A stretch of 52,040 bases of DNA, taken from NCBI GenBank assembly GCA_013152715.1, contig JAADFU010000163.1, positions 1 through 52,040 of the forward strand, written 5' to 3'. The position numbers were made by a program, and so were the translations under genes. The notes beneath the pieces are model-generated. The model was not told the origin of the DNA, did not search any database, and worked only from the letters and a program-made list of their open reading frames with translations. Shown here piece by piece: positions 1 through 52,040 of this stretch (positions within the stretch are counted from its first letter, which is position 1; each line of letters starts with the position of its first letter). This DNA is from Calditrichota bacterium (GTDB lineage Bacteria > Zhuqueibacterota > Zhuqueibacteria > Thermofontimicrobiales > Thermofontimicrobiaceae).

Positions 1-2
1 CG

Positions 3-3000
3 GAAATAACTTATGGCGAACCCGACCCGTCCGGCTATTTCGATCAGAGCAATGGTATCGTTCCGCCCTTGCTTAATTCTAAAACCTATAACTGGATTAT
101 TTTGAATAATTATGGCGGCACACCGAATTTAAGTTCAATTATTCAATCCGGTGTGCAGGGTTTTACCGTAAATATTTCCGTAAATTTGACGCCTCCGGCG
201 TTAATCTCTCCCCCCCAGGGCGCTACGCTTTCAAACGAAGAAATTGAGTTTTCCTGGCAGCCAGTGGCTAATGCCCAATCTTATCAATTTGAACTTTTTG
301 AACAAATTGAGGAAAGGGGATCAACATCGACTTTGCTTGTCTGGCAAGTGATCACTTCAGCAAATAGATTATTTTTTCCTGCTCGCACTGTGCTGAGAAA
401 TGGATACTTTGAGTGGCATGTAATTGCTCTGAATGAAGCGGGCAAGGGCGTTGTGAGTGAACGTCGGAATTTTACTTACTCGGTTCCTTCCGGAAAATTA
501 AATGTTCTCACTTTAACAGAGTTTGGAAATAACTTGTCCCGAGTTGCCGTAAAGGTGATTCCAATTCAGGGCAATGGCGAAACTGTAGATTTTTCAACTA
601 CCGATTCAGGAACCCTGGAACTGGAATTACAGCCCGGGAGCTATCAGCTTTCCTTTTCCAAATTTGGTTTTCGGGATACGGTACTGACTGCCGAGGTTGA
701 AGTAAACCAATCTTCTGAAGCAAGAATTTATTTAAGACTGCTCACACGTACTGTTACTGGCTCTGTCGTGGATCAAAACAATGAGCCTGTTTCGCATGCC
801 CGCATAGTTGCAATCGATTTGCTGAATTCGCGTCATAAAACAACGATGGTGAGTGATGTCCCAGGACGATTTCAATTTCCGTTATCTGGTTCAATTTATG
901 GCCTTTTTGCTGCAAAATCAGGGTATTTGCCCGCCGATACTGTACAAATTGATCTCACATCGCAATCGGAAATATCTTTAGCAGCGCCATTGAGATTAAA
1001 GGAAAACACGAGCCGAATTCTCGGAAAAGTTACCAATCAAAACGGAGTCCCAATCTTTGGAGTGAAGGTCGAAGCTAATAGGGATAAAATTCAGCTATCA
1101 ACTCTTACAGACATGAATGGCGCTTTTCAATTGGCAATTGGTAGCGGCTCATGGGATGTTGTTGCCCAAAAGCCTGGCTACAGTCAGGAAAATCCGCGAA
1201 TTATTTCGGTTAATGAAAATCAGACCATCACCTTATCGCCTGATTTAATAATTCATTCAAACGCAGCATCGCTCAGCGGGCTAATTACTGACGGGGATAA
1301 AGGAATCGCCGATGTTGAAATTACAGCAATTTCTTCTCAAGGCAATACTTTTAAAACGCAGAGCAATGATAAAGGTCATTTTTCAATTGATTTGATGGCT
1401 GACTTGTATCAATTATATTTTCATCATGAGGGGTATATTGATCCTTTGCCGCAACATTTATCACTTGAGCCTGACCAAAATATTAGTGATTTAGTCATAA
1501 AAATGTCTCCTGCTTTATCCGAAGTAACCGGAAAGATTCTTTCTCATGGTTTGCCGTTGTTTAACGCAATTGTCACCAACGGAATTGCCTACGACACGTC
1601 AAGGATTGACGGATATTATGATTTAAAACTAGCTCCTGGTACACATCAGCTTTTTGTAAAAAAAACTGGTTATTATCAAGATAATTTTCCTCAGATTACA
1701 TTAAGTCCGGGGCAATCTTTGACGAATTATAATATAGAATTATTGCCCGGAGCAGCGACTATTAAGGGCAGAATTAGTAGTGGCAATCGCCCCATCCCTT
1801 TTGCACGGGTCATGGCAATTCAGGGAAATGATTCGCTAAAAGCCTACTCTGACCTCAGCGGCGATTTTTCATTTTCCGTTGCACCAGGTCTCTGGAAATT
1901 AGTGGCTGCCAAAGAAGGCTATCTGACCGGCAGTTATCCGGATATTGCTGTGCAAGCAAATCAAGTGCTTCAGGGAATTGAAATCATTCTTGCTGCAAAT
2001 TACGGAATCGTCAAAGGGCAGATCATCGATTCGCAGAACAACAAAATAAGTCAGGCGCTCATAATTTGTCAACAGCGCAGTCAGCAAGCTATTTCTGATT
2101 ACAATGGAAATTATACTTTACAGTTGAGCCCCGGCGATTTGGCATTTTCAGTTTATAAAGAGGGTTATGAAAATCAATCCATTAATGCAACAATCAGTCA
2201 AAGCCAGACAACAACATTGAACTTTGTTCTGAACAAATATGGTACTGTCACCGGGAAAATAACTGATCCGAACGGAACACCAATAAACCGAGCGACTGTA
2301 CTTGCCTTTCAGGGAAGCGATACGCTGAAAGATTATTCTGATTATGCCGGAGAGTATCGCCTGAATTTGCCGGACGGAAGTTACCAACTACAAGCAGACA
2401 AATTGGGATACGCCGTCGTACAACAGCAGCTTTCATTGCAAAATGCTCAGGTTTTAATCAGAAATATAGAGTTGCCGTTCAAACCTGAAGAAATTGCCGA
2501 AATATCAGGTAATGTTTCAGTGGATAATCGTTTCCCTCTGCCCGGCGTATTGGTAAAACTTTTCGGAAAACAAAGCAAAGAAACGCAGACCAATTTGAAC
2601 GGCAGTTACATGATTCAGCAGCTTGAAACTCAATTCGACTATTCTCTAAAACCTGCTAGGGACTCTTATTTTTTCATACCACCGTATCGCCGCTACGCCC
2701 CGCTTACAGAATCGAAAACGACGGAGCAAAATTTTGTCGCGTCATTGTTTGGTGATCTGAGCAATAATCAGGAAGTCAGTTCTTTTGACGGATCATTGGT
2801 TTTGCGCATTTCAGCTAGAAAGAATATTACACCCTATTTTACGACCTTTCCCAGGGACTCTCTCGCAGCCGATGTAAGCGGGAACAAAAAGATTAGTTCT
2901 TTTGACGCGTCACTCATTTTCCGCTATACTGTTGGTTTGATTAACAGATTCCCGGTTCAGGATTCAATGAAGATCACAAAAGAAAAATCCGCTGGTCGGG

Positions 3001-3677
3001 AAAAAGCTTTTGTACGATATGAGTTGAAAAAACTGAATAGTGATACAAGACGTCTTATAGTTTTCATTTCTGAATCGCCACAGTTTTATTCATTGGATGC
3101 AATCTTGACATATCCTGCCAGTCTGTACGAACCAATTGACATGCATCCGGCTAAAGCGCTCCGGCAAATGCATTACGAATGGAATCATCAAAACGGGAGA
3201 TTGTTTTTTGCGTTCGCTGCACCAGAAAAAATCAGTTTTTCTGGTGCTGATACATTGTTTAGTGTCGATTTCCATTCTAAAGCTTCTGAAAAGATTAAAA
3301 ATCCAGATGAATTATTTGACTTACAGCTTGAATTTGACGAAGGCGCATTTCCCATATCCATTGAGAGAAAAACAAATATTCCCGACCGGTTTTATGTATC
3401 ACAAAATTATCCCAATCCTTTTAATAGCACAACCGTTTTTGAAATTTGGTTACCTAAACTTTCTCATGAAAGGTCATCAAAGTTGCGAGTGGAAATATAT
3501 AATTTGCTCGGTCAAAAGGTTGGGACAATAGTTGATCGCGAACTTCAACCCGGGTTTTATCGATTCCAATGGCCTGAAAATCCAGCACATAACTATAATT
3601 TGTGCAGCGGATTGTATTTTGTCCTTGTCAAGTATGCTCAATATCATGAGTTAAAAAAAATGGTACTTGTACGATAG
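3..3677 (+). CDS. Large secreted protein, 5' truncated: FnIII-like, ~9 CarboxypepD_reg repeats, dockerin pair, cohesin-like domain, T9SS sorting domain
   Basis: The reading frame is open from the first base, so the gene starts outside the window; 1224 residues are visible. Numbering from base 3, the order is: a fibronectin type III-like domain (about 60-162), roughly nine tandem carboxypeptidase-regulatory-like beta-sandwiches of about 80 residues (about 165-913), and two dockerin-type calcium loops. The loops start at Asp918 and Asp957 and have Asp/Ser/Asn at positions 1/3/5, Ser at 9 and Asp at 12. A cohesin-like sandwich (about 995-1117) follows, then a type IX-like C-terminal sorting domain from about 1130 with NYPNPFNS and a GLYFVLV strand. 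By family knowledge this is an exported, cell-surface or released protein. Dockerins bind cohesins, and the next gene encodes eight cohesin-like domains, so the two products may associate (inference). No enzyme domain is visible in this part; one could lie upstream. Confidence 0.9.
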   Translation, partial: EITYGEPDPSGYFDQSNGIVPPLLNSKTYNWIILNNYGGTPNLSSIIQSGVQGFTVNISVNLTPPALISPPQGATLSNEEIEFSWQPVANAQSYQFELFEQIEERGSTSTLLVWQVITSANRLFFPARTVLRNGYFEWHVIALNEAGKGVVSERRNFTYSVPSGKLNVLTLTEFGNNLSRVAVKVIPIQGNGETVDFSTTDSGTLELELQPGSYQLSFSKFGFRDTVLTAEVEVNQSSEARIYLRLLTRTVTGSVVDQNNEPVSHARIVAIDLLNSRHKTTMVSDVPGRFQFPLSGSIYGLFAAKSGYLPADTVQIDLTSQSEISLAAPLRLKENTSRILGKVTNQNGVPIFGVKVEANRDKIQLSTLTDMNGAFQLAIGSGSWDVVAQKPGYSQENPRIISVNENQTITLSPDLIIHSNAASLSGLITDGDKGIADVEITAISSQGNTFKTQSNDKGHFSIDLMADLYQLYFHHEGYIDPLPQHLSLEPDQNISDLVIKMSPALSEVTGKILSHGLPLFNAIVTNGIAYDTSRIDGYYDLKLAPGTHQLFVKKTGYYQDNFPQITLSPGQSLTNYNIELLPGAATIKGRISSGNRPIPFARVMAIQGNDSLKAYSDLSGDFSFSVAPGLWKLVAAKEGYLTGSYPDIAVQANQVLQGIEIILAANYGIVKGQIIDSQNNKISQALIICQQRSQQAISDYNGNYTLQLSPGDLAFSVYKEGYENQSINATISQSQTTTLNFVLNKYGTVTGKITDPNGTPINRATVLAFQGSDTLKDYSDYAGEYRLNLPDGSYQLQADKLGYAVVQQQLSLQNAQVLIRNIELPFKPEEIAEISGNVSVDNRFPLPGVLVKLFGKQSKETQTNLNGSYMIQQLETQFDYSLKPARDSYFFIPPYRRYAPLTESKTTEQNFVASLFGDLSNNQEVSSFDGSLVLRISARKNITPYFTTFPRDSLAADVSGNKKISSFDASLIFRYTVGLINRFPVQDSMKITKEKSAGREKAFVRYELKKLNSDTRRLIVFISESPQFYSLDAILTYPASLYEPIDMHPAKALRQMHYEWNHQNGRLFFAFAAPEKISFSGADTLFSVDFHSKASEKIKNPDELFDLQLEFDEGAFPISIERKTNIPDRFYVSQNYPNPFNSTTVFEIWLPKLSHERSSKLRVEIYNLLGQKVGTIVDRELQPGFYRFQWPENPAHNYNLCSGLYFVLVKYAQYHELKKMVLVR

Positions 3678-3925
3678 TGTGAATAAAATATCATGCGATA
3701 AATTTAAATTGGAAAATTTAGCGCTTAATGAGTACAATCTCAGCGGTTGACCATCCCGATGCATTTGTCATTACAGGTTTTGCCATTTCGTTAATTGTTG
3801 ATGTCTAAAATTGATTGGAAGAGAAAAAGATGTTTCACCTCCGTTGCAAATGAAATTTTCAAATAAAATTAAGCAAATTCATTCTAACGGGTATTACGGA
3901 TTCGAAGGAAATTAGCCTCATCATT

Positions 3926-6900
3926 ATGAAAAAATTAAAAATTACCATTCTATTTTTAGGATTGCTTTTATTTTCGAATAATCTACTGGGTCAAACGTCG
4001 ACTGTGACGATTCCCGATATCAGCGCGCCGGCGGGCAAAGATGTGAATCTGGATATTCAGGTGAGCGATCTGACGGGCCTAGAGGTTTTCTCGGTTGACT
4101 TTGCTTTGGCATTCGACGGCAACTTGTTGCAAGCCTTGGAAGTAAGTAGTGCTGGCGCAATATCTGCGCCGTGGGGAAATCCGACCATCAATATTTCATC
4201 AGGAAACGTAATCGTATCATTGGCAGGTATCGACCCCTTATCAGGAGGGGGGAAATTGGTTCGTATTAAATTCCATGTTTCAGAGACTGCTTCTTTTGGT
4301 GACAGCACAGAACTCTTGTTTTTAAATTTTAAATTTAATGACGGCCAGCCGCAGGCAATTACGCAAAACGGAAGGTTCACTGTCTCCGGTGATCTTAACC
4401 CGCCTACGATCGTAAGCGGCCCGACGATTATCGAAAAAAATTATTTTAATGTCAAAATCCACTTTGAAACGGATGAGCCTTCTTCCGCTGTCGTGCTTTA
4501 TGGAGAAAATATTTTTTATGGACAGGGTGTCTCAGATACAAATTTCACGTCTTCGCACATATTAAATTTAACGGATTTGCGGGAAACAACAAAATATTAT
4601 TACCAGATTCAATTGACAGATTCCCTGAATAATGGGCCGTCTGTTTTTTCCGGATATACATTTACATCCAGAGAAGTTTCGCTGACTCTTCCTGATGTGA
4701 CTGCCGATCCTGGCACTGATGTGATGATTCCGGTTTTCATCCCTGATTTCACCGACTTGAATGTTCAGAAAATAAAAATGGAGATCCTTTTTGATCAAAA
4801 TCAATTGCAGGTTTTCGGCATTAATATTTCGAACACCGTATTAGCAAACAGGCCTTTGCCGCAGATTACAATACAAACAAATAAGTTGATTTTGTCGGCC
4901 GAATACACTACATCTTTGCAAGGGGGAGGTACGCTGTTTTTTATCAGCGGAAAAATTCCGGTTACCGCAGTTTTAAGCCAGCCATCAGAAATTCGTTTCA
5001 ACAACGTCGCTTTGAACGACGGTCAAATCAGATTAGTTACCAATGACGGCTCGCTTACTGTTGAAGATCGTCTCCCGCCACAGATTGTAAGCGGCCCAGA
5101 AATAAATGACATTAGCAGTAATTCCGCTACAATTCGTTGGCAGACAAACGAACCTGCAACCAGTCTCATTCAGTATGGCCTGTCGGGATCTTATTCCTAT
5201 TCACAGCAAAAACAGACATTTGTCACGAATCATGAAATTACTTTGTATCATTTGAATCCGGGAGTAACTTATCATTTCAGGGTGGGTGGCAAAGATAGCA
5301 GCGGCAATGGGCCCAATTGGAGCGATGATGCGATATTTGTGACCTCAGCATCTGATGTCTCAGTCGGATTTCCTGATACAACTGTTCATGCCGGAACGAC
5401 GATGTGGATTCCTTTGCTAACCTCAAATATCGCCGATTATTCGGTCAAAACCTGGAGCGCGCTCATAGGGTATGACTCGAAAAAAATGAAATTAATGGAC
5501 ATTAAACAGGAAAACACGCTAATTTCGACCTGGAATCCGATTCAGGTAGATTCTACCGCTGGTTACATTTCTATTAATGCTAATGGCTCTTATGCCATTT
5601 CTGGAGCAGGAGAATTGATCCTGCTGGAATTTAAAATAAAAGATTCGAATCAAACCAACCAAACAGCGGAAATTGCATTACTCAATTTTCGTTATGATCA
5701 GGGGTGGCCCGCAGTAAATGCTTACAATTCTACCATAAATATCATAGGCGCAGCGGACATATTGCCGCCGCAGATCACGTGGGGACCTTATGTCGATAAA
5801 ATAACCAATAGTTCAGCGCGCATTTACTGGCGCACCGATGAATTATCTTATGCTGAAATTGAATACGGAGCTACGGGAACTTACGGTAACACTAAAATTT
5901 CCAGTGAGTTGGATACTCTCCATCAAATTATTTTAACGAATCTGCAACCAAATTTCCAATATCATTATCATGTACGAAACCGAGACCTGGCAGACAATAT
6001 TTCTCTGTTTTCAGCGGACAGCACTTTTTCAACTCTTTCTGGAAACAGTGTCGCTGTATCGATTCCGATTCGTTCCGCAAATGCCGGTGCTGTAATTGAG
6101 ATTCCGATTCATACAACAAATCTTACCGGACTGGAAGTCTATTCGTGCGACATCGATATTGATTACGATGAGACAAAATTATCCGCAATATCGGCGAGCA
6201 GCGCTGGTTGTCTGACTTCTTCTTGGGGGAATCCGGTTTACACAATATTCCAGGGAGAGCTCATCGTCGCCATGGGAGGTATTCAGGCTTTGCAGAACGA
6301 AGGAGATCTTGTCAAATTAAAATTTCAGGTTTCCAACTCTGCCAGGCCAAATGATATTGCAATTATTCGCTTTAACAGTTTTGTTTTCAATGAAGGTACG
6401 CCTTTATCTTCGCTAAATTTCGGAACAATAAAAGTAAAAGATAATATTCCGCCAAGATTGCTCGTCGGTCCCGTGGTGATGGACATCCAGCCTAATTCTA
6501 CCATTATTGCCTGGCAAACAGATGAGCCTGCCAATTCCCGCGTTCTTTGGGGAATTCAGTCCGCGGATGAAAATATTATTTTAAACGAGACCGTACAAAA
6601 ATATCATGCGGTTCTATTGGATGGCCTTGCGCCGCATACGACTTATAGCTACCGCATTGCTTCAACTGATTCATCCGGTAACGGTTGGATGTCTGATCAA
6701 ATTTATCAATTTACGACTTCATCGATAAACCAACTTTCCTTTTCAGTAGGAAGAGCAGAAGCAGACCGCAATCAGGATATTTTGATTGCGCTGAGCCAAG
6801 CCGGTAGCAGCGCCCGTCCGATTTTTTCATTGGATTTTGATTTGATTTTTAGTGGGGAGGTGTTGGAATTTAAAGACGCTGTGATTACTTCAGCGGAAGC

Positions 6901-9900
6901 GTCTGCTTGGAGCAAAGAATTTCAGGTAATAAATAATGGGAAAATTCATTTTCATCTTCAGGGATTTCAACCAGTTATGCATGATGGTGAGTTGCTCAAA
7001 TTTCAATTTCTCAGCAAATCTGCTCCTTTCGGTTCCACAAGTGCAATTGAAATGAGGCACTTATTTGTCAATGGCGATTCGTCTAATATTTCAATTACTA
7101 ACGGTATTTTTCGGTTAATTGACAGAACCCTTCCTGTTTTTGTGACTGAGCCTATTATCAGTCAAATTCATGCCATGTCAGCGCATATCAACTGGCAAAC
7201 TGATGAGTTAACCACGGGAGTTATTGTTTATAATAAGGTCGGTTTTAGTCCGGATACAATAAAAATTTTAACTCCTGCAACGGAGACAAACTATACGCTG
7301 ACAGGGTTATCGCCCATTACAACTTACCAGCTAAAAGTTGGGATCACAGATACCAGCGGAAACGGGCCTGTGTGGGGTAATTTGTTAGAATTTTCAACTA
7401 CCAGCGGCAATGAGGTTGAAGTCGTATTGCCGGATACAGCTTTTGCCATTGGTGACACAGTTTTGTATCCAATTTTATTAACCACGTCGCCAACAATTCC
7501 CATTAATAATTATGAATTCAAATTAGTTTATAATTCAAACTTTTTAGAATTTCTGAACACCAATCAAACCGGCTCATTAACTGAATCCTGGCAAAATCCG
7601 ACAAAAATTGTGAAGAGGGATTCTCTGATAATTTCTCATTCGGCAGGACAGGCTATTTTGCAAACTGGGATTCTTTTAAAACTTCAATTTGTAATTAAAC
7701 AGCAGGCTCACCATGAACAGCGGCTTCCGCTTCGTTTTGCATCTTTTGTTTTCAACGATGGCGTGCCACCTGCTTCAGTCCGAAACGGATCAATTCGCTG
7801 TCTCGATTTTTCACCTCCGAAGTTTATCGACTCTCCGACTGTGACAGAAATTCATCCAAAATCTGTTGTAATCAAAGTGCAGACTGACGAACCGACAACA
7901 CTGACTTTAAATTACGGTCAAGATTCTACAATGGGGACAATTCTGACGATTTCTGAAACCGATACGCTGCATTTTATTACAATTGAAAACTTAATCCCAA
8001 ATCAAACCTATTATTATCAGGTACAGGCATTCGATTCTCTGAATAATGGCCCAACAACCAGCGAGATTCTGACCCTTCACACGGCTGAACAAATTCTTTT
8101 TGTGTCTATTCCTGATACTTCAATAGCCATTGGTTCAGATTTTGAGCTTCCTGTTTTTGTTTCTGATGTGACAGATCTTGAAATCAGACAGTATTCTCTG
8201 GAAATTCGCTATGATGTTCAAAATCTGATGCCTCTGGGGATTTCCATTGATAGCAGTTTGACGTCGGAGTGGAGCAATGGTACTTTTTCAAGCAATGATC
8301 AAAAAATTGTCTATTCTAATTCCGGCTTGAGTGACCTGCAAGGAAGCGGCGTTCTTTTTTGGCTAAAATTTAACCTGGCGTCAGCCGCCATTGTTGGGGA
8401 CAGTACAGAACTAAACATCACGCAGGCAAACTTCCAGAGCAGCGCGGCATCGGTAGAGACAAAAAATGGCAAGGTTTATTTTGCTAAACAAGATTCCGCT
8501 GATATTGAAGTATCTTTGCCGGACACTTCAGTTCTGCCAACGTCTCAGTTCGAAGTCGCTCTCAAAATTTCTGACCCGACGCCAATTGAGATCACTTCTT
8601 ATTCTTTTGTATTCAGCTTTGACGAAAATATTTTGGGCCTGGATAAAATTGAAACAAAAAACACGCTGACAAAGAATTGGTCGCCGATAACATATTCCGG
8701 CAGCGGAGACAGTCTGCAAATATCTCATTCAGGGGCAGAGCCAGTCACAGGAGCCGGGATTCTGCTAAAATTCAATTTTTATGTGAAAGAAGATGCAGCC
8801 ACGGGTTCGAAATCTGATTTGAAAATAAATGACTTCCGCATCAATAACAACGTACCTGTCGCCAGAGCTGCCAATGGCTCTGTGACTGTTGTTGAGCCGG
8901 CAAATAAAATTGTCGGTTATACGAAAAACAAACGATTCCCCGATGAAACGATAAGCGGCGCACAAGTCTATGCATTGGACCTGGAAAATCAAATTGTTTC
9001 AGAATCGCAGTCAGATTCATCCGGCTATTTTGAGCTTTCTGATCTGGCGTTTGAAAAACAATATCGGGTTGCCGCCATAAAAGCTGATTTCTCTCCTTCT
9101 GATACCCTGAATGGGATTTATCCGAGCTATCAGGAGATAGAGCTGTTTTTAATGGCTCAAGATGGGGAGATTTCAGGATTTGTAAAAGATATTAATCAAG
9201 AACCCATCGAACAGGCTGTTTTGTCAGTAAATAATCATCGCGGATTTATAGTATCGGTCAATAGTGACCAAAATGGAGAATTTCAAATCAAATATTTAGA
9301 CCGCCGTTTTCCGTATCAATTGACGATAACTAAATATGGATTTGACAATAAAACGATGGAGAATATTTTCATCGGAGACAGAGACACAACAATGACGATT
9401 GTGTTGGACTGGAAGTATGGAACAATTTCAGGCCTGACGGAAAATCCTCAAAATGAGCCAATTTCCGATGTGACAATAAGTATTTACTACCAAAGTAGCG
9501 GACAACTATTCAGGACAACCAGAACAGACATCAATGGTCATTTTCGAGTGGATAGCTTGAAAGCAGATTCCTACTTAGTGGTCGCACAAAAATCAGGTTT
9601 TCTGACAACACCCAGACAGATTAATGTCAATTTGGCACCGGACGAAGAGAAAAACATTAAGTTTCAGTTAAAACCTTTTCAATTGGAATCAATCCAAATA
9701 ACAGGAGAGTCATTTTCCATTCCCAATGGTCATCCGACGCAATTTTCATTTATTGCCTTATCTGACAGCGGCGAAACAATTGATCAGCTTGAAGCCCTGC
9801 AGTGGCAATTATTTCCGGAATTGGCAGGGGCTGTCACTGACGGCATAGTCTATCCTGACAGTTCATATTTGGGGCCAGCGTCTTTGATCTTAATCGAGCC

Positions 9901-10663
9901 TAATTTCGCGATTAGTGATACGGTGAATCTTTTTATTTATGCTGATATAAATCCCAATCAAGCCTATCAATTGCATGACGATGAAGGAATGGAACTAATT
10001 TTTCCGGAAGGCGCAGCGCCTTCTTCTTTTCAATTAAAATTTGACATTTCACCTCTGCAATCAATAAAAGGCGCCACGCGTTCCCATATACTCATTGGCA
10101 AGGGCTATGATTTTAAGCCTGCGGAAATTGAATTATTGAAGCCGGCGCTTCTGATATTACCGGTTCCGGCAGATTATCAAAATCGACAGTTGAAAATCGG
10201 TTCTTGGGATCCGTCTCGCGCCGAATGGCATATTTTATTGGGTAGCCATTTAATAGACTCGGACAGGATCGAAGCAGAAATAGAAAGTTTTGCTCTTTTT
10301 GCTCTGCTCTTTCCATCTCAGCCTTTGGGTGCCCATGATATTAAACTAACTCCGAATCCATTTTCGCCGCAAATTGACACTGATGGCGACGGTCAGCCCG
10401 GAGTTGCCATTAGTTTTTCCGTGTCGTCTGAGAACATTAGGCAGCCATTTGTAACAATTAAAATTTATTCACTTTACGGAGAATTGGTCAGTGCTCTGGT
10501 TACACAAAGGCCTTTGGACAAAGGAAAAATTTATTCCTTTCATTGGGACGGAAAAACGAATCAGGGGCGCATGGCGAGAAACGGGCGCTATCTTATTCAA
10601 ATTCAAATGAAAGATCAGAAAGAAACGAAAAATTATTTAAAACAGGTCGTATTAATCAAATGA
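3926..10663 (+). CDS. Scaffoldin-like giant surface protein with eight cohesin-like domains, FnIII-like linkers and T9SS-type tail
   Basis: 2245 residues. It begins with a signal peptide (MKKLKI..., cleavage near LLGQ). Eight cohesin-like domains start near residues 24, 251, 478, 709, 937, 1164, 1391 and 1526; each opens with a strand such as VTIPD, LPDVT or LPDTS. The first six are each followed by a fibronectin type III-like domain introduced by a PP-x-x-x-x-GP motif and carrying a TDEP or TNEP turn, giving a period of about 228 residues. Cohesins 7 and 8 follow each other without a full linker. Three carboxypeptidase-regulatory-like domains (about 1663-1915) come next, then an Ig-like stretch, a ZU5-like region and a FlgD-type C-terminal domain (about 2130-2245) of the kind found in T9SS cargo. 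No catalytic domain was recognised, so the role is probably structural: docking dockerin-bearing partners at the cell surface. The stop codon overlaps the start of the next gene. Confidence 0.92.
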   Translation: MKKLKITILFLGLLLFSNNLLGQTSTVTIPDISAPAGKDVNLDIQVSDLTGLEVFSVDFALAFDGNLLQALEVSSAGAISAPWGNPTINISSGNVIVSLAGIDPLSGGGKLVRIKFHVSETASFGDSTELLFLNFKFNDGQPQAITQNGRFTVSGDLNPPTIVSGPTIIEKNYFNVKIHFETDEPSSAVVLYGENIFYGQGVSDTNFTSSHILNLTDLRETTKYYYQIQLTDSLNNGPSVFSGYTFTSREVSLTLPDVTADPGTDVMIPVFIPDFTDLNVQKIKMEILFDQNQLQVFGINISNTVLANRPLPQITIQTNKLILSAEYTTSLQGGGTLFFISGKIPVTAVLSQPSEIRFNNVALNDGQIRLVTNDGSLTVEDRLPPQIVSGPEINDISSNSATIRWQTNEPATSLIQYGLSGSYSYSQQKQTFVTNHEITLYHLNPGVTYHFRVGGKDSSGNGPNWSDDAIFVTSASDVSVGFPDTTVHAGTTMWIPLLTSNIADYSVKTWSALIGYDSKKMKLMDIKQENTLISTWNPIQVDSTAGYISINANGSYAISGAGELILLEFKIKDSNQTNQTAEIALLNFRYDQGWPAVNAYNSTINIIGAADILPPQITWGPYVDKITNSSARIYWRTDELSYAEIEYGATGTYGNTKISSELDTLHQIILTNLQPNFQYHYHVRNRDLADNISLFSADSTFSTLSGNSVAVSIPIRSANAGAVIEIPIHTTNLTGLEVYSCDIDIDYDETKLSAISASSAGCLTSSWGNPVYTIFQGELIVAMGGIQALQNEGDLVKLKFQVSNSARPNDIAIIRFNSFVFNEGTPLSSLNFGTIKVKDNIPPRLLVGPVVMDIQPNSTIIAWQTDEPANSRVLWGIQSADENIILNETVQKYHAVLLDGLAPHTTYSYRIASTDSSGNGWMSDQIYQFTTSSINQLSFSVGRAEADRNQDILIALSQAGSSARPIFSLDFDLIFSGEVLEFKDAVITSAEASAWSKEFQVINNGKIHFHLQGFQPVMHDGELLKFQFLSKSAPFGSTSAIEMRHLFVNGDSSNISITNGIFRLIDRTLPVFVTEPIISQIHAMSAHINWQTDELTTGVIVYNKVGFSPDTIKILTPATETNYTLTGLSPITTYQLKVGITDTSGNGPVWGNLLEFSTTSGNEVEVVLPDTAFAIGDTVLYPILLTTSPTIPINNYEFKLVYNSNFLEFLNTNQTGSLTESWQNPTKIVKRDSLIISHSAGQAILQTGILLKLQFVIKQQAHHEQRLPLRFASFVFNDGVPPASVRNGSIRCLDFSPPKFIDSPTVTEIHPKSVVIKVQTDEPTTLTLNYGQDSTMGTILTISETDTLHFITIENLIPNQTYYYQVQAFDSLNNGPTTSEILTLHTAEQILFVSIPDTSIAIGSDFELPVFVSDVTDLEIRQYSLEIRYDVQNLMPLGISIDSSLTSEWSNGTFSSNDQKIVYSNSGLSDLQGSGVLFWLKFNLASAAIVGDSTELNITQANFQSSAASVETKNGKVYFAKQDSADIEVSLPDTSVLPTSQFEVALKISDPTPIEITSYSFVFSFDENILGLDKIETKNTLTKNWSPITYSGSGDSLQISHSGAEPVTGAGILLKFNFYVKEDAATGSKSDLKINDFRINNNVPVARAANGSVTVVEPANKIVGYTKNKRFPDETISGAQVYALDLENQIVSESQSDSSGYFELSDLAFEKQYRVAAIKADFSPSDTLNGIYPSYQEIELFLMAQDGEISGFVKDINQEPIEQAVLSVNNHRGFIVSVNSDQNGEFQIKYLDRRFPYQLTITKYGFDNKTMENIFIGDRDTTMTIVLDWKYGTISGLTENPQNEPISDVTISIYYQSSGQLFRTTRTDINGHFRVDSLKADSYLVVAQKSGFLTTPRQINVNLAPDEEKNIKFQLKPFQLESIQITGESFSIPNGHPTQFSFIALSDSGETIDQLEALQWQLFPELAGAVTDGIVYPDSSYLGPASLILIEPNFAISDTVNLFIYADINPNQAYQLHDDEGMELIFPEGAAPSSFQLKFDISPLQSIKGATRSHILIGKGYDFKPAEIELLKPALLILPVPADYQNRQLKIGSWDPSRAEWHILLGSHLIDSDRIEAEIESFALFALLFPSQPLGAHDIKLTPNPFSPQIDTDGDGQPGVAISFSVSSENIRQPFVTIKIYSLYGELVSALVTQRPLDKGKIYSFHWDGKTNQGRMARNGRYLIQIQMKDQKETKNYLKQVVLIK

Positions 10664-11595
10664 AACAAAAGAACTTTTTTGCTAAAATTTTTATTTTGGC
10701 GGTAATGACAATTACTTCTGCCAAAGTCAATGGGCAGGAATTGGCGAATTTTAGTTCATCCTTTGTAGATATTGGTTTTGGCGCTCGTCCCCTGGGCATG
10801 GGCAAGGCTTATTCAGCGCTGGTCTCTGATGCCAGTGCTCTTCTCTGGAATCCGGCGGGAATAGCAGAAATTACTGCTTTTGAGGGTACTTTTTCATATA
10901 CTAAATTGTTCAACATCATTCCTTACAGTTTCGCCGCGCTGGCATTTTCACCGGCAACTAACCATGCTATCGGTGCTGGTGTTATTATTTCAGGGGATCA
11001 ATTATTAAAGGAGATTTCTTTTATTTCTGGCTATGGAGGGAGGTTTTCTTTTAGACATCGCCGACTAAATGTAGGAATCACTCTCACATTACACTCTGCT
11101 TCTTTTGGCAAAAACGAACCCGCTAATGGCGCTGTCAGTGGGGATGCTTTTGGCTTCGGCATTGGAATTGGCTTACAATATTATTTTTCTCAAAATATAG
11201 TTTTTGCTGCTCATGTTCAAAATCTGTTAAATAAAATTGAATGGAATAGTTCATCAAGCAGCAAATACGAAGAAGGCCTGCCACGGCGGTTAATTTTCGG
11301 TGTCGCTGATAAAAATTCCCATTCCATGAATTTTGAATTGGACTTCCAAAAGTCTCTTTACCGGGAACTCGAAGACAAAATCTATCTCGGAGCTGAACGC
11401 GTCTTCTTAAATAAAATTTTTCTCCGTTCAGGTGTCGGAGCATCATTTTCTGATGATCGGCCGCTTTTTTGCACCTTTGGATTTGGCGTTAGTCATTACC
11501 TCAAAAAGAGATTTTATTTTCGATTTGACGGCGCATATATCATTCATCCCTTGGAAAATATGATTCGGCTGTCGATGTCATGCAGAATTGAATGA
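10660..11595 (+). CDS. PorV/PorQ-type outer-membrane beta-barrel protein (T9SS-associated family)
   Basis: 311 residues from ATG 10660. A longer frame opens upstream, but its first 39 codons lie inside the scaffold gene. The residues from MKQKNFF form a proper signal peptide ending near VNGQ, and the ATG overlaps the upstream TGA as ATGA, so this start is preferred. The mature N-terminus carries the family signature, with FVDIGFGARPLGMGKAY then DASALLWNPAGIAE, followed by beta-rich strands to the C-terminus. PorV in type IX systems shuttles cargo to the sortase at the outer membrane; PorQ and related FadL-like members have other or unknown roles. Translational coupling to the cohesin scaffold suggests a dedicated carrier or anchor for it (inference). 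Confidence 0.9.
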   Translation: MKQKNFFAKIFILAVMTITSAKVNGQELANFSSSFVDIGFGARPLGMGKAYSALVSDASALLWNPAGIAEITAFEGTFSYTKLFNIIPYSFAALAFSPATNHAIGAGVIISGDQLLKEISFISGYGGRFSFRHRRLNVGITLTLHSASFGKNEPANGAVSGDAFGFGIGIGLQYYFSQNIVFAAHVQNLLNKIEWNSSSSSKYEEGLPRRLIFGVADKNSHSMNFELDFQKSLYRELEDKIYLGAERVFLNKIFLRSGVGASFSDDRPLFCTFGFGVSHYLKKRFYFRFDGAYIIHPLENMIRLSMSCRIE

Positions 11596-12369
11596 CCGTT
11601 TGATTTGAGTCATGTTTTTTTTGATTGCGTTTTTAATTTTCCTAAAACAATATTATTATTTGTGTGATCTGTTTTATTGGTTCACCACAATCGGTTCATT
11701 CATACATGAATAATTTCTTTGATATTTTTTTGAGGCCGTTCAATTCCCGGAACAATTTTGTTGACAAATTTAAGACCAAATGATCATCTCCAAAAATTGA
11801 TTTCTTTCATATTGCCTCTTTGTGACTTCAAATTTAAGGAATACCGGTATCTTAAATTAAAAAATCAATGCGACAATTTAGGAACAATATTTGTAGATTC
11901 AGCGGTCAATGGTGAAATCGCGGACGCTATCAGTTTTGTCTGTTAGTTTGATTTTTGCGGTTATTGTTTAACTCAATTAAAATTAAGGAATTACATCAAC
12001 ATTGAAAATAGTTAATTATCGTATTCAATGAGCAAGCAAAGGATGATGCATATCATTCTTGAACGGTGTTTTGAGATTGAACATTATATTTTAATTTCAA
12101 CTAATTGAAACTTTGTAAATTTATGCCGTAGCAGAAATATTCATTTTCCGCAATTTCAGATGCGGAGTTGTAAATAGTACCTGAAACAATTCATTTAAGA
12201 TTATTCGGAACCTTTTAATTCGTTCTATGTATATTTGAATTGAAAAAAAGACGGGATAAAATGGACGAATTGGATCTTTGCTTGAATATTGGTGGCGATC
12301 TGCAAAGCAGTGAATCAGAATATGGAAATTATAATTAGAACTAATCCAAAAGTAAGGTAGGAGGAATCT
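11596..12369. other. Intergenic region before ugd, no supported gene
   Basis: About 770 AT-rich bases. A 62-codon frame (11758-11946) starts with TTG, has no ribosome-binding site and looks like nothing known, so it is not called. The region contains a near-perfect 28-base palindrome (listed separately) and a strong ribosome-binding site (AGGAGG) just before ugd. No clear intrinsic terminator follows the upstream barrel gene, and no promoter stands out. Confidence 0.6.
11831..11858. repeat. Near-perfect palindrome, operator-like or cruciform
   Basis: AATTTAAG is followed by GA, then the self-complementary ATACCGGTAT, then CTTAAATT. The outer 8-base arms pair perfectly and the central 10 bases are a perfect palindrome; the only asymmetry is the two-base GA bulge. 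There is no T-run, so it is not an intrinsic terminator. It lies about 510 bases upstream of ugd. Function unknown. Confidence 0.55.
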
Positions 12370-13719
12370 ATGAAAATTACCATCGTTGGCACCGGTTATG
12401 TGGGATTGGTCACGGGAACTTGTTTTGCTGAGACGGGCATTGATGTGACATGCGTGGACGTTGATGTTATGAAAATTGAAAAATTGAATCAGGGAGAGAT
12501 TCCTATTTACGAGCCGGGCTTGGAAGAAATTTTGGAACGTAATGTGGAAAAGGGACGATTGAAATTCACGACAAAAATTCGGGAAAGTCTGGACGCTGCA
12601 GAAGTCGCTTTCATCGCGGTAGGCACGCCTCCGGACGAAGACGGCAGCGCAGACCTGAAGCACGTTTTAAATGTCGCTCGCGATATTGGGAAATATATGA
12701 AAGACTACATCGTTGTCGTAACGAAAAGCACAGTTCCGGTGGGGACCGCAGAGAAAGTGCGCGCCGCAGTCCAGGAGGAACTGGACAAGCGCAAATCCGA
12801 TTTGTCTTTTGATGTGGCGTCGAACCCGGAATTTTTGAAAGAGGGCGCTGCTGTTTCCGATTTCCTGAAGCCGGACCGCATTATTATCGGGTTGGATTCG
12901 CCGCGAGTGGAAGAAGTCATGAAACGTTTGTACAAACCGTTTCTATTGAATGGCCATCCGATTGTTTTTATGGACATCAAATCCGCTGAAATGACCAAAT
13001 ATGCGGCAAACGCCATGCTGGCGACGAAAATCAGTTTCATGAACGATATTGCCAATTTGTGTGAAATCGTTGGCGCTGACGTCAATCTGGTGCGCAAAGG
13101 AATTGGCAGCGATTCTCGCATCGGAAATAAATTTATCTATCCCGGCGCTGGTTACGGAGGCTCGTGTTTTCCGAAAGATGTGAAAGCGTTGATCAAAACG
13201 GCGATTGAGCACAATTATAAACTCCGTGTTTTGCAGGCGGTCGAGGCTGTGAACGAAGACCAGAAGGCGACACTTTTCAGAAAAGTGCATCGCTATTTTA
13301 ACGGCGATGTGAAAGGAAAAACGATTGCGCTGTGGGGTTTGTCCTTCAAGCCGGAGACCGACGATATGCGGGAAGCGCCTTCGTTGGCGATCATCGACAA
13401 ATTTTTGCAGGCCGGCGGCAAAATCAAGGCCTATGACCCCCAGGCCATGAGCGAAGCCGAACGCCGATTGGGCGATAAAATTACACTGGTGGACGATGCC
13501 TATAAGGCGCTGGAAGGCGCTGATTGTCTCGTGATAGCGACCGAATGGCACGAATTCCGCTACCCGAATTTCAAACTGATGTATCAACTCTTGAAGAATA
13601 AAGCCATTTTTGACGGACGAAATATTTATGACATTCAAGAGATGAAAGAGTTGGGCTTTGATTATTATTGCATTGGCGTGGACACTCAAAAGAATAATTC
13701 GTCCGGCGCAAAAAAATAA
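12370..13719 (+). CDS. ugd: UDP-glucose 6-dehydrogenase (UDP-glucose/GDP-mannose dehydrogenase family)
   Basis: 449 residues, the normal length for the family. The protein oxidises UDP-glucose to UDP-glucuronate with two NAD+ in the cytoplasm, supplying precursors for capsule, exopolysaccharide or lipopolysaccharide. An N-terminal Rossmann motif GTGYVGL (about residues 7-13) binds NAD. The active-site cysteine is Cys266 in GYGGSCFPKD, and the C-terminal domain holds the typical LSFKPETDDMREAPS segment. A strong AGGAGG ribosome-binding site at about 12358-12364 supports the ATG. GDP-mannose dehydrogenase shares these motifs, so the exact sugar nucleotide is likely but not proven. The gene stands alone, with a structured terminator-like element downstream and no polysaccharide genes adjacent in the window. 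Confidence 0.95.
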   Translation: MKITIVGTGYVGLVTGTCFAETGIDVTCVDVDVMKIEKLNQGEIPIYEPGLEEILERNVEKGRLKFTTKIRESLDAAEVAFIAVGTPPDEDGSADLKHVLNVARDIGKYMKDYIVVVTKSTVPVGTAEKVRAAVQEELDKRKSDLSFDVASNPEFLKEGAAVSDFLKPDRIIIGLDSPRVEEVMKRLYKPFLLNGHPIVFMDIKSAEMTKYAANAMLATKISFMNDIANLCEIVGADVNLVRKGIGSDSRIGNKFIYPGAGYGGSCFPKDVKALIKTAIEHNYKLRVLQAVEAVNEDQKATLFRKVHRYFNGDVKGKTIALWGLSFKPETDDMREAPSLAIIDKFLQAGGKIKAYDPQAMSEAERRLGDKITLVDDAYKALEGADCLVIATEWHEFRYPNFKLMYQLLKNKAIFDGRNIYDIQEMKELGFDYYCIGVDTQKNNSSGAKK

Positions 13720-13804
13720 TTTTTTGTCAAAAAGTGCGCTGCGTCACATCAAATTTTCCATATTGTAGTATATTTTAGATGTCCTTCCGAGATAGATATT
13801 TTGC

Positions 13805-13873
13805 AAAGTGACCAGATATTAACGGGATTATGTCTCCCCCCAGCATAATCTCAGATGTCTGGTCACTTTTTTT
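13805..13873 (+). terminator. Nested double hairpin ending in a T-run, probable terminator of ugd
   Basis: Outer arms AAAGTGACCAGA (13805-13816) and TCTGGTCACTTT (13858-13869) pair perfectly over 12 bases. Inside them GATTATG (13826-13832) pairs with CATAATC (13844-13850), extendable by a G-U and a G-C pair, around a C-rich loop. Seven T's run from 13867 to 13873. The shape fits an intrinsic terminator with a bipartite stem; a structured leader for the following lipoprotein gene is the alternative. Confidence 0.65.
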
Positions 13874-13974
13874 GTGTCCTCACGAAAAAAAAATTCCATT
13901 TTTTGCCCCGATTAGAACTTTTTTCTTGCTTTTTAATGAAAAAATCATAGATTTAACAAAAACGAGGGGCAACA

Positions 13975-14610
13975 ATGAGAACACGTTTTTTTATCTGGTT
14001 CTTGATTTTTTCAGCTTTTTGGATTTCTTGCGGCAGCACGCTTCCTGAAATTGACGAGCCGGTTGAAAATAAATGCCTTATCATTGGATCAGTGATTTTC
14101 GATGTGAATGGTTATCACGAAGTCAATACGACTGTTCGCGAAAACATCGAAGTTGCGATCATTGGCAAAGTAATTGACAGCGGCCAGGAGAAACGAGTCG
14201 GTTTTTGGGCGGAGACAGATGACAATGGATACTTTGCATTAGCCAATGTTCCCCCAGGGATGTACGCGATAAAAGGTTTCCGAACCAGAACTATGGATTT
14301 GGGCGATGTCGCGGTGATTAACGAATTAACCGACCCGCAGCGAAATTATTTTGAATTATCTCGTTCCGACGCGATTCCCATGACCGGAAGTTTGTTGGAC
14401 GTGGCGTCGAAAAACCGCGTCATTAATTTTAAGCACAATATTTTTTCGCTTCACAGAAACGGAATCATTAGTTTTCAGCGGTCAAATCAAATCCGTGATT
14501 TCAAACTTTCCGCCGGCGATGTGATCAACCTGCCGCCGGTTCCGTCATATTTTCTGGAAAAATTTCCGGCCTCTGCCTGGTCCGTTTTTCTGGATATGCA
14601 GATGAATTGA
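13975..14610 (+). CDS. Putative lipoprotein with carboxypeptidase-regulatory/transthyretin-like fold
   Basis: 211 residues. The N-terminus is a lipoprotein signal (hydrophobic core, then WISCG with Cys19), so the product should be lipid-anchored in an envelope membrane. The middle resembles a carboxypeptidase-regulatory-like domain: ETDDNGYFALANVPPG then MYAIKGF matches the usual T-D-x-x-G-x-F...L-x-P-G-x-Y pattern. The remainder is not recognised. A GAGGGGC ribosome-binding site precedes the ATG; an earlier in-frame-independent start at 13830 lies in the hairpin and is rejected. Only 28 bases separate it from the M14 peptidase gene, which suggests one operon and a role in the same envelope process. 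Confidence 0.8.
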   Translation: MRTRFFIWFLIFSAFWISCGSTLPEIDEPVENKCLIIGSVIFDVNGYHEVNTTVRENIEVAIIGKVIDSGQEKRVGFWAETDDNGYFALANVPPGMYAIKGFRTRTMDLGDVAVINELTDPQRNYFELSRSDAIPMTGSLLDVASKNRVINFKHNIFSLHRNGIISFQRSNQIRDFKLSAGDVINLPPVPSYFLEKFPASAWSVFLDMQMN

Positions 14611-14638
14611 ACAATTTTTTAATTGATGGAGTTAGTTT

Positions 14639-17251
14639 ATGAATTTGCGAAAACAGTCGTTACTGTTTGTCTTCTTTGTCGCCATCTTTTTTTTTAGTCT
14701 GACTTCTCTTTTTTCTCAAAATATCCCGACTCCGGAGTCGATTCTCGAATTCAAAATCGGGGCCGATTATCATCTCGCTGATTACCATCAGGCGATGCAA
14801 TATTTCAAACAATTGGCAGGCGTCTCTCCGCGCATGAAATTGTTCACTGTCGGCAAAACCTCCCTGGGTCAGGACATGACTTATGCTGTTATTTCTTCGG
14901 AAAGCAACATCGAAAATGTGGAGAAATATAAAAATATCGCTCGCAGATTAGCTTTTGCCAAAGGAGTTAACGACAGCGCGGCTGAAAAGCTGGCAGCCGA
15001 GGGCAAGGCGATTGTGTACATCGACGGTGGCTTGCACGCTTCAGAATGCGCGCCGGCGCAGCATTTGCTTCAGTTGGCTTACGATTTAACCAGTACCGAG
15101 GCGCCCTATTGGAAAAATGTATTGGACAACACAATTCTGGTACTGGTTTTTGCCAATCCTGACGGCATGAATATTTTGGCGGATTGGTACCGTCAAAATT
15201 TGGGCACGCCTTACGAGGTGAGTTCGCTTCCCTGGCTTTACCACAAATACGTGGGGCATGACAATAATCGCGATTCCTACATGCTCAACATGATGGAGAC
15301 GCAAAATCTCAATAAAATTATCAATCATATTTGGTTCCCCCAGATCGTTTACAATCATCATCAGACCGCGCCGTTTCCGGCGAGAATCTGGATTCCGCCA
15401 AACGCAGAGCCGACTAATCCCAACGTGCATCCGCTGCTTGTGCGTTGGCAGAATTTGATCGGTTCAGCCATGGGTATGGCATTTGATGAAGAAAATAAAG
15501 AAGGCGCAATTTCCAGAATTGTGTTTGACACCTGGTATCCCGGCTACGTGACGCAGGTGAATGATGCGCACAATGTCATTTCTATTCTGACGGAAACCGC
15601 GCTCTATCGCTACGCTACGCCGCATTTTTACACAGTGCGCGATTTTCCTGAATCGTATCAGGATTTCACCATCGCCGCTTTTTATCCCAATCCCTGGAAA
15701 GGCGGCTGGTGGAGAATCAGCGATGCTGTGGACTATTGCCTGACAGCTTCAAAAGCTGTACTGGCGACCGCAGCTCGCTACAAAGAAAAATTGCTTTTGG
15801 ATCGCTACCGCATGGCGCGGGATGTGATCAAAAAATTTAAAAAAGAGCCGCCGTTTGGCTGGATCATTCCGGAGAAACAGATTGATCCTGGCTCCATGCA
15901 GCGAATGCTCTCCATTTTATCGGATCAGGCGATAGAAATTTATCGCGCGAAAACCTCTTTTACGCAGGACGGCGTGACTTATCCGGCGGGAACATACATC
16001 ATTCCCACGAGTCAGGCATTCGGTTATTTTGCTAAAAATATGCTGGAAGAGCAGCAATATCCGGATTTGCGGAAATATCCGGAGTTGTGGCAGGGATTGG
16101 TTCGCATGCAAAAATTCAAAGGCGCTCCTTTTCGTTCCTACGATATCGCTGGCTGGACTTTGCCGTTGCAGATGAACGTGAAAGCGATTAAAGTAAATTC
16201 GCCGCTGAATGTTGAAATGGAGCAAGTTAAAAAGATTGAAGCGACGCCGGGAAAAATTGCCAGTGGTGGCGGTTATGCCTATTTGCTGGATGCGCGGCAA
16301 AATCTTTCCTACAAGGCGATCAATCGCATTCTGAAAAAAGACGGCACAGTGTACCGAAACACAAAATCATTCGCCGATTTTCCTGCCGGCATGTTCATCG
16401 TGCCGACTTCCAAAATAGTGAAAAATTTGATGAAAGATTTGGCAAAGAATTTGCAACTGCAAATCAAAATTCTAAAGAAAAAGCCGTCAGCGCCCATGTT
16501 TCAGGTCAAAAAGCCGCGCATCGGATTGTACAAATCCTGGGTCGCTAATATTGACGAAGGCTGGACGCGCTGGCTTTTTGAGCAATTTGAATTTGATTTT
16601 CAAAATATTCACGATGCTGAAATCAAAGCCGGAAATCTGAATCAGCGCTTTGACGTGATTATCATTCCCAGCCAGTGGAAAGACGCCATCATTAACGGCA
16701 ACAAATTAGGCACGATGCCGCCGGAATACATCGGAGGTCTGGGTTACAACGGCGTGGAAAATTTAAAGACTTTTGCGGAGAACGGCGGCACAATTATTGG
16801 AATGAATTCGTCGTGCGATTTTTTGATCGAATCTTTACAATTGCCTGTTTCAAATCTGTTGAAAGACGTCAAAAGCGACAAGTTTGTTTGTAGCGGTTCG
16901 ATTTTGCGCATGGAATTTGACACGAAAAATCCTATTGCTTATGGCATGGAAGAAATTCAGCCGGCGGTTTTTAATCGCAGTCCGGTTTTTAAATTGCATC
17001 CCTCTTTTGAGGACAAGCAGGCGAGCACTGCCGTCGCCAAATATCCGCGCCGGAAATTGCTATTGAGCGGATTCATTTACGGCGAAAAGATGCTACAGGG
17101 AAATGTGGCTGTCGCTGATGTACCGGTTAAAAATGGTCGCTGTATTTTATTGGGATTCGCCGTGAAAAATCGCGATCAGGCGCTCGGCACATTTAAGTTG
17201 TTATTCAATTCCGTACTTTACGGTTCATCTGAAAAAACAAAAAGCAAGTAA
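14639..17251 (+). CDS. Secreted M14-family zinc carboxypeptidase with C-terminal glutamine-amidotransferase-like domain
   Basis: 870 residues with a signal peptide (MNLRKQS..., cleavage near LFSQ). Residues about 45-350 form an M14 peptidase. The zinc motif H-x-x-E is His133-Ala-Ser-Glu136, the third ligand is probably in NHHQ (His240 or His241), and Glu319 in LTETALYRY fits the general-base position. The family removes C-terminal residues from peptides or trims peptidoglycan stems. The C-terminal third (about 600-860) looks like a class I glutamine-amidotransferase-like Rossmann domain (FDVIIIPSQ, then GGTIIGMNSS), a known arrangement in large M14 proteins that is usually catalytically silent. 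ATGGAG lies a few bases before the ATG. It follows the lipoprotein gene closely and is closed by a strong terminator. Confidence 0.9.
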   Translation: MNLRKQSLLFVFFVAIFFFSLTSLFSQNIPTPESILEFKIGADYHLADYHQAMQYFKQLAGVSPRMKLFTVGKTSLGQDMTYAVISSESNIENVEKYKNIARRLAFAKGVNDSAAEKLAAEGKAIVYIDGGLHASECAPAQHLLQLAYDLTSTEAPYWKNVLDNTILVLVFANPDGMNILADWYRQNLGTPYEVSSLPWLYHKYVGHDNNRDSYMLNMMETQNLNKIINHIWFPQIVYNHHQTAPFPARIWIPPNAEPTNPNVHPLLVRWQNLIGSAMGMAFDEENKEGAISRIVFDTWYPGYVTQVNDAHNVISILTETALYRYATPHFYTVRDFPESYQDFTIAAFYPNPWKGGWWRISDAVDYCLTASKAVLATAARYKEKLLLDRYRMARDVIKKFKKEPPFGWIIPEKQIDPGSMQRMLSILSDQAIEIYRAKTSFTQDGVTYPAGTYIIPTSQAFGYFAKNMLEEQQYPDLRKYPELWQGLVRMQKFKGAPFRSYDIAGWTLPLQMNVKAIKVNSPLNVEMEQVKKIEATPGKIASGGGYAYLLDARQNLSYKAINRILKKDGTVYRNTKSFADFPAGMFIVPTSKIVKNLMKDLAKNLQLQIKILKKKPSAPMFQVKKPRIGLYKSWVANIDEGWTRWLFEQFEFDFQNIHDAEIKAGNLNQRFDVIIIPSQWKDAIINGNKLGTMPPEYIGGLGYNGVENLKTFAENGGTIIGMNSSCDFLIESLQLPVSNLLKDVKSDKFVCSGSILRMEFDTKNPIAYGMEEIQPAVFNRSPVFKLHPSFEDKQASTAVAKYPRRKLLLSGFIYGEKMLQGNVAVADVPVKNGRCILLGFAVKNRDQALGTFKLLFNSVLYGSSEKTKSK

Positions 17252-17275
17252 CTTTTTCATATTCCTGTTCTTTGA

Positions 17276-17320
17276 AGCGAAGCCATTCCGACTTTATCAG
17301 GGATGGTTTCGCTTTTTTTT
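17276..17320 (+). terminator. Intrinsic terminator after the M14 peptidase gene
   Basis: AGCGAAGCCAT (17276-17286) pairs with ATGGTTTCGCT (17303-17313) over 11 positions with one G-U pair. The stem is followed by a run of eight T's. It lies 25 bases after the peptidase stop. Confidence 0.85.
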
Positions 17321-17321
17321 T

Positions 17322-17342
17322 AAGTTTTGAGTTTCGAGTTAA
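17322..17342. repeat. Short heptad repeat tract (3 units)
   Basis: Three consecutive 7-base units, AAGTTTT, GAGTTTC and GAGTTAA, each with GTT at the same offset (17324, 17331, 17338). The same 7-base rhythm, including an AAGTTTT unit, appears in the gap after tdh (34805-34860). Confidence 0.45.
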
Positions 17343-17386
17343 GGATGACATGAAATTTATGCGGGTGGAACTTTAAACCCTAAACT

Positions 17387-17420
17387 TTGAACGAAAAAGA
17401 GATGCCAAATATTGTGGCAT
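17387..17420 (+). promoter_or_regulatory. Candidate glnA promoter with overlapping palindromic operator
   Basis: TTGAAC (17387-17392) is 17 bases upstream of TATTGT (17410-17415), a fair match to a sigma-70 promoter. An inverted repeat ATGCCA (17402-17407) / TGGCAT (17415-17420), separated by seven bases, covers the -10 element. Such placement is typical of a repressor site. The half-sites do not match the GlnR/TnrA consensus, so the regulator is unknown. Confidence 0.5.
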
Positions 17421-17482
17421 AAATTTGATAAAAAGAAGAGCCAAAATACCAATCTAACTAACCGCTTAATTTAAGGAGAAAC

Positions 17483-18823
17483 ATGATGGAAGAAATGACG
17501 AAGCAGAAAGTCCTTGAAGTGGCAAAGGCGAACAAAGTCCGCTTCGTGAGATTCTGGTTCACGGACATTCTCGGTTTTCTGAAAAGTTTTGCTATCACAA
17601 TTGATGAACTGGATAGCGCATTGGACGAAGGGCGTGGATTTGACGGCTCCTCGATAGAAGGATTCGCTCGTATCGACGAAAGCGATATGATCGCCATGCC
17701 TGATATTAACACGTTCACAATTTTGCCACAGAGATCTGCCGAAGATTCTGTGATGGCTGCCGTGTTTTGCGACATTTACACGCCTGACGGCAAATTTTAC
17801 GAATGCGATCCGCGCTGGGTGCTGAAAAATAATCTGGAGCGGATGAAAAAAATGGGGTTTGACGACATGTACGTGGGGCCGGAATTGGAATATTTTTATT
17901 TCAAATCTGCTACTGGTAAACCCGAGGTACTCGATCAGGGCGGCTATTTTGATTTGACGCCATTGGACGTTGCCAGCGATCTGAGAAAAGAGACCGTACT
18001 CATGTTGGAACAGGTGGGTATTCGTGTGGAATATTCGCATCACGAGGTTGGTCCCAGCCAGCACGAAATCGATTTGCGGTACTCCGATGCGCTGCACATG
18101 GCTGATTATTCAATGACTTATCGTCTTATTGTAAAAGAAGTCGCTTTGAAATACGGAGTCTATGCCACTTTTATGCCGAAGCCGATATTCGGCCAAAACG
18201 GAAGCGGCATGCACACGCATCAGTCGCTGTTCAAAAACGGGAAAAATGCTTTTTTTGATGCAAACAAACCCTATTATCTCTCCGATGATGCGAGAAAATA
18301 TATCGCGGGACTGCTGCGTCACGCGCCGGAGTTCACTATCGTGACGAATCAGTGGATAAATTCGTACAAGAGATTGGTTCCCGGCTACGAAGCGCCGGTC
18401 TATTTGTCCTGGGGAAACAAAAATCGCTCAGACCTCATTCGCGTTCCCGGCTACACTCCGGGCAAGGAAAGCGGCACGCGCGTGGAATTTCGCTCTCCGG
18501 ATCCTGCCTGTAATCCGTACCTGGCATTTTCTGTGATGCTGGCGGCAGGATTGGAAGGCATCAAAAACAATTATGAACCCGTCGAACCGCTTGATCGCAA
18601 TGTTTATCAAATGACAGAAAAAGAGCGGATCGAATTAGGAGTCGGTACTTTGCCCAAAGATTTGTACGAAGCCATTCAGATTGCCAAAAAGAGCGAATTT
18701 TTGAAAAAAGCACTGGGTGAGAGATTGTTTGAAAAATTTATCGCCAACAAAGAGATCGAATGGGAGAATTATCGCGCGCAAGTGACAAATTATGAATTAA
18801 GTCGCTATTTGCCGATCCTGTGA
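17483..18823 (+). CDS. glnA: Glutamine synthetase type I (GSI-alpha)
   Basis: 446 residues, matching the short GSI-alpha class (about 440-450) rather than the longer adenylylated beta class. The enzyme makes glutamine from glutamate, ammonia and ATP in the cytoplasm as a dodecamer. Visible motifs: the flap/active-site segment GFDGSSIEGF, the metal-site strand GPELEYF, the ATP-binding NGSGMHTHQS, and ESGTRVEFRSPD. There is no adenylylation-site tyrosine insert. The arginine in EGFARIDESDM (residue 63, or 62 from the second ATG) corresponds to the feedback-sensing arginine known in Bacillus GSI-alpha, suggesting direct glutamine feedback (inference). AAGGAG at 17473-17478 serves either of two adjacent ATGs (17483 or 17486). 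The gene is flanked by a candidate operator and a terminator. Confidence 0.97.
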   Translation: MMEEMTKQKVLEVAKANKVRFVRFWFTDILGFLKSFAITIDELDSALDEGRGFDGSSIEGFARIDESDMIAMPDINTFTILPQRSAEDSVMAAVFCDIYTPDGKFYECDPRWVLKNNLERMKKMGFDDMYVGPELEYFYFKSATGKPEVLDQGGYFDLTPLDVASDLRKETVLMLEQVGIRVEYSHHEVGPSQHEIDLRYSDALHMADYSMTYRLIVKEVALKYGVYATFMPKPIFGQNGSGMHTHQSLFKNGKNAFFDANKPYYLSDDARKYIAGLLRHAPEFTIVTNQWINSYKRLVPGYEAPVYLSWGNKNRSDLIRVPGYTPGKESGTRVEFRSPDPACNPYLAFSVMLAAGLEGIKNNYEPVEPLDRNVYQMTEKERIELGVGTLPKDLYEAIQIAKKSEFLKKALGERLFEKFIANKEIEWENYRAQVTNYELSRYLPIL

Positions 18824-18882
18824 TTTTGTGCAACATGAGTTATTGGCGATTTAAATTTTGTAGAAAGACCTAAAAAAATTGC

Positions 18883-18935
18883 CCCGCCGCGAGTTATTTG
18901 ATTGTTCGAGAAAAACAAAGCGGCGGGTTTTTTTT
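18883..18935 (+). terminator. Intrinsic terminator after glnA
   Basis: CCCGCCGC (18883-18890) pairs perfectly with GCGGCGGG (18920-18927) around a 29-base loop, followed by eight T's. It lies about 60 bases after the glnA stop. Confidence 0.8.
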
Positions 18936-19063
18936 AGTGTAAATTTGCCGGAGAAAAAATAGAACTTAATCGTTGATAATTCGTCTAATATTATAGCTTT
19001 TTTGGTATTCGGCAAATTTAATCTTGCTTTTTCTTTTCATATTTTCTGCAAAAGGAGGTTGCC

Positions 19064-20281
19064 ATGCGCATCTTCACCAAAACAATTCCCATTGCTTTGT
19101 TGACGATCATTTTGCTTTTCGTTTTTAATTGCTCTCAAACGAACAAAAACGTGGAGGCTGCTCCGGTGAAAAATATTTCTCGCGCTACAAACACTTTTGG
19201 GGTGCTGTTGCTGCGGAAAATGGTTGCCATGTCCAATGAAGAAAATGTCGTCATTTCTCCGATCAGCATTTCCGCTGCTTTGTCCATGACGCTGAATGGG
19301 GCGGACAAAGAAACCTTGCAGACGATGAAAAAAGCGCTGTCTCTGGAGAAGTATTCTTCTGAACAGATCAATCGCTACTATCGTGCTTTGCTGGATAGTC
19401 TGCCGGAGCTGGACCGGGAAGTTCAACTCAAAATTGGCAATGCCATTTGGTATCGGGACGAATTTCGCGTGAGGTCAAAATTTAAACGGACTCTGGAAAA
19501 ATTTTATCATGCTGAAATTAACGAGGCTGATTTCAAAGACAGTCGCGTTGTCGATGAAATCAATGGCTGGGTGCAAAAAAGTACCAATGGCAAAATTTCC
19601 AATATCATCGACCGCGTGAATCCCGCGGATGTGATGTATTTGCTGAACGCCGTGTATTTCAAAGGAATGTGGCAGCATCGTTTTGATGAGAGAGCGACCG
19701 AAGAAGCGGTGTTTTATCCGGCGTCGGGAAACAAAACAACTTGCCAGATGATGAAAGCTTCGAAAAAATTTGTCTATTTCGAGGATGAAAAGGTGCAGGT
19801 AGTTCATCTGCCTTACGGTAGCGGAGAATTTGAAATGGTTGTGATTTTGCCGCAGGAAAATGTCTCGCTGGATTCATTGGTCGAACAGGTCGATACCACT
19901 TCTTTTCTGGGCTGGCTCGCTTCCGGAAGCAAAGAAACTGTCGCCCTCTCTTTTCCAAAATTTAAGATAAAATACAAAAAATCCCTGAAATCCGTATTGT
20001 CTCAAATGGGCATGCGAAATGCTTTTCAGCCCGGGGCCGATTTTTCAAAAATGGTGAAAGATGAAAAACTAAACATCAGCGATGTGAAACACAAGACTTT
20101 CATCGAGGTTAACGAAAAAGGCACAGAAGCGGCCGCGGTCACCGGAGTGACAATGGTCCTCTCGGCCGCGCGTCCATCGAGAATTTATCGTATGGAAGTG
20201 AACAGACCCTTTTTATTCGTGATTACTGAAAAAAAATTCAATGACATTCTGTTCATGGGAAAAATCGGAAAGCCGGAATAA
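19064..20281 (+). CDS. Serpin (serine protease inhibitor), putative lipoprotein
   Basis: 405 residues covering the complete serpin fold. The N-terminus is hydrophobic and ends in FNCSQ (Cys23), a plausible but atypical lipobox with Asn at -1. Core motifs are NVVISPISISAALSM, NAVYFKGMW and the C-terminal NRPFLFVI. The reactive-loop hinge is of the inhibitory type: Glu, Lys, Gly353 (P15), Thr, then a run of small residues (EAAAVTG). Counting from P15 puts P1 near Ser367 with Leu366 and Ala368 beside it, suggesting elastase- or subtilisin-like targets (inference). Serpins trap serine or cysteine proteases irreversibly. A membrane-tethered one would protect surface proteins from the cell's own or foreign proteases. 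AAGGAGG precedes the ATG, and the next gene follows after 15 bases. Confidence 0.95.
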   Translation: MRIFTKTIPIALLTIILLFVFNCSQTNKNVEAAPVKNISRATNTFGVLLLRKMVAMSNEENVVISPISISAALSMTLNGADKETLQTMKKALSLEKYSSEQINRYYRALLDSLPELDREVQLKIGNAIWYRDEFRVRSKFKRTLEKFYHAEINEADFKDSRVVDEINGWVQKSTNGKISNIIDRVNPADVMYLLNAVYFKGMWQHRFDERATEEAVFYPASGNKTTCQMMKASKKFVYFEDEKVQVVHLPYGSGEFEMVVILPQENVSLDSLVEQVDTTSFLGWLASGSKETVALSFPKFKIKYKKSLKSVLSQMGMRNAFQPGADFSKMVKDEKLNISDVKHKTFIEVNEKGTEAAAVTGVTMVLSAARPSRIYRMEVNRPFLFVITEKKFNDILFMGKIGKPE

Positions 20282-20296
20282 ATTAGGAGGTGCGCC

Positions 20297-20728
20297 ATGA
20301 AACCAAAACGCTATCTGATTTTGGGAGTCATAATTACAGTCTTGATTTTTGTTTTTTGTAAACTTAACCCATTTCAATCTGGCGATGAATCACGTGTGTT
20401 CAATTACAGCGCTTTTGATTCCACAGCAGTGAAAGTCGTCCAGGGCTGGATGAAATTGAAGGTGGACGCTAAAAATAAGGTCAGCGGCGAATGGCATTTT
20501 GAGAAAATAACTAACGATGCGAATGCCGGACCGCAGAATGGGTCCGGCGAGCTTGTCGGGCAGATCGAGAAAAATGTGTTTTCTCTGAATTTGAATCCGA
20601 ATATGGTCGATAATAATGTTTTTTTGCGGGCGGACTGGAACGAGGAAAAAATGGAAGGCGTCTGGCAGTTCGTTGGTTTCCCGGGCGTGATCAATCAAGG
20701 CAAGTTTATTGCAACGGCTAATCGATAA
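20297..20728 (+). CDS. Small exported protein, probable operon partner of the serpin
   Basis: 143 residues, not recognised. The N-terminus is a hydrophobic export signal (MKPKRYLILGVIITV) with Cys21 in FVFCKLN, so it is either a lipoprotein or a membrane-anchored protein. The rest is beta-rich with alternating short strands (VSGEWHFEK, EGVWQFVGFPG) and could be a small beta-barrel or lipocalin-like fold, but this is only a shape argument. TAGGAGG lies a few bases before the ATG. It is 15 bases downstream of the serpin gene on the same strand, so co-transcription is very likely. Confidence 0.75.
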   Translation: MKPKRYLILGVIITVLIFVFCKLNPFQSGDESRVFNYSAFDSTAVKVVQGWMKLKVDAKNKVSGEWHFEKITNDANAGPQNGSGELVGQIEKNVFSLNLNPNMVDNNVFLRADWNEEKMEGVWQFVGFPGVINQGKFIATANR

Positions 20729-21201
20729 TTTTTTTTATTGCTTAACTTTTGCAAAATTTTTTTTTCATAAATACTGAAGGATAGAAAAACGTACCACAAA
20801 AGGTTCTCAAATATCTCGCTTCCATTCAAATATATCTTGATAAAATAATCCGGACGTATTTGTGTGAATGGCAAAATAATTACCGACAAAATAATTTTTG
20901 GAACTATGAAATTAAAAAAAGACGTTGATTCTCTCTGAACATAAATTTTTTTTTGTGAACGCCCAATATTTTAAAGTTGTTTTGTCATTTTGCAAATGAC
21001 AATTGTGCGGGAAAAGTATTTTCAGGATCAATTATTTTGCCCAAAATCATTTTGCCGAAAAATAAAATTGGTTTTAATTCCGACATCGCCTGATATTTTC
21101 TGTGTTTTTATTCTTTCAACTATTTTTATCAAAACTCGTTCAACCTCTGGCGGATAACAGTTAAATTCGCAAAAGTTTAGTTAATTGAAAAAGGTGGAAA
21201 G
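20729..21201. other. Intergenic region, AT-rich, no supported gene
   Basis: About 470 bases with several A- or T-runs. A 64-codon reverse frame (20695-20889) overlaps the end of the previous gene, has no ribosome-binding site and is not called. The notable element is the palindrome at 20982-21002. AAAGGTGG just before 21202 is the ribosome-binding site of the barrel gene. No convincing terminator or promoter was found. Confidence 0.6.
20982..21002. promoter_or_regulatory. Perfect 9-base inverted repeat, operator-like
   Basis: TTGTCATTT and AAATGACAA are perfect inverted copies separated by TGC. No T-run follows, so a terminator is unlikely. It lies 200 bases upstream of the outer-membrane barrel gene and could bind a dimeric regulator. 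Confidence 0.4.
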
Positions 21202-23034
21202 ATGAGGCCGCGCATATTTTTTCTCTTGATCTTGTTTCAGTTGATGCTGGGCGTTTCCGGCAATTTGTTTGGACAGTACTGGGGGGAGATGGTGCTGGAA
21301 AAATCTTTTGAACAGGAGAATTTCTTTTTTACCCCCACGGAGTTGAAACCTTACGGACTGTCAACATACGCCAGTGTCGCGCCCGGACTTTTTTCCGATC
21401 CGCTGCTGAATCTCTCGCTCAATCCGAGCTGGGCGTGGCAGGATTCCGGCCAAGATATTTACGTTTATGCGGATTTTCGCTCGATTCACAATTTGCAGGA
21501 TAATCGATACGGCATTATTCCGGCTTACGATTATGCTGCCTTGCGCGCTGATGCAAATGATTTCTTTCCTTTCTATTATTCTGAACCGCGCCGGGAAACG
21601 CTGCCTTTTTTCGCCGGAGCCCTGCTTCTTCGTCCGATAAAAATATGGGGCAGCAAGCCGCTTTTTGGCGTAACTTACCGCATGATTTTTCAGGATGAAG
21701 ATTATTACGCGATTCCTTTTGATATCTATCGTTCGGCAATTGGCATGGATTACTCCGGCAACCGTTATCTCGACGAAAATTCAATGCCTGTGATCGACCG
21801 TTACCGCGGCGAAAACAGGATGAATCAGACAGGGCATTTTTTGTCGCTCTTTTCCGCCGTCGGGCTCACAAAATGGCTAGATCTCGGCTTTCGCGTCAAT
21901 CGCACGACTTTTAATCGCGACGGAAAAATTGGCTCTCACAATTTCTGGCCAGGCAACAACGAGCCATCGCTGTGGGAAGACTGGGAATGGCGCACGCAAA
22001 ATTACGACCATTGGGATTTTTCCGGCGCTTTTTCTGTGAAATTGAAAGACGATATTCGCCTCGGTGGCAAAATCGGCTATTTGCAGGGAGATGTCTCGCA
22101 GATTCTGGGGACGTCTGACTCCTCGTATTATTCCTGGGGGCAGATCAATCAGGGTGAGAATTGGTCTCTTTACAATCGCTCCGGTGCAAGCAGTAAATCC
22201 TGGGCACATGACGGAAAAACTTATTACGGCGGTATTGACTTCCGTTTTCGATTGTCGCCTTCGTTGACATCGGTGTTTTATTTTTTGCATGAACAAGCGG
22301 ACGGCGATGTTTCTTTGAAAGCGAACATTTCCGATTCCTCTTACAGCAATTACCATTCTGTTTGGGAGCAAAACACCTGGGATAATGTTTACTCATACTC
22401 ACTCGAGGATCGGCGGACAGGTTCGGGGACGAAAACGCGGGTGCGAAATTTATTTTCCTGGTTTTTTCAATGGCAAATGGACGGCAGTAAAGCGCTGAAT
22501 TTTGGATTGCAGCTTGAAAATCAGGACCGTCGCACGAAAACGAGCGAGCGCGTATGGGCAGACAGATTTTCTCACAATAGTTATTCCAATACGAACCCGG
22601 ACTATTCCAACGGCGAATTTTTCAACGCAGTGACTGAAGTCAAGGAACTGGATTGGGATTTTCGCGCCAGACGAACAGATGTGCGTATTCCTGTTATTTT
22701 CAACTGGCGCGTGTCGCACGCCGTGGATTTAATTTTCGGCATCAATCGCACCATGTCCAGATGGACGATTGACGATGAAACTCTTGCCAAATTTGATTAT
22801 CGAGTAACGACAACCGACACGAGTACAGTGAGAAAAGAAAATTTTGCCGAACGCTACCGCGAGCCGCAGGAAAAAAGGACGCAGATTCAAACAACGATGA
22901 TGGCAGGAATTACTTTCCGACCCAGCGAAAATTTGAGTGTACGTCTGTTGACCGTGCCGCGGTTTGAAAACAGATATAGTGGCTCGGAGCTGAGCCATCT
23001 GGAGTGGTGGTTGAGTTTGAATTTTGCGAAATAA
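21202..23034 (+). CDS. Putative outer-membrane beta-barrel protein, function unknown
   Basis: 610 residues. A signal peptide (MRPRIFFLLILFQ..., cleavage near LFGQ) is followed by a mature protein rich in aromatic residues and amphipathic strands, typical of FCB outer-membrane barrels (for example GVTYRMIFQDEDYYAIPF, LDLGFRVNRT, GGIDFRFRLSP). The C-terminal strand ends in WWLSLNFAK, close to the aromatic-ending strand of barrels. No plug, receptor or enzymatic domain was recognised. AAAGGTGG gives a good ribosome-binding site. The next gene starts 34 bases later, but that product is cytoplasmic, so a functional link is uncertain. Confidence 0.8.
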   Translation: MRPRIFFLLILFQLMLGVSGNLFGQYWGEMVLEKSFEQENFFFTPTELKPYGLSTYASVAPGLFSDPLLNLSLNPSWAWQDSGQDIYVYADFRSIHNLQDNRYGIIPAYDYAALRADANDFFPFYYSEPRRETLPFFAGALLLRPIKIWGSKPLFGVTYRMIFQDEDYYAIPFDIYRSAIGMDYSGNRYLDENSMPVIDRYRGENRMNQTGHFLSLFSAVGLTKWLDLGFRVNRTTFNRDGKIGSHNFWPGNNEPSLWEDWEWRTQNYDHWDFSGAFSVKLKDDIRLGGKIGYLQGDVSQILGTSDSSYYSWGQINQGENWSLYNRSGASSKSWAHDGKTYYGGIDFRFRLSPSLTSVFYFLHEQADGDVSLKANISDSSYSNYHSVWEQNTWDNVYSYSLEDRRTGSGTKTRVRNLFSWFFQWQMDGSKALNFGLQLENQDRRTKTSERVWADRFSHNSYSNTNPDYSNGEFFNAVTEVKELDWDFRARRTDVRIPVIFNWRVSHAVDLIFGINRTMSRWTIDDETLAKFDYRVTTTDTSTVRKENFAERYREPQEKRTQIQTTMMAGITFRPSENLSVRLLTVPRFENRYSGSELSHLEWWLSLNFAK

Positions 23035-23068
23035 TTTTTTACATTGAGAAATCAGGAATTTATTAAAT

Positions 23069-23593
23069 ATGGAACCACTGCCTCCGCCAATGACCAAATT
23101 GATTTGCGGCGTGCTGTTTACAAAAGAAAATTTGCTGGACGACGCGCGCCAACTCATGATCGAAAAATTCGGCGATATTGATTTTGAGAGCGGGATATTC
23201 CCCTTTGAGGTGTCCGACTATTACAAGCCGGAGATGGGGTGGCCTATTTTTCGAATTTTCTGGTCATTTGCGCCGCTGATTGCTCCTTCGAAATTAGCAG
23301 AAATCAAGCTGACCTGCAACGAATTGGAAAATAGTATTGCCGTAGCAGGAAAACGAAAAGTGAACCTGGATCCGGGCTACCTGGATTACGATAAAATTGT
23401 CCTCGCCTCGGCGAAATACAATTGGCAAAAAATTTATCTGGACAAGGGGATTTACGCCGACCCGACGCTGCGTTACGAGAAAGGTCATTATCACCCCTTT
23501 CCGTGGAGCTTTCCGGATTTTAAGGACGGACAATACGAAAAAGTATTTTTGCGCATCAGAGAATTGTACAAACAGCAACGGAAACAGAAATGA
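23069..23593 (+). CDS. DUF4416 family protein
   Basis: 174 residues with the hallmarks of DUF4416: an early IEKFGDIDFES segment, FEVSDYYKPEMG, IKLTCNELE, VNLDPGYLD, a KIYLDKGIYADPTLRY segment and a PFPWSFPDF stretch. The function of the family is not established; no signal peptide or membrane segment is seen, so it is cytoplasmic. Its last four bases overlap the start of the pyruvate-kinase-like gene (ATGA), implying translational coupling and a shared pathway. Confidence 0.92.
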   Translation: MEPLPPPMTKLICGVLFTKENLLDDARQLMIEKFGDIDFESGIFPFEVSDYYKPEMGWPIFRIFWSFAPLIAPSKLAEIKLTCNELENSIAVAGKRKVNLDPGYLDYDKIVLASAKYNWQKIYLDKGIYADPTLRYEKGHYHPFPWSFPDFKDGQYEKVFLRIRELYKQQRKQK

Positions 23594-24573
23594 AAAGTTA
23601 TCAGATTATTGCGACTCTGGGACCGGCGACAGAAAATAGAATAAGTGACTTAATCGCAGGAGGCGCCACCGGATTTCGTTTGAATTGCGCGCATCTCTCC
23701 TGGGAGAAATTATCTCGATATCTGTTGCGTCTGGAAGAAATTTTTCAGCGAATCGGCGATTCCATGCCGGTGTGGCTCGACTTACAGGGCACGAAACTGC
23801 GGTTGGGGGTGTTGCAAAAACCGCAGAAAATCGACGCCGGGCAAAAAATCAAGTTCGTTCCGGACTACAACGAAAAAAACGATGCCATCCCTTTCCCTCA
23901 TTTGCCCATGTTTCGTGAGATCAAACCCGGCGACGCCATGGTGATCGATGACGGGAAAATTGAATTGGAGGTTGAGAAATCCAATTATCAGGAAATTGCC
24001 GCCATTGTCCGCCGCGGCGGAGTACTGCAATCATTCAAGGGTGTGACTTTTGTCAATAAAATGCCTTCGTTTCAGGAAGTGACCGGCCGCGACAGAACAA
24101 TCATCGAACAGACTTCGTCACTGAAATTTTTAGGCTACGCGATTTCCTATTTGCAAAATGCGGAAGAATTGCAATTATTCCGCGATGTTGCTGGTGGTAA
24201 GCCGTTAACGGCAAAAATTGAACGCGAGGAGGCGCTACGAAATCTGGTCGAAATTTCTGCAATCGCCAATGTGACCTGGCTCTGCCGCGGCGATCTGGGA
24301 GCAAACACCAATGTTTTTGACCTTTACCATTACGAACGCCATTTTGCGAAAATCATGGCCATGAGCGGGAAGCCGTACCTCATCGCCGGGCAGGCGCTGG
24401 AACATTTTACTCACAATCCATCTGCCACGCGCGCGGAAATTGCGCATCTGGGATTTTTGGTCGATTTGGGTTTCTCGGGCGTGGTTTTGTCCGATGAGAC
24501 GGCGATTGGCGATTTCCCCGTCGAGGCTGTGAAATTTTGTCGGGATTTGTTCGAATATTTGCCGGATCAATGA
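23590..24573 (+). CDS. Pyruvate-kinase-like protein, barrel only (no C-terminal domain)
   Basis: 327 residues, against about 470 for ordinary pyruvate kinase. The whole (beta/alpha)8 barrel with a compact B domain is present, but the C-terminal allosteric domain is absent. Conserved: IIATLGPAT, Arg30 and Asn32, Asp64, Lys69 and Arg71 in LDLQGTKLR, catalytic Lys209 and metal-ligand Glu211 in AKIERE, Asp235 in CRGDLGA, then ATRAE and LSDETAIG. Changed: the usual N-F-S-H is N-C-A-H, so the potassium/phosphate serine is Ala34, and the usual Asp-Thr is Asp64-Leu65. The metal and lysine sites are intact, so it may still act on an enolpyruvate-type substrate, but a glycolytic role is uncertain. The ATG overlaps the stop of the DUF4416 gene. 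Confidence 0.9.
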   Translation: MKSYQIIATLGPATENRISDLIAGGATGFRLNCAHLSWEKLSRYLLRLEEIFQRIGDSMPVWLDLQGTKLRLGVLQKPQKIDAGQKIKFVPDYNEKNDAIPFPHLPMFREIKPGDAMVIDDGKIELEVEKSNYQEIAAIVRRGGVLQSFKGVTFVNKMPSFQEVTGRDRTIIEQTSSLKFLGYAISYLQNAEELQLFRDVAGGKPLTAKIEREEALRNLVEISAIANVTWLCRGDLGANTNVFDLYHYERHFAKIMAMSGKPYLIAGQALEHFTHNPSATRAEIAHLGFLVDLGFSGVVLSDETAIGDFPVEAVKFCRDLFEYLPDQ

Positions 24574-24995
24574 ATTTTGCCGGCAATTCCAAACTTCGCT
24601 GTAAGCCAAAATTAATTTTCTGAACATCTTTGTTTTCGGGAAAGAAGAGACAAAATAATTCCGGAAATAATTTCCGTTTGTTTACTCCTGATTTTGTCTT
24701 GCGCCAGCTTTTTTCTTTTTTTAGAAAAAATCAGATCGATTTCGATGCCGAGAAATTGATGCAAAGGCAGAACGATGTCACGTGTCAATTTAGCGGTCGT
24801 ATCTCAATTAAACGCTGCGGGCGCATTTTCGCAAATTTCTGATCAACCAATGTGAGAAAATGCGCCATCGGCGTGCCCCCTTTTGACGCGATCTGTCAAA
24901 TACACGTTGAATGTCCGCCATTTTCGGGGACGATGCTGCGATCAATACTTCATGACCGAAAAACTGGGCAACCTGGCAACGCGGCTGTCACTATT
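24574..24995. other. Convergent intergenic region with nested inverted repeats
   Basis: About 420 bases between converging genes. A nested structure is visible: AGACAAAAT (24648-24656) pairs with ATTTTGTCT (24691-24699), and inside it CGGAAAT (24662-24668) pairs with ATTTCCG (24670-24676). It may end transcription of the pyruvate-kinase-like gene, though no long T-run follows. A 70-codon frame at 24630-24842 covers the hairpins and lacks a ribosome-binding site, so it is not called. Confidence 0.5.
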
Positions 24996-25409
24996 CTATT
25001 TTTTTAATTTATAAAAATTTCTCACTTTGGCAATAATTTGGGCTTGGGTCATTTTGTCGGCAGGTTCAACAGCAAGCACTTTGGGCGCCAGCGCGACGAT
25101 TCCCTGAATTTCATGATTCAATTCCTTTTTTGCTGACCCCGGCCCGAATAAATAAATTTTTGCCGCCTTGGAAATTTGTTTAATCACTTGGTCATAAAAT
25201 TCTTTAATTTGATGCTGGCGTCGTAGCTTTGATTTTTCCGGGGAGACGCCCCCTTTGCTGTAGGGAGTTCTCGTTCCTACCCCTCCGGTGGATTTAATGA
25301 GCGGCTCGACTTCGGACTCGACAATTTTTGTATCGACTTCGCCGTCCGGTTTCAAATTTACGATGAAAGCCCTGCCGTGATCCACCCAGAGACCAACATT
25401 GTGATTCAT
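24996..25409 (-). CDS. Small conserved cytoplasmic protein, eRF1/host-attachment-like (baeRF-like)
   Basis: 137 residues without signal peptide. The N-terminus (GLWVDHGRAFIV) and the C-terminal half (YLFGPGSAKKEL, then ADKMTQAQIIAKVRNF) match a family of short bacterial proteins often labelled host-attachment or translational-machinery protein, which resemble a domain of peptide release factor eRF1. The central linker (about residues 40-70) is Gly/Ser/Lys-rich and probably flexible. AAAGGAG lies seven bases before the ATG. The function in bacteria is not established; ribosome-associated stress roles have been proposed for related families. It lies on the same strand as the PEGA gene but 390 bases away, so it probably has its own promoter. 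Confidence 0.75.
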   Translation of the reverse strand: MNHNVGLWVDHGRAFIVNLKPDGEVDTKIVESEVEPLIKSTGGVGTRTPYSKGGVSPEKSKLRRQHQIKEFYDQVIKQISKAAKIYLFGPGSAKKELNHEIQGIVALAPKVLAVEPADKMTQAQIIAKVRNFYKLKK

Positions 25410-25799
25410 GTCGCTTCTCCTTTCAAGGATTTTTTAGTCATTGAATTAAACAATTCAGTTAAAAAAGCGATGTATCTGCGTTCAGCACGATCGAAAGAAA
25501 AAAATTATTTCACAGATGATTTGCTTTGGAAATATTATTAACTTTTAATACGGCTGCATAATAGTTCGCCTTAAGGCTTTGGGGTTTATTTAGACTATTT
25601 TGGCCAAAGCCCGATTCGAAAAGGCGCGCGTGTTTATTCACGTGTTGAAGTTTGTGGCGCTGAAATCCATTTTGGCGAGTAACCGCCGCATTCGTTGAAT
25701 TTTGATCGGTCATCCAGATTGTTAGTGTCTTTTCCCTTGTCAAACTTTTTGATAAGATAATTTCAGGCAAGTCCGTCCTTTGATAATTGTTGCAAAATT
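25410..25799. other. Intergenic region between the small conserved gene and the PEGA gene
   Basis: About 390 bases. A 111-codon reverse frame (25510-25845) starts inside the end of the PEGA gene, shows no known domain and has a composition unlike its neighbours; it is not called. A small inverted repeat TGAATT/AATTCA near 25440-25457 lies upstream of the small conserved gene. Nothing else is recognised. Confidence 0.5.
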
Positions 25800-26609
25800 C
25801 TAATGATAAGATTGGTAAAGCATGTAAAATGAAAGTAGAAAACATCCCTGAAACACGCCGAGCGCAATGTTGGAATCGTTATCGTATTTTAATGAATTGT
25901 CAAAGTATCGATTCATTTTATTTAAAGAAGAACTTCCCAGATAATTGTGATAGTTTTTGTTTGCTTGTTGTTTAAAGTAAATGGAACTCAATCCTGAAAA
26001 CGCCGAAAGCGCCCACAATCCATACGTTGCTTTCCGATAGTGAGATTGTCTTCTTTTTTGCAAATGCAGCATGAGTTGCTGCCGCTGGAATTCTTTTTCA
26101 TTTCGCGAGAGTTGAATGTTGAAAAACGCCGGATATTTGCCATTGAAGGTCACGGTTTCAGGATAATAATTAGTTTTGCGAATGGTAAACTCAGTTCCCG
26201 CAGCGACCTTTTTGATGAAATAAATTGGCGTCTCTCCGATCAATTTGTCATTTGCGTACACTTGTGCGCCATCCGGCTGGCTGCGAAAAACAATGATTTC
26301 AACGAATTTGGGGCGCACGGTCAAAGTTTCCGCCGGAGCAACGTAAATTTCACGACGCCAATCAAATTGCCCCCAGAGATAGCGTTGCGGATTCAGCGCT
26401 GTCACAGAGTGTTTTCCGACTGTCGCTAAAAAAGGAGGCAGCGGTGTTGTCCCCACCTTTTTGTCGTCAAGCAAGATTTCGACGCTGTCGCGTTCAGTCT
26501 GGATGCGGACAAATCCCGTTCGAACGCTCCGCTTCGTCTGCCCGTTTGCCGCGTTTAAGATCAGGGTCGCCGAAATGAAAAAGATTGTCAAAATGGCGCT
26601 AAATTTCAT
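25800..26609 (-). CDS. PEGA-domain envelope protein
   Basis: 269 residues from ATG 26609. The frame opens 63 codons earlier, but that part lies in the upstream gene. From MKFSAIL there is a clean signal peptide ending near NAANGQ, and the ATG overlaps the upstream TGA (ATGA). Two PEGA-type beta-sandwich repeats are visible: GFVRIQTERDSVEILLDDKK with GTTPLPP (about 30-75), and SQPDGAQVYANDKLIGETP (about 105-155). The C-terminal part carries two hydrophobic, aromatic-rich segments (ATYGLWALSAFSGLSSIYF and NIALGVFQGCFLLSFYML) that probably sit in a membrane. PEGA domains occur in surface or S-layer-associated proteins. It is the last gene of a three-gene envelope operon. Confidence 0.85.
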   Translation of the reverse strand: MKFSAILTIFFISATLILNAANGQTKRSVRTGFVRIQTERDSVEILLDDKKVGTTPLPPFLATVGKHSVTALNPQRYLWGQFDWRREIYVAPAETLTVRPKFVEIIVFRSQPDGAQVYANDKLIGETPIYFIKKVAAGTEFTIRKTNYYPETVTFNGKYPAFFNIQLSRNEKEFQRQQLMLHLQKRRQSHYRKATYGLWALSAFSGLSSIYFKQQANKNYHNYLGSSSLNKMNRYFDNSLKYDNDSNIALGVFQGCFLLSFYMLYQSYH

Positions 26610-27736
26610 TCCATTTCTTTGCTTTGAAAAATGAAAATGTCGTGGTCTTCGGAAGCGCAAATAAGATATTTTCCCCAGATAATCGGATCGGTGCGAATTC
26701 TGCCTTTGGTTTGAAATTTCCAGAGTTCCTCTCCGGTTTTTATGTCCAGCGCGTAAAGATAATGGTCCAGAGAGCCAAAAAATACCAGTTGGCCGCAAAT
26801 CAGCGGCGTCGTGCTAATGACGCTTCCGGCGTGAAAAGTCCAGCGAAGCGTTCCGTTTTCAGGATTTAGACAATAAAGCTTTTCATCTGTTGAACCAAAA
26901 ATAACTGCTGATTTTACGAGCGCAGGGCTGTTCAGAATTTGTCCGCCGGTTTCAAATTTCCAGCGTAATTTTCCGTCTCTGGCGTCGAGAGCGTAGAAAA
27001 AATCATCTGTAGAGCCGATGAAAACCGTGCTGTCGAGCACTGCCCCGGCGCCCTGAACAGCGCCGTTCGTCGCAAATTTCCAAACGATTTCACCGTTATC
27101 GTCGTTAATCGCGTAAACCTGATTGTCGTCGCAGCCAAAGAAGATCAATTTTCCGTCCGAGGCCGGCGACGAATGAATCTGCTTGGGAAGGTCTGTCTTC
27201 CAGATTCGCTCGCCAGACATAAGTTGATATTTATCAATATGTTTGTAAAGGGCAGTCACGATAATTTCATTGTCAGAAATGAGCGGCTCCGAGTCGATGT
27301 CGCCGGCATTAATGTGCCAGAAAATTTTTCCGGCAGTTAAATTGTAACCAAAGAGCGTATCGTCTCCGTAACGTCGGGCAATGATCAAGACAGAATCCTG
27401 CACCGCGAGTGTGGAGTGCAGTTCCATGTTTTTGTGACCTGCTTCCTTTTTTTTGATCAAATCGTAAACATAGACGTTACCGTCCAGCGTTGTGAAAAAT
27501 AAAAGACCGTCCGCCGCCAGTAAAGTTTTTCCCACCGCAGAAGAAGCGCTAACGCGTTCCACAAGTTCCAGCGGCAGAGAAAATTTTCCCGGATAGACAT
27601 GGGTGCGAGCGCTATTTCCGCCCCATATTGTCCAATTGGGAATGTCGTCAATGACAACAGGCCGCTGTTGAAGTTGAATTTTTGCGCAGTTGAGGAGAAT
27701 GACGATAATTGACAAAGCCAAGAGACGAATTTTCAA
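26606..27736 (-). CDS. BamB-like PQQ-repeat beta-propeller lipoprotein
   Basis: 376 residues from TTG 27736. The longest frame runs back to 27988, but those 84 codons overlap the upstream gene. The TTG has GGAGAA eight bases before it and begins a lipoprotein-like signal (LKIRLLALSIIVILLNC, Cys16, with Asn at -1). The rest is a PQQ-type propeller with at least seven blades of the form G-x-x-Y-A-L-D...G-x-x-x-W-x-F (VYAINDDNGEIVWKF, FYALDARDGKLRWKF, LYALDIKTGEELWKF). No PQQ-dehydrogenase catalytic residues were recognised, so a BamB-like scaffold or assembly role fits better. It follows the gene for a protein with an Omp85-type barrel after 37 bases, which agrees with a role in outer-membrane assembly (inference). 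Confidence 0.88.
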   Translation of the reverse strand: MKIRLLALSIIVILLNCAKIQLQQRPVVIDDIPNWTIWGGNSARTHVYPGKFSLPLELVERVSASSAVGKTLLAADGLLFFTTLDGNVYVYDLIKKKEAGHKNMELHSTLAVQDSVLIIARRYGDDTLFGYNLTAGKIFWHINAGDIDSEPLISDNEIIVTALYKHIDKYQLMSGERIWKTDLPKQIHSSPASDGKLIFFGCDDNQVYAINDDNGEIVWKFATNGAVQGAGAVLDSTVFIGSTDDFFYALDARDGKLRWKFETGGQILNSPALVKSAVIFGSTDEKLYCLNPENGTLRWTFHAGSVISTTPLICGQLVFFGSLDHYLYALDIKTGEELWKFQTKGRIRTDPIIWGKYLICASEDHDIFIFQSKEME

Positions 27737-27773
27737 ATAGAAGTTCTCCAATTTCTCTTCGGGTGTTATGAAA

Positions 27774-30692
27774 TCAGAAATCCCAACCAAAGAAGAATTG
27801 CTTAAAATAGCCGGACTGAATATCAAATTTGTCCGCGTCGAGCAGATGATTGATATCGCTAAAGTTAAACTTTTTTCCGAAATCAAATCGCAACACAAGC
27901 ACGCCGCCCAATCGAAACCGAACGCCCAAACCCGCGCTTCCGAGCACATTGTCCAGATGGTCGTTCCAGGCGTTTCCCAAATCCACAAAGGCGGCGCCGC
28001 GAATAGCGCTGAAAGTCATGCCGCCAAAGGGAAATTTAATCAGAAAACGATCAATGAACGGAAAGCGTAATTCATTATTAATCAGAAATATTTTTTTGCC
28101 CCACAGCGACCAGCGACGATAACCGCGCAAATCCCAACTGCCGCCCATGTAAAAGGGGAGCGCTTCTTTGCCGTGATTGTAGCGCGTCATCGCCCGAAAA
28201 GCGAATGCCGATTGCCGCGACAGCCGAAAATATTTACGCGCGTCAAAAATAATGGTGTAAAAATTGACGTTTGAGTGCCGCACGTCCGTTGTATTTCCGA
28301 TGGTCACGTTAATTCGTTCGCCATCCAGCGGGCCTGTCGGTCCCCACAGAGAATTATCTTTGACGTAGCCGATAAAATTGGACAGTAGCAGCGCGCTTCG
28401 GCTGTAATTCGTGCCGTACCATTCTTTATAAGACTGGCGGAAATTAATGTTCCCTTCAATGCGCTCAAAAGTTGATAACGGATAACTCACGGAACCGAAT
28501 CCGCCGTACCATCTTTCGTAGAAAAAGCCGTCGTACCAGTTAAAATATCGCCCGGCGAAATGATAGAGCCCAACGGCGTAATTCGTACGATGAGAAAGGT
28601 CGAGTCGGGAAATAGCGACGTTGAAACTTTCCAGAAATTCAGATCGCGTCTGAGCGTTATTAAATACTAAAAAGTGGTACTGATAGTTCCCGAGCATGTC
28701 GCTGATTGCTAATTGTGCGCCGCCGGAAGTGCCAAACATCGGGTCTTGCGTGACCGCGCTTTGCGCTACGTCGAGATTAAATTTTGGCTTGTATCTGACC
28801 GTCGTGACCGTGCTGTGGGCGATGATTTTGTCGAAATAGGGGGTGGTAATTTTTGTGGCAATGGAATCTTCCATCGCAATTTTACTGCTGTCGTAGCGCG
28901 CCGGGATATTGTCCAGAAGCTGAATTTGAAAAGAAAAGTTTTCGAATGCCGTGAAAAGAAGTCTGTTATCATCCGTCCAGTCCGGGTCCTGTGCGCCAGT
29001 GGTGAAATTAGTAATTTTTCGAATTTCAGATTTGGAATGAATCAACGAAAATGGCGGCAGCAAATTGCCGGTAACATTTGTATTCCGCGAGGCCAGTAAG
29101 GGCTCGCTTTGAGGCAGACCATTTTTGACGACCCAGATGTTCAGCGCGCCGTCTCTGTCCGAGGTGAACGCGAGAAATTTGTTGTCCGGCGAAACAGCGG
29201 GAGCGTAGTCATTGTGCGCACCGTAAGTCAAGTGATAAATTTCTCCGGTGGAAACTTGCAAGGCAAACAGGTTGTAATAATTTTTATTTCCGAAAGAAGT
29301 TCTGTCAGAGCTAAAAAAAATAAATTCTCCTGTAGCGTCCCAGACCGGATCTCTATCGCTGAAATAGTCGTTTGTCAGTCGCGTCAGTTCGCCGCTTTTC
29401 AGATTCAACTGAAAAAGATCGCATTTGCCGGAAAAATCAATGCCGGTGAAAGCGAGAAATTGATTGTCAGGCGACCACGACGGCGAAAACAGGGTCACTA
29501 TTTTATCGAAGCGGAATTTCTTTTCCTTGCGCCGCGAATTAATGTCATAAATGTACAGCGCATCGGTCGCCCCGCTCTTGGAAACAAAACACAGTTCGCC
29601 GCGCGAGTTCACATCAATTTTGCTGTTCAAAATATGAAAAGATTCAAAATCTGCCGTGCGTTCGCCTCTGACAACGATGTCGATATTTTGCTCTTTCTCT
29701 CTCGATTGCTTTGAGGGATCAGGGAATGGCATCTGGTAAATATTGGAATAGCCGGAGCGATTGGAAACAAACGCCAGCGCCGGCTCATTGTTATTACGAA
29801 AAAAAGCTGGTTTCGTGTTGATGCCATTGAAGGTGATTTTTTGGCTGACCATCTCCGGAAAATCGCGATGGGCCAAGATCGGATAGTACTTTTTTTTCAG
29901 ATAGTAGAGCCATTCTTTGTCAAATTGCTGATAATTTTTTTGAATGGTCAATTGCAGCACATTGGAAAAATGCTCTTCTTTCCAGGCATTGCGGATGAGT
30001 TGAATAATTTTTTCTTCGCCGTATTGATCGGCGATATATTTGAGTATTGCCTGCCCTTCTTTGTACATTAAAAATGTGCCGTAAATTTGATACATCGATT
30101 CCAGCGGAACGAGATAATTGTGCAGCACCGCGTCTTTGATGAACATTTCGGCTTTATCGTCCCAGCCGATGGACCAGTATTCTGCCAATCCTTCGACGAA
30201 CCACAGCGGTAGTGCGGGAAAATGCGTTCTGTGGTGATCTTTCAAAATACGGTAGTGGAGGCTGTGAGTGAAGACATGAACCAACTCGTGCCGGATGACG
30301 CGTTTGAATTCGGGAATGGAACCGTTCGCCGGAATGACGACGCGGCCTTTGATGAATTCGAAAAATCCGCCCACGCCCTCGGGCAAAATGGACGGCGTCG
30401 TGTTTGTCTGTTGAAAATGAATGTGGTTGGAATAAAAAATCAACGGAATGCGGCGATCAATGCTGTGGTTGAATTTGTCTTCCAGCACGCGGTAAGCTTC
30501 TTCTGCCGCAGCCGCGCCAATCTCCGCCAACTCTCTCATCTCAGGGTAGTAGTAAATATCGAAATGCTCGGTTTTCAGGATGTACCAGGTGAAATTGTTG
30601 TAAATCACCTTGTTCCTGCCGAAATAATACTGACTGAATCCCTGAGTCGTGATGACTAATAAAAAAATGATTAAAATTCCAAGTCGTCGCAT
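27774..30692 (-). CDS. Gluzincin metallopeptidase / TolB-like propeller / Omp85-like outer-membrane barrel fusion
   Basis: 972 residues from ATG 30692; a TTG three codons upstream is possible but gives a less typical start. A signal peptide ends near GFSQ. Residues about 30-270 form a peptidase-MA-like gluzincin: H-E-x-x-H is His135-Glu136-Leu-Val-His139, with Glu167 in WFVEGLAEYW as third ligand. Residues about 290-590 contain TolB/PD40-like blades (SWSPDNQFLAFTG, VSPDNKFLAFTSDRDG). The last 350 residues are a beta-barrel ending in Omp85/BamA-type strands (ELRFPF, AAFVDLGNAW, GLGVRFRLGG). A protease and an outer-membrane barrel in one chain suggests a surface or periplasmic processing machine. 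It is first in an operon with the BamB-like and PEGA genes. No Shine-Dalgarno is strong here. Confidence 0.9.
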   Translation of the reverse strand: MRRLGILIIFLLVITTQGFSQYYFGRNKVIYNNFTWYILKTEHFDIYYYPEMRELAEIGAAAAEEAYRVLEDKFNHSIDRRIPLIFYSNHIHFQQTNTTPSILPEGVGGFFEFIKGRVVIPANGSIPEFKRVIRHELVHVFTHSLHYRILKDHHRTHFPALPLWFVEGLAEYWSIGWDDKAEMFIKDAVLHNYLVPLESMYQIYGTFLMYKEGQAILKYIADQYGEEKIIQLIRNAWKEEHFSNVLQLTIQKNYQQFDKEWLYYLKKKYYPILAHRDFPEMVSQKITFNGINTKPAFFRNNNEPALAFVSNRSGYSNIYQMPFPDPSKQSREKEQNIDIVVRGERTADFESFHILNSKIDVNSRGELCFVSKSGATDALYIYDINSRRKEKKFRFDKIVTLFSPSWSPDNQFLAFTGIDFSGKCDLFQLNLKSGELTRLTNDYFSDRDPVWDATGEFIFFSSDRTSFGNKNYYNLFALQVSTGEIYHLTYGAHNDYAPAVSPDNKFLAFTSDRDGALNIWVVKNGLPQSEPLLASRNTNVTGNLLPPFSLIHSKSEIRKITNFTTGAQDPDWTDDNRLLFTAFENFSFQIQLLDNIPARYDSSKIAMEDSIATKITTPYFDKIIAHSTVTTVRYKPKFNLDVAQSAVTQDPMFGTSGGAQLAISDMLGNYQYHFLVFNNAQTRSEFLESFNVAISRLDLSHRTNYAVGLYHFAGRYFNWYDGFFYERWYGGFGSVSYPLSTFERIEGNINFRQSYKEWYGTNYSRSALLLSNFIGYVKDNSLWGPTGPLDGERINVTIGNTTDVRHSNVNFYTIIFDARKYFRLSRQSAFAFRAMTRYNHGKEALPFYMGGSWDLRGYRRWSLWGKKIFLINNELRFPFIDRFLIKFPFGGMTFSAIRGAAFVDLGNAWNDHLDNVLGSAGLGVRFRLGGVLVLRFDFGKKFNFSDINHLLDADKFDIQSGYFKQFFFGWDF

Positions 30693-31285
30693 TTTACTCA
30701 AAATTCGCTTGGTTGAAATTCTCGGTTTAAATGCAAATAATTAGACGCCGTAAAAGCTATTTCGTTCTAATTTATATGAAAAAAAGATGGAATGCAAGTA
30801 ATTTTTATTCCAAGTGAAAATTTTGTGTCGTACAATTGGATTCTTTTGCTCATTTTCCGACAACAATCGGTCTCAAATAGTCTGCGATCTAATTTCTTCA
30901 AATAATTTCGGATTTAATTCGTAAGGATTTTAGCTTCGTGACTTTCGCAATTGTTATGATTAAAAAGCTCACCTCCAAAACCCGGAGTAAAAAAAATTTC
31001 AGCGAGCCTTGAAATACAAAATAGATTGAAAGCAAGCGGGCGGTTTCTCAAAATTTTCTTATGCAAAAATTAATTTTTCCATAACTTTTCCAATTAAAGC
31101 TTGACACTAAATGTAATTATTTTTATATTATTATCTTGCTTTTCGGAAATCAAATTGCCTGAACCAGCGTCGAACTAAATTTATGTATGAATGCTTCAAA
31201 TGCATAACCCCACAATGGACGAGCCGAATGGTGCAGGGACAAAAATCATTCCATTACGGAAAAAAATACAGCGAAAGGAAATTTT
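30693..31285. other. Divergent intergenic region
   Basis: About 590 AT-rich bases between the divergent peptidase/barrel and nuclease genes. The only clear element is the strong sigma-70-like promoter at 31101-31129 for the rightward gene, leaving a leader of about 150 bases. No gene, repeat or terminator is supported. The leftward promoter could not be placed with confidence. Confidence 0.6.
31101..31129 (+). promoter_or_regulatory. Strong sigma-70-like promoter for the secreted nuclease gene
   Basis: TTGACA (31101-31106) is separated by exactly 17 bases from TATATT (31124-31129), a full -35 match and five of six at -10, in AT-rich surroundings. It points to the gene starting at 31286. Confidence 0.7.
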
Positions 31286-33655
31286 TTGAATAAGAATGTC
31301 ACATTAATAATGTTAGCTGCGGTTTTCTTCACCGGAGCTTTGTTTGCGGATACAATTCCTATTAGCCAGTTACATCAAAATGACAGCGACGGCGTGCCGA
31401 CTCTGTTGGGCCAGACCGTTTCCATTCGAGGAGAAGTAACAGTTGCAGCACAATTTGGCGTGAGTTCCTACGTAGAAGATGAAACGGGCGGCGTGGCGAT
31501 TTACGACGATGCCTTTGCAAAAGCGGTGAACGTCGGCGATTTGGTTACTGTAACCGGCACTGTTGATCAGTACAAAGGATTGACGGAATTGAAATCAGTT
31601 GTGATCGACGAGCATGTTCCGGGTAGCCCTGCTGTTACGCCAGAAATTGTTACTTGCAAAATGATCGCGGACGAAGGCGCCAATGGTGTCGAGACGCTCG
31701 AGGGACGGCTCATTCGCATTAACGGCGTCATTGTTGATACGGATTCCTGGGCGGTTTCCGGTTCCGGCACGAATTACACGCTAACAGATGCCACTGGCAG
31801 TTGCGAGATTCGCATTGACAAAGATTGCGCCATAGCCAATACAAATTCTCCGAGCGGCTCCTTTGACGTCATCGGCGTTGTTTCTCAGTATGATTTCTCA
31901 GCGCCGTACACCGACGGCTATCAAGTGATGCCGCGCTTTTTGGAAGATATCATTTTTCTGTCCGGCCCTAAAATTATTCAGGGCCCTGAGATAACAAAGA
32001 TTGAACCTTACGCCCTCGAAATTTCCTGGGGAACAGACGTGGCGGCCAACTCTATTCTGATGTACGGTTTAACAAATCAATTTGAGATTGACACGTTAAC
32101 TTTTTCGGAAGTAGGAACAGGTCACGCAATTTATTTGAACAATCTCACTCCGGCGACTTTGTACCACATTCGCGTCGGCTCGGCAAATGAGACTGGGGCT
32201 AACTATTCCGGCGATCTGTTTGCCATGACTGCCTCAGATCCGTCTTCCACGGGCGAAATTAATGTTTATTTCAACCATTCAGTAGATCATTCGCTGGCAA
32301 TGTCTGGCAATGAAGCGCAAGGAAATCAAGACCTGGCGCAGAAATTCATTGATCGGGTGAACGCAGCGCAGTATTCCATTGATGTCTGCATTTATTCTTG
32401 GGATTTGTACAACGTGGCAAACGCTATTATTGACGCCAAAAATCGCGGTGTGAAAATTCGTTTTATCAATGACGCGGATCATGCCTACCAGACGCAAATT
32501 ACCAAACTGCGCTCTGCCGGAATTCAGGTGATTGACCAGAGTTTTAGTGAATTGGGCAGTTGGGGAATTCAACACAATAAATTCGCTGTTTTTGACGCTC
32601 GCGACAATAGCTCGGCTGCGGATGATTGGGTCTGGACCGGCTCTGTGAATTTTACTGACTATTCGGAATTGGGCGTAAATGCATTTCAGAATGCGCTCGA
32701 AATCCGAGATCAATCGTTGGCAAAGGCTTACACGCTGGAGTTTGAAGAAATGTGGGGTTCAAATACCGATACTCCGAACAGCGCAGTTTCCCGCTTTGGC
32801 GCCAACAAGACGGACAATTTGCCGCATCATTTCAATATTGGCGGCAGACGCGTGGAATTGTACATGTGCCCGACAGACGGGGCGACGTCGCAAATCATCG
32901 AAGAAATTGAACATGCAGATCGGGAAATTTATTTTTCAATTTTAGCGTTCACCAGATACGACGTGCAGGACGCCATGCATGAGCGAGTTTTAGCGCGGCC
33001 GACATTTTACCTCCGCGGTGTTTTTGATAGCGGCCAAGATCAGTCCAGCCAATACTATCCCATGAGCGGCTCCGGAGATAATGGCTGGAATCCTGCGGCA
33101 GATGTCCGGCTCGATGCCGAATACGGTGTTCTGCATCACAAGTACATGATCATCGACGCCAACCACGCTGAATATGATCCGGTCGTGATTACCGGCTCGC
33201 AAAATTGGTCAACGAGCGCTGAAACAAAAAATGATGAAAATACGCTGATCATCCACGATGAAAAAATTGCCAACCAATATTTGCAAGAATTTGCCGCTCG
33301 TTATCACGCAGCCGGCGGAAGCGCTTCATTGACGCAAGTCAATGAAAAACAATCTATTGAGTTACCAAAAAAGTTTTGGCTGGAACAAAATTATCCCAAT
33401 CCGTTTAATAGTCATACCATCGTTCGCTTTCAGATTTCCAAGGAGAGCCGTATTCATTTTATCATTTACAATGTGCAGGGAAAAATTGTGCGCAACGATG
33501 ATTTGGGAATTCTTCCCGCTGGCAAACATCGTTTGCAATGGGACGCGAAAAATTGGCGCCATCAAACTGTGGCGGCGGGTGTTTATTTTTACATTTTGCG
33601 AACAAACGAGACAATGACCTCGACACAAGTCGGAAAAATGATATATTTGCCTTAA
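31286..33655 (+). CDS. Secreted phospholipase D-superfamily nuclease with OB-fold, FnIII-like domain and T9SS sorting domain
   Basis: 789 residues from a TTG start, supported by GAAAGGAA five bases upstream and a signal peptide ending near LFADT. Order: OB-fold nucleic-acid-binding domain of the YhcR type (about 25-230: TVSIRGEVTV, GDLVTVTGTV), a fibronectin type III-like domain (about 232-325), two PLD half-sites, and a C-terminal sorting domain from about 700 (NYPNPFNS). Catalytic H-x-K motifs are His430/Lys432 (QHNKFAVFD) and His617/Lys619 (HHKYMIID, then GSQNWS), so both halves look active. OB-fold plus PLD plus export suggests an extracellular nuclease used to scavenge phosphate or nucleotides; phospholipase activity is the alternative. 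It has its own promoter and a terminator overlapping its stop. Confidence 0.92.
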   Translation: MNKNVTLIMLAAVFFTGALFADTIPISQLHQNDSDGVPTLLGQTVSIRGEVTVAAQFGVSSYVEDETGGVAIYDDAFAKAVNVGDLVTVTGTVDQYKGLTELKSVVIDEHVPGSPAVTPEIVTCKMIADEGANGVETLEGRLIRINGVIVDTDSWAVSGSGTNYTLTDATGSCEIRIDKDCAIANTNSPSGSFDVIGVVSQYDFSAPYTDGYQVMPRFLEDIIFLSGPKIIQGPEITKIEPYALEISWGTDVAANSILMYGLTNQFEIDTLTFSEVGTGHAIYLNNLTPATLYHIRVGSANETGANYSGDLFAMTASDPSSTGEINVYFNHSVDHSLAMSGNEAQGNQDLAQKFIDRVNAAQYSIDVCIYSWDLYNVANAIIDAKNRGVKIRFINDADHAYQTQITKLRSAGIQVIDQSFSELGSWGIQHNKFAVFDARDNSSAADDWVWTGSVNFTDYSELGVNAFQNALEIRDQSLAKAYTLEFEEMWGSNTDTPNSAVSRFGANKTDNLPHHFNIGGRRVELYMCPTDGATSQIIEEIEHADREIYFSILAFTRYDVQDAMHERVLARPTFYLRGVFDSGQDQSSQYYPMSGSGDNGWNPAADVRLDAEYGVLHHKYMIIDANHAEYDPVVITGSQNWSTSAETKNDENTLIIHDEKIANQYLQEFAARYHAAGGSASLTQVNEKQSIELPKKFWLEQNYPNPFNSHTIVRFQISKESRIHFIIYNVQGKIVRNDDLGILPAGKHRLQWDAKNWRHQTVAAGVYFYILRTNETMTSTQVGKMIYLP

Positions 33656-33683
33656 TTTTTATGCTGAAAATTAAGGCTTTTTT
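33649..33683 (+). terminator. Intrinsic terminator overlapping the nuclease stop codon
   Basis: GCCTTAATTTT (33649-33659) pairs perfectly with AAAATTAAGGC (33667-33677) over 11 bases around a 7-base loop, followed by six T's. The left arm contains the TAA stop. Confidence 0.88.
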
Positions 33684-33749
33684 GTTTAGGGACTTTTTAA
33701 AATATTTAAATAACTTTCTCAGCAAAATGATGAATAGAGGAGATGAACT

Positions 33750-34799
33750 ATGCCCGGTGGCAGCACGATGAAAGCTATTGTGAAAGCGAAGCCAGGAGTC
33801 GGCGCTGAGATGCGAACAGTACCTATTCCGAAACCTGGATTTGGAGAAATTTTAGTAAAAGTAAAAACCGCTTCCATTTGCGGATCAGATATGCATATTT
33901 ACGAATGGAATTCCTGGGCCGAACAACACGTGAAACCGCCTCAGACCATGGGACATGAATTAGCGGGCGAAGTTGTGGAACTCGGCGAAGGGGTCAATGC
34001 CGTAAAAATTGGTGATTTTATTTCTGCAGAGACTCACATTCCCTGCGGCTATTGCAAACCCTGTCGCACCGGAAATCCGCACATTTGCAGTAATTTGAAA
34101 ATTTTAGGCGTGGACACGAACGGCGCTTTCGCCGAATACATTGTGATCCCGCAAATTGTCGCCTGGAAAAACGATCCTTCCATCCCGCCGGAATTTGCTT
34201 CTGTGCAAGAGCCGTTGGGCAATGCGGTGGACACGGTTTTGAGCGAAGATGTCGCCGGCAAAAAAATAGTGATTACCGGCGCTGGCCCCATCGGGATTCT
34301 GGCAGTCGGTGTGGCGCGAGCCTCCGGCGCGACGGAAATTTACGTCACAGACATTAATGATTATCGTCTTGGTCTGGCTCAAAAAATGGGCGCCGACGTG
34401 ACGCTTAACCCGAAGAAGCAAGACGTAGTTGCCGAGATTTTAAATGCCACCAATGGCGAGGGCGTGGACGTGGCGCTGGAAATGTCCGGCAACGAATCAG
34501 CGCTGATTCAGGCGTGTCGGACATTGTCGCCGGGCGGAAGGTTGTCGATTCTCGGCGTTTTTAACCATCCTGTGAATTGGGATTTGAATAATTTAATTAT
34601 TTTCAAAGGGATACGAGTTTACGGCATCACGGGCCGCCGGATGTTTTCGACCTGGTACAAAATCGGCAATTTTCTGAAATCAGGCCGGCTGGATTTAAGC
34701 CCGGCGATCACGCATCAGATTAAATTGGATGAATTTCAACAAGGATTTGATTTGATGCAAGCCGGAAAGTGTGGCAAAATTGTGATGCATGTGGAGTGA
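33750..34799 (+). CDS. tdh: L-threonine 3-dehydrogenase
   Basis: 349 residues, a medium-chain zinc alcohol dehydrogenase with the TDH pattern. It oxidises L-threonine with NAD+ to 2-amino-3-ketobutyrate. The catalytic zinc site is Cys44 (SICGSD) with His69 and Glu70 (MGHE). The structural zinc site is Cys99, Cys102, Cys105 and Cys113, and the nucleotide loop is GAGPIG. YEWNSWAEQ and the TGRRMFSTWYK segment are typical of TDH rather than sorbitol dehydrogenase. AGAGGAG lies seven bases before ATG 33750; a second ATG at 33768 is possible. kbl, which handles the product, is two genes downstream, confirming the threonine-to-glycine pathway. Confidence 0.95.
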   Translation: MPGGSTMKAIVKAKPGVGAEMRTVPIPKPGFGEILVKVKTASICGSDMHIYEWNSWAEQHVKPPQTMGHELAGEVVELGEGVNAVKIGDFISAETHIPCGYCKPCRTGNPHICSNLKILGVDTNGAFAEYIVIPQIVAWKNDPSIPPEFASVQEPLGNAVDTVLSEDVAGKKIVITGAGPIGILAVGVARASGATEIYVTDINDYRLGLAQKMGADVTLNPKKQDVVAEILNATNGEGVDVALEMSGNESALIQACRTLSPGGRLSILGVFNHPVNWDLNNLIIFKGIRVYGITGRRMFSTWYKIGNFLKSGRLDLSPAITHQIKLDEFQQGFDLMQAGKCGKIVMHVE

Positions 34800-34804
34800 T
34801 TTTT

Positions 34805-34860
34805 CGTTCCGGGTTCGAGTCGTGAGTCTCGGGTTTGTTGTGTTGCATGTTGCAAGTTTT
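34805..34860. repeat. Degenerate heptad repeat tract (about 8 units)
   Basis: In the tdh-acpS gap, GTT/GTC/GTG triplets recur every 7 bases (34806, 34813, 34819, 34826, 34833, 34840/34842, 34849, 34856) within units such as GGTTCGA, GTCGTGA, ATGTTGC and AAGTTTT. A shorter tract of the same style lies at 17322-17342. It recalls the short tandem heptanucleotide repeats known in cyanobacterial intergenic DNA; function unknown. Confidence 0.45.
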
Positions 34861-34938
34861 AAAATTTGTTACTAATTTAAACCTGGAGTCTTCGAGCCTT
34901 TGTGGCTTAATACTTACAAAATTTGATATGAGACAAGC

Positions 34939-35325
34939 ATGATTATCGGAATTGGTGTGGACATTGTCAATGTTTCGCGCCTCAAAATATCCATCGAGCG
35001 TTTCGGAGATCGCTTTTTGAAGCGGGTTTTCACCTCGAAAGAGTTGGAAGACTGTTTGGGAAAAGCGAATCAATTTGAAAAATTAGCGGCTCGGTTCGCG
35101 GCAAAAGAAGCGACTGTAAAAGCGATTGGCATCGGTCTGCGTAACGGGATTACCTGGCAGGACATTGAAGTCCGAAACGACGGCATGGGCAAACCGGAGA
35201 TTCATTCCTACGGAAAATGCAAGCAAATGCTGCATGTGCTCAGCGTGAGCCGGGTGCATGTGTCGCTTTCTCACAGCGACGATTCAGCGATTGCGATGGT
35301 TGTTTTGGAGAAGAAAACGCACTGA
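34939..35325 (+). CDS. acpS: Holo-[acyl-carrier-protein] synthase
   Basis: 128 residues, the usual size. It transfers 4'-phosphopantetheine from CoA to acyl carrier protein in fatty-acid synthesis. The magnesium-binding motif is GIGVDIV with Asp8, and Glu57 in RFAAKEATVKA is the second ligand; the C-terminal HVSLSHSDDSAIAMV segment is also diagnostic. It lies between tdh and kbl, on the same strand, with 139 bases before and 76 after it. This is a housekeeping gene inserted in a catabolic pair; a shared transcript is possible but not shown. Confidence 0.95.
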   Translation: MIIGIGVDIVNVSRLKISIERFGDRFLKRVFTSKELEDCLGKANQFEKLAARFAAKEATVKAIGIGLRNGITWQDIEVRNDGMGKPEIHSYGKCKQMLHVLSVSRVHVSLSHSDDSAIAMVVLEKKTH

Positions 35326-35401
35326 AAAATTAGTGATTTGAAATTTTGCACTCGAAAAAATAGTTCATCAAAACACAAGATGAAACTGAAAGGATGAGCT
35401 T

Positions 35402-36598
35402 ATGTACGGAAAAATTAAACAGGATTTACAAAAAGAGTTAGCCCAAATCCGCGCCGACGGTTTGTTCAAAGACGAACGCATCATCGCCAGCCCCCAGGGT
35501 GCGGATATTTCTCTTGTCGACGGTACGAAAGTGCTCAATTTTTGCGCGAATAATTATCTGGGACTTTCCAGCAACCAGAAAATGCTAGATCGCGCCATGA
35601 AAATTTTGGACGAGCGCGGCTACGGCATGAGTTCTGTGCGTTTCATCTGCGGCACTCAGGACATTCATCGGGAGCTGGAGGAAAAAATCGCGGAATTTCT
35701 GGGCATGGAAGACGCCATTCTTTACAGCTCCTGTTTTGACGCCAACGGCGGGCTTTTTGAAGCGCTGTTTGGAGAACAAGATGCGATAATCAGCGACGCG
35801 CTTAATCATGCGTCGATCATCGACGGGGTTCGTCTTTGCAAAGCAAAACGGTTTCGCTTTCAGCACGCGGACATGAATGATTTGGAGACGCAGTTGAAGG
35901 AAGCCGACAAACAGAATGTCCGCTACAAAATTATTGCCACGGACGGCGTTTTTTCCATGGACGGAGACATGGCAAAGTTGGACGAAATCTGCGATTTGGC
36001 GGATAAATACGATTCTCTCGTCATGGTCGACGATAGTCATGCCACGGGATTCATCGGCAAAACAGGCCGCGGAACACCGGAACATTTCGGCGTCCAGGGA
36101 CGGATCGATGTGATTACCACGACCTTCGGCAAAGCCCTCGGCGGCGCGTCCGGCGGCTGCACCAGCGCGCGCCAGGAAATTGTGACCATGCTGCGCCAGC
36201 GAAGCCGACCCTATCTTTTTTCCAATGCGCTGGCTCCGATGATCGTGGGCGCAACCCTGGGCATTCTGGATGAATTATCCAATACGACGCAATTGCGCGA
36301 CAAATTAGAGGAAAACACCAAATATTTCCGCGAAAAAATGACTGACGCCGGTTTTGACATTAAGCCGGGCGTCACTCCCATTGTGCCGATCATGCTTTAC
36401 GACGCCAAGTTGGCGCAGGGGATGGCAAAAGACTTGCTCGATCGCGGTATTTACGTCATTGGATTTTCTTTTCCGGTAGTACCTAAAGGCCTGGCGAGAA
36501 TTCGCGTGCAAATTTCCGCGGCGCACGAGCGCGAACATCTGGATCGCGCCATTGAAGCATTCACTGAGTCGGGAAAGAAATTCGGCGTTTTAAAATAG
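35402..36598 (+). CDS. kbl: Glycine C-acetyltransferase (2-amino-3-ketobutyrate CoA ligase)
   Basis: 398 residues, a pyridoxal-phosphate enzyme of the alpha-oxoamine synthase family. It splits 2-amino-3-ketobutyrate with CoA to glycine and acetyl-CoA. The PLP lysine is Lys244 in [22 protein letters not shown] and the N-terminal [10 protein letters not shown] are typical. Close relatives (5-aminolevulinate, 8-amino-7-oxononanoate and serine palmitoyltransferases) share the fold, but tdh upstream and the SSVRFICGT segment favour KBL. A GAAAGGATGAG ribosome-binding site precedes the ATG. Confidence 0.95.
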
Positions 36599-36623
36599 CG
36601 AAAAAGGATGTCAATGTGGCCCC

Positions 36624-36818
36624 GATCGGGATTATGCCATCAAAGCTTTTCATGATGAAGACAGCGATAACGAAATTGACGCCAACTTTGTCGAAATCCC
36701 TACGGAAAGTTACGGTTTCTCAAGTAACATTAAAGCATTGTTTGGCCCACCAAGTTTTGATAAAGCAAATTTTTTGTTTAACGCTGATAGCATGAAAATA
36801 GAGAGCAATTTAAGATAA
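36624..36818 (+). pseudogene. DUF2141 gene relic (3' end only)
   Basis: The frame reads DRDYAIKAFHDEDSDNEIDA, then EIPTESYGFSSN and FGPPSFDKANFLFN before a TAA. These are the conserved C-terminal motifs of DUF2141: Y-A-I-x-x-x-H-D-E, P-x-E-x-Y-G-F-S and G-P-P-S-F-x-x-A. No start codon or export signal precedes it, and only about 64 of the usual 140 or so codons remain, starting 26 bases after kbl. It is therefore a 5'-deleted remnant, perhaps of an exported protein gene lost by deletion. Confidence 0.75.
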
Positions 36819-36865
36819 AATGTGAATTATCAGGGTGACAAATCAAAATTAGGAGGACATAAAAA

Positions 36866-37315
36866 ATGGAAATGGGAAAAGCTATCAAGGCCGGAATAAT
36901 TTCAGGACTTATCATGGGAATTACTCTTTTCATTGCAGGCGCGATTTTTTCCAGAATAATCTATGGACCGCAGTTTGCTCCTCCAGGTAAATTTGAACCT
37001 GAACAGTTGAATGCTTGGTACTTTATTTGGACAAAATTATTAATCGGAATATTTTTTGGCGTTCTATTCACATTTTTTTATGAACGTTTGCCCATCTCCA
37101 AAAGAGTGACTGGCGGCTTGTCCGGTTTAAAATATGGATTCTTTTTCTGGCTTGTTATTTCCTTGTGGAATATATCTCATCCGTTAATTTATGGATCCAT
37201 CGATAACAAAGATCAATTGTTTTGGTTGCTTTATTCTTTGTGTGGGTTTTTGGCTTTTGGATACACATTAGGATATTTTTACAAAAGAAATAACAAGAAT
37301 CAACAATCGGGTTAA
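36866..37315 (+). CDS. Small integral membrane protein, four predicted transmembrane segments
   Basis: 149 residues, not recognised by name. Hydrophobic segments lie at about 8-31 (AGIISGLIMGITLFIAGAIF), 52-70 (WTKLLIGIFFGVLFTFF), 86-104 (LKYGFFFWLVISLWNIS) and 117-138 (FWLLYSLCGFLAFGYTLGYF). A short basic tail KRNNKNQQ is at the C-terminus. The ribosome-binding site AGGAGG is strong. It resembles small uncharacterised four-helix inner-membrane proteins; no transport or enzymatic motif is visible. It follows the DUF2141 relic. Confidence 0.8.
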   Translation: MEMGKAIKAGIISGLIMGITLFIAGAIFSRIIYGPQFAPPGKFEPEQLNAWYFIWTKLLIGIFFGVLFTFFYERLPISKRVTGGLSGLKYGFFFWLVISLWNISHPLIYGSIDNKDQLFWLLYSLCGFLAFGYTLGYFYKRNNKNQQSG

Positions 37316-37326
37316 CGAAAGGCGCA

Positions 37327-37416
37327 ATGCTGAGCGAAAGATGCATGCCTGGAATTTCGTGTTGTTTGGGCGGGTTTTTGGCTGTGTTTTTCGGCACGGT
37401 GATTGCTTGTCTTTAG
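37327..37416 (+). CDS. Possible 29-residue single-pass membrane peptide
   Basis: ATG 37327 to TAG 37416 encodes MLSERCMPGISCC, then LGGFLAVFFGTVIACL. That is a short polar start followed by one continuous hydrophobic segment with four cysteines in all. GAAAGG lies about five bases upstream. It begins 11 bases after the four-helix membrane gene, so it may be a small operon partner. It could equally be the start of a decayed membrane-protein gene. Confidence 0.3.
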   Translation: MLSERCMPGISCCLGGFLAVFFGTVIACL

Positions 37417-37478
37417 TTTTGCCGTAAAATTCTATCGGCGAAAAATTGAGCGGCTCATAAATAAAACTTGGAGAGAAA

Positions 37479-38447
37479 ATGGCGGGTGAAATGAAAATAT
37501 TTTCCGGAAGCGCGAATCCGGAATTAGCTCAAAAAATTTGTAATTTAATGAGCAAGCCGCTGGGGCGCGCTCAAATTTACAAATTTAAAGAAGGCAATGT
37601 TTACGTGAAATTACTGGAGACGGTTCGCCGCAAAGAGGTGTTTTTTATCCAATCGGGCATACAACCGGTGAATGATTTGATTATGGAAACACTGTTTTTC
37701 ATCGACACTTTTCGCCGATCCAGCGCCGCGTCGATTACCGTAGTTTCACCATTTTTTCCTTACACCAAAGGCGACAAAAAAGACGAGCCCCGCGTCTCCA
37801 TTCGCGCCAAGGTGGTTTCCGAGATTGTCGAAGCGATCGGTGCGGATCGCGTATTGACTGTGGACTTGCAACCTCCGCAAATTCAGGGATTTTTTCATAT
37901 TCCCGTGGATAATCTTTACGCTATGCCCATTTTTATCGACTATCTGAGTCAGTTTCCGATGAAAGACCTGATAATTGTCGCTCCGGACTTTGGCGCGGCA
38001 AAGATGGCGAACAACTTCTCCCGGCAATTAAAGGCGCCGGTTGCATTGGGAAGCAAGTATCGGATGACCGATTCGGATAAGGTGAATTACCATGATCTCA
38101 TCGGCGACGTCGCCGGCAAAAACATTCTTGTTGTCGATGATATGATCATCACCGGGGAGACAATTTTTACCATTAGTGATTTGCTCAAGGCACGCGGCGC
38201 AAACAAAATCGATATTTGCGCGACTCACGGTTTGATCACAGACGCCTTGATCAAAAAACTTGATAAAAGCCCGATTCACAAATTGATCATCACGGACACC
38301 ATTCCTATTCCCAAAGGCGTCAAACACAAAAAGTTGATTCAATTATCAGTTGCTCCTTTGATAAGCGAGGCAATATCATCTATTTACAATGGCGATCCAT
38401 TGAGCAAATTGTTTGATCGCATCGAGTGGATTACAAATTTCTCTTAA
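37479..38447 (+). CDS. Ribose-phosphate pyrophosphokinase (PRPP synthetase)-like protein with altered active site
   Basis: 322 residues with the full PRPP synthetase fold: IFSGSANPELAQKIC at the N-terminus, GADRVLTVDL, QIQGFFHIPVDNLYA and the PRPP loop VVDDMIITGETI. Two key positions differ from ordinary enzymes. The catalytic histidine of D-L-H is Gln131 (DLQPPQ), and the loop DDMIDTGGT is DDMIITGET, with Ile224 for Asp and Glu227 for Gly. The usual YARQDRK is also YTKGDKK. These changes resemble the loss of catalytic residues in eukaryotic PRPP-synthetase-associated proteins, so it may be regulatory, or a variant enzyme. GGAGAG precedes the ATG. The next gene starts 16 bases later. Confidence 0.9.
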   Translation: MAGEMKIFSGSANPELAQKICNLMSKPLGRAQIYKFKEGNVYVKLLETVRRKEVFFIQSGIQPVNDLIMETLFFIDTFRRSSAASITVVSPFFPYTKGDKKDEPRVSIRAKVVSEIVEAIGADRVLTVDLQPPQIQGFFHIPVDNLYAMPIFIDYLSQFPMKDLIIVAPDFGAAKMANNFSRQLKAPVALGSKYRMTDSDKVNYHDLIGDVAGKNILVVDDMIITGETIFTISDLLKARGANKIDICATHGLITDALIKKLDKSPIHKLIITDTIPIPKGVKHKKLIQLSVAPLISEAISSIYNGDPLSKLFDRIEWITNFS

Positions 38448-38463
38448 TGAATGAGGCAAAGCG

Positions 38464-40257
38464 ATGATGAATCTTAAATTGCAATGGCGCAAAATTTCTC
38501 GATTGGCGTTGTGGATATTTGTGATTTCGCTTGGCGTGGCACTTCGGGCAGCAGCAAATCCTTTTCCGACGATTACCTATTATTTTGAAATCAACGAAAC
38601 CAACTGGAAGAGCGCTTCGGTGAACATTACCATTGAAAATAATTCCCTCAATCATCTGCTTTGTGTCATGCCCGGCGTCAGCGGAGCGGCGTTTCAGCCC
38701 GTCTGCGTTTCGTCGCGCATTTCCAAATTCGAGGTGACTGGCGAAGGAATGAAAGAACCCACATTTCAGAAAGTGAACGACAATTCCTGGCTAATTTACA
38801 CCAACGGCAACCACACCATCATTGTCTCGTACCGAATTTCCAGATTGCAGAATCCGTTTCTGGGGAAATATGTGAATCGGAGCTATGCACTGATCGATAA
38901 TCCGGCGGTATTTATGATGATTCGCGAGCTGAAAGATTTCCCGGTCAAGGTCGCCGTGAGCGTGCCTTACGGCTGGAAATTAGCCACGGGTCTCCCATTT
39001 GCCGGAGATAATTTTGAATACAGCGCGCTGAATTACGACCAATTGGCGCGCTGTCCTCTATTTTTGGCGCCTTTTGAAGAGGTTTATTTCACCTATTACA
39101 ACCAAATCCATTTTGTGTTGTTCAATAAGAGCGTTTCCGGTTCTCTGAGCGAGAAGCTCAGTCGATTGAGTCAGAAAATATTTCGTTGTCAGGCGGATTT
39201 TTTGCAGGAGATTCCCAGAAATCGCTATTTTTTCATTTTTAATTTTCTAACGAGAAAAAAGACGGTTTCGTCTCAGGCATTCAGCAACGGTTCGATAATG
39301 TTTTTGCCTCGTCAACTGAAACCCGAGCTCTACCCGAATGTGCAAAAAGAGATCGGAAGCGCATTTTTTCGCCACTGGTTCCAATCAGTTCGGCCGTCTA
39401 TTCAATATTCAACTCATAGTGCAAACCATCTGAGAAATCTCTGGTTCTGGCTCGGCGTCGCCGATTATTACAGTTCGCTTTTTCTCGTTCGCACGCAGGA
39501 GTGGACAGCGGACTATTTCATTCATCATTACATCGAGCAGATTAATCAATTTTTGAAACTCGAAGATGGAAATAAAACGCCCATTTCGGCCGTGCGATTG
39601 TCGGGTACGGGAAACGAATTGTTTTCAAATTTTGCATTATTGCGTTTGAAAGGAGAACTGCTTTGCGCTATTTTGGATTTGAAAATCCGTGCCGTGAGTC
39701 AAAATCAGAAATCATTGGACGACATCGTCAAATTCATTGTCAGGTGGTCAATTTCCAATGACAGACAAGCGCTGGATTTGAATTTGTTAGAAATCATCAG
39801 CTCGGTTGCCACGATTGATTTTACCACTTTTTTCGATCTTTACGTTGACGGCGTTATTGAGCTTCCCTTTGCCGATGCGCTGGAAAAGGCGGGAATTTTC
39901 GTTGAATTTCACCCGGATACCATTCCTGACCTGGGAAATGTTTCCGTTGCGAACAATGTCATTACCGACTTTGATCAATCCGGGCCTCTAGCGCTCGCCG
40001 GAATAAAAAAAGGAGACAAAATTCTCGCTGTCAACCAATTTCAGCTCGACGAGATGATTGATCTGAAAACGCTGCGCGACTCCCTTACTGTCGGCAAAGG
40101 CAACGAGTTGATGGTTAGCAGAGAAGGGCTTACCTTGTTGCTGAGTCTCAACGTTCCGGGGAGAAAGATTCAGCAGATTCGTCCTGTTTCTACGGAGCCA
40201 AAGACGGATTTCCAGTCCGCGATTCGAAAAAGCTGGTTGAGAGAAACGACTAAATAA
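38464..40257 (+). CDS. M61-like PDZ protein, zinc ligands lost (pseudo-peptidase)
   Basis: 597 residues with a signal peptide ending near RAAAN. The N-terminal beta domain (ITYYFEI to about 200), a helical domain (about 220-470) and a PDZ domain (about 475-560: GIKKGDKILAVNQ) match the layout of M61 glycyl-aminopeptidase-like proteins. Where the family has HE-x-x-H-x-W this protein has Ser299-Ala-Phe-Phe-Arg303-His-Trp. Where it has W-x-x-E-G-x-x-x-Y-Y there is Leu330-Gly-Val-Ala-Asp-Tyr-Tyr. All three zinc ligands are therefore gone while the surrounding pattern persists, so the protein is probably a non-catalytic binding or chaperone-like factor in the periplasm. The 16-base gap to the PRPP-synthetase-like gene suggests one operon. 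Confidence 0.82.
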   Translation: MMNLKLQWRKISRLALWIFVISLGVALRAAANPFPTITYYFEINETNWKSASVNITIENNSLNHLLCVMPGVSGAAFQPVCVSSRISKFEVTGEGMKEPTFQKVNDNSWLIYTNGNHTIIVSYRISRLQNPFLGKYVNRSYALIDNPAVFMMIRELKDFPVKVAVSVPYGWKLATGLPFAGDNFEYSALNYDQLARCPLFLAPFEEVYFTYYNQIHFVLFNKSVSGSLSEKLSRLSQKIFRCQADFLQEIPRNRYFFIFNFLTRKKTVSSQAFSNGSIMFLPRQLKPELYPNVQKEIGSAFFRHWFQSVRPSIQYSTHSANHLRNLWFWLGVADYYSSLFLVRTQEWTADYFIHHYIEQINQFLKLEDGNKTPISAVRLSGTGNELFSNFALLRLKGELLCAILDLKIRAVSQNQKSLDDIVKFIVRWSISNDRQALDLNLLEIISSVATIDFTTFFDLYVDGVIELPFADALEKAGIFVEFHPDTIPDLGNVSVANNVITDFDQSGPLALAGIKKGDKILAVNQFQLDEMIDLKTLRDSLTVGKGNELMVSREGLTLLLSLNVPGRKIQQIRPVSTEPKTDFQSAIRKSWLRETTK

Positions 40258-40293
40258 TCCATTCGGAAATAACTACGAGCGGAATTTAAATAG

Positions 40294-41580
40294 ATGGAAC
40301 AAGAACAGAAAAGAAATCCGCTGATCGGCAGAACCATGTACATCCCGCGCATGAGTTTCAGCGGCGCAAAATTGATGGGAGCCGCATTTCAGTCCGCCGG
40401 AGTGAACGCCATTCCGGCGCCGCCTTCCGACGCGCGAACCCTGGAATTGGGCGGAAAATATCTCACCGGCGACGAGTGTTTGCCGGAACGGATCACGCTG
40501 GGAAATTTTTTGAAAGTGATTGAGGATTCTGATTTTGATTCAAAGAAAACGGCATTTTTGCTGCCAACCGCCGGCGGACCCTGTCGTTTCGGCCAGTATC
40601 AGGCTTTATTTAAAAAAATTTTAAAGGACAAAGGACTGCTGAATCAGGTGTTGGTCATTTCTCCTACCAGCAGCAACGGCTACGAGGGGTTTGGCATCAG
40701 CGGCAGCGCTTTGCTGCGAAATTCCTGGTTAGCGATATTGGCCGGCGACATTATTCGCAAACTTCATTTGAGAGTCAGGCCTTACGCGCTCAATAAAAAA
40801 CTCGCCAATGAACTTTTTCATCGTAGTCTGGAAGAAGCGGCGGCGGTTTTATCCGATCCGCATTTTAAGCACAAAACTCGCCGCCAAAAATTGCGCTCCG
40901 TCCTGATCGGTATTCGCGACCGTTATCGGGCGCTGCCGGCGGATTACAGCCAAAAGAAACCCCTGATCGGCATTGTCGGGGAAATTTATTGTCGGCTCAA
41001 TGAGTACAGCAATGAATATCTGGTGAACAAAATTGAGGAGTTCGGCGGCGAAGTCTGGATGAACGACATATCGGAATGGGCCTGGTACACCACGGACGAA
41101 CAAATTCAGCGGCTAAAGTATCAGAAAAAGGTTTTTTCCAAAGAGATGCTTGCCGCTCAGATAAAGTCATTTTTGCTCAAAAAAGACGAGCATTCCCTGT
41201 TGGCGCCGTTCAAAGATGATTTTCGCGGTTACGAAGAGCCGCGCCATGTCCGCGAGGTATTAAATTACAGCAGCCCTTATTTGCCGCAGCGCGGCGCTTT
41301 GGGAGAAATGGTGCTCAATGTGGGTAAGTCGATTTACCTTTACCACAAGGGCGCCGACGGCATTGTCGATATCAGTCCTTTCACCTGCATGAACGGCATT
41401 GTGTGTCAGACGGTTTACCCGCAAGTGAGCAGACAGCACGACAATTTTCCCATTCGGATTTTCTATTTCGACGGGGGGCAGACTGATCTTGATCGCGATG
41501 TGGGTATTTTCATGGAATTGGCAAGAAATTACATGGGCAAAAAAAAGAAAAAACGAACTTTCCCGCCATGTTTCGGTTAA
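40294..41580 (+). CDS. Acyl-CoA dehydratase activase-related protein (2-hydroxyglutaryl-CoA dehydratase/HgdB-like, COG3580 type)
   Basis: 428 residues, cytoplasmic. The sequence matches the stand-alone family related to 2-hydroxyacyl-CoA dehydratase subunits and their activators. Conserved segments are YIPRMSFSGAKLMGAAF, LTGDECLPERITLGNF, AGGPCRFGQY, VGEIYCRLNEYSN and SPFTCMNGIVCQ. Cysteines at 62, 97, 365 and 371 probably hold an iron-sulfur cluster. Related enzymes use a low-potential cluster for radical dehydration, and an ATP-dependent activase is normally needed; none is encoded in the window. The substrate is unknown. It starts 36 bases after the M61-like gene and ends 24 bases before the glycosidase gene. 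Confidence 0.85.
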   Translation: MEQEQKRNPLIGRTMYIPRMSFSGAKLMGAAFQSAGVNAIPAPPSDARTLELGGKYLTGDECLPERITLGNFLKVIEDSDFDSKKTAFLLPTAGGPCRFGQYQALFKKILKDKGLLNQVLVISPTSSNGYEGFGISGSALLRNSWLAILAGDIIRKLHLRVRPYALNKKLANELFHRSLEEAAAVLSDPHFKHKTRRQKLRSVLIGIRDRYRALPADYSQKKPLIGIVGEIYCRLNEYSNEYLVNKIEEFGGEVWMNDISEWAWYTTDEQIQRLKYQKKVFSKEMLAAQIKSFLLKKDEHSLLAPFKDDFRGYEEPRHVREVLNYSSPYLPQRGALGEMVLNVGKSIYLYHKGADGIVDISPFTCMNGIVCQTVYPQVSRQHDNFPIRIFYFDGGQTDLDRDVGIFMELARNYMGKKKKKRTFPPCFG

Positions 41581-41604
41581 TTTTGAAAAGGAGCGATTTC
41601 TGCA

Positions 41605-44600
41605 GTGGGCTTACCTTTCAAGAAAATTCCATTCTTTTTGATTAATTTTATTCCAATTTTTGCCGCAATCAATTTGACATCGCAAATTCCAAAGGTCGAA
41701 ATTCCCGATAGCCTTGCCATTTTGGTGAAATCGCATCCATCACGACCGTTTGTTTTTACGGATCGGGCGGCTGCTTTTTTTTACGGTGAAACAGCGCAGT
41801 TGAATCACAACGGTCATCAGGGATTTTTCATTGGCGAGAAAAAATATCTGGCGGATTATTTGCTGTTCAAGGGAAACAAGCGAATAATGAGATCCAGCGC
41901 GCGAAAAATAATCGTCTTTCCCGACCGAATTGTGCGCGAGTATAGTTGCGGCCTGTCCGAAGAATTGACTTTGCTCGATCTGGAAAATGTTTTGTTGCTT
42001 ACTTTCAACTCCATTCCGCATCGGGGAATAGAACTTGTTTTTTGGGGCGTCGAAAAGTTGTCTCCGTTGACAGACGAGAAAAATCATTTGTTTCTTTTCA
42101 TTCCGGATGATGAAGAGTCAAAAGGAAAAATAGTGGCGGTCGGTATTGTCGGGAGGGCTCAATTTTCTGATTATCGCCGAAAGGACGTCAACTTTGGCGT
42201 GTCAGACGGAATTCCTCTCGGCACACTGAAATTGCCCGGAACAAAAGCCAGAGCAGCAATTTTTGTCGCCAACGATGTGAAAAGTGCCGGAAGACGGTGG
42301 AAAAATTTAAAGAATAACATACCAAACTTGCTAAAGAAACAAAGACTGCGGCTGCGAAGGATGGTCAACAAATGTTATTTTCAAACGAATGATTCTGACT
42401 TGAATTTGAGTTTTTACCGGGCGCTGATTTCTCTGGATCAACTCATCATTCATCGGACAGAAGGCCAAAAAGAAACGGTTGGCATTTTTGCGGGTCTGCC
42501 CTGGTTCAATAATTACTGGGGCAGAGATACTTTCATTTCTTTGCCCGGAGCGGCGCTGGTGACAGGTCGCTTTTCAGAGGCAAAACAAATTCTCTGCTCA
42601 TTTGCTGATTACCAAAATCAGGATTCAACTTCTGTTTTTTGGGGGAGAATTCCCAATCGAGTGACGAAACAGGATGTTATTTACAACACAGCGGATGGCA
42701 CGCCCTGGTTTGTGAAATCGCTGTGGGAATATTATCTTTACTCCGGTGACGAGGATTTTCTGAAAAAAATGTACCCGGCGCTGAAGTTGAGTGTTCTCGG
42801 TACGTTTCGTTATCATTGCGATTCGCTCAATTTTTTGACTCACAAAGACGCGGAAACCTGGATGGATGCCAAGGGCGGACAGGGCGCCTGGTCTCCGCGC
42901 GGGAATCGCGCCGTGGAAGTGCAGGCGTTATGGTTTCAGCAGTTGCAGATCGCGGTGAAAATTGCCGATCTGGTTGGCGACCAGGAAAACGCGGAACAAT
43001 GGGAGTCTGCTGCAAATGTCCTGCGAAGCAATTTCCGAAAATATTTTTGGAATGGAAAAAACAAAAAATTGTTCGATCATTTGAATCGAGACGGCACAGC
43101 GGACGAAAAAATTCGGCCGAATCAAATTTTCGCTCTAACACTGCCTGAGCCGCCTTTGCTTTCTCCGCACGAGCAAATTTGCGTGCTGCAAGAAGTCGTC
43201 ACGCGTTTGACCTATCCGTACGGCGTGGCTTCGCTCTCGCAGCACGATCCCGATTTTCATCCCTATCATCAGTTACCGGCTTTTTACCCCAAAGATGCGG
43301 CGTACCACAACGGCACCGTCTGGACCTGGCTCGCCGGGCCTGTCATTTCTGCTCTGACGAATTTTGGTTACAACGATCTGGCGTTTTCTTTGCTGAAATC
43401 CGAAGCCGGGCAAATTCTGAACGTCGGCGCCGTCGGCAGTTACTCGGAATTATTGAATGCTTTGCCGCGTCCGGGAGAAAAGTTTCCGCGTTGGTCAGGG
43501 ACAATTTCGCAGGCATGGTCTTTGGCGGAATTCATTCGCAATTGTTACCAGGATTTGCTCGGAGTGAAACCTGACGTCCCTGCCGGAAAAATCGCTATTG
43601 CGCCTCATCTGCCAAAATTGATCAACAGCATCGATTTTCGCTTGCCTTTTCCGGGGCAGGATATTTTTATTTCTTTTCGGAGGAATGGCGCAGACACGAC
43701 GGATTTGAAAATAAATTATGTCACTGGAACACGCAACTGGGAATTTGCCATTTCGTTGCCCGCGGATAAAGAGAAACGTGCTTCGCTGGCACTTCATTTG
43801 CAGCCAGGAGAACAGGCGGTTGTCAGAATGATTCAAAGCAAAACAACAAATATCGTGGTTAACAGGAAAGCGGTTGATTTTGATTGGGAGAAATTACCGT
43901 TTCCGTCATCGGATTTGCCGACGCTGAAATTTGCCGTTCCCGAAGCGGACAGTCAGGTGCGAGCGTTGCAGCCGCCGCCTTTTCCTTTGCTAAACGGGAA
44001 AATAGTGAACAAATTCAACGACCGCGCCGAAAAAATCGTGGAGGCAGTTGATTCTTTGCACGACGATTTTGGACCTAATGGCGCGTACCGATATCCGACA
44101 AATGCCAATTTTAAGGCAGGAATTCTGGATTTGCGGAAATTTCAGGTTTTTAGTGACGACGAAAATTATTATTTTGCGCTCGAATTCAGAGACCTGGCGC
44201 AACCTAACTGGCATCCGGAGTATGGATTTCAACTGACGTATGCTGCCATTGCCATTGACCAAAAATTGTCCGCTGGCGGTCGAAAACGGATCGGTCGCAA
44301 CGCAAACTACTCTCTGCCTGACGAGTTTTCCGCGGAGCGGTTCATTTTTGTCGGCGGGGGAATTGAAATCGAGAACGACCGTGGCGAAATAATCACCGCG
44401 TTCAGACCCGCTGATGCGGCTTATCCCATCGGCGATGTTGCCCGGAAAAGAATTCGTTTTGCCGTGCCTAAGAAATATCTGGGTTCCGGCGCAGGTCGTT
44501 GGAAATGGGCAGTTCTTGTCGGCGCGCAGGATGACCACGGCGGCGCTGGCATCGGCGAATTCCGCTGCGTAGCAAAAAAAGCGAGCGAATGGCAAGGCGG

Positions 44601-44667
44601 AGGCGCTGAAACAGATTGCCATAGTTGCAATGTTTATGATTTTTTGTTCGTTGGGAATGGAAATTAA
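41605..44667 (+). CDS. Secreted glycogen-debranching (amylo-alpha-1,6-glucosidase, GH133-like) glycosidase with glucodextranase-type C-terminal domain
   Basis: 1020 residues from GTG 41605, with AAAGGAG eleven bases upstream and a hydrophobic N-terminus (KIPFFLINFIPIFAA) that should direct export. Residues about 40-235 are the N-terminal domain of GDE-type enzymes (FFIGEKKYLADYLLF). Residues about 270-690 form the (alpha/alpha)6 barrel with GLPWFNNYWGRDTFISLPG (Asp308), WSPRGNRAVEVQALW and YHNGTVWTWLAGP, all GDE signatures. The C-terminal part (about 790-1010: DDFGPNGAYRYP, DLRKFQVFSDD) resembles the glucodextranase C-terminal (DOMON-like) sugar-binding domain. Together they suggest an envelope alpha-glucan-degrading enzyme acting on alpha-1,6 branches. 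Most bacterial debranching enzymes of this type are cytoplasmic, so the export is notable. Confidence 0.9.
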   Translation: MGLPFKKIPFFLINFIPIFAAINLTSQIPKVEIPDSLAILVKSHPSRPFVFTDRAAAFFYGETAQLNHNGHQGFFIGEKKYLADYLLFKGNKRIMRSSARKIIVFPDRIVREYSCGLSEELTLLDLENVLLLTFNSIPHRGIELVFWGVEKLSPLTDEKNHLFLFIPDDEESKGKIVAVGIVGRAQFSDYRRKDVNFGVSDGIPLGTLKLPGTKARAAIFVANDVKSAGRRWKNLKNNIPNLLKKQRLRLRRMVNKCYFQTNDSDLNLSFYRALISLDQLIIHRTEGQKETVGIFAGLPWFNNYWGRDTFISLPGAALVTGRFSEAKQILCSFADYQNQDSTSVFWGRIPNRVTKQDVIYNTADGTPWFVKSLWEYYLYSGDEDFLKKMYPALKLSVLGTFRYHCDSLNFLTHKDAETWMDAKGGQGAWSPRGNRAVEVQALWFQQLQIAVKIADLVGDQENAEQWESAANVLRSNFRKYFWNGKNKKLFDHLNRDGTADEKIRPNQIFALTLPEPPLLSPHEQICVLQEVVTRLTYPYGVASLSQHDPDFHPYHQLPAFYPKDAAYHNGTVWTWLAGPVISALTNFGYNDLAFSLLKSEAGQILNVGAVGSYSELLNALPRPGEKFPRWSGTISQAWSLAEFIRNCYQDLLGVKPDVPAGKIAIAPHLPKLINSIDFRLPFPGQDIFISFRRNGADTTDLKINYVTGTRNWEFAISLPADKEKRASLALHLQPGEQAVVRMIQSKTTNIVVNRKAVDFDWEKLPFPSSDLPTLKFAVPEADSQVRALQPPPFPLLNGKIVNKFNDRAEKIVEAVDSLHDDFGPNGAYRYPTNANFKAGILDLRKFQVFSDDENYYFALEFRDLAQPNWHPEYGFQLTYAAIAIDQKLSAGGRKRIGRNANYSLPDEFSAERFIFVGGGIEIENDRGEIITAFRPADAAYPIGDVARKRIRFAVPKKYLGSGAGRWKWAVLVGAQDDHGGAGIGEFRCVAKKASEWQGGGAETDCHSCNVYDFLFVGNGN

Positions 44668-44743
44668 TCAATTTCGTTTTACAATTTTGGTAAGAGCAAT
44701 TTTTTGAGTAGCAAAATAATATTTTTCTAAATCAAAAAATTGC

Positions 44744-44771
44744 TTGACAATTTTCAAAATATTCGTAAATT
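44744..44771 (+). promoter_or_regulatory. Candidate sigma-70-like promoter
   Basis: TTGACA (44744-44749), a 16-base spacer, then TAAATT (44766-44771; four of six). It would yield a leader of about 390 bases before the lipoprotein gene at 45165. Confidence 0.45.
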
Positions 44772-44820
44772 AAAAGAAGATAATTTTTATTTGTAACTAT
44801 TCAGGTATGGGTATTCAGGA

Positions 44821-44836
44821 AGCCGCTGAAGCGGCT
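44821..44836. repeat. REP-like GC-rich hairpin
   Basis: AGCCGC pairs with GCGGCT around a TGAA loop, in otherwise AT-rich intergenic DNA. Short GC hairpins of this style are typical of REP sequences mobilised by REP-associated transposases. Confidence 0.4.
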
Positions 44837-45164
44837 ACTTCACTTGCAAGGTCTAGTACAATCGGTTTTTTAACGAACACCATGCTTCAGCAGCTTACAA
44901 AATGGACTAAAGCCAGTTACTTTTATTTTTTGCAAAAGAAAGCAAAACTAATGAGAGGCAATCTTCTTTGGGGAAAATCTTCGTCGAATTTCCCGCGCTG
45001 AATGGTCTCGCTGGTGATGAATTTTTACTTGCACTGCTTTTGCTTTTTGCTGTGGCTATTGTAAAATAACTTTGTGGAAAGTTTATTCAATTTTTGCAAG
45101 AATATATCTTGAAGATTTTTCAACTAATCTGACAAAATGTGATCACTATCGAATGGGTGATTTT

Positions 45165-47153
45165 ATGAAAAGAAGCTTGTTGATTTTTGCTTTGCTTATT
45201 TTAGGTCTTGTGAGTCGTTGTACGCTTAATTTGCCCGAGGATCCGCGACCACCGAAATGGGACTTACTCGTGGAAGAAATTCCGCTTTTCAGCGCTGATA
45301 CGCTCCGCGTCGGCGATGAGTTCTCGCGGGATACGTACAATCGTCTGGGACCTGATTCCATTCTTTCCATTAACAAAAATGGCCAAAAGACATTCGGGCT
45401 GGCGGACAAACTTCGAATTCAAAGCCAGAACGTGCATGCCTCTGCTCAATTGGGAAATTTTGAAATAAGCGCCACTCAGCAATCGAGCACAGAGATCTAT
45501 TTCACGGACATTTATCCGGAATTAGCCGGCCATGAGGGACAACAAGCGATTGTGCCCCCGAAAGATTTGACGCCTGTTGAAAAAGAAGTTACTCTCACGG
45601 ATTTTGATAGCGTCAACGTCGTCACTGGCAGAGTGCGTTTGGAAGTCACCAATCATCTGGGCATGGACTTGAGCGGCGATGTGCGCCTGGCTATTCTGGA
45701 TCAGGTCCGGGCCAATGCGCCCATTGATACGCTCCAGTTGGGATTGATTCGGGATGGCGAAACCAGATTTTTCTATGTGGACCTGGAAAATGAATTGATT
45801 TCTTCGAGTATTCTGGCAGTGCTGTTCGGCAGAATGGACGGCAGCAACGGGCAAACTGTGACTCTCGTTCAGGGCGCTCGCTTGGAACTGTCCGTCTCGC
45901 CGGAGGATATCGTCGCTGACGCAGCCTACGGCGCCAACCTGAAAGAGCAGATTTTGGAACTGACAGATTCCATCGACTTAAGCACCGATTCTCTCACCGT
46001 GCGCCGCGGCGAAATTGAGTACGGATCCATTTTGCTGGAGATTACCAACCATTTCAATTTTGGCATCGGTCTGGAAATCGATGTTCTCAGTATCACCGAT
46101 GCCAACGGCGACCCTTTTTCTCTTTCTCTCAATTTGTCCCCTGGTCAAACGGGTTCAGATGTGGTGTATTTGGACAATGGTGTGCTCGATCTGGACGGTG
46201 AAAATCTAAAATTCGGGATAAAACTACAAATTTTTCCCAATGCGAGTAACAGATATGACTTGAAATCCAGCGATGAATTAGGCGTAGCTGTGAAGCTCTC
46301 CGATATTCAATTCTCGTCGGTGACAGCGGATTTTAATATCGCGACCTCCTTCCCTGAATTTGAAGAAGAGGTTTTTCCCCAAGGAACGGAAAATTTAAAA
46401 AACTTCGATTTTCACGATGTCTGGCTGAAAATGCAATTTCTGGACACACCGTTTGATCTCGGTTTAAACCTCACTTTCAACGCGGTTCGCAGCGACACTT
46501 CGTATAAAATTGTAATTCAAAAAAATATCCCTGCCAATGGTTCGCTTTTGCTCAACCGTAACGGCGCCAATGAAGACCAGTCGCAGCCGACGATTGTGGA
46601 TTTGTTTAATATCATTCCTGAAAAGATGCTCGTCAGCGGCTCTGTGCGTGTGATGGGACAAAATGCCACTTTTCACAAAGACGACCAGATGGGCGTCAGA
46701 TATGATCTCGATTTTCCGCTCATGTTTACTACCAAAAATTCCCACTATTCCAAAACGGACTCTCTGAATATTGACGAGGACGCGCGGCAGAAAATCAGAG
46801 ATTACACTTATCAAGGATCTATTAATGTTTCGCTCGTGAATAGTTTACCTATTTCCGGATTTTTGTCGTTATTTGTAGGACCTGATTCAAATCACGTTGA
46901 TTCAGAGATTTTTACCATCGTTTTGCCGAGACCCACTTTGCGCAATGACGGTGTCGTTGCGCAACCTGCCAGTGGATCTTTTGTAATCGAGTTGACTAAA
47001 CAAAAATTTACTGAAATAGCAGACAGCTATTTCCTTCGCTTCGAGGCGAGTTTGGACGACACGCCGGAAGCCACGCTGACGGCAAATGACTACTTGATCG
47101 TAAAAGATGTTTTTATCAACGGCAAGTTTCTCATTGATCCTGATAATCTTTAA
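45165..47153 (+). CDS. Exported beta-sandwich protein, probable lipoprotein, function unknown
   Basis: 662 residues from ATG 45165. The frame opens 31 codons earlier, but only MKRSLLIFALLILGL gives an export signal, and GGGTGA lies just before it. Cys18 in VSRCTLN could be lipidated, though Arg at -1 is unusual. The mature part is beta-rich with internal repeats of a L-E-(V/I)-T-N-H motif (VRLEVTNHLGMDLSGD, near 183; ILLEITNHFNFGIGLEID, near 286), and a similar VSLVNSLPISGFLSLF near 556. These resemble LEA/Ig-like sandwiches common in large FCB envelope proteins. It lies 32 bases upstream of an outer-membrane protein gene, so the two probably act together at the outer membrane. No enzyme motif was found. 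Confidence 0.82.
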   Translation: MKRSLLIFALLILGLVSRCTLNLPEDPRPPKWDLLVEEIPLFSADTLRVGDEFSRDTYNRLGPDSILSINKNGQKTFGLADKLRIQSQNVHASAQLGNFEISATQQSSTEIYFTDIYPELAGHEGQQAIVPPKDLTPVEKEVTLTDFDSVNVVTGRVRLEVTNHLGMDLSGDVRLAILDQVRANAPIDTLQLGLIRDGETRFFYVDLENELISSSILAVLFGRMDGSNGQTVTLVQGARLELSVSPEDIVADAAYGANLKEQILELTDSIDLSTDSLTVRRGEIEYGSILLEITNHFNFGIGLEIDVLSITDANGDPFSLSLNLSPGQTGSDVVYLDNGVLDLDGENLKFGIKLQIFPNASNRYDLKSSDELGVAVKLSDIQFSSVTADFNIATSFPEFEEEVFPQGTENLKNFDFHDVWLKMQFLDTPFDLGLNLTFNAVRSDTSYKIVIQKNIPANGSLLLNRNGANEDQSQPTIVDLFNIIPEKMLVSGSVRVMGQNATFHKDDQMGVRYDLDFPLMFTTKNSHYSKTDSLNIDEDARQKIRDYTYQGSINVSLVNSLPISGFLSLFVGPDSNHVDSEIFTIVLPRPTLRNDGVVAQPASGSFVIELTKQKFTEIADSYFLRFEASLDDTPEATLTANDYLIVKDVFINGKFLIDPDNL

Positions 47154-47185
47154 AGATAAGTTGGCAAAAGTAACCCGGAGAAGAA

Positions 47186-48460
47186 ATGAAGAAAAAATTA
47201 GCCATTTACACGATATTTGCCATTCTTTTCGTGGCGCCGAATTTGTGCTTTTCACAAAACGGACTCAGCTTGGGAATCGGCGGTATGACTGCCATATCTC
47301 GCGGCGTGGAATCTGTTCACTGGAATCCGGCCAATCTGGCATTTGCCGATCCCAATAGACCGAATTTTGAAATGATCATCTATTCTTTGAATGCCAGAGG
47401 CGGAAACAACTCCTTCAGCTTCGATGACATCAACAAATACATCGGCGACGGCGAAAGTATTTATTTGACGGAAACAGACGTCAAAAATATTTTGAATCTG
47501 ATCCCTAAATCCGGAATGGTGTTTGATTTTACGGGCAACGTGTCTCTGCTCAGCTTTTCTTACAAGAATTTTGGTTTTGGCATTGAATCCCAGATGTTCG
47601 GCCATTTTTCTGTGCCTAAAGATTTGTATGAAAATTTGCTCTATAAAATCGGAAGAGATGTTTACGACTATTCGGTGAACGGAGGGGGACAAGGATTAAT
47701 CAAATTTAAATTTTCATACGGGAGAAGGCTGATTGATCGCATTATTTTTGATGTGCCCGGATTGAAAAATACTGTATTTAAAGAAATTGCCTGGGGAGCA
47801 TCGCTGGCGCTCGTGCAGGGTGTCGGTTATGCCAATGTAGAAAAGGGAATGGCAAAACTTTCCATTACGAACAGCGGAATTCTGCCGCGCGCGGAATTTG
47901 CCACACGTACTGCCACGTTCGGCAAGGGAATAAGTCTTGATCTTGGTTTGAGCTCGTACACGAATAATGGCTGGCAGATTGGCATGGTTTTAGAAAATTT
48001 ATTGGGTTCAGTTTTTTGGGACCGAGGCGCACAGTTTTCGCGTGCATCTTTGGACCTGGGAAATGAGCCATTGTTCATTTTTGGCAAGGGACAGCTCGGC
48101 GATATCAATGCTGATTCGGTGACAGTGGATACGACTTATTCGATTGACGGTTTCAGCAAAAGGATTCCCCTCAGCTTTCGCGTCGGCATTGCCAAAAATA
48201 TCAAGCGTTACCTGCTCAACATGGAATTTGACCGCACCGATGGAATTTCTCAATTTTCATTTGGCGGTGGTGTGAAATTTTCTGTTTTTCGCTGCTACGC
48301 TTCCGTGGGCAGAAGGCTGAGCAATTTTCAGTGGAGTATCGGCGGTGCCCTGGATTTCAAGCGATTTTATTTTGACCTTGGCGTTTCCAGCCGCGGCGGC
48401 ATCACCCTCGGGAGTTCCAGAGCGTTGTCCTTGGGGACGAGTATGAAATTCGGCTTTTGA
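47186..48460 (+). CDS. FadL/PorV-like outer-membrane beta-barrel protein (DUF5723-like)
   Basis: 424 residues. A signal peptide ends near CFSQ. The mature start GLSLGIGGMTAISRGVESVHWNPANLAF resembles PorV/TraF/FadL-like barrels, and the protein continues with glycine- and aromatic-rich strands (NFGFGIESQMFGHFSV, ISLDLGLSSYTNNGW) to a C-terminal LGTSMKFGF ending in Phe, the barrel-insertion signal. The exact family is less sure than for the gene at 10660. GGAGAAG precedes the ATG. It follows the lipoprotein gene after 32 bases and is closed by a terminator, so the two form a two-gene operon. Confidence 0.85.
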   Translation: MKKKLAIYTIFAILFVAPNLCFSQNGLSLGIGGMTAISRGVESVHWNPANLAFADPNRPNFEMIIYSLNARGGNNSFSFDDINKYIGDGESIYLTETDVKNILNLIPKSGMVFDFTGNVSLLSFSYKNFGFGIESQMFGHFSVPKDLYENLLYKIGRDVYDYSVNGGGQGLIKFKFSYGRRLIDRIIFDVPGLKNTVFKEIAWGASLALVQGVGYANVEKGMAKLSITNSGILPRAEFATRTATFGKGISLDLGLSSYTNNGWQIGMVLENLLGSVFWDRGAQFSRASLDLGNEPLFIFGKGQLGDINADSVTVDTTYSIDGFSKRIPLSFRVGIAKNIKRYLLNMEFDRTDGISQFSFGGGVKFSVFRCYASVGRRLSNFQWSIGGALDFKRFYFDLGVSSRGGITLGSSRALSLGTSMKFGF

Positions 48461-48491
48461 AAAAGCGATCATTTGATTAAAATTTAAAAAG

Positions 48492-48527
48492 GGAAGCTCG
48501 TCTGAATTTTGGCCGGCTTCCTTTTTT
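48492..48527 (+). terminator. Intrinsic terminator after the outer-membrane protein gene
   Basis: GGAAGC (48492-48497) pairs with GCTTCC (48516-48521) around an 18-base loop, followed by six T's. It lies about 30 bases after the stop. Confidence 0.65.
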
Positions 48528-48668
48528 GTGTGTTTAAAAATAACGGCTTTTATCTGGGGGGGATAGATGGTGTGCACGATAACAAGTTGCTAACCTGCTC
48601 CCAGGATTAAAGCGCACAGTACTTTGAGAATGATTTTAGCTTTTTTTTAACCGACGAAACAATAATAT

Positions 48669-48689
48669 CTGACGTGCCCTGCGCGTCAG
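48669..48689. terminator. GC-rich hairpin between convergent genes
   Basis: CTGACGTG (48669-48676) pairs with CGCGTCAG (48682-48689), with one G-U pair, around CCCTG. It sits about 40 bases past the end of the leftward TPR gene but lacks a good T-run, so terminator function is only possible. Confidence 0.35.
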
Positions 48690-48726
48690 GTTGAGCAAAA
48701 AATGCTAGCCATTGACTTGTTACTGA

Positions 48727-49188
48727 TTAATTTGAACGATTTTTTAGAGATTCTATCTCTAATCTTATTAACTCGATGCTTTCAGAATCATTATTGTCTT
48801 CTGCATATCGGAGTGCTTTGTTGAACGCTTTATTAGCCTGTTTGAGTTTGCCAATTTCACGATAGGCTTTACCCAGCCAGCCATAGGCTTTAAAGTTTTT
48901 TACGTTGTTAAGAGCACGATGACGCCGATATTCCCATTTTGCACCAAAACCACGTGATGTAACCGAAGATATCACTTCTCTTTTTATTGCTTTTTTATAG
49001 TATTTGATTGCCAATTTATAATCACTAAAATTGAAGTAAATATTAGCAATATCCAAATAGACATCAGGATCCCGAGGTCTTATTTCTATTGCTATTAGAG
49101 CATTTTTAATCGCATTTTCCTTGTCTCCCTTTTCGAGATATTCGAAAGCTTTATTAGCGTAGGACGAAGCGTCGTCATTAAAATTCAT
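48727..49188 (-). CDS. Tetratricopeptide-repeat protein
   Basis: 153 residues, no export signal. TPR units are visible: ANKAFEYLEKGDKENAIKNA then EIRPRDPDVYLDIANIYFNF, SDYKLAIKYYKKAIK, and AYGWLGKAYREIGKLKQANKAFNKAL. Between units 2 and 3 there is a basic loop (about 73-95: SRGFGAKWEYRRHRA) that interrupts the repeat spacing. Such small TPR proteins are protein-interaction adaptors. AAGGAG lies six or seven bases before the ATG. Its base composition is lower in GC than the region to the left, like the FG-GAP gene next to it. Confidence 0.85.
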   Translation of the reverse strand: MNFNDDASSYANKAFEYLEKGDKENAIKNALIAIEIRPRDPDVYLDIANIYFNFSDYKLAIKYYKKAIKREVISSVTSRGFGAKWEYRRHRALNNVKNFKAYGWLGKAYREIGKLKQANKAFNKALRYAEDNNDSESIELIRLEIESLKNRSN

Positions 49189-49224
49189 TTGCTATCTCCT
49201 TAAAAAGATAGTCATTATTATATT

Positions 49225-49438
49225 GGCTCACCATCATTTTGGGTGGGTAATTTGGGAGTCGGTTAGTCCATTTTCGTCCTAATCCCTTCTCACTGATACT
49301 GGAAGGACGATGGTGAAATGGACTAACCGAATAAAAAACAATGAGTTGCACAGTTCAAAATGATGTGGCCGCTAATTGGCACCTCGACTAATGATAATAA
49401 TAATGCTTAAATTTACCCACTCGAAATGGTGGGGAGCC
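49225..49438. repeat. Inverted-repeat (MITE-like) element with inner hairpin
   Basis: The ends (49225-49253 and 49409-49438) are imperfect inverted repeats of about 29 bases, with about 25 matches and a one-base gap, running from GGCTCACCATCATTTTGGG to the complementary GGTGGGGAGCC. Inside, TCGGTTAGTCCATTT (49259-49273) pairs perfectly with AAATGGACTAACCGA (49316-49330). The next seven bases TCGTCCT pair with AGGACGA (49304-49310) after a five-base bulge. There is no open reading frame of note. The shape suggests a miniature inverted-repeat transposable element or a large structured RNA between the FG-GAP and TPR genes. Confidence 0.6.
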
Positions 49439-49481
49439 GTTTTTGATTTTGTCGCTTTTTTGCTAAACTACAGTAAAATAA

Positions 49482-51932
49482 TTATTTAATTAATATCATT
49501 TTTTTTACATCTTGAAATTCATCCATTTGAATATGATAAAAATAGATACCTGAAGCTAAATTATTTGCTTCAAATATGATTTTATGATTACCTGCGTGCA
49601 TTTCTTTATTCAAAATTGTAGAAACTATTTCCCCACTGATATTATATACTTTTAGACTTACATGACAACGATTTGAAACATCAAAATGAATTATTGTGCT
49701 TGAATTAAATGGATTTGGATAGTTTTGAGAGAGAAAAAAAGTTATTGGATTTCCTATAATTATTTCCCCTGTCATATAATATTTATAATCACCTTTATAA
49801 TCCATTTGTTTTAGACGATATTGATATGAGCCAATTAATATGTCAGTGTCTATATATACATAGTTATGTTGTATCGTGGAAGTCCCACAACCTTTTACAA
49901 AATCAATTTCTTGCCAATTGTGATCACCCATTTTTCTTCTCTCTATATAAAATCCATAGTTATTTGATTGAGGGGCTGTTGTCCATTGCAAATGAACATT
50001 ATTTTCAATAATGGTAGCTGTGAATGATATTAATTCCACTGGTACTGATGTTGTCATTAAATTTTCATACCAAGCAATCTTATTATCTTTGCCTGAAGCG
50101 GAAATTATATCTATATCACCATCACCGTCAAGGTCGGTTGCATATACGGACTTTGCCCAATCTGCATCGGTTGAAATTACTTTTTGGCTACTGAAACTGC
50201 CGGAACCATAGTTTTCATACCAAGCAATTTTGTCATCATCCATTGATGCTGATAGTACATCAATATCGCCATCGCCATCAAGATCTTTTGCATGAACACA
50301 ATGCGCACCAAGAGCATTAGTTGTAATAATGCATTGGCTACCGAAGCTGCCTGAACCATTATTTTCATACCAAGCAATTTTGTTGTCATCCTCAGAGGCA
50401 GAGAGCAAATCTAGATCACCATCACCATCAAGATCGGCAGTTGCTAGACAACGGACGCCTTTTGCCTTGGTTGTTATTTCTTGTAGACTGCTGAAACTAG
50501 CTGAACCATCGTTCTCATACCAACCAATCTGGCTGATCCAATTGGTGGTTACGGCTGCTAGCACGTCCATATCCCCATCACCATCAAGGTCTGCTGCATA
50601 GACAGTATTAGCTGCATTTAAATCTGTGTCGATCGCATTTTCACTGCTAAAACTACCCGAACCATTATTTTCGTACCATGCGATTTTGTCATGCCATTGG
50701 GATACGGAGAGAACATCTACGTCATTGTCACCATCGAGATCTGCCGCAAACACAGACCTCGCTCCATCTGCCTCTGTTGATATTATCTTTTCGCTGCTAA
50801 AATTGCCTGAACCGTCATTCTCATACCATGCAATTTTATCATCATCATATGACGCAGAGAGCACATCGATGTCGCCATCGCGGTCCAAATCAGCATAGTA
50901 AATGGAACGGACGTTATTTGCCTCGATGGTAATCAAATTCGGATGACCGAAACTTCCTGCTCCGTTGTTCCTATACCAAGCAATTTTATCATCTTGTCTA
51001 GATGAGGAAAGCACATCCATGTCACCATCCCCATCAAAATCTGCGGCTAAAACATTATTTGCATTATATGCATTCCAGCTGAATACATACTGGCTAATAA
51101 AATTACCTGAACCGTCATTTTCATACCAAGCAACCTTGTCGTCGTATATAGATGCATTAAGCACATCCATATCGCCGTCGTTATCCAAGTCTGCAGCATA
51201 AAATGATGAGGGTCTTTTTACATTACTATTGATATCAAACGTATTGTTGAACCTTCCTGAACCGTCATTTTCATGCCAAACGATTTTCTGCAATTTATTT
51301 GTATGAACTGCAGCAGATAGTACATCCAAATCACCATCCCCGTCGATATCCGTCACAAAAAAAGTGCTCAGTTCAGCGTTTGTGCTGGAGAAAATCTCTC
51401 TTTCATACATAAATCCAAGTGAACCTACGTTTTCATACCAACAAACAGCGTTCCAATATATTGATGTATAAATTACATCCAAGTCACCATCCCCGTCAAT
51501 ATCAGCAGCGCTAACCGAACTTGCTTCATCTGCCACTGTTGATATTATCTTTTCGCTGCTAAAATTGCCTGAACCGTCATTTTCATACCAAGCAATTTTA
51601 TCATCATCTTTTGATGCTGAGAGTATATCAATGTCGCCATCGCTGTCAATATCTGCTGCGTATATTGACTGGGCCCCTGCTGCGTCAGTCGTTATCACGT
51701 TCTGAGTACTGAAACCAGCAGTACCTTGATTTTCATACCAAGATATTTTATTATCATTCTGTGAGGCAACAATCACATCGAGTTTTCCATCACTATTGAG
51801 ATCAGTGCTGTAAATCGAAGTGGGTGAATCTACTTTCGGAACAATAATTCTTTGATCACTAAATTGTTGTTGAGACAAGGTGGGAGGAATGTAATAAGAA
51901 GATATAATCAAAATTATTAAAATAGTTTTCAT
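49482..51932 (-). CDS. FG-GAP/VCBS-repeat surface protein with T9SS C-terminal sorting domain
   Basis: 816 residues. A signal peptide (MKTILIILIISSYYI..., cleavage near LSQ) is followed by twelve tandem repeats of about 48-52 residues built on a D-x-D-G-D-x-D calcium loop and a KIAWYENDGSG strand (about 30-630). They should close into a beta-propeller like integrin alpha-chain or VCBS repeats, and are likely to bind ligands or surfaces. A fibronectin-like linker (VELISFTATIIENNVHLQW) and a sorting domain from about 730 (FFLSQNYPNPFNSS, then GIYFYHIQ) complete it, so secretion by the type IX system is expected. Some repeats are almost identical in DNA. GGAGAG lies six bases before the ATG. The gene is visibly more AT-rich than the central part of the window. 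Confidence 0.93.
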   Translation of the reverse strand: MKTILIILIISSYYIPPTLSQQQFSDQRIIVPKVDSPTSIYSTDLNSDGKLDVIVASQNDNKISWYENQGTAGFSTQNVITTDAAGAQSIYAADIDSDGDIDILSASKDDDKIAWYENDGSGNFSSEKIISTVADEASSVSAADIDGDGDLDVIYTSIYWNAVCWYENVGSLGFMYEREIFSSTNAELSTFFVTDIDGDGDLDVLSAAVHTNKLQKIVWHENDGSGRFNNTFDINSNVKRPSSFYAADLDNDGDMDVLNASIYDDKVAWYENDGSGNFISQYVFSWNAYNANNVLAADFDGDGDMDVLSSSRQDDKIAWYRNNGAGSFGHPNLITIEANNVRSIYYADLDRDGDIDVLSASYDDDKIAWYENDGSGNFSSEKIISTEADGARSVFAADLDGDNDVDVLSVSQWHDKIAWYENNGSGSFSSENAIDTDLNAANTVYAADLDGDGDMDVLAAVTTNWISQIGWYENDGSASFSSLQEITTKAKGVRCLATADLDGDGDLDLLSASEDDNKIAWYENNGSGSFGSQCIITTNALGAHCVHAKDLDGDGDIDVLSASMDDDKIAWYENYGSGSFSSQKVISTDADWAKSVYATDLDGDGDIDIISASGKDNKIAWYENLMTTSVPVELISFTATIIENNVHLQWTTAPQSNNYGFYIERRKMGDHNWQEIDFVKGCGTSTIQHNYVYIDTDILIGSYQYRLKQMDYKGDYKYYMTGEIIIGNPITFFLSQNYPNPFNSSTIIHFDVSNRCHVSLKVYNISGEIVSTILNKEMHAGNHKIIFEANNLASGIYFYHIQMDEFQDVKKMILIK

Positions 51933-52040
51933 GATTCTCTCCAGTAAATTAAATTTCTGGTATAACCCATAAACCTCGCAGTTAGAGTTATGCGCAATGA
52001 GAAATTATCAAAAAAATAGTTGAAGCATGGGGAATCCATA

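Follow-up and report, generated by a model that had tools for sequence, protein, structure and literature searches.

How might one dockerin and an array of eight cohesins, encoded by neighboring genes for exported proteins, be used in a Calditrichota bacterium? Cohesins and dockerins turn up here and there in genomes of organisms that do not degrade cellulose, where their partners and purpose are mostly obscure. We analyzed such a locus in a window of 52,040 nucleotides (the whole stretch of DNA under study, contig JAADFU010000163.1). With a probability of about 0.6, and judging from its sequence, we read it as encoding a two-piece giant exported by the type IX secretion system (T9SS), the halves of which would be rejoined by the dockerin of ORF1 and cohesin 1 of ORF2, perhaps also cohesins 4 and 5. 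Whether the dockerin–cohesin pair has replaced the covalent link of a formerly single-chain FCB giant, and is a joint inside one protein rather than an enzyme socket, we hold to be evenly poised.

Domain Architecture of the Locus

Which domains does the locus encode? Its features, in positions of the window, are as follows.

3..3677, +, ORF1, predicted first half of the split surface protein; 5' end truncated at the contig end
3..542, +, ORF1 Ig-like region, C-terminal part (positions 151-330 of alignment A1; E 4.4e-74)
543..2690, +, ORF1 stack of CarboxypepD_reg (transthyretin-like, TTR) domains (PF13620, 9 stretches, E 1.7e-90)
2751..2927, +, ORF1 dockerin with two F-hand loops, DLSNNQEVSSFD and DVSGNKKISSFD
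3000..3335, +, ORF1 cohesin-fold domain, 3' of the dockerin (strand-3 motif FYSLD; AF2 fold)
3408..3665, +, ORF1 T9SS type A sorting domain (TIGR04183)
3926..10663, +, ORF2, predicted second half of the split surface protein
4001..4366, +, ORF2 cohesin 1, strand-3 motif VFSVDF
4679..4969, +, ORF2 cohesin 2, without the strand-3 Asp in this genome
5369..5674, +, ORF2 cohesin 3, without the strand-3 Asp
6050..6397, +, ORF2 cohesin 4, motif VYSCD
6743..7099, +, ORF2 cohesin 5, motif IFSLD in this genome
7418..7717, +, ORF2 cohesin 6, without the strand-3 Asp
8102..8443, +, ORF2 cohesin 7, without the strand-3 Asp
8504..8890, +, ORF2 cohesin 8, without the strand-3 Asp
8873..9700, +, ORF2 CarboxypepD_reg repeats, collinear with the later TTR stack of single-chain giants
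9701..10375, +, ORF2 unique C-terminal domain, O2C, also present in single-chain giants (blastp)
10424..10645, +, ORF2 C-terminal tail, T9SS/FlgD_ig-like (sub-threshold match)
10660..11595, +, ORF3, outer-membrane barrel of the PorV/PorQ family (profile match)

The first 133 codons of ORF1, with the N-terminal part of the Ig-like region, lie at the end of contig C132, together with the upstream gene, barrel A, whose sole PDB match, short and weak, is to the barrel TodX. The dockerin-like calcium pair that the first-pass annotation had seen in ORF1 is borne out: residues 917-975 match Dockerin_1 (PF00404; hmmscan E 0.0075, 16.9 bits, cut-off 22.9; 22.1 bits in the genome profile search and 23.1 with its neighbors), and both F-hand loops are complete, giving the profile match and pair of calcium loops of a type I dockerin. 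Between the dockerin and the tail sits a cohesin-fold domain (AF2 pLDDT about 67-87; best single-domain PDB match 2xdh, TMt 0.67), which is well modeled by AF2 at the ORF1 C-terminus; the dockerin in the same model is not confident.

ORF2 runs from a signal-like N-terminus through eight cohesins, mostly alternating with Fn3-like domains, to the TTR repeats, O2C, and the tail. Are the repeats cohesins, as first proposed? That they are generic Ig-like domains is ruled out by both profile and fold. PF00963 matches ORF2 in eight stretches (E 1.5e-57, 194 bits; cut-off 24.1), and the sequences are type I-like. The AF2 model of cohesin 1 (pLDDT 97) has the cohesin jelly-roll fold; among its top 50 PDB hits there is nothing but cohesins and cohesin constructs (TM up to 0.87), and by E-value 2XDH is the nearest. 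A Pfam scan of ORF2 found no carbohydrate-binding module (CBM) or glycoside hydrolase (GH) domain, as the earlier reader had also noted.

The type IX setting proposed for these proteins holds as well. The tail of ORF1 is a type A C-terminal sorting domain (TIGR04183, 23.8-30.4 bits; cut-off 23), and that of ORF2 falls below the T9SS cut-off at 19.5-21.5 bits, with a FlgD_ig match at E 1.3e-05. SprA, the component searched for, has a homologue at C74, where the main stretch scores 709 bits, and the genome encodes 140 T9SS tails. The ATG of ORF3, at 10660, overlaps the stop codon of ORF2 as ATGA. We keep ORF3 as a probable member of the PorV/PorQ family (NF033709, E 2.6e-20; 73.3 bits, short of the cut-off of 90); NF033709 is matched by each of the 14 sequences in the ORF3 family alignment (best E 9.8e-28), and the profile of that alignment finds PorV (6H3I).

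Two Genes Here, One Chain in Relatives

How do other genomes arrange these domains? In a comparison set of 82 genomes and 62 named loci, ORF1-ORF3 emerged as one version of a surface locus that is conserved in FCB bacteria and consists of barrel A, a giant protein, and a PorV-like barrel. In fifty distinct relatives a single ORF, 1022-2903 aa long, encodes both the Ig region and O2C. The N-terminal part of these giants is homologous to the Ig-like region and TTR stack of ORF1, and O2C matches the single chains of the first set with best blastp E-values of about 1e-11 to 1e-29. None of the 50 gave a cohesin or dockerin match, mainly in searches with HMMs built from this genome; by Pfam, four single chains of the named set, plus two more, have TTR repeats and neither a cohesin nor a dockerin.

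Eight genomes (G000, G003, G004, G013, G061, G066, G068, and G070) have the giant in two pieces, with the break at the TTR stack and the same gene order and flanking barrels as in the single-chain loci; ORF3 orthologues accompany both forms alike. ORF2 opens with cohesins in all eight, and a dockerin lies near the end of ORF1 in seven, the ORF1 end being visible in G061 only after the dockerin. Could one gene have been seen as two through a frame error or an assembly break? This was ruled out, since eight genomes show the split, complete with a tail of its own and a new N-terminus. Placement of the split forms in one clade was not rejected (lnL difference 0.07, p-AU 0.49), and the single chain would probably be the ancestral state. 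It is by comparing sequences and folds that we assign the domains, the gene order, and the single and split forms; on the same comparison, cohesins and a dockerin appear only in the split form, where the dockerin and cohesin 1 are conserved.

Because 50 relatives have the outer parts in one chain without cohesin or dockerin, the ORF1/ORF2 pair looks to be primarily a means of joining the halves of one surface protein. A giant T9SS-exported protein would be made as two pieces. ORF1, with its Ig-like region and TTR stack, would end in the dockerin, cohesin-fold domain, and T9SS tail; ORF2 would open with its eight cohesins and close with a C-terminal domain and tail, both of which relatives carry on one polypeptide together with the Ig region of ORF1. 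Once the two pieces were exported, cohesin 1 of ORF2, possibly also cohesins 4 and 5, would be bound by the dockerin of ORF1, and a strong, calcium-dependent, noncovalent joint would stand in place of the single-chain peptide link. The complex would be displayed at the outer membrane with the dedicated PorV-like barrel ORF3 and the second barrel A, which may shuttle or anchor the halves. If this is true, cohesin and dockerin serve as a joint within one protein and not as a socket for exchangeable enzymes. The comparison also draws attention to a surface locus that several FCB phyla have in common and that is apparently uncharacterized; its three genes encode two barrels and a giant TTR-like protein.

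Cohesin 1 as the Candidate Partner

If the dockerin of ORF1 binds ORF2, which cohesin is its likely partner? Among the eight, conservation is highest in cohesin 1 (45% mean identity), which finds its best match at the same position in 70/72 cases; the figure is 53/72 for cohesin 4, 27-54% for the others, and 296/560 overall. Mean identity is 25% between cohesins within a protein vs. 33% between those at the same position in different genomes, and the number of cohesins in ORF2 is 8 in ten genomes and 10 in one. In CipA, cohesin residues Asn37 and Asp39 contact the Ser/Thr motif of the dockerin (PMC5772552). We took the S-x-D motif on strand 3, read from alignments to solved type I cohesins other than 1OHZ, as the equivalent of this pair. 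Only 3 of the 8 ORF2 cohesins in this genome (1, 4, and 5) keep the contact Asp; in cohesin 1, VFSVDF supplies Ser56 and Asp58 of ORF2 (residue numbers counted by eye, beginning with the start codon at 3926).

The S-x-D motif of cohesin 1 is found in all eight genomes with ORF1 and in G060. G008 and G010 retain ORF2, but their cohesin 1 has Glu and Ala there; an Ig search found no ORF1 in either assembly, both of which are in hundreds of contigs. The two belong to the same family and form one lineage, and we count their loss of the motif as one event. In the sequence comparison, the motif is absent from the sole lineage without a detectable ORF1. On the dockerin side, both loops are conserved in seven genomes, with Ser10-Phe11 of both F-hands invariant. 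Scored as mean agreement with the window residue over these seven genomes, conservation in ORF1 is highest in the dockerin (0.77), followed by the Ig region (0.61), TTR stack (0.50), tail (0.48), and cohesin-like domain (0.37).

These patterns suggest that ORF1 binds ORF2 and point to cohesin 1 as the partner, though something other than dockerin binding could also account for the conservation at position 1. Comparative genomics itself names the partner pair, one polypeptide in relatives and two with a dockerin and cohesin here; it also names the likely cohesin and contact residues, and the lineage lacking a detectable ORF1 serves as an internal control. Although most of the hosts have not been cultured, the predicted binding is testable with recombinant domains from DNA alone.

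Might the modules not bind at all and be only structural parts of long surface proteins? Many T9SS proteins of this phylum contain cohesin-fold domains, and the sparse retention of the contact Asp among the ORF2 cohesins would fit such a role. We nevertheless regard the absence of binding as very improbable, given the high conservation of both calcium loops and Ser10-Phe11, the position-faithful conservation of cohesin 1, the loss of its motif where ORF1 was not found, and the coincidence of dockerin and cohesins with the split.

A second alternative would keep the dockerin within ORF1. Because ORF1 itself includes a cohesin-fold domain, which has the strand-3 Asp in 5/7 genomes, its dockerin could possibly bind in cis or between ORF1 copies; the dockerin, cohesin-fold domain, and sorting domain would then be a stabilizing cap found on many cargo proteins, and the ORF2 cohesins ordinary stalk domains. 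Consistent with a cap, about 20 proteins of this genome have the order dockerin, cohesin-fold domain, T9SS tail, and the dockerin recognition residues co-vary with the adjoining cohesin residue polypeptide by polypeptide, as shared descent of the module would also produce. However, within ORF1 conservation is lowest in the cohesin domain and highest in the dockerin, the cohesin domain lacks the motif in G066 and G070 despite unchanged dockerins, and neither the conservation of cohesin 1 nor the coincidence of the dockerin and cohesin array with the split is accounted for. We consider a clasp or self-assembly of this kind unlikely.

A Genome Rich in Dockerin Proteins

Is the dockerin of ORF1 alone in its genome? 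It is not: the genome has 25 dockerin matches at E<=1, 13 of them above the cut-off, and 37 cohesin matches. The dockerin proteins include S8, C25, M14, and C1 peptidases, GDSL lipases, and a GH114 protein; the polysaccharide-related cases among them are one GH114 domain, one CBM4_9 protein, and one cellulose-binding protein of the Sde182 type, the rest being mainly peptidases and lipases. Dockerins nested within a TTR domain are few: a regular expression picked up only three.

Many dockerin proteins with catalytic domains are what a classical scaffold would use, with ORF2 as a surface scaffoldin recruiting several dockerin-bearing T9SS proteins and ORF1 as merely one client. The ORF2 cohesin array is also by far the largest found here, several would-be clients carry the same Asp39-class cohesin beside their dockerin, and a scaffoldin with a T9SS C-terminal domain and dockerin-bearing S8, C25, and GH enzymes has been proposed in Ca. 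Stygibacter (PMC8542988). Stoichiometry speaks against a joint: there is one dockerin for eight cohesins, and the joint leaves the other cohesins without explanation. Yet most dockerins of the genome have A10, P10, G10, M10, or L10 at the recognition positions vs. S10-F11 in ORF1, and most dockerin proteins have a cohesin-fold domain of their own right after the dockerin, plus a T9SS tail. ORF2 itself lacks two marks of a cellulosomal scaffoldin, a CBM and redundant, mutually similar cohesins; its cohesins are divergent and fixed in number. A scaffold would also leave the single-chain relatives unexplained. Of the scaffold first proposed for this locus, the cohesin, dockerin, and T9SS assignments survive; ORF2 is not a typical scaffoldin, considering its fixed cohesin number, the 25% mutual identity, the positional conservation of cohesins 1 and 4, and the single-chain relatives. 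We judge a scaffold rather unlikely as the primary function; recruitment of other dockerin enzymes by ORF2 is possible.

Relationship to Known Systems

How does a joint between ORF1 and ORF2 compare with known systems? Our literature search found nothing on dockerins with KSB1 or Calditrichota and, for dockerins with Latescibacteria, only an unrelated fungal-microbiome paper. The T9SS-anchored cohesin scaffold is not in itself new, because earlier work on Cloacimonadota put forward such scaffolds, together with dockerin peptidases (PMC8542988). The cloacimonadote Ca. Stygibacter is likewise a Gram-negative FCB bacterium with a large cohesin protein bearing a surface-attachment C-terminal domain, and dockerins occur on S8 and C25 peptidases in both systems and on GHs in Stygibacter. 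Its scaffoldin, however, has CBM2/CBM3, its proposed task is to bring degradative enzymes together, and the paper describes no conserved single-chain protein that has been split (PMC8542988).

Clostridial scaffoldins of the CipA type (type I) share the cohesin fold, type I-like sequence, two-F-hand dockerin, and multiple cohesins. They are anchored by S-layer-homology domains or sortase rather than a T9SS tail, whereas ORF2 has no CBM, its cohesins are divergent, position-conserved, and fixed in number, and its partner is encoded next door. Noncellulosomal cohesin and dockerin proteins of archaea and bacteria (Archaeoglobus 2XDH; ANME, PMC9012536) also lie outside cellulose degradation, but the papers found describe no conserved split-gene locus. 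The pairing of a giant T9SS surface protein with its own outer-membrane barrel recalls SprB-SprF and PG1035-PorP, in which cargo with a type B C-terminal domain has its own PorP-like barrel (PMC9143113, PMC12618676). In contrast, ORF3 probably belongs to the PorV/PorQ family rather than to PorP/SprF, the C-terminal domains here are type A-like, and a second, different barrel flanks the locus.

Domain content of the three genes

The first-pass annotation had claimed a dockerin protein, an eight-cohesin protein and a PorV/PorQ-type protein in three adjacent genes, and Pfam and family profiles bear this out:

3-3677, + strand: ORF1, truncated at the contig start; nine CarboxypepD_reg repeats plus a dockerin and a type IX secretion system (T9SS) tail
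ORF1 residues 917-975: dockerin
3926-10663: ORF2, eight Pfam cohesins
from ATG 10660, overlapping the ORF2 TGA: ORF3, probable PorV/PorQ-family protein

T9SS tails had been assigned to both large proteins; that of ORF1 stands, while that of ORF2 is weak and T9SS/FlgD_ig-like. ORF2 also has Fn3-like domains, mostly alternating with its cohesins, and additional CarboxypepD_reg repeats. Its proposed cohesins are genuine: they match Pfam cohesins (E 1.5e-57), and the fold agrees, as the predicted model of cohesin 1 (numbered along ORF2; pLDDT 97.2) has cohesins or cohesin-containing constructs as its best 50 PDB matches (TM up to 0.87), and a profile search also places it among cohesins. The ORF1 dockerin scored 16.9 bits in hmmscan, under the Pfam cut-off of 22.9, and 22.1 bits in the genome search (23.1 including neighbours); both of its F-hands are complete and conserved. 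After the dockerin, ORF1 has a domain of cohesin fold, whose closest single-domain match is 2XDH (TMt 0.67). A CBM and redundant cohesins are expected in cellulosomes; ORF2 has neither, and the locus does not qualify as one.

Split and single-chain forms of the locus

How is this locus arranged in relatives? Traced through ORF3 relatives in ~30 genomes, it shows the order barrel A (a barrel protein), ORF1 (1400-1455 aa), ORF2, ORF3 in G003 (SpSt-1156), G066 (BMS3Bbin03), G068, G070, G013 and G004 (candidate division KSB1 bacterium BS750m-G10, in the window genome's family; locus spread over two contigs); G003, G066 and G004 are among the nearest genomes. ORF2 has eight cohesins in 10/10 complete-array genomes other than G061, one of the eight being weak in G013. 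The G061 ORF2, assembled across two contigs overlapping by 29 residues, has ten, and the C-terminal end of an ORF1 lies immediately before it. In the window's own genome, barrel A (490 aa) lies directly upstream of the ORF1 start on contig C132, which stops within the ORF1 Ig region (alignment positions 1-95); the window contig, C163, begins at position 151, and we infer that the two adjoin with a gap of ~55 codons. The end of C132 (G000:C132, L237:8745-10590) holds barrel A and the first 133 ORF1 codons.

Elsewhere, in many genomes, one chain is encoded between barrel A and a PorV-like gene, though gene order varies and barrel A sometimes lies downstream. Segment searches find the parts collinear in one polypeptide: the ORF1 Ig region, a stack of transthyretin-like CarboxypepD_reg (TTR) repeats, then the TTR repeats, C-terminal domain and tail of ORF2. 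When relatives and 62 named loci were scanned with profiles, the Ig region occurred together with the ORF2 C-terminal domain in 50 distinct ORFs of 1022-2903 aa, and 0/50 had a cohesin or dockerin match; Pfam scans of six single chains found TTR repeats and neither cohesin nor dockerin. Some single chains have an N-terminal metallophosphoesterase domain. Named carriers are KSB1, Calditrichota with Caldithrix, Eisenbacteria, Krumholzibacteriota, Latescibacterota, Cloacimonadota, Fibrobacterota and Chitinivibrionales, among others. Among the genomes examined, the split form was seen in the window's phylum only, and G004, G010 and G068 have it together with a single-chain paralogue. Single chains are the more widespread form, which suggests that the split is the derived one; in a tree of the ORF2 C-terminal domain, a single origin of the split form is not rejected (p-AU 0.49).

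The surface locus of barrel A, giant TTR-repeat protein and PorV-like barrel is common to several FCB phyla and apparently uncharacterised. Single-chain giants occur at L162, L166, L168, L174, L188, L195, L196, L197 and other loci; in many genomes the giant measures 2835-2843 aa, yet Ig-region identity is only ~30-40%.

Likely pairing of the ORF1 dockerin with cohesin 1

Proteins fused in relatives usually act together. At the break between the parts that form one chain in relatives, the domains that appear are a dockerin in ORF1 and cohesins in ORF2. No other part of ORF1 is as well conserved as the dockerin: in a seven-genome comparison its agreement with window residues is 0.77, and the Ig region (0.61), TTR stack (0.50), tail (0.48) and adjacent cohesin-like domain (0.37) score lower. 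Ser10-Phe11 is invariant in both F-hands. Cohesin 1 is the most conserved ORF2 cohesin (45% mean identity), and its best match falls at the same position in 70/72 comparisons (cohesin 4, 53/72; others, 27-54%). In the CipA cohesin, Asn37, Asp39, Gly123 and Ala125 touch the dockerin Ser/Thr motif (PMC5772552). The strand-3 S-x-D motif, taken to match Asn37/Asp39, is present in cohesin 1 of 8/8 genomes with a visible ORF1, and of G060, where ORF1 was not searched for; across these nine it occurs in cohesin 4 of 7/9 and cohesin 5 of 5/9. The other ORF2 cohesins lack the contact Asp in the window's own genome. G008 and G010 have no ORF1 by Ig profile and retain ORF2 and ORF3; their strand-3 position has Glu and Ala, respectively, in cohesin 1 and Gln in both in cohesin 4, and since they form one lineage, this change counts as one event. 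These sequence comparisons make the ORF1 dockerin and ORF2 cohesin 1 a likely pair.

Both halves would most likely be exported, given N-terminal signal-like stretches, judged by eye, the ORF1 T9SS tail and an ORF2 tail resembling that of the single chains. They would then most likely meet at the cell surface, joined by putative binding of the dockerin to cohesin 1. ORF3 may by analogy be their own shuttle or anchor, the role in which SprF serves SprB and PorP serves PG1035 (PMC9143113, PMC12618676); those too are cargoes with their own barrel, although, unlike theirs, ORF3 is PorV-like. Cohesins 4 and 5 could hold more ORF1 copies or other dockerin proteins, and the remaining cohesins may be structural.

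Cohesins on the FCB surface are not new: for Ca. Stygibacter, a cohesin scaffold anchored through the T9SS, together with peptidases bearing dockerins, has been proposed (PMC8542988), and scaffoldin-like proteins occur in archaeal ANME (PMC9012536). In a few searches of the open-access literature on these phyla, no paper described a dockerin and cohesin pair placed where an otherwise single-chain protein is broken.

Dockerins, cohesins and T9SS tails genome-wide

How common are such modules in the window's own genome (4.15 Mb, 211 contigs)? The genome-wide dockerin search that the first-pass annotation had proposed gave 25 matches at E<=1, 13 of them above the cut-off; there are 37 cohesin matches (54 domains by a home-made profile), 140 T9SS tails and a SprA homologue. 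Many dockerins share the C-terminal order CarboxypepD_reg, dockerin, cohesin-fold domain, T9SS tail, and the C-terminal end of ORF1 is this recurrent dockerin/cohesin-fold/T9SS-tail module. In the other proteins, what precedes the module includes peptidases of the S8, C25, M14 and C1 families, two GDSL lipases, a GH114 domain and a Sde182-type protein. Position 10 in the other dockerins is mostly Ala, Pro, Gly, Met or Leu.

In many of these proteins (L063, L064, L066, L068, L069, L075, L076) the dockerin is seemingly inserted within a CarboxypepD_reg domain: the Pfam match ends at 53-67 of 82, immediately ahead of the dockerin, and a strand resembling the last CarboxypepD_reg strand (FxPxxRxF...NF.A...GDVxG) follows it. 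ORF1 differs, its dockerin being placed after a complete CarboxypepD_reg domain. Within single polypeptides of L060-L081, the recognition residues of the dockerin covary with the cohesin's strand-3 residue: TPGD, for example, goes with Gly, SAFD or SPFD with Glu/Gln/Ser, and QMFD or QLYD with Asp. Such covariation would follow equally from a common origin of the module and from pairing in cis.

The home-made profile detects cohesin domains in six adjacent T9SS-tailed proteins on the minus strand of L069 (G000:C121:14000-33990); peptidase domains (S8, M14 with MAM) occur in several of them, and the run looks like an exoprotein cluster. The window itself encodes two more T9SS-tailed proteins, an FG-GAP repeat protein (49482-51932) and a PLD-like domain protein (31286-33655). 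Secreted peptidases abound in this genome, and the window also has a gene for a serpin, an inhibitor of serine proteases (19064-20281).
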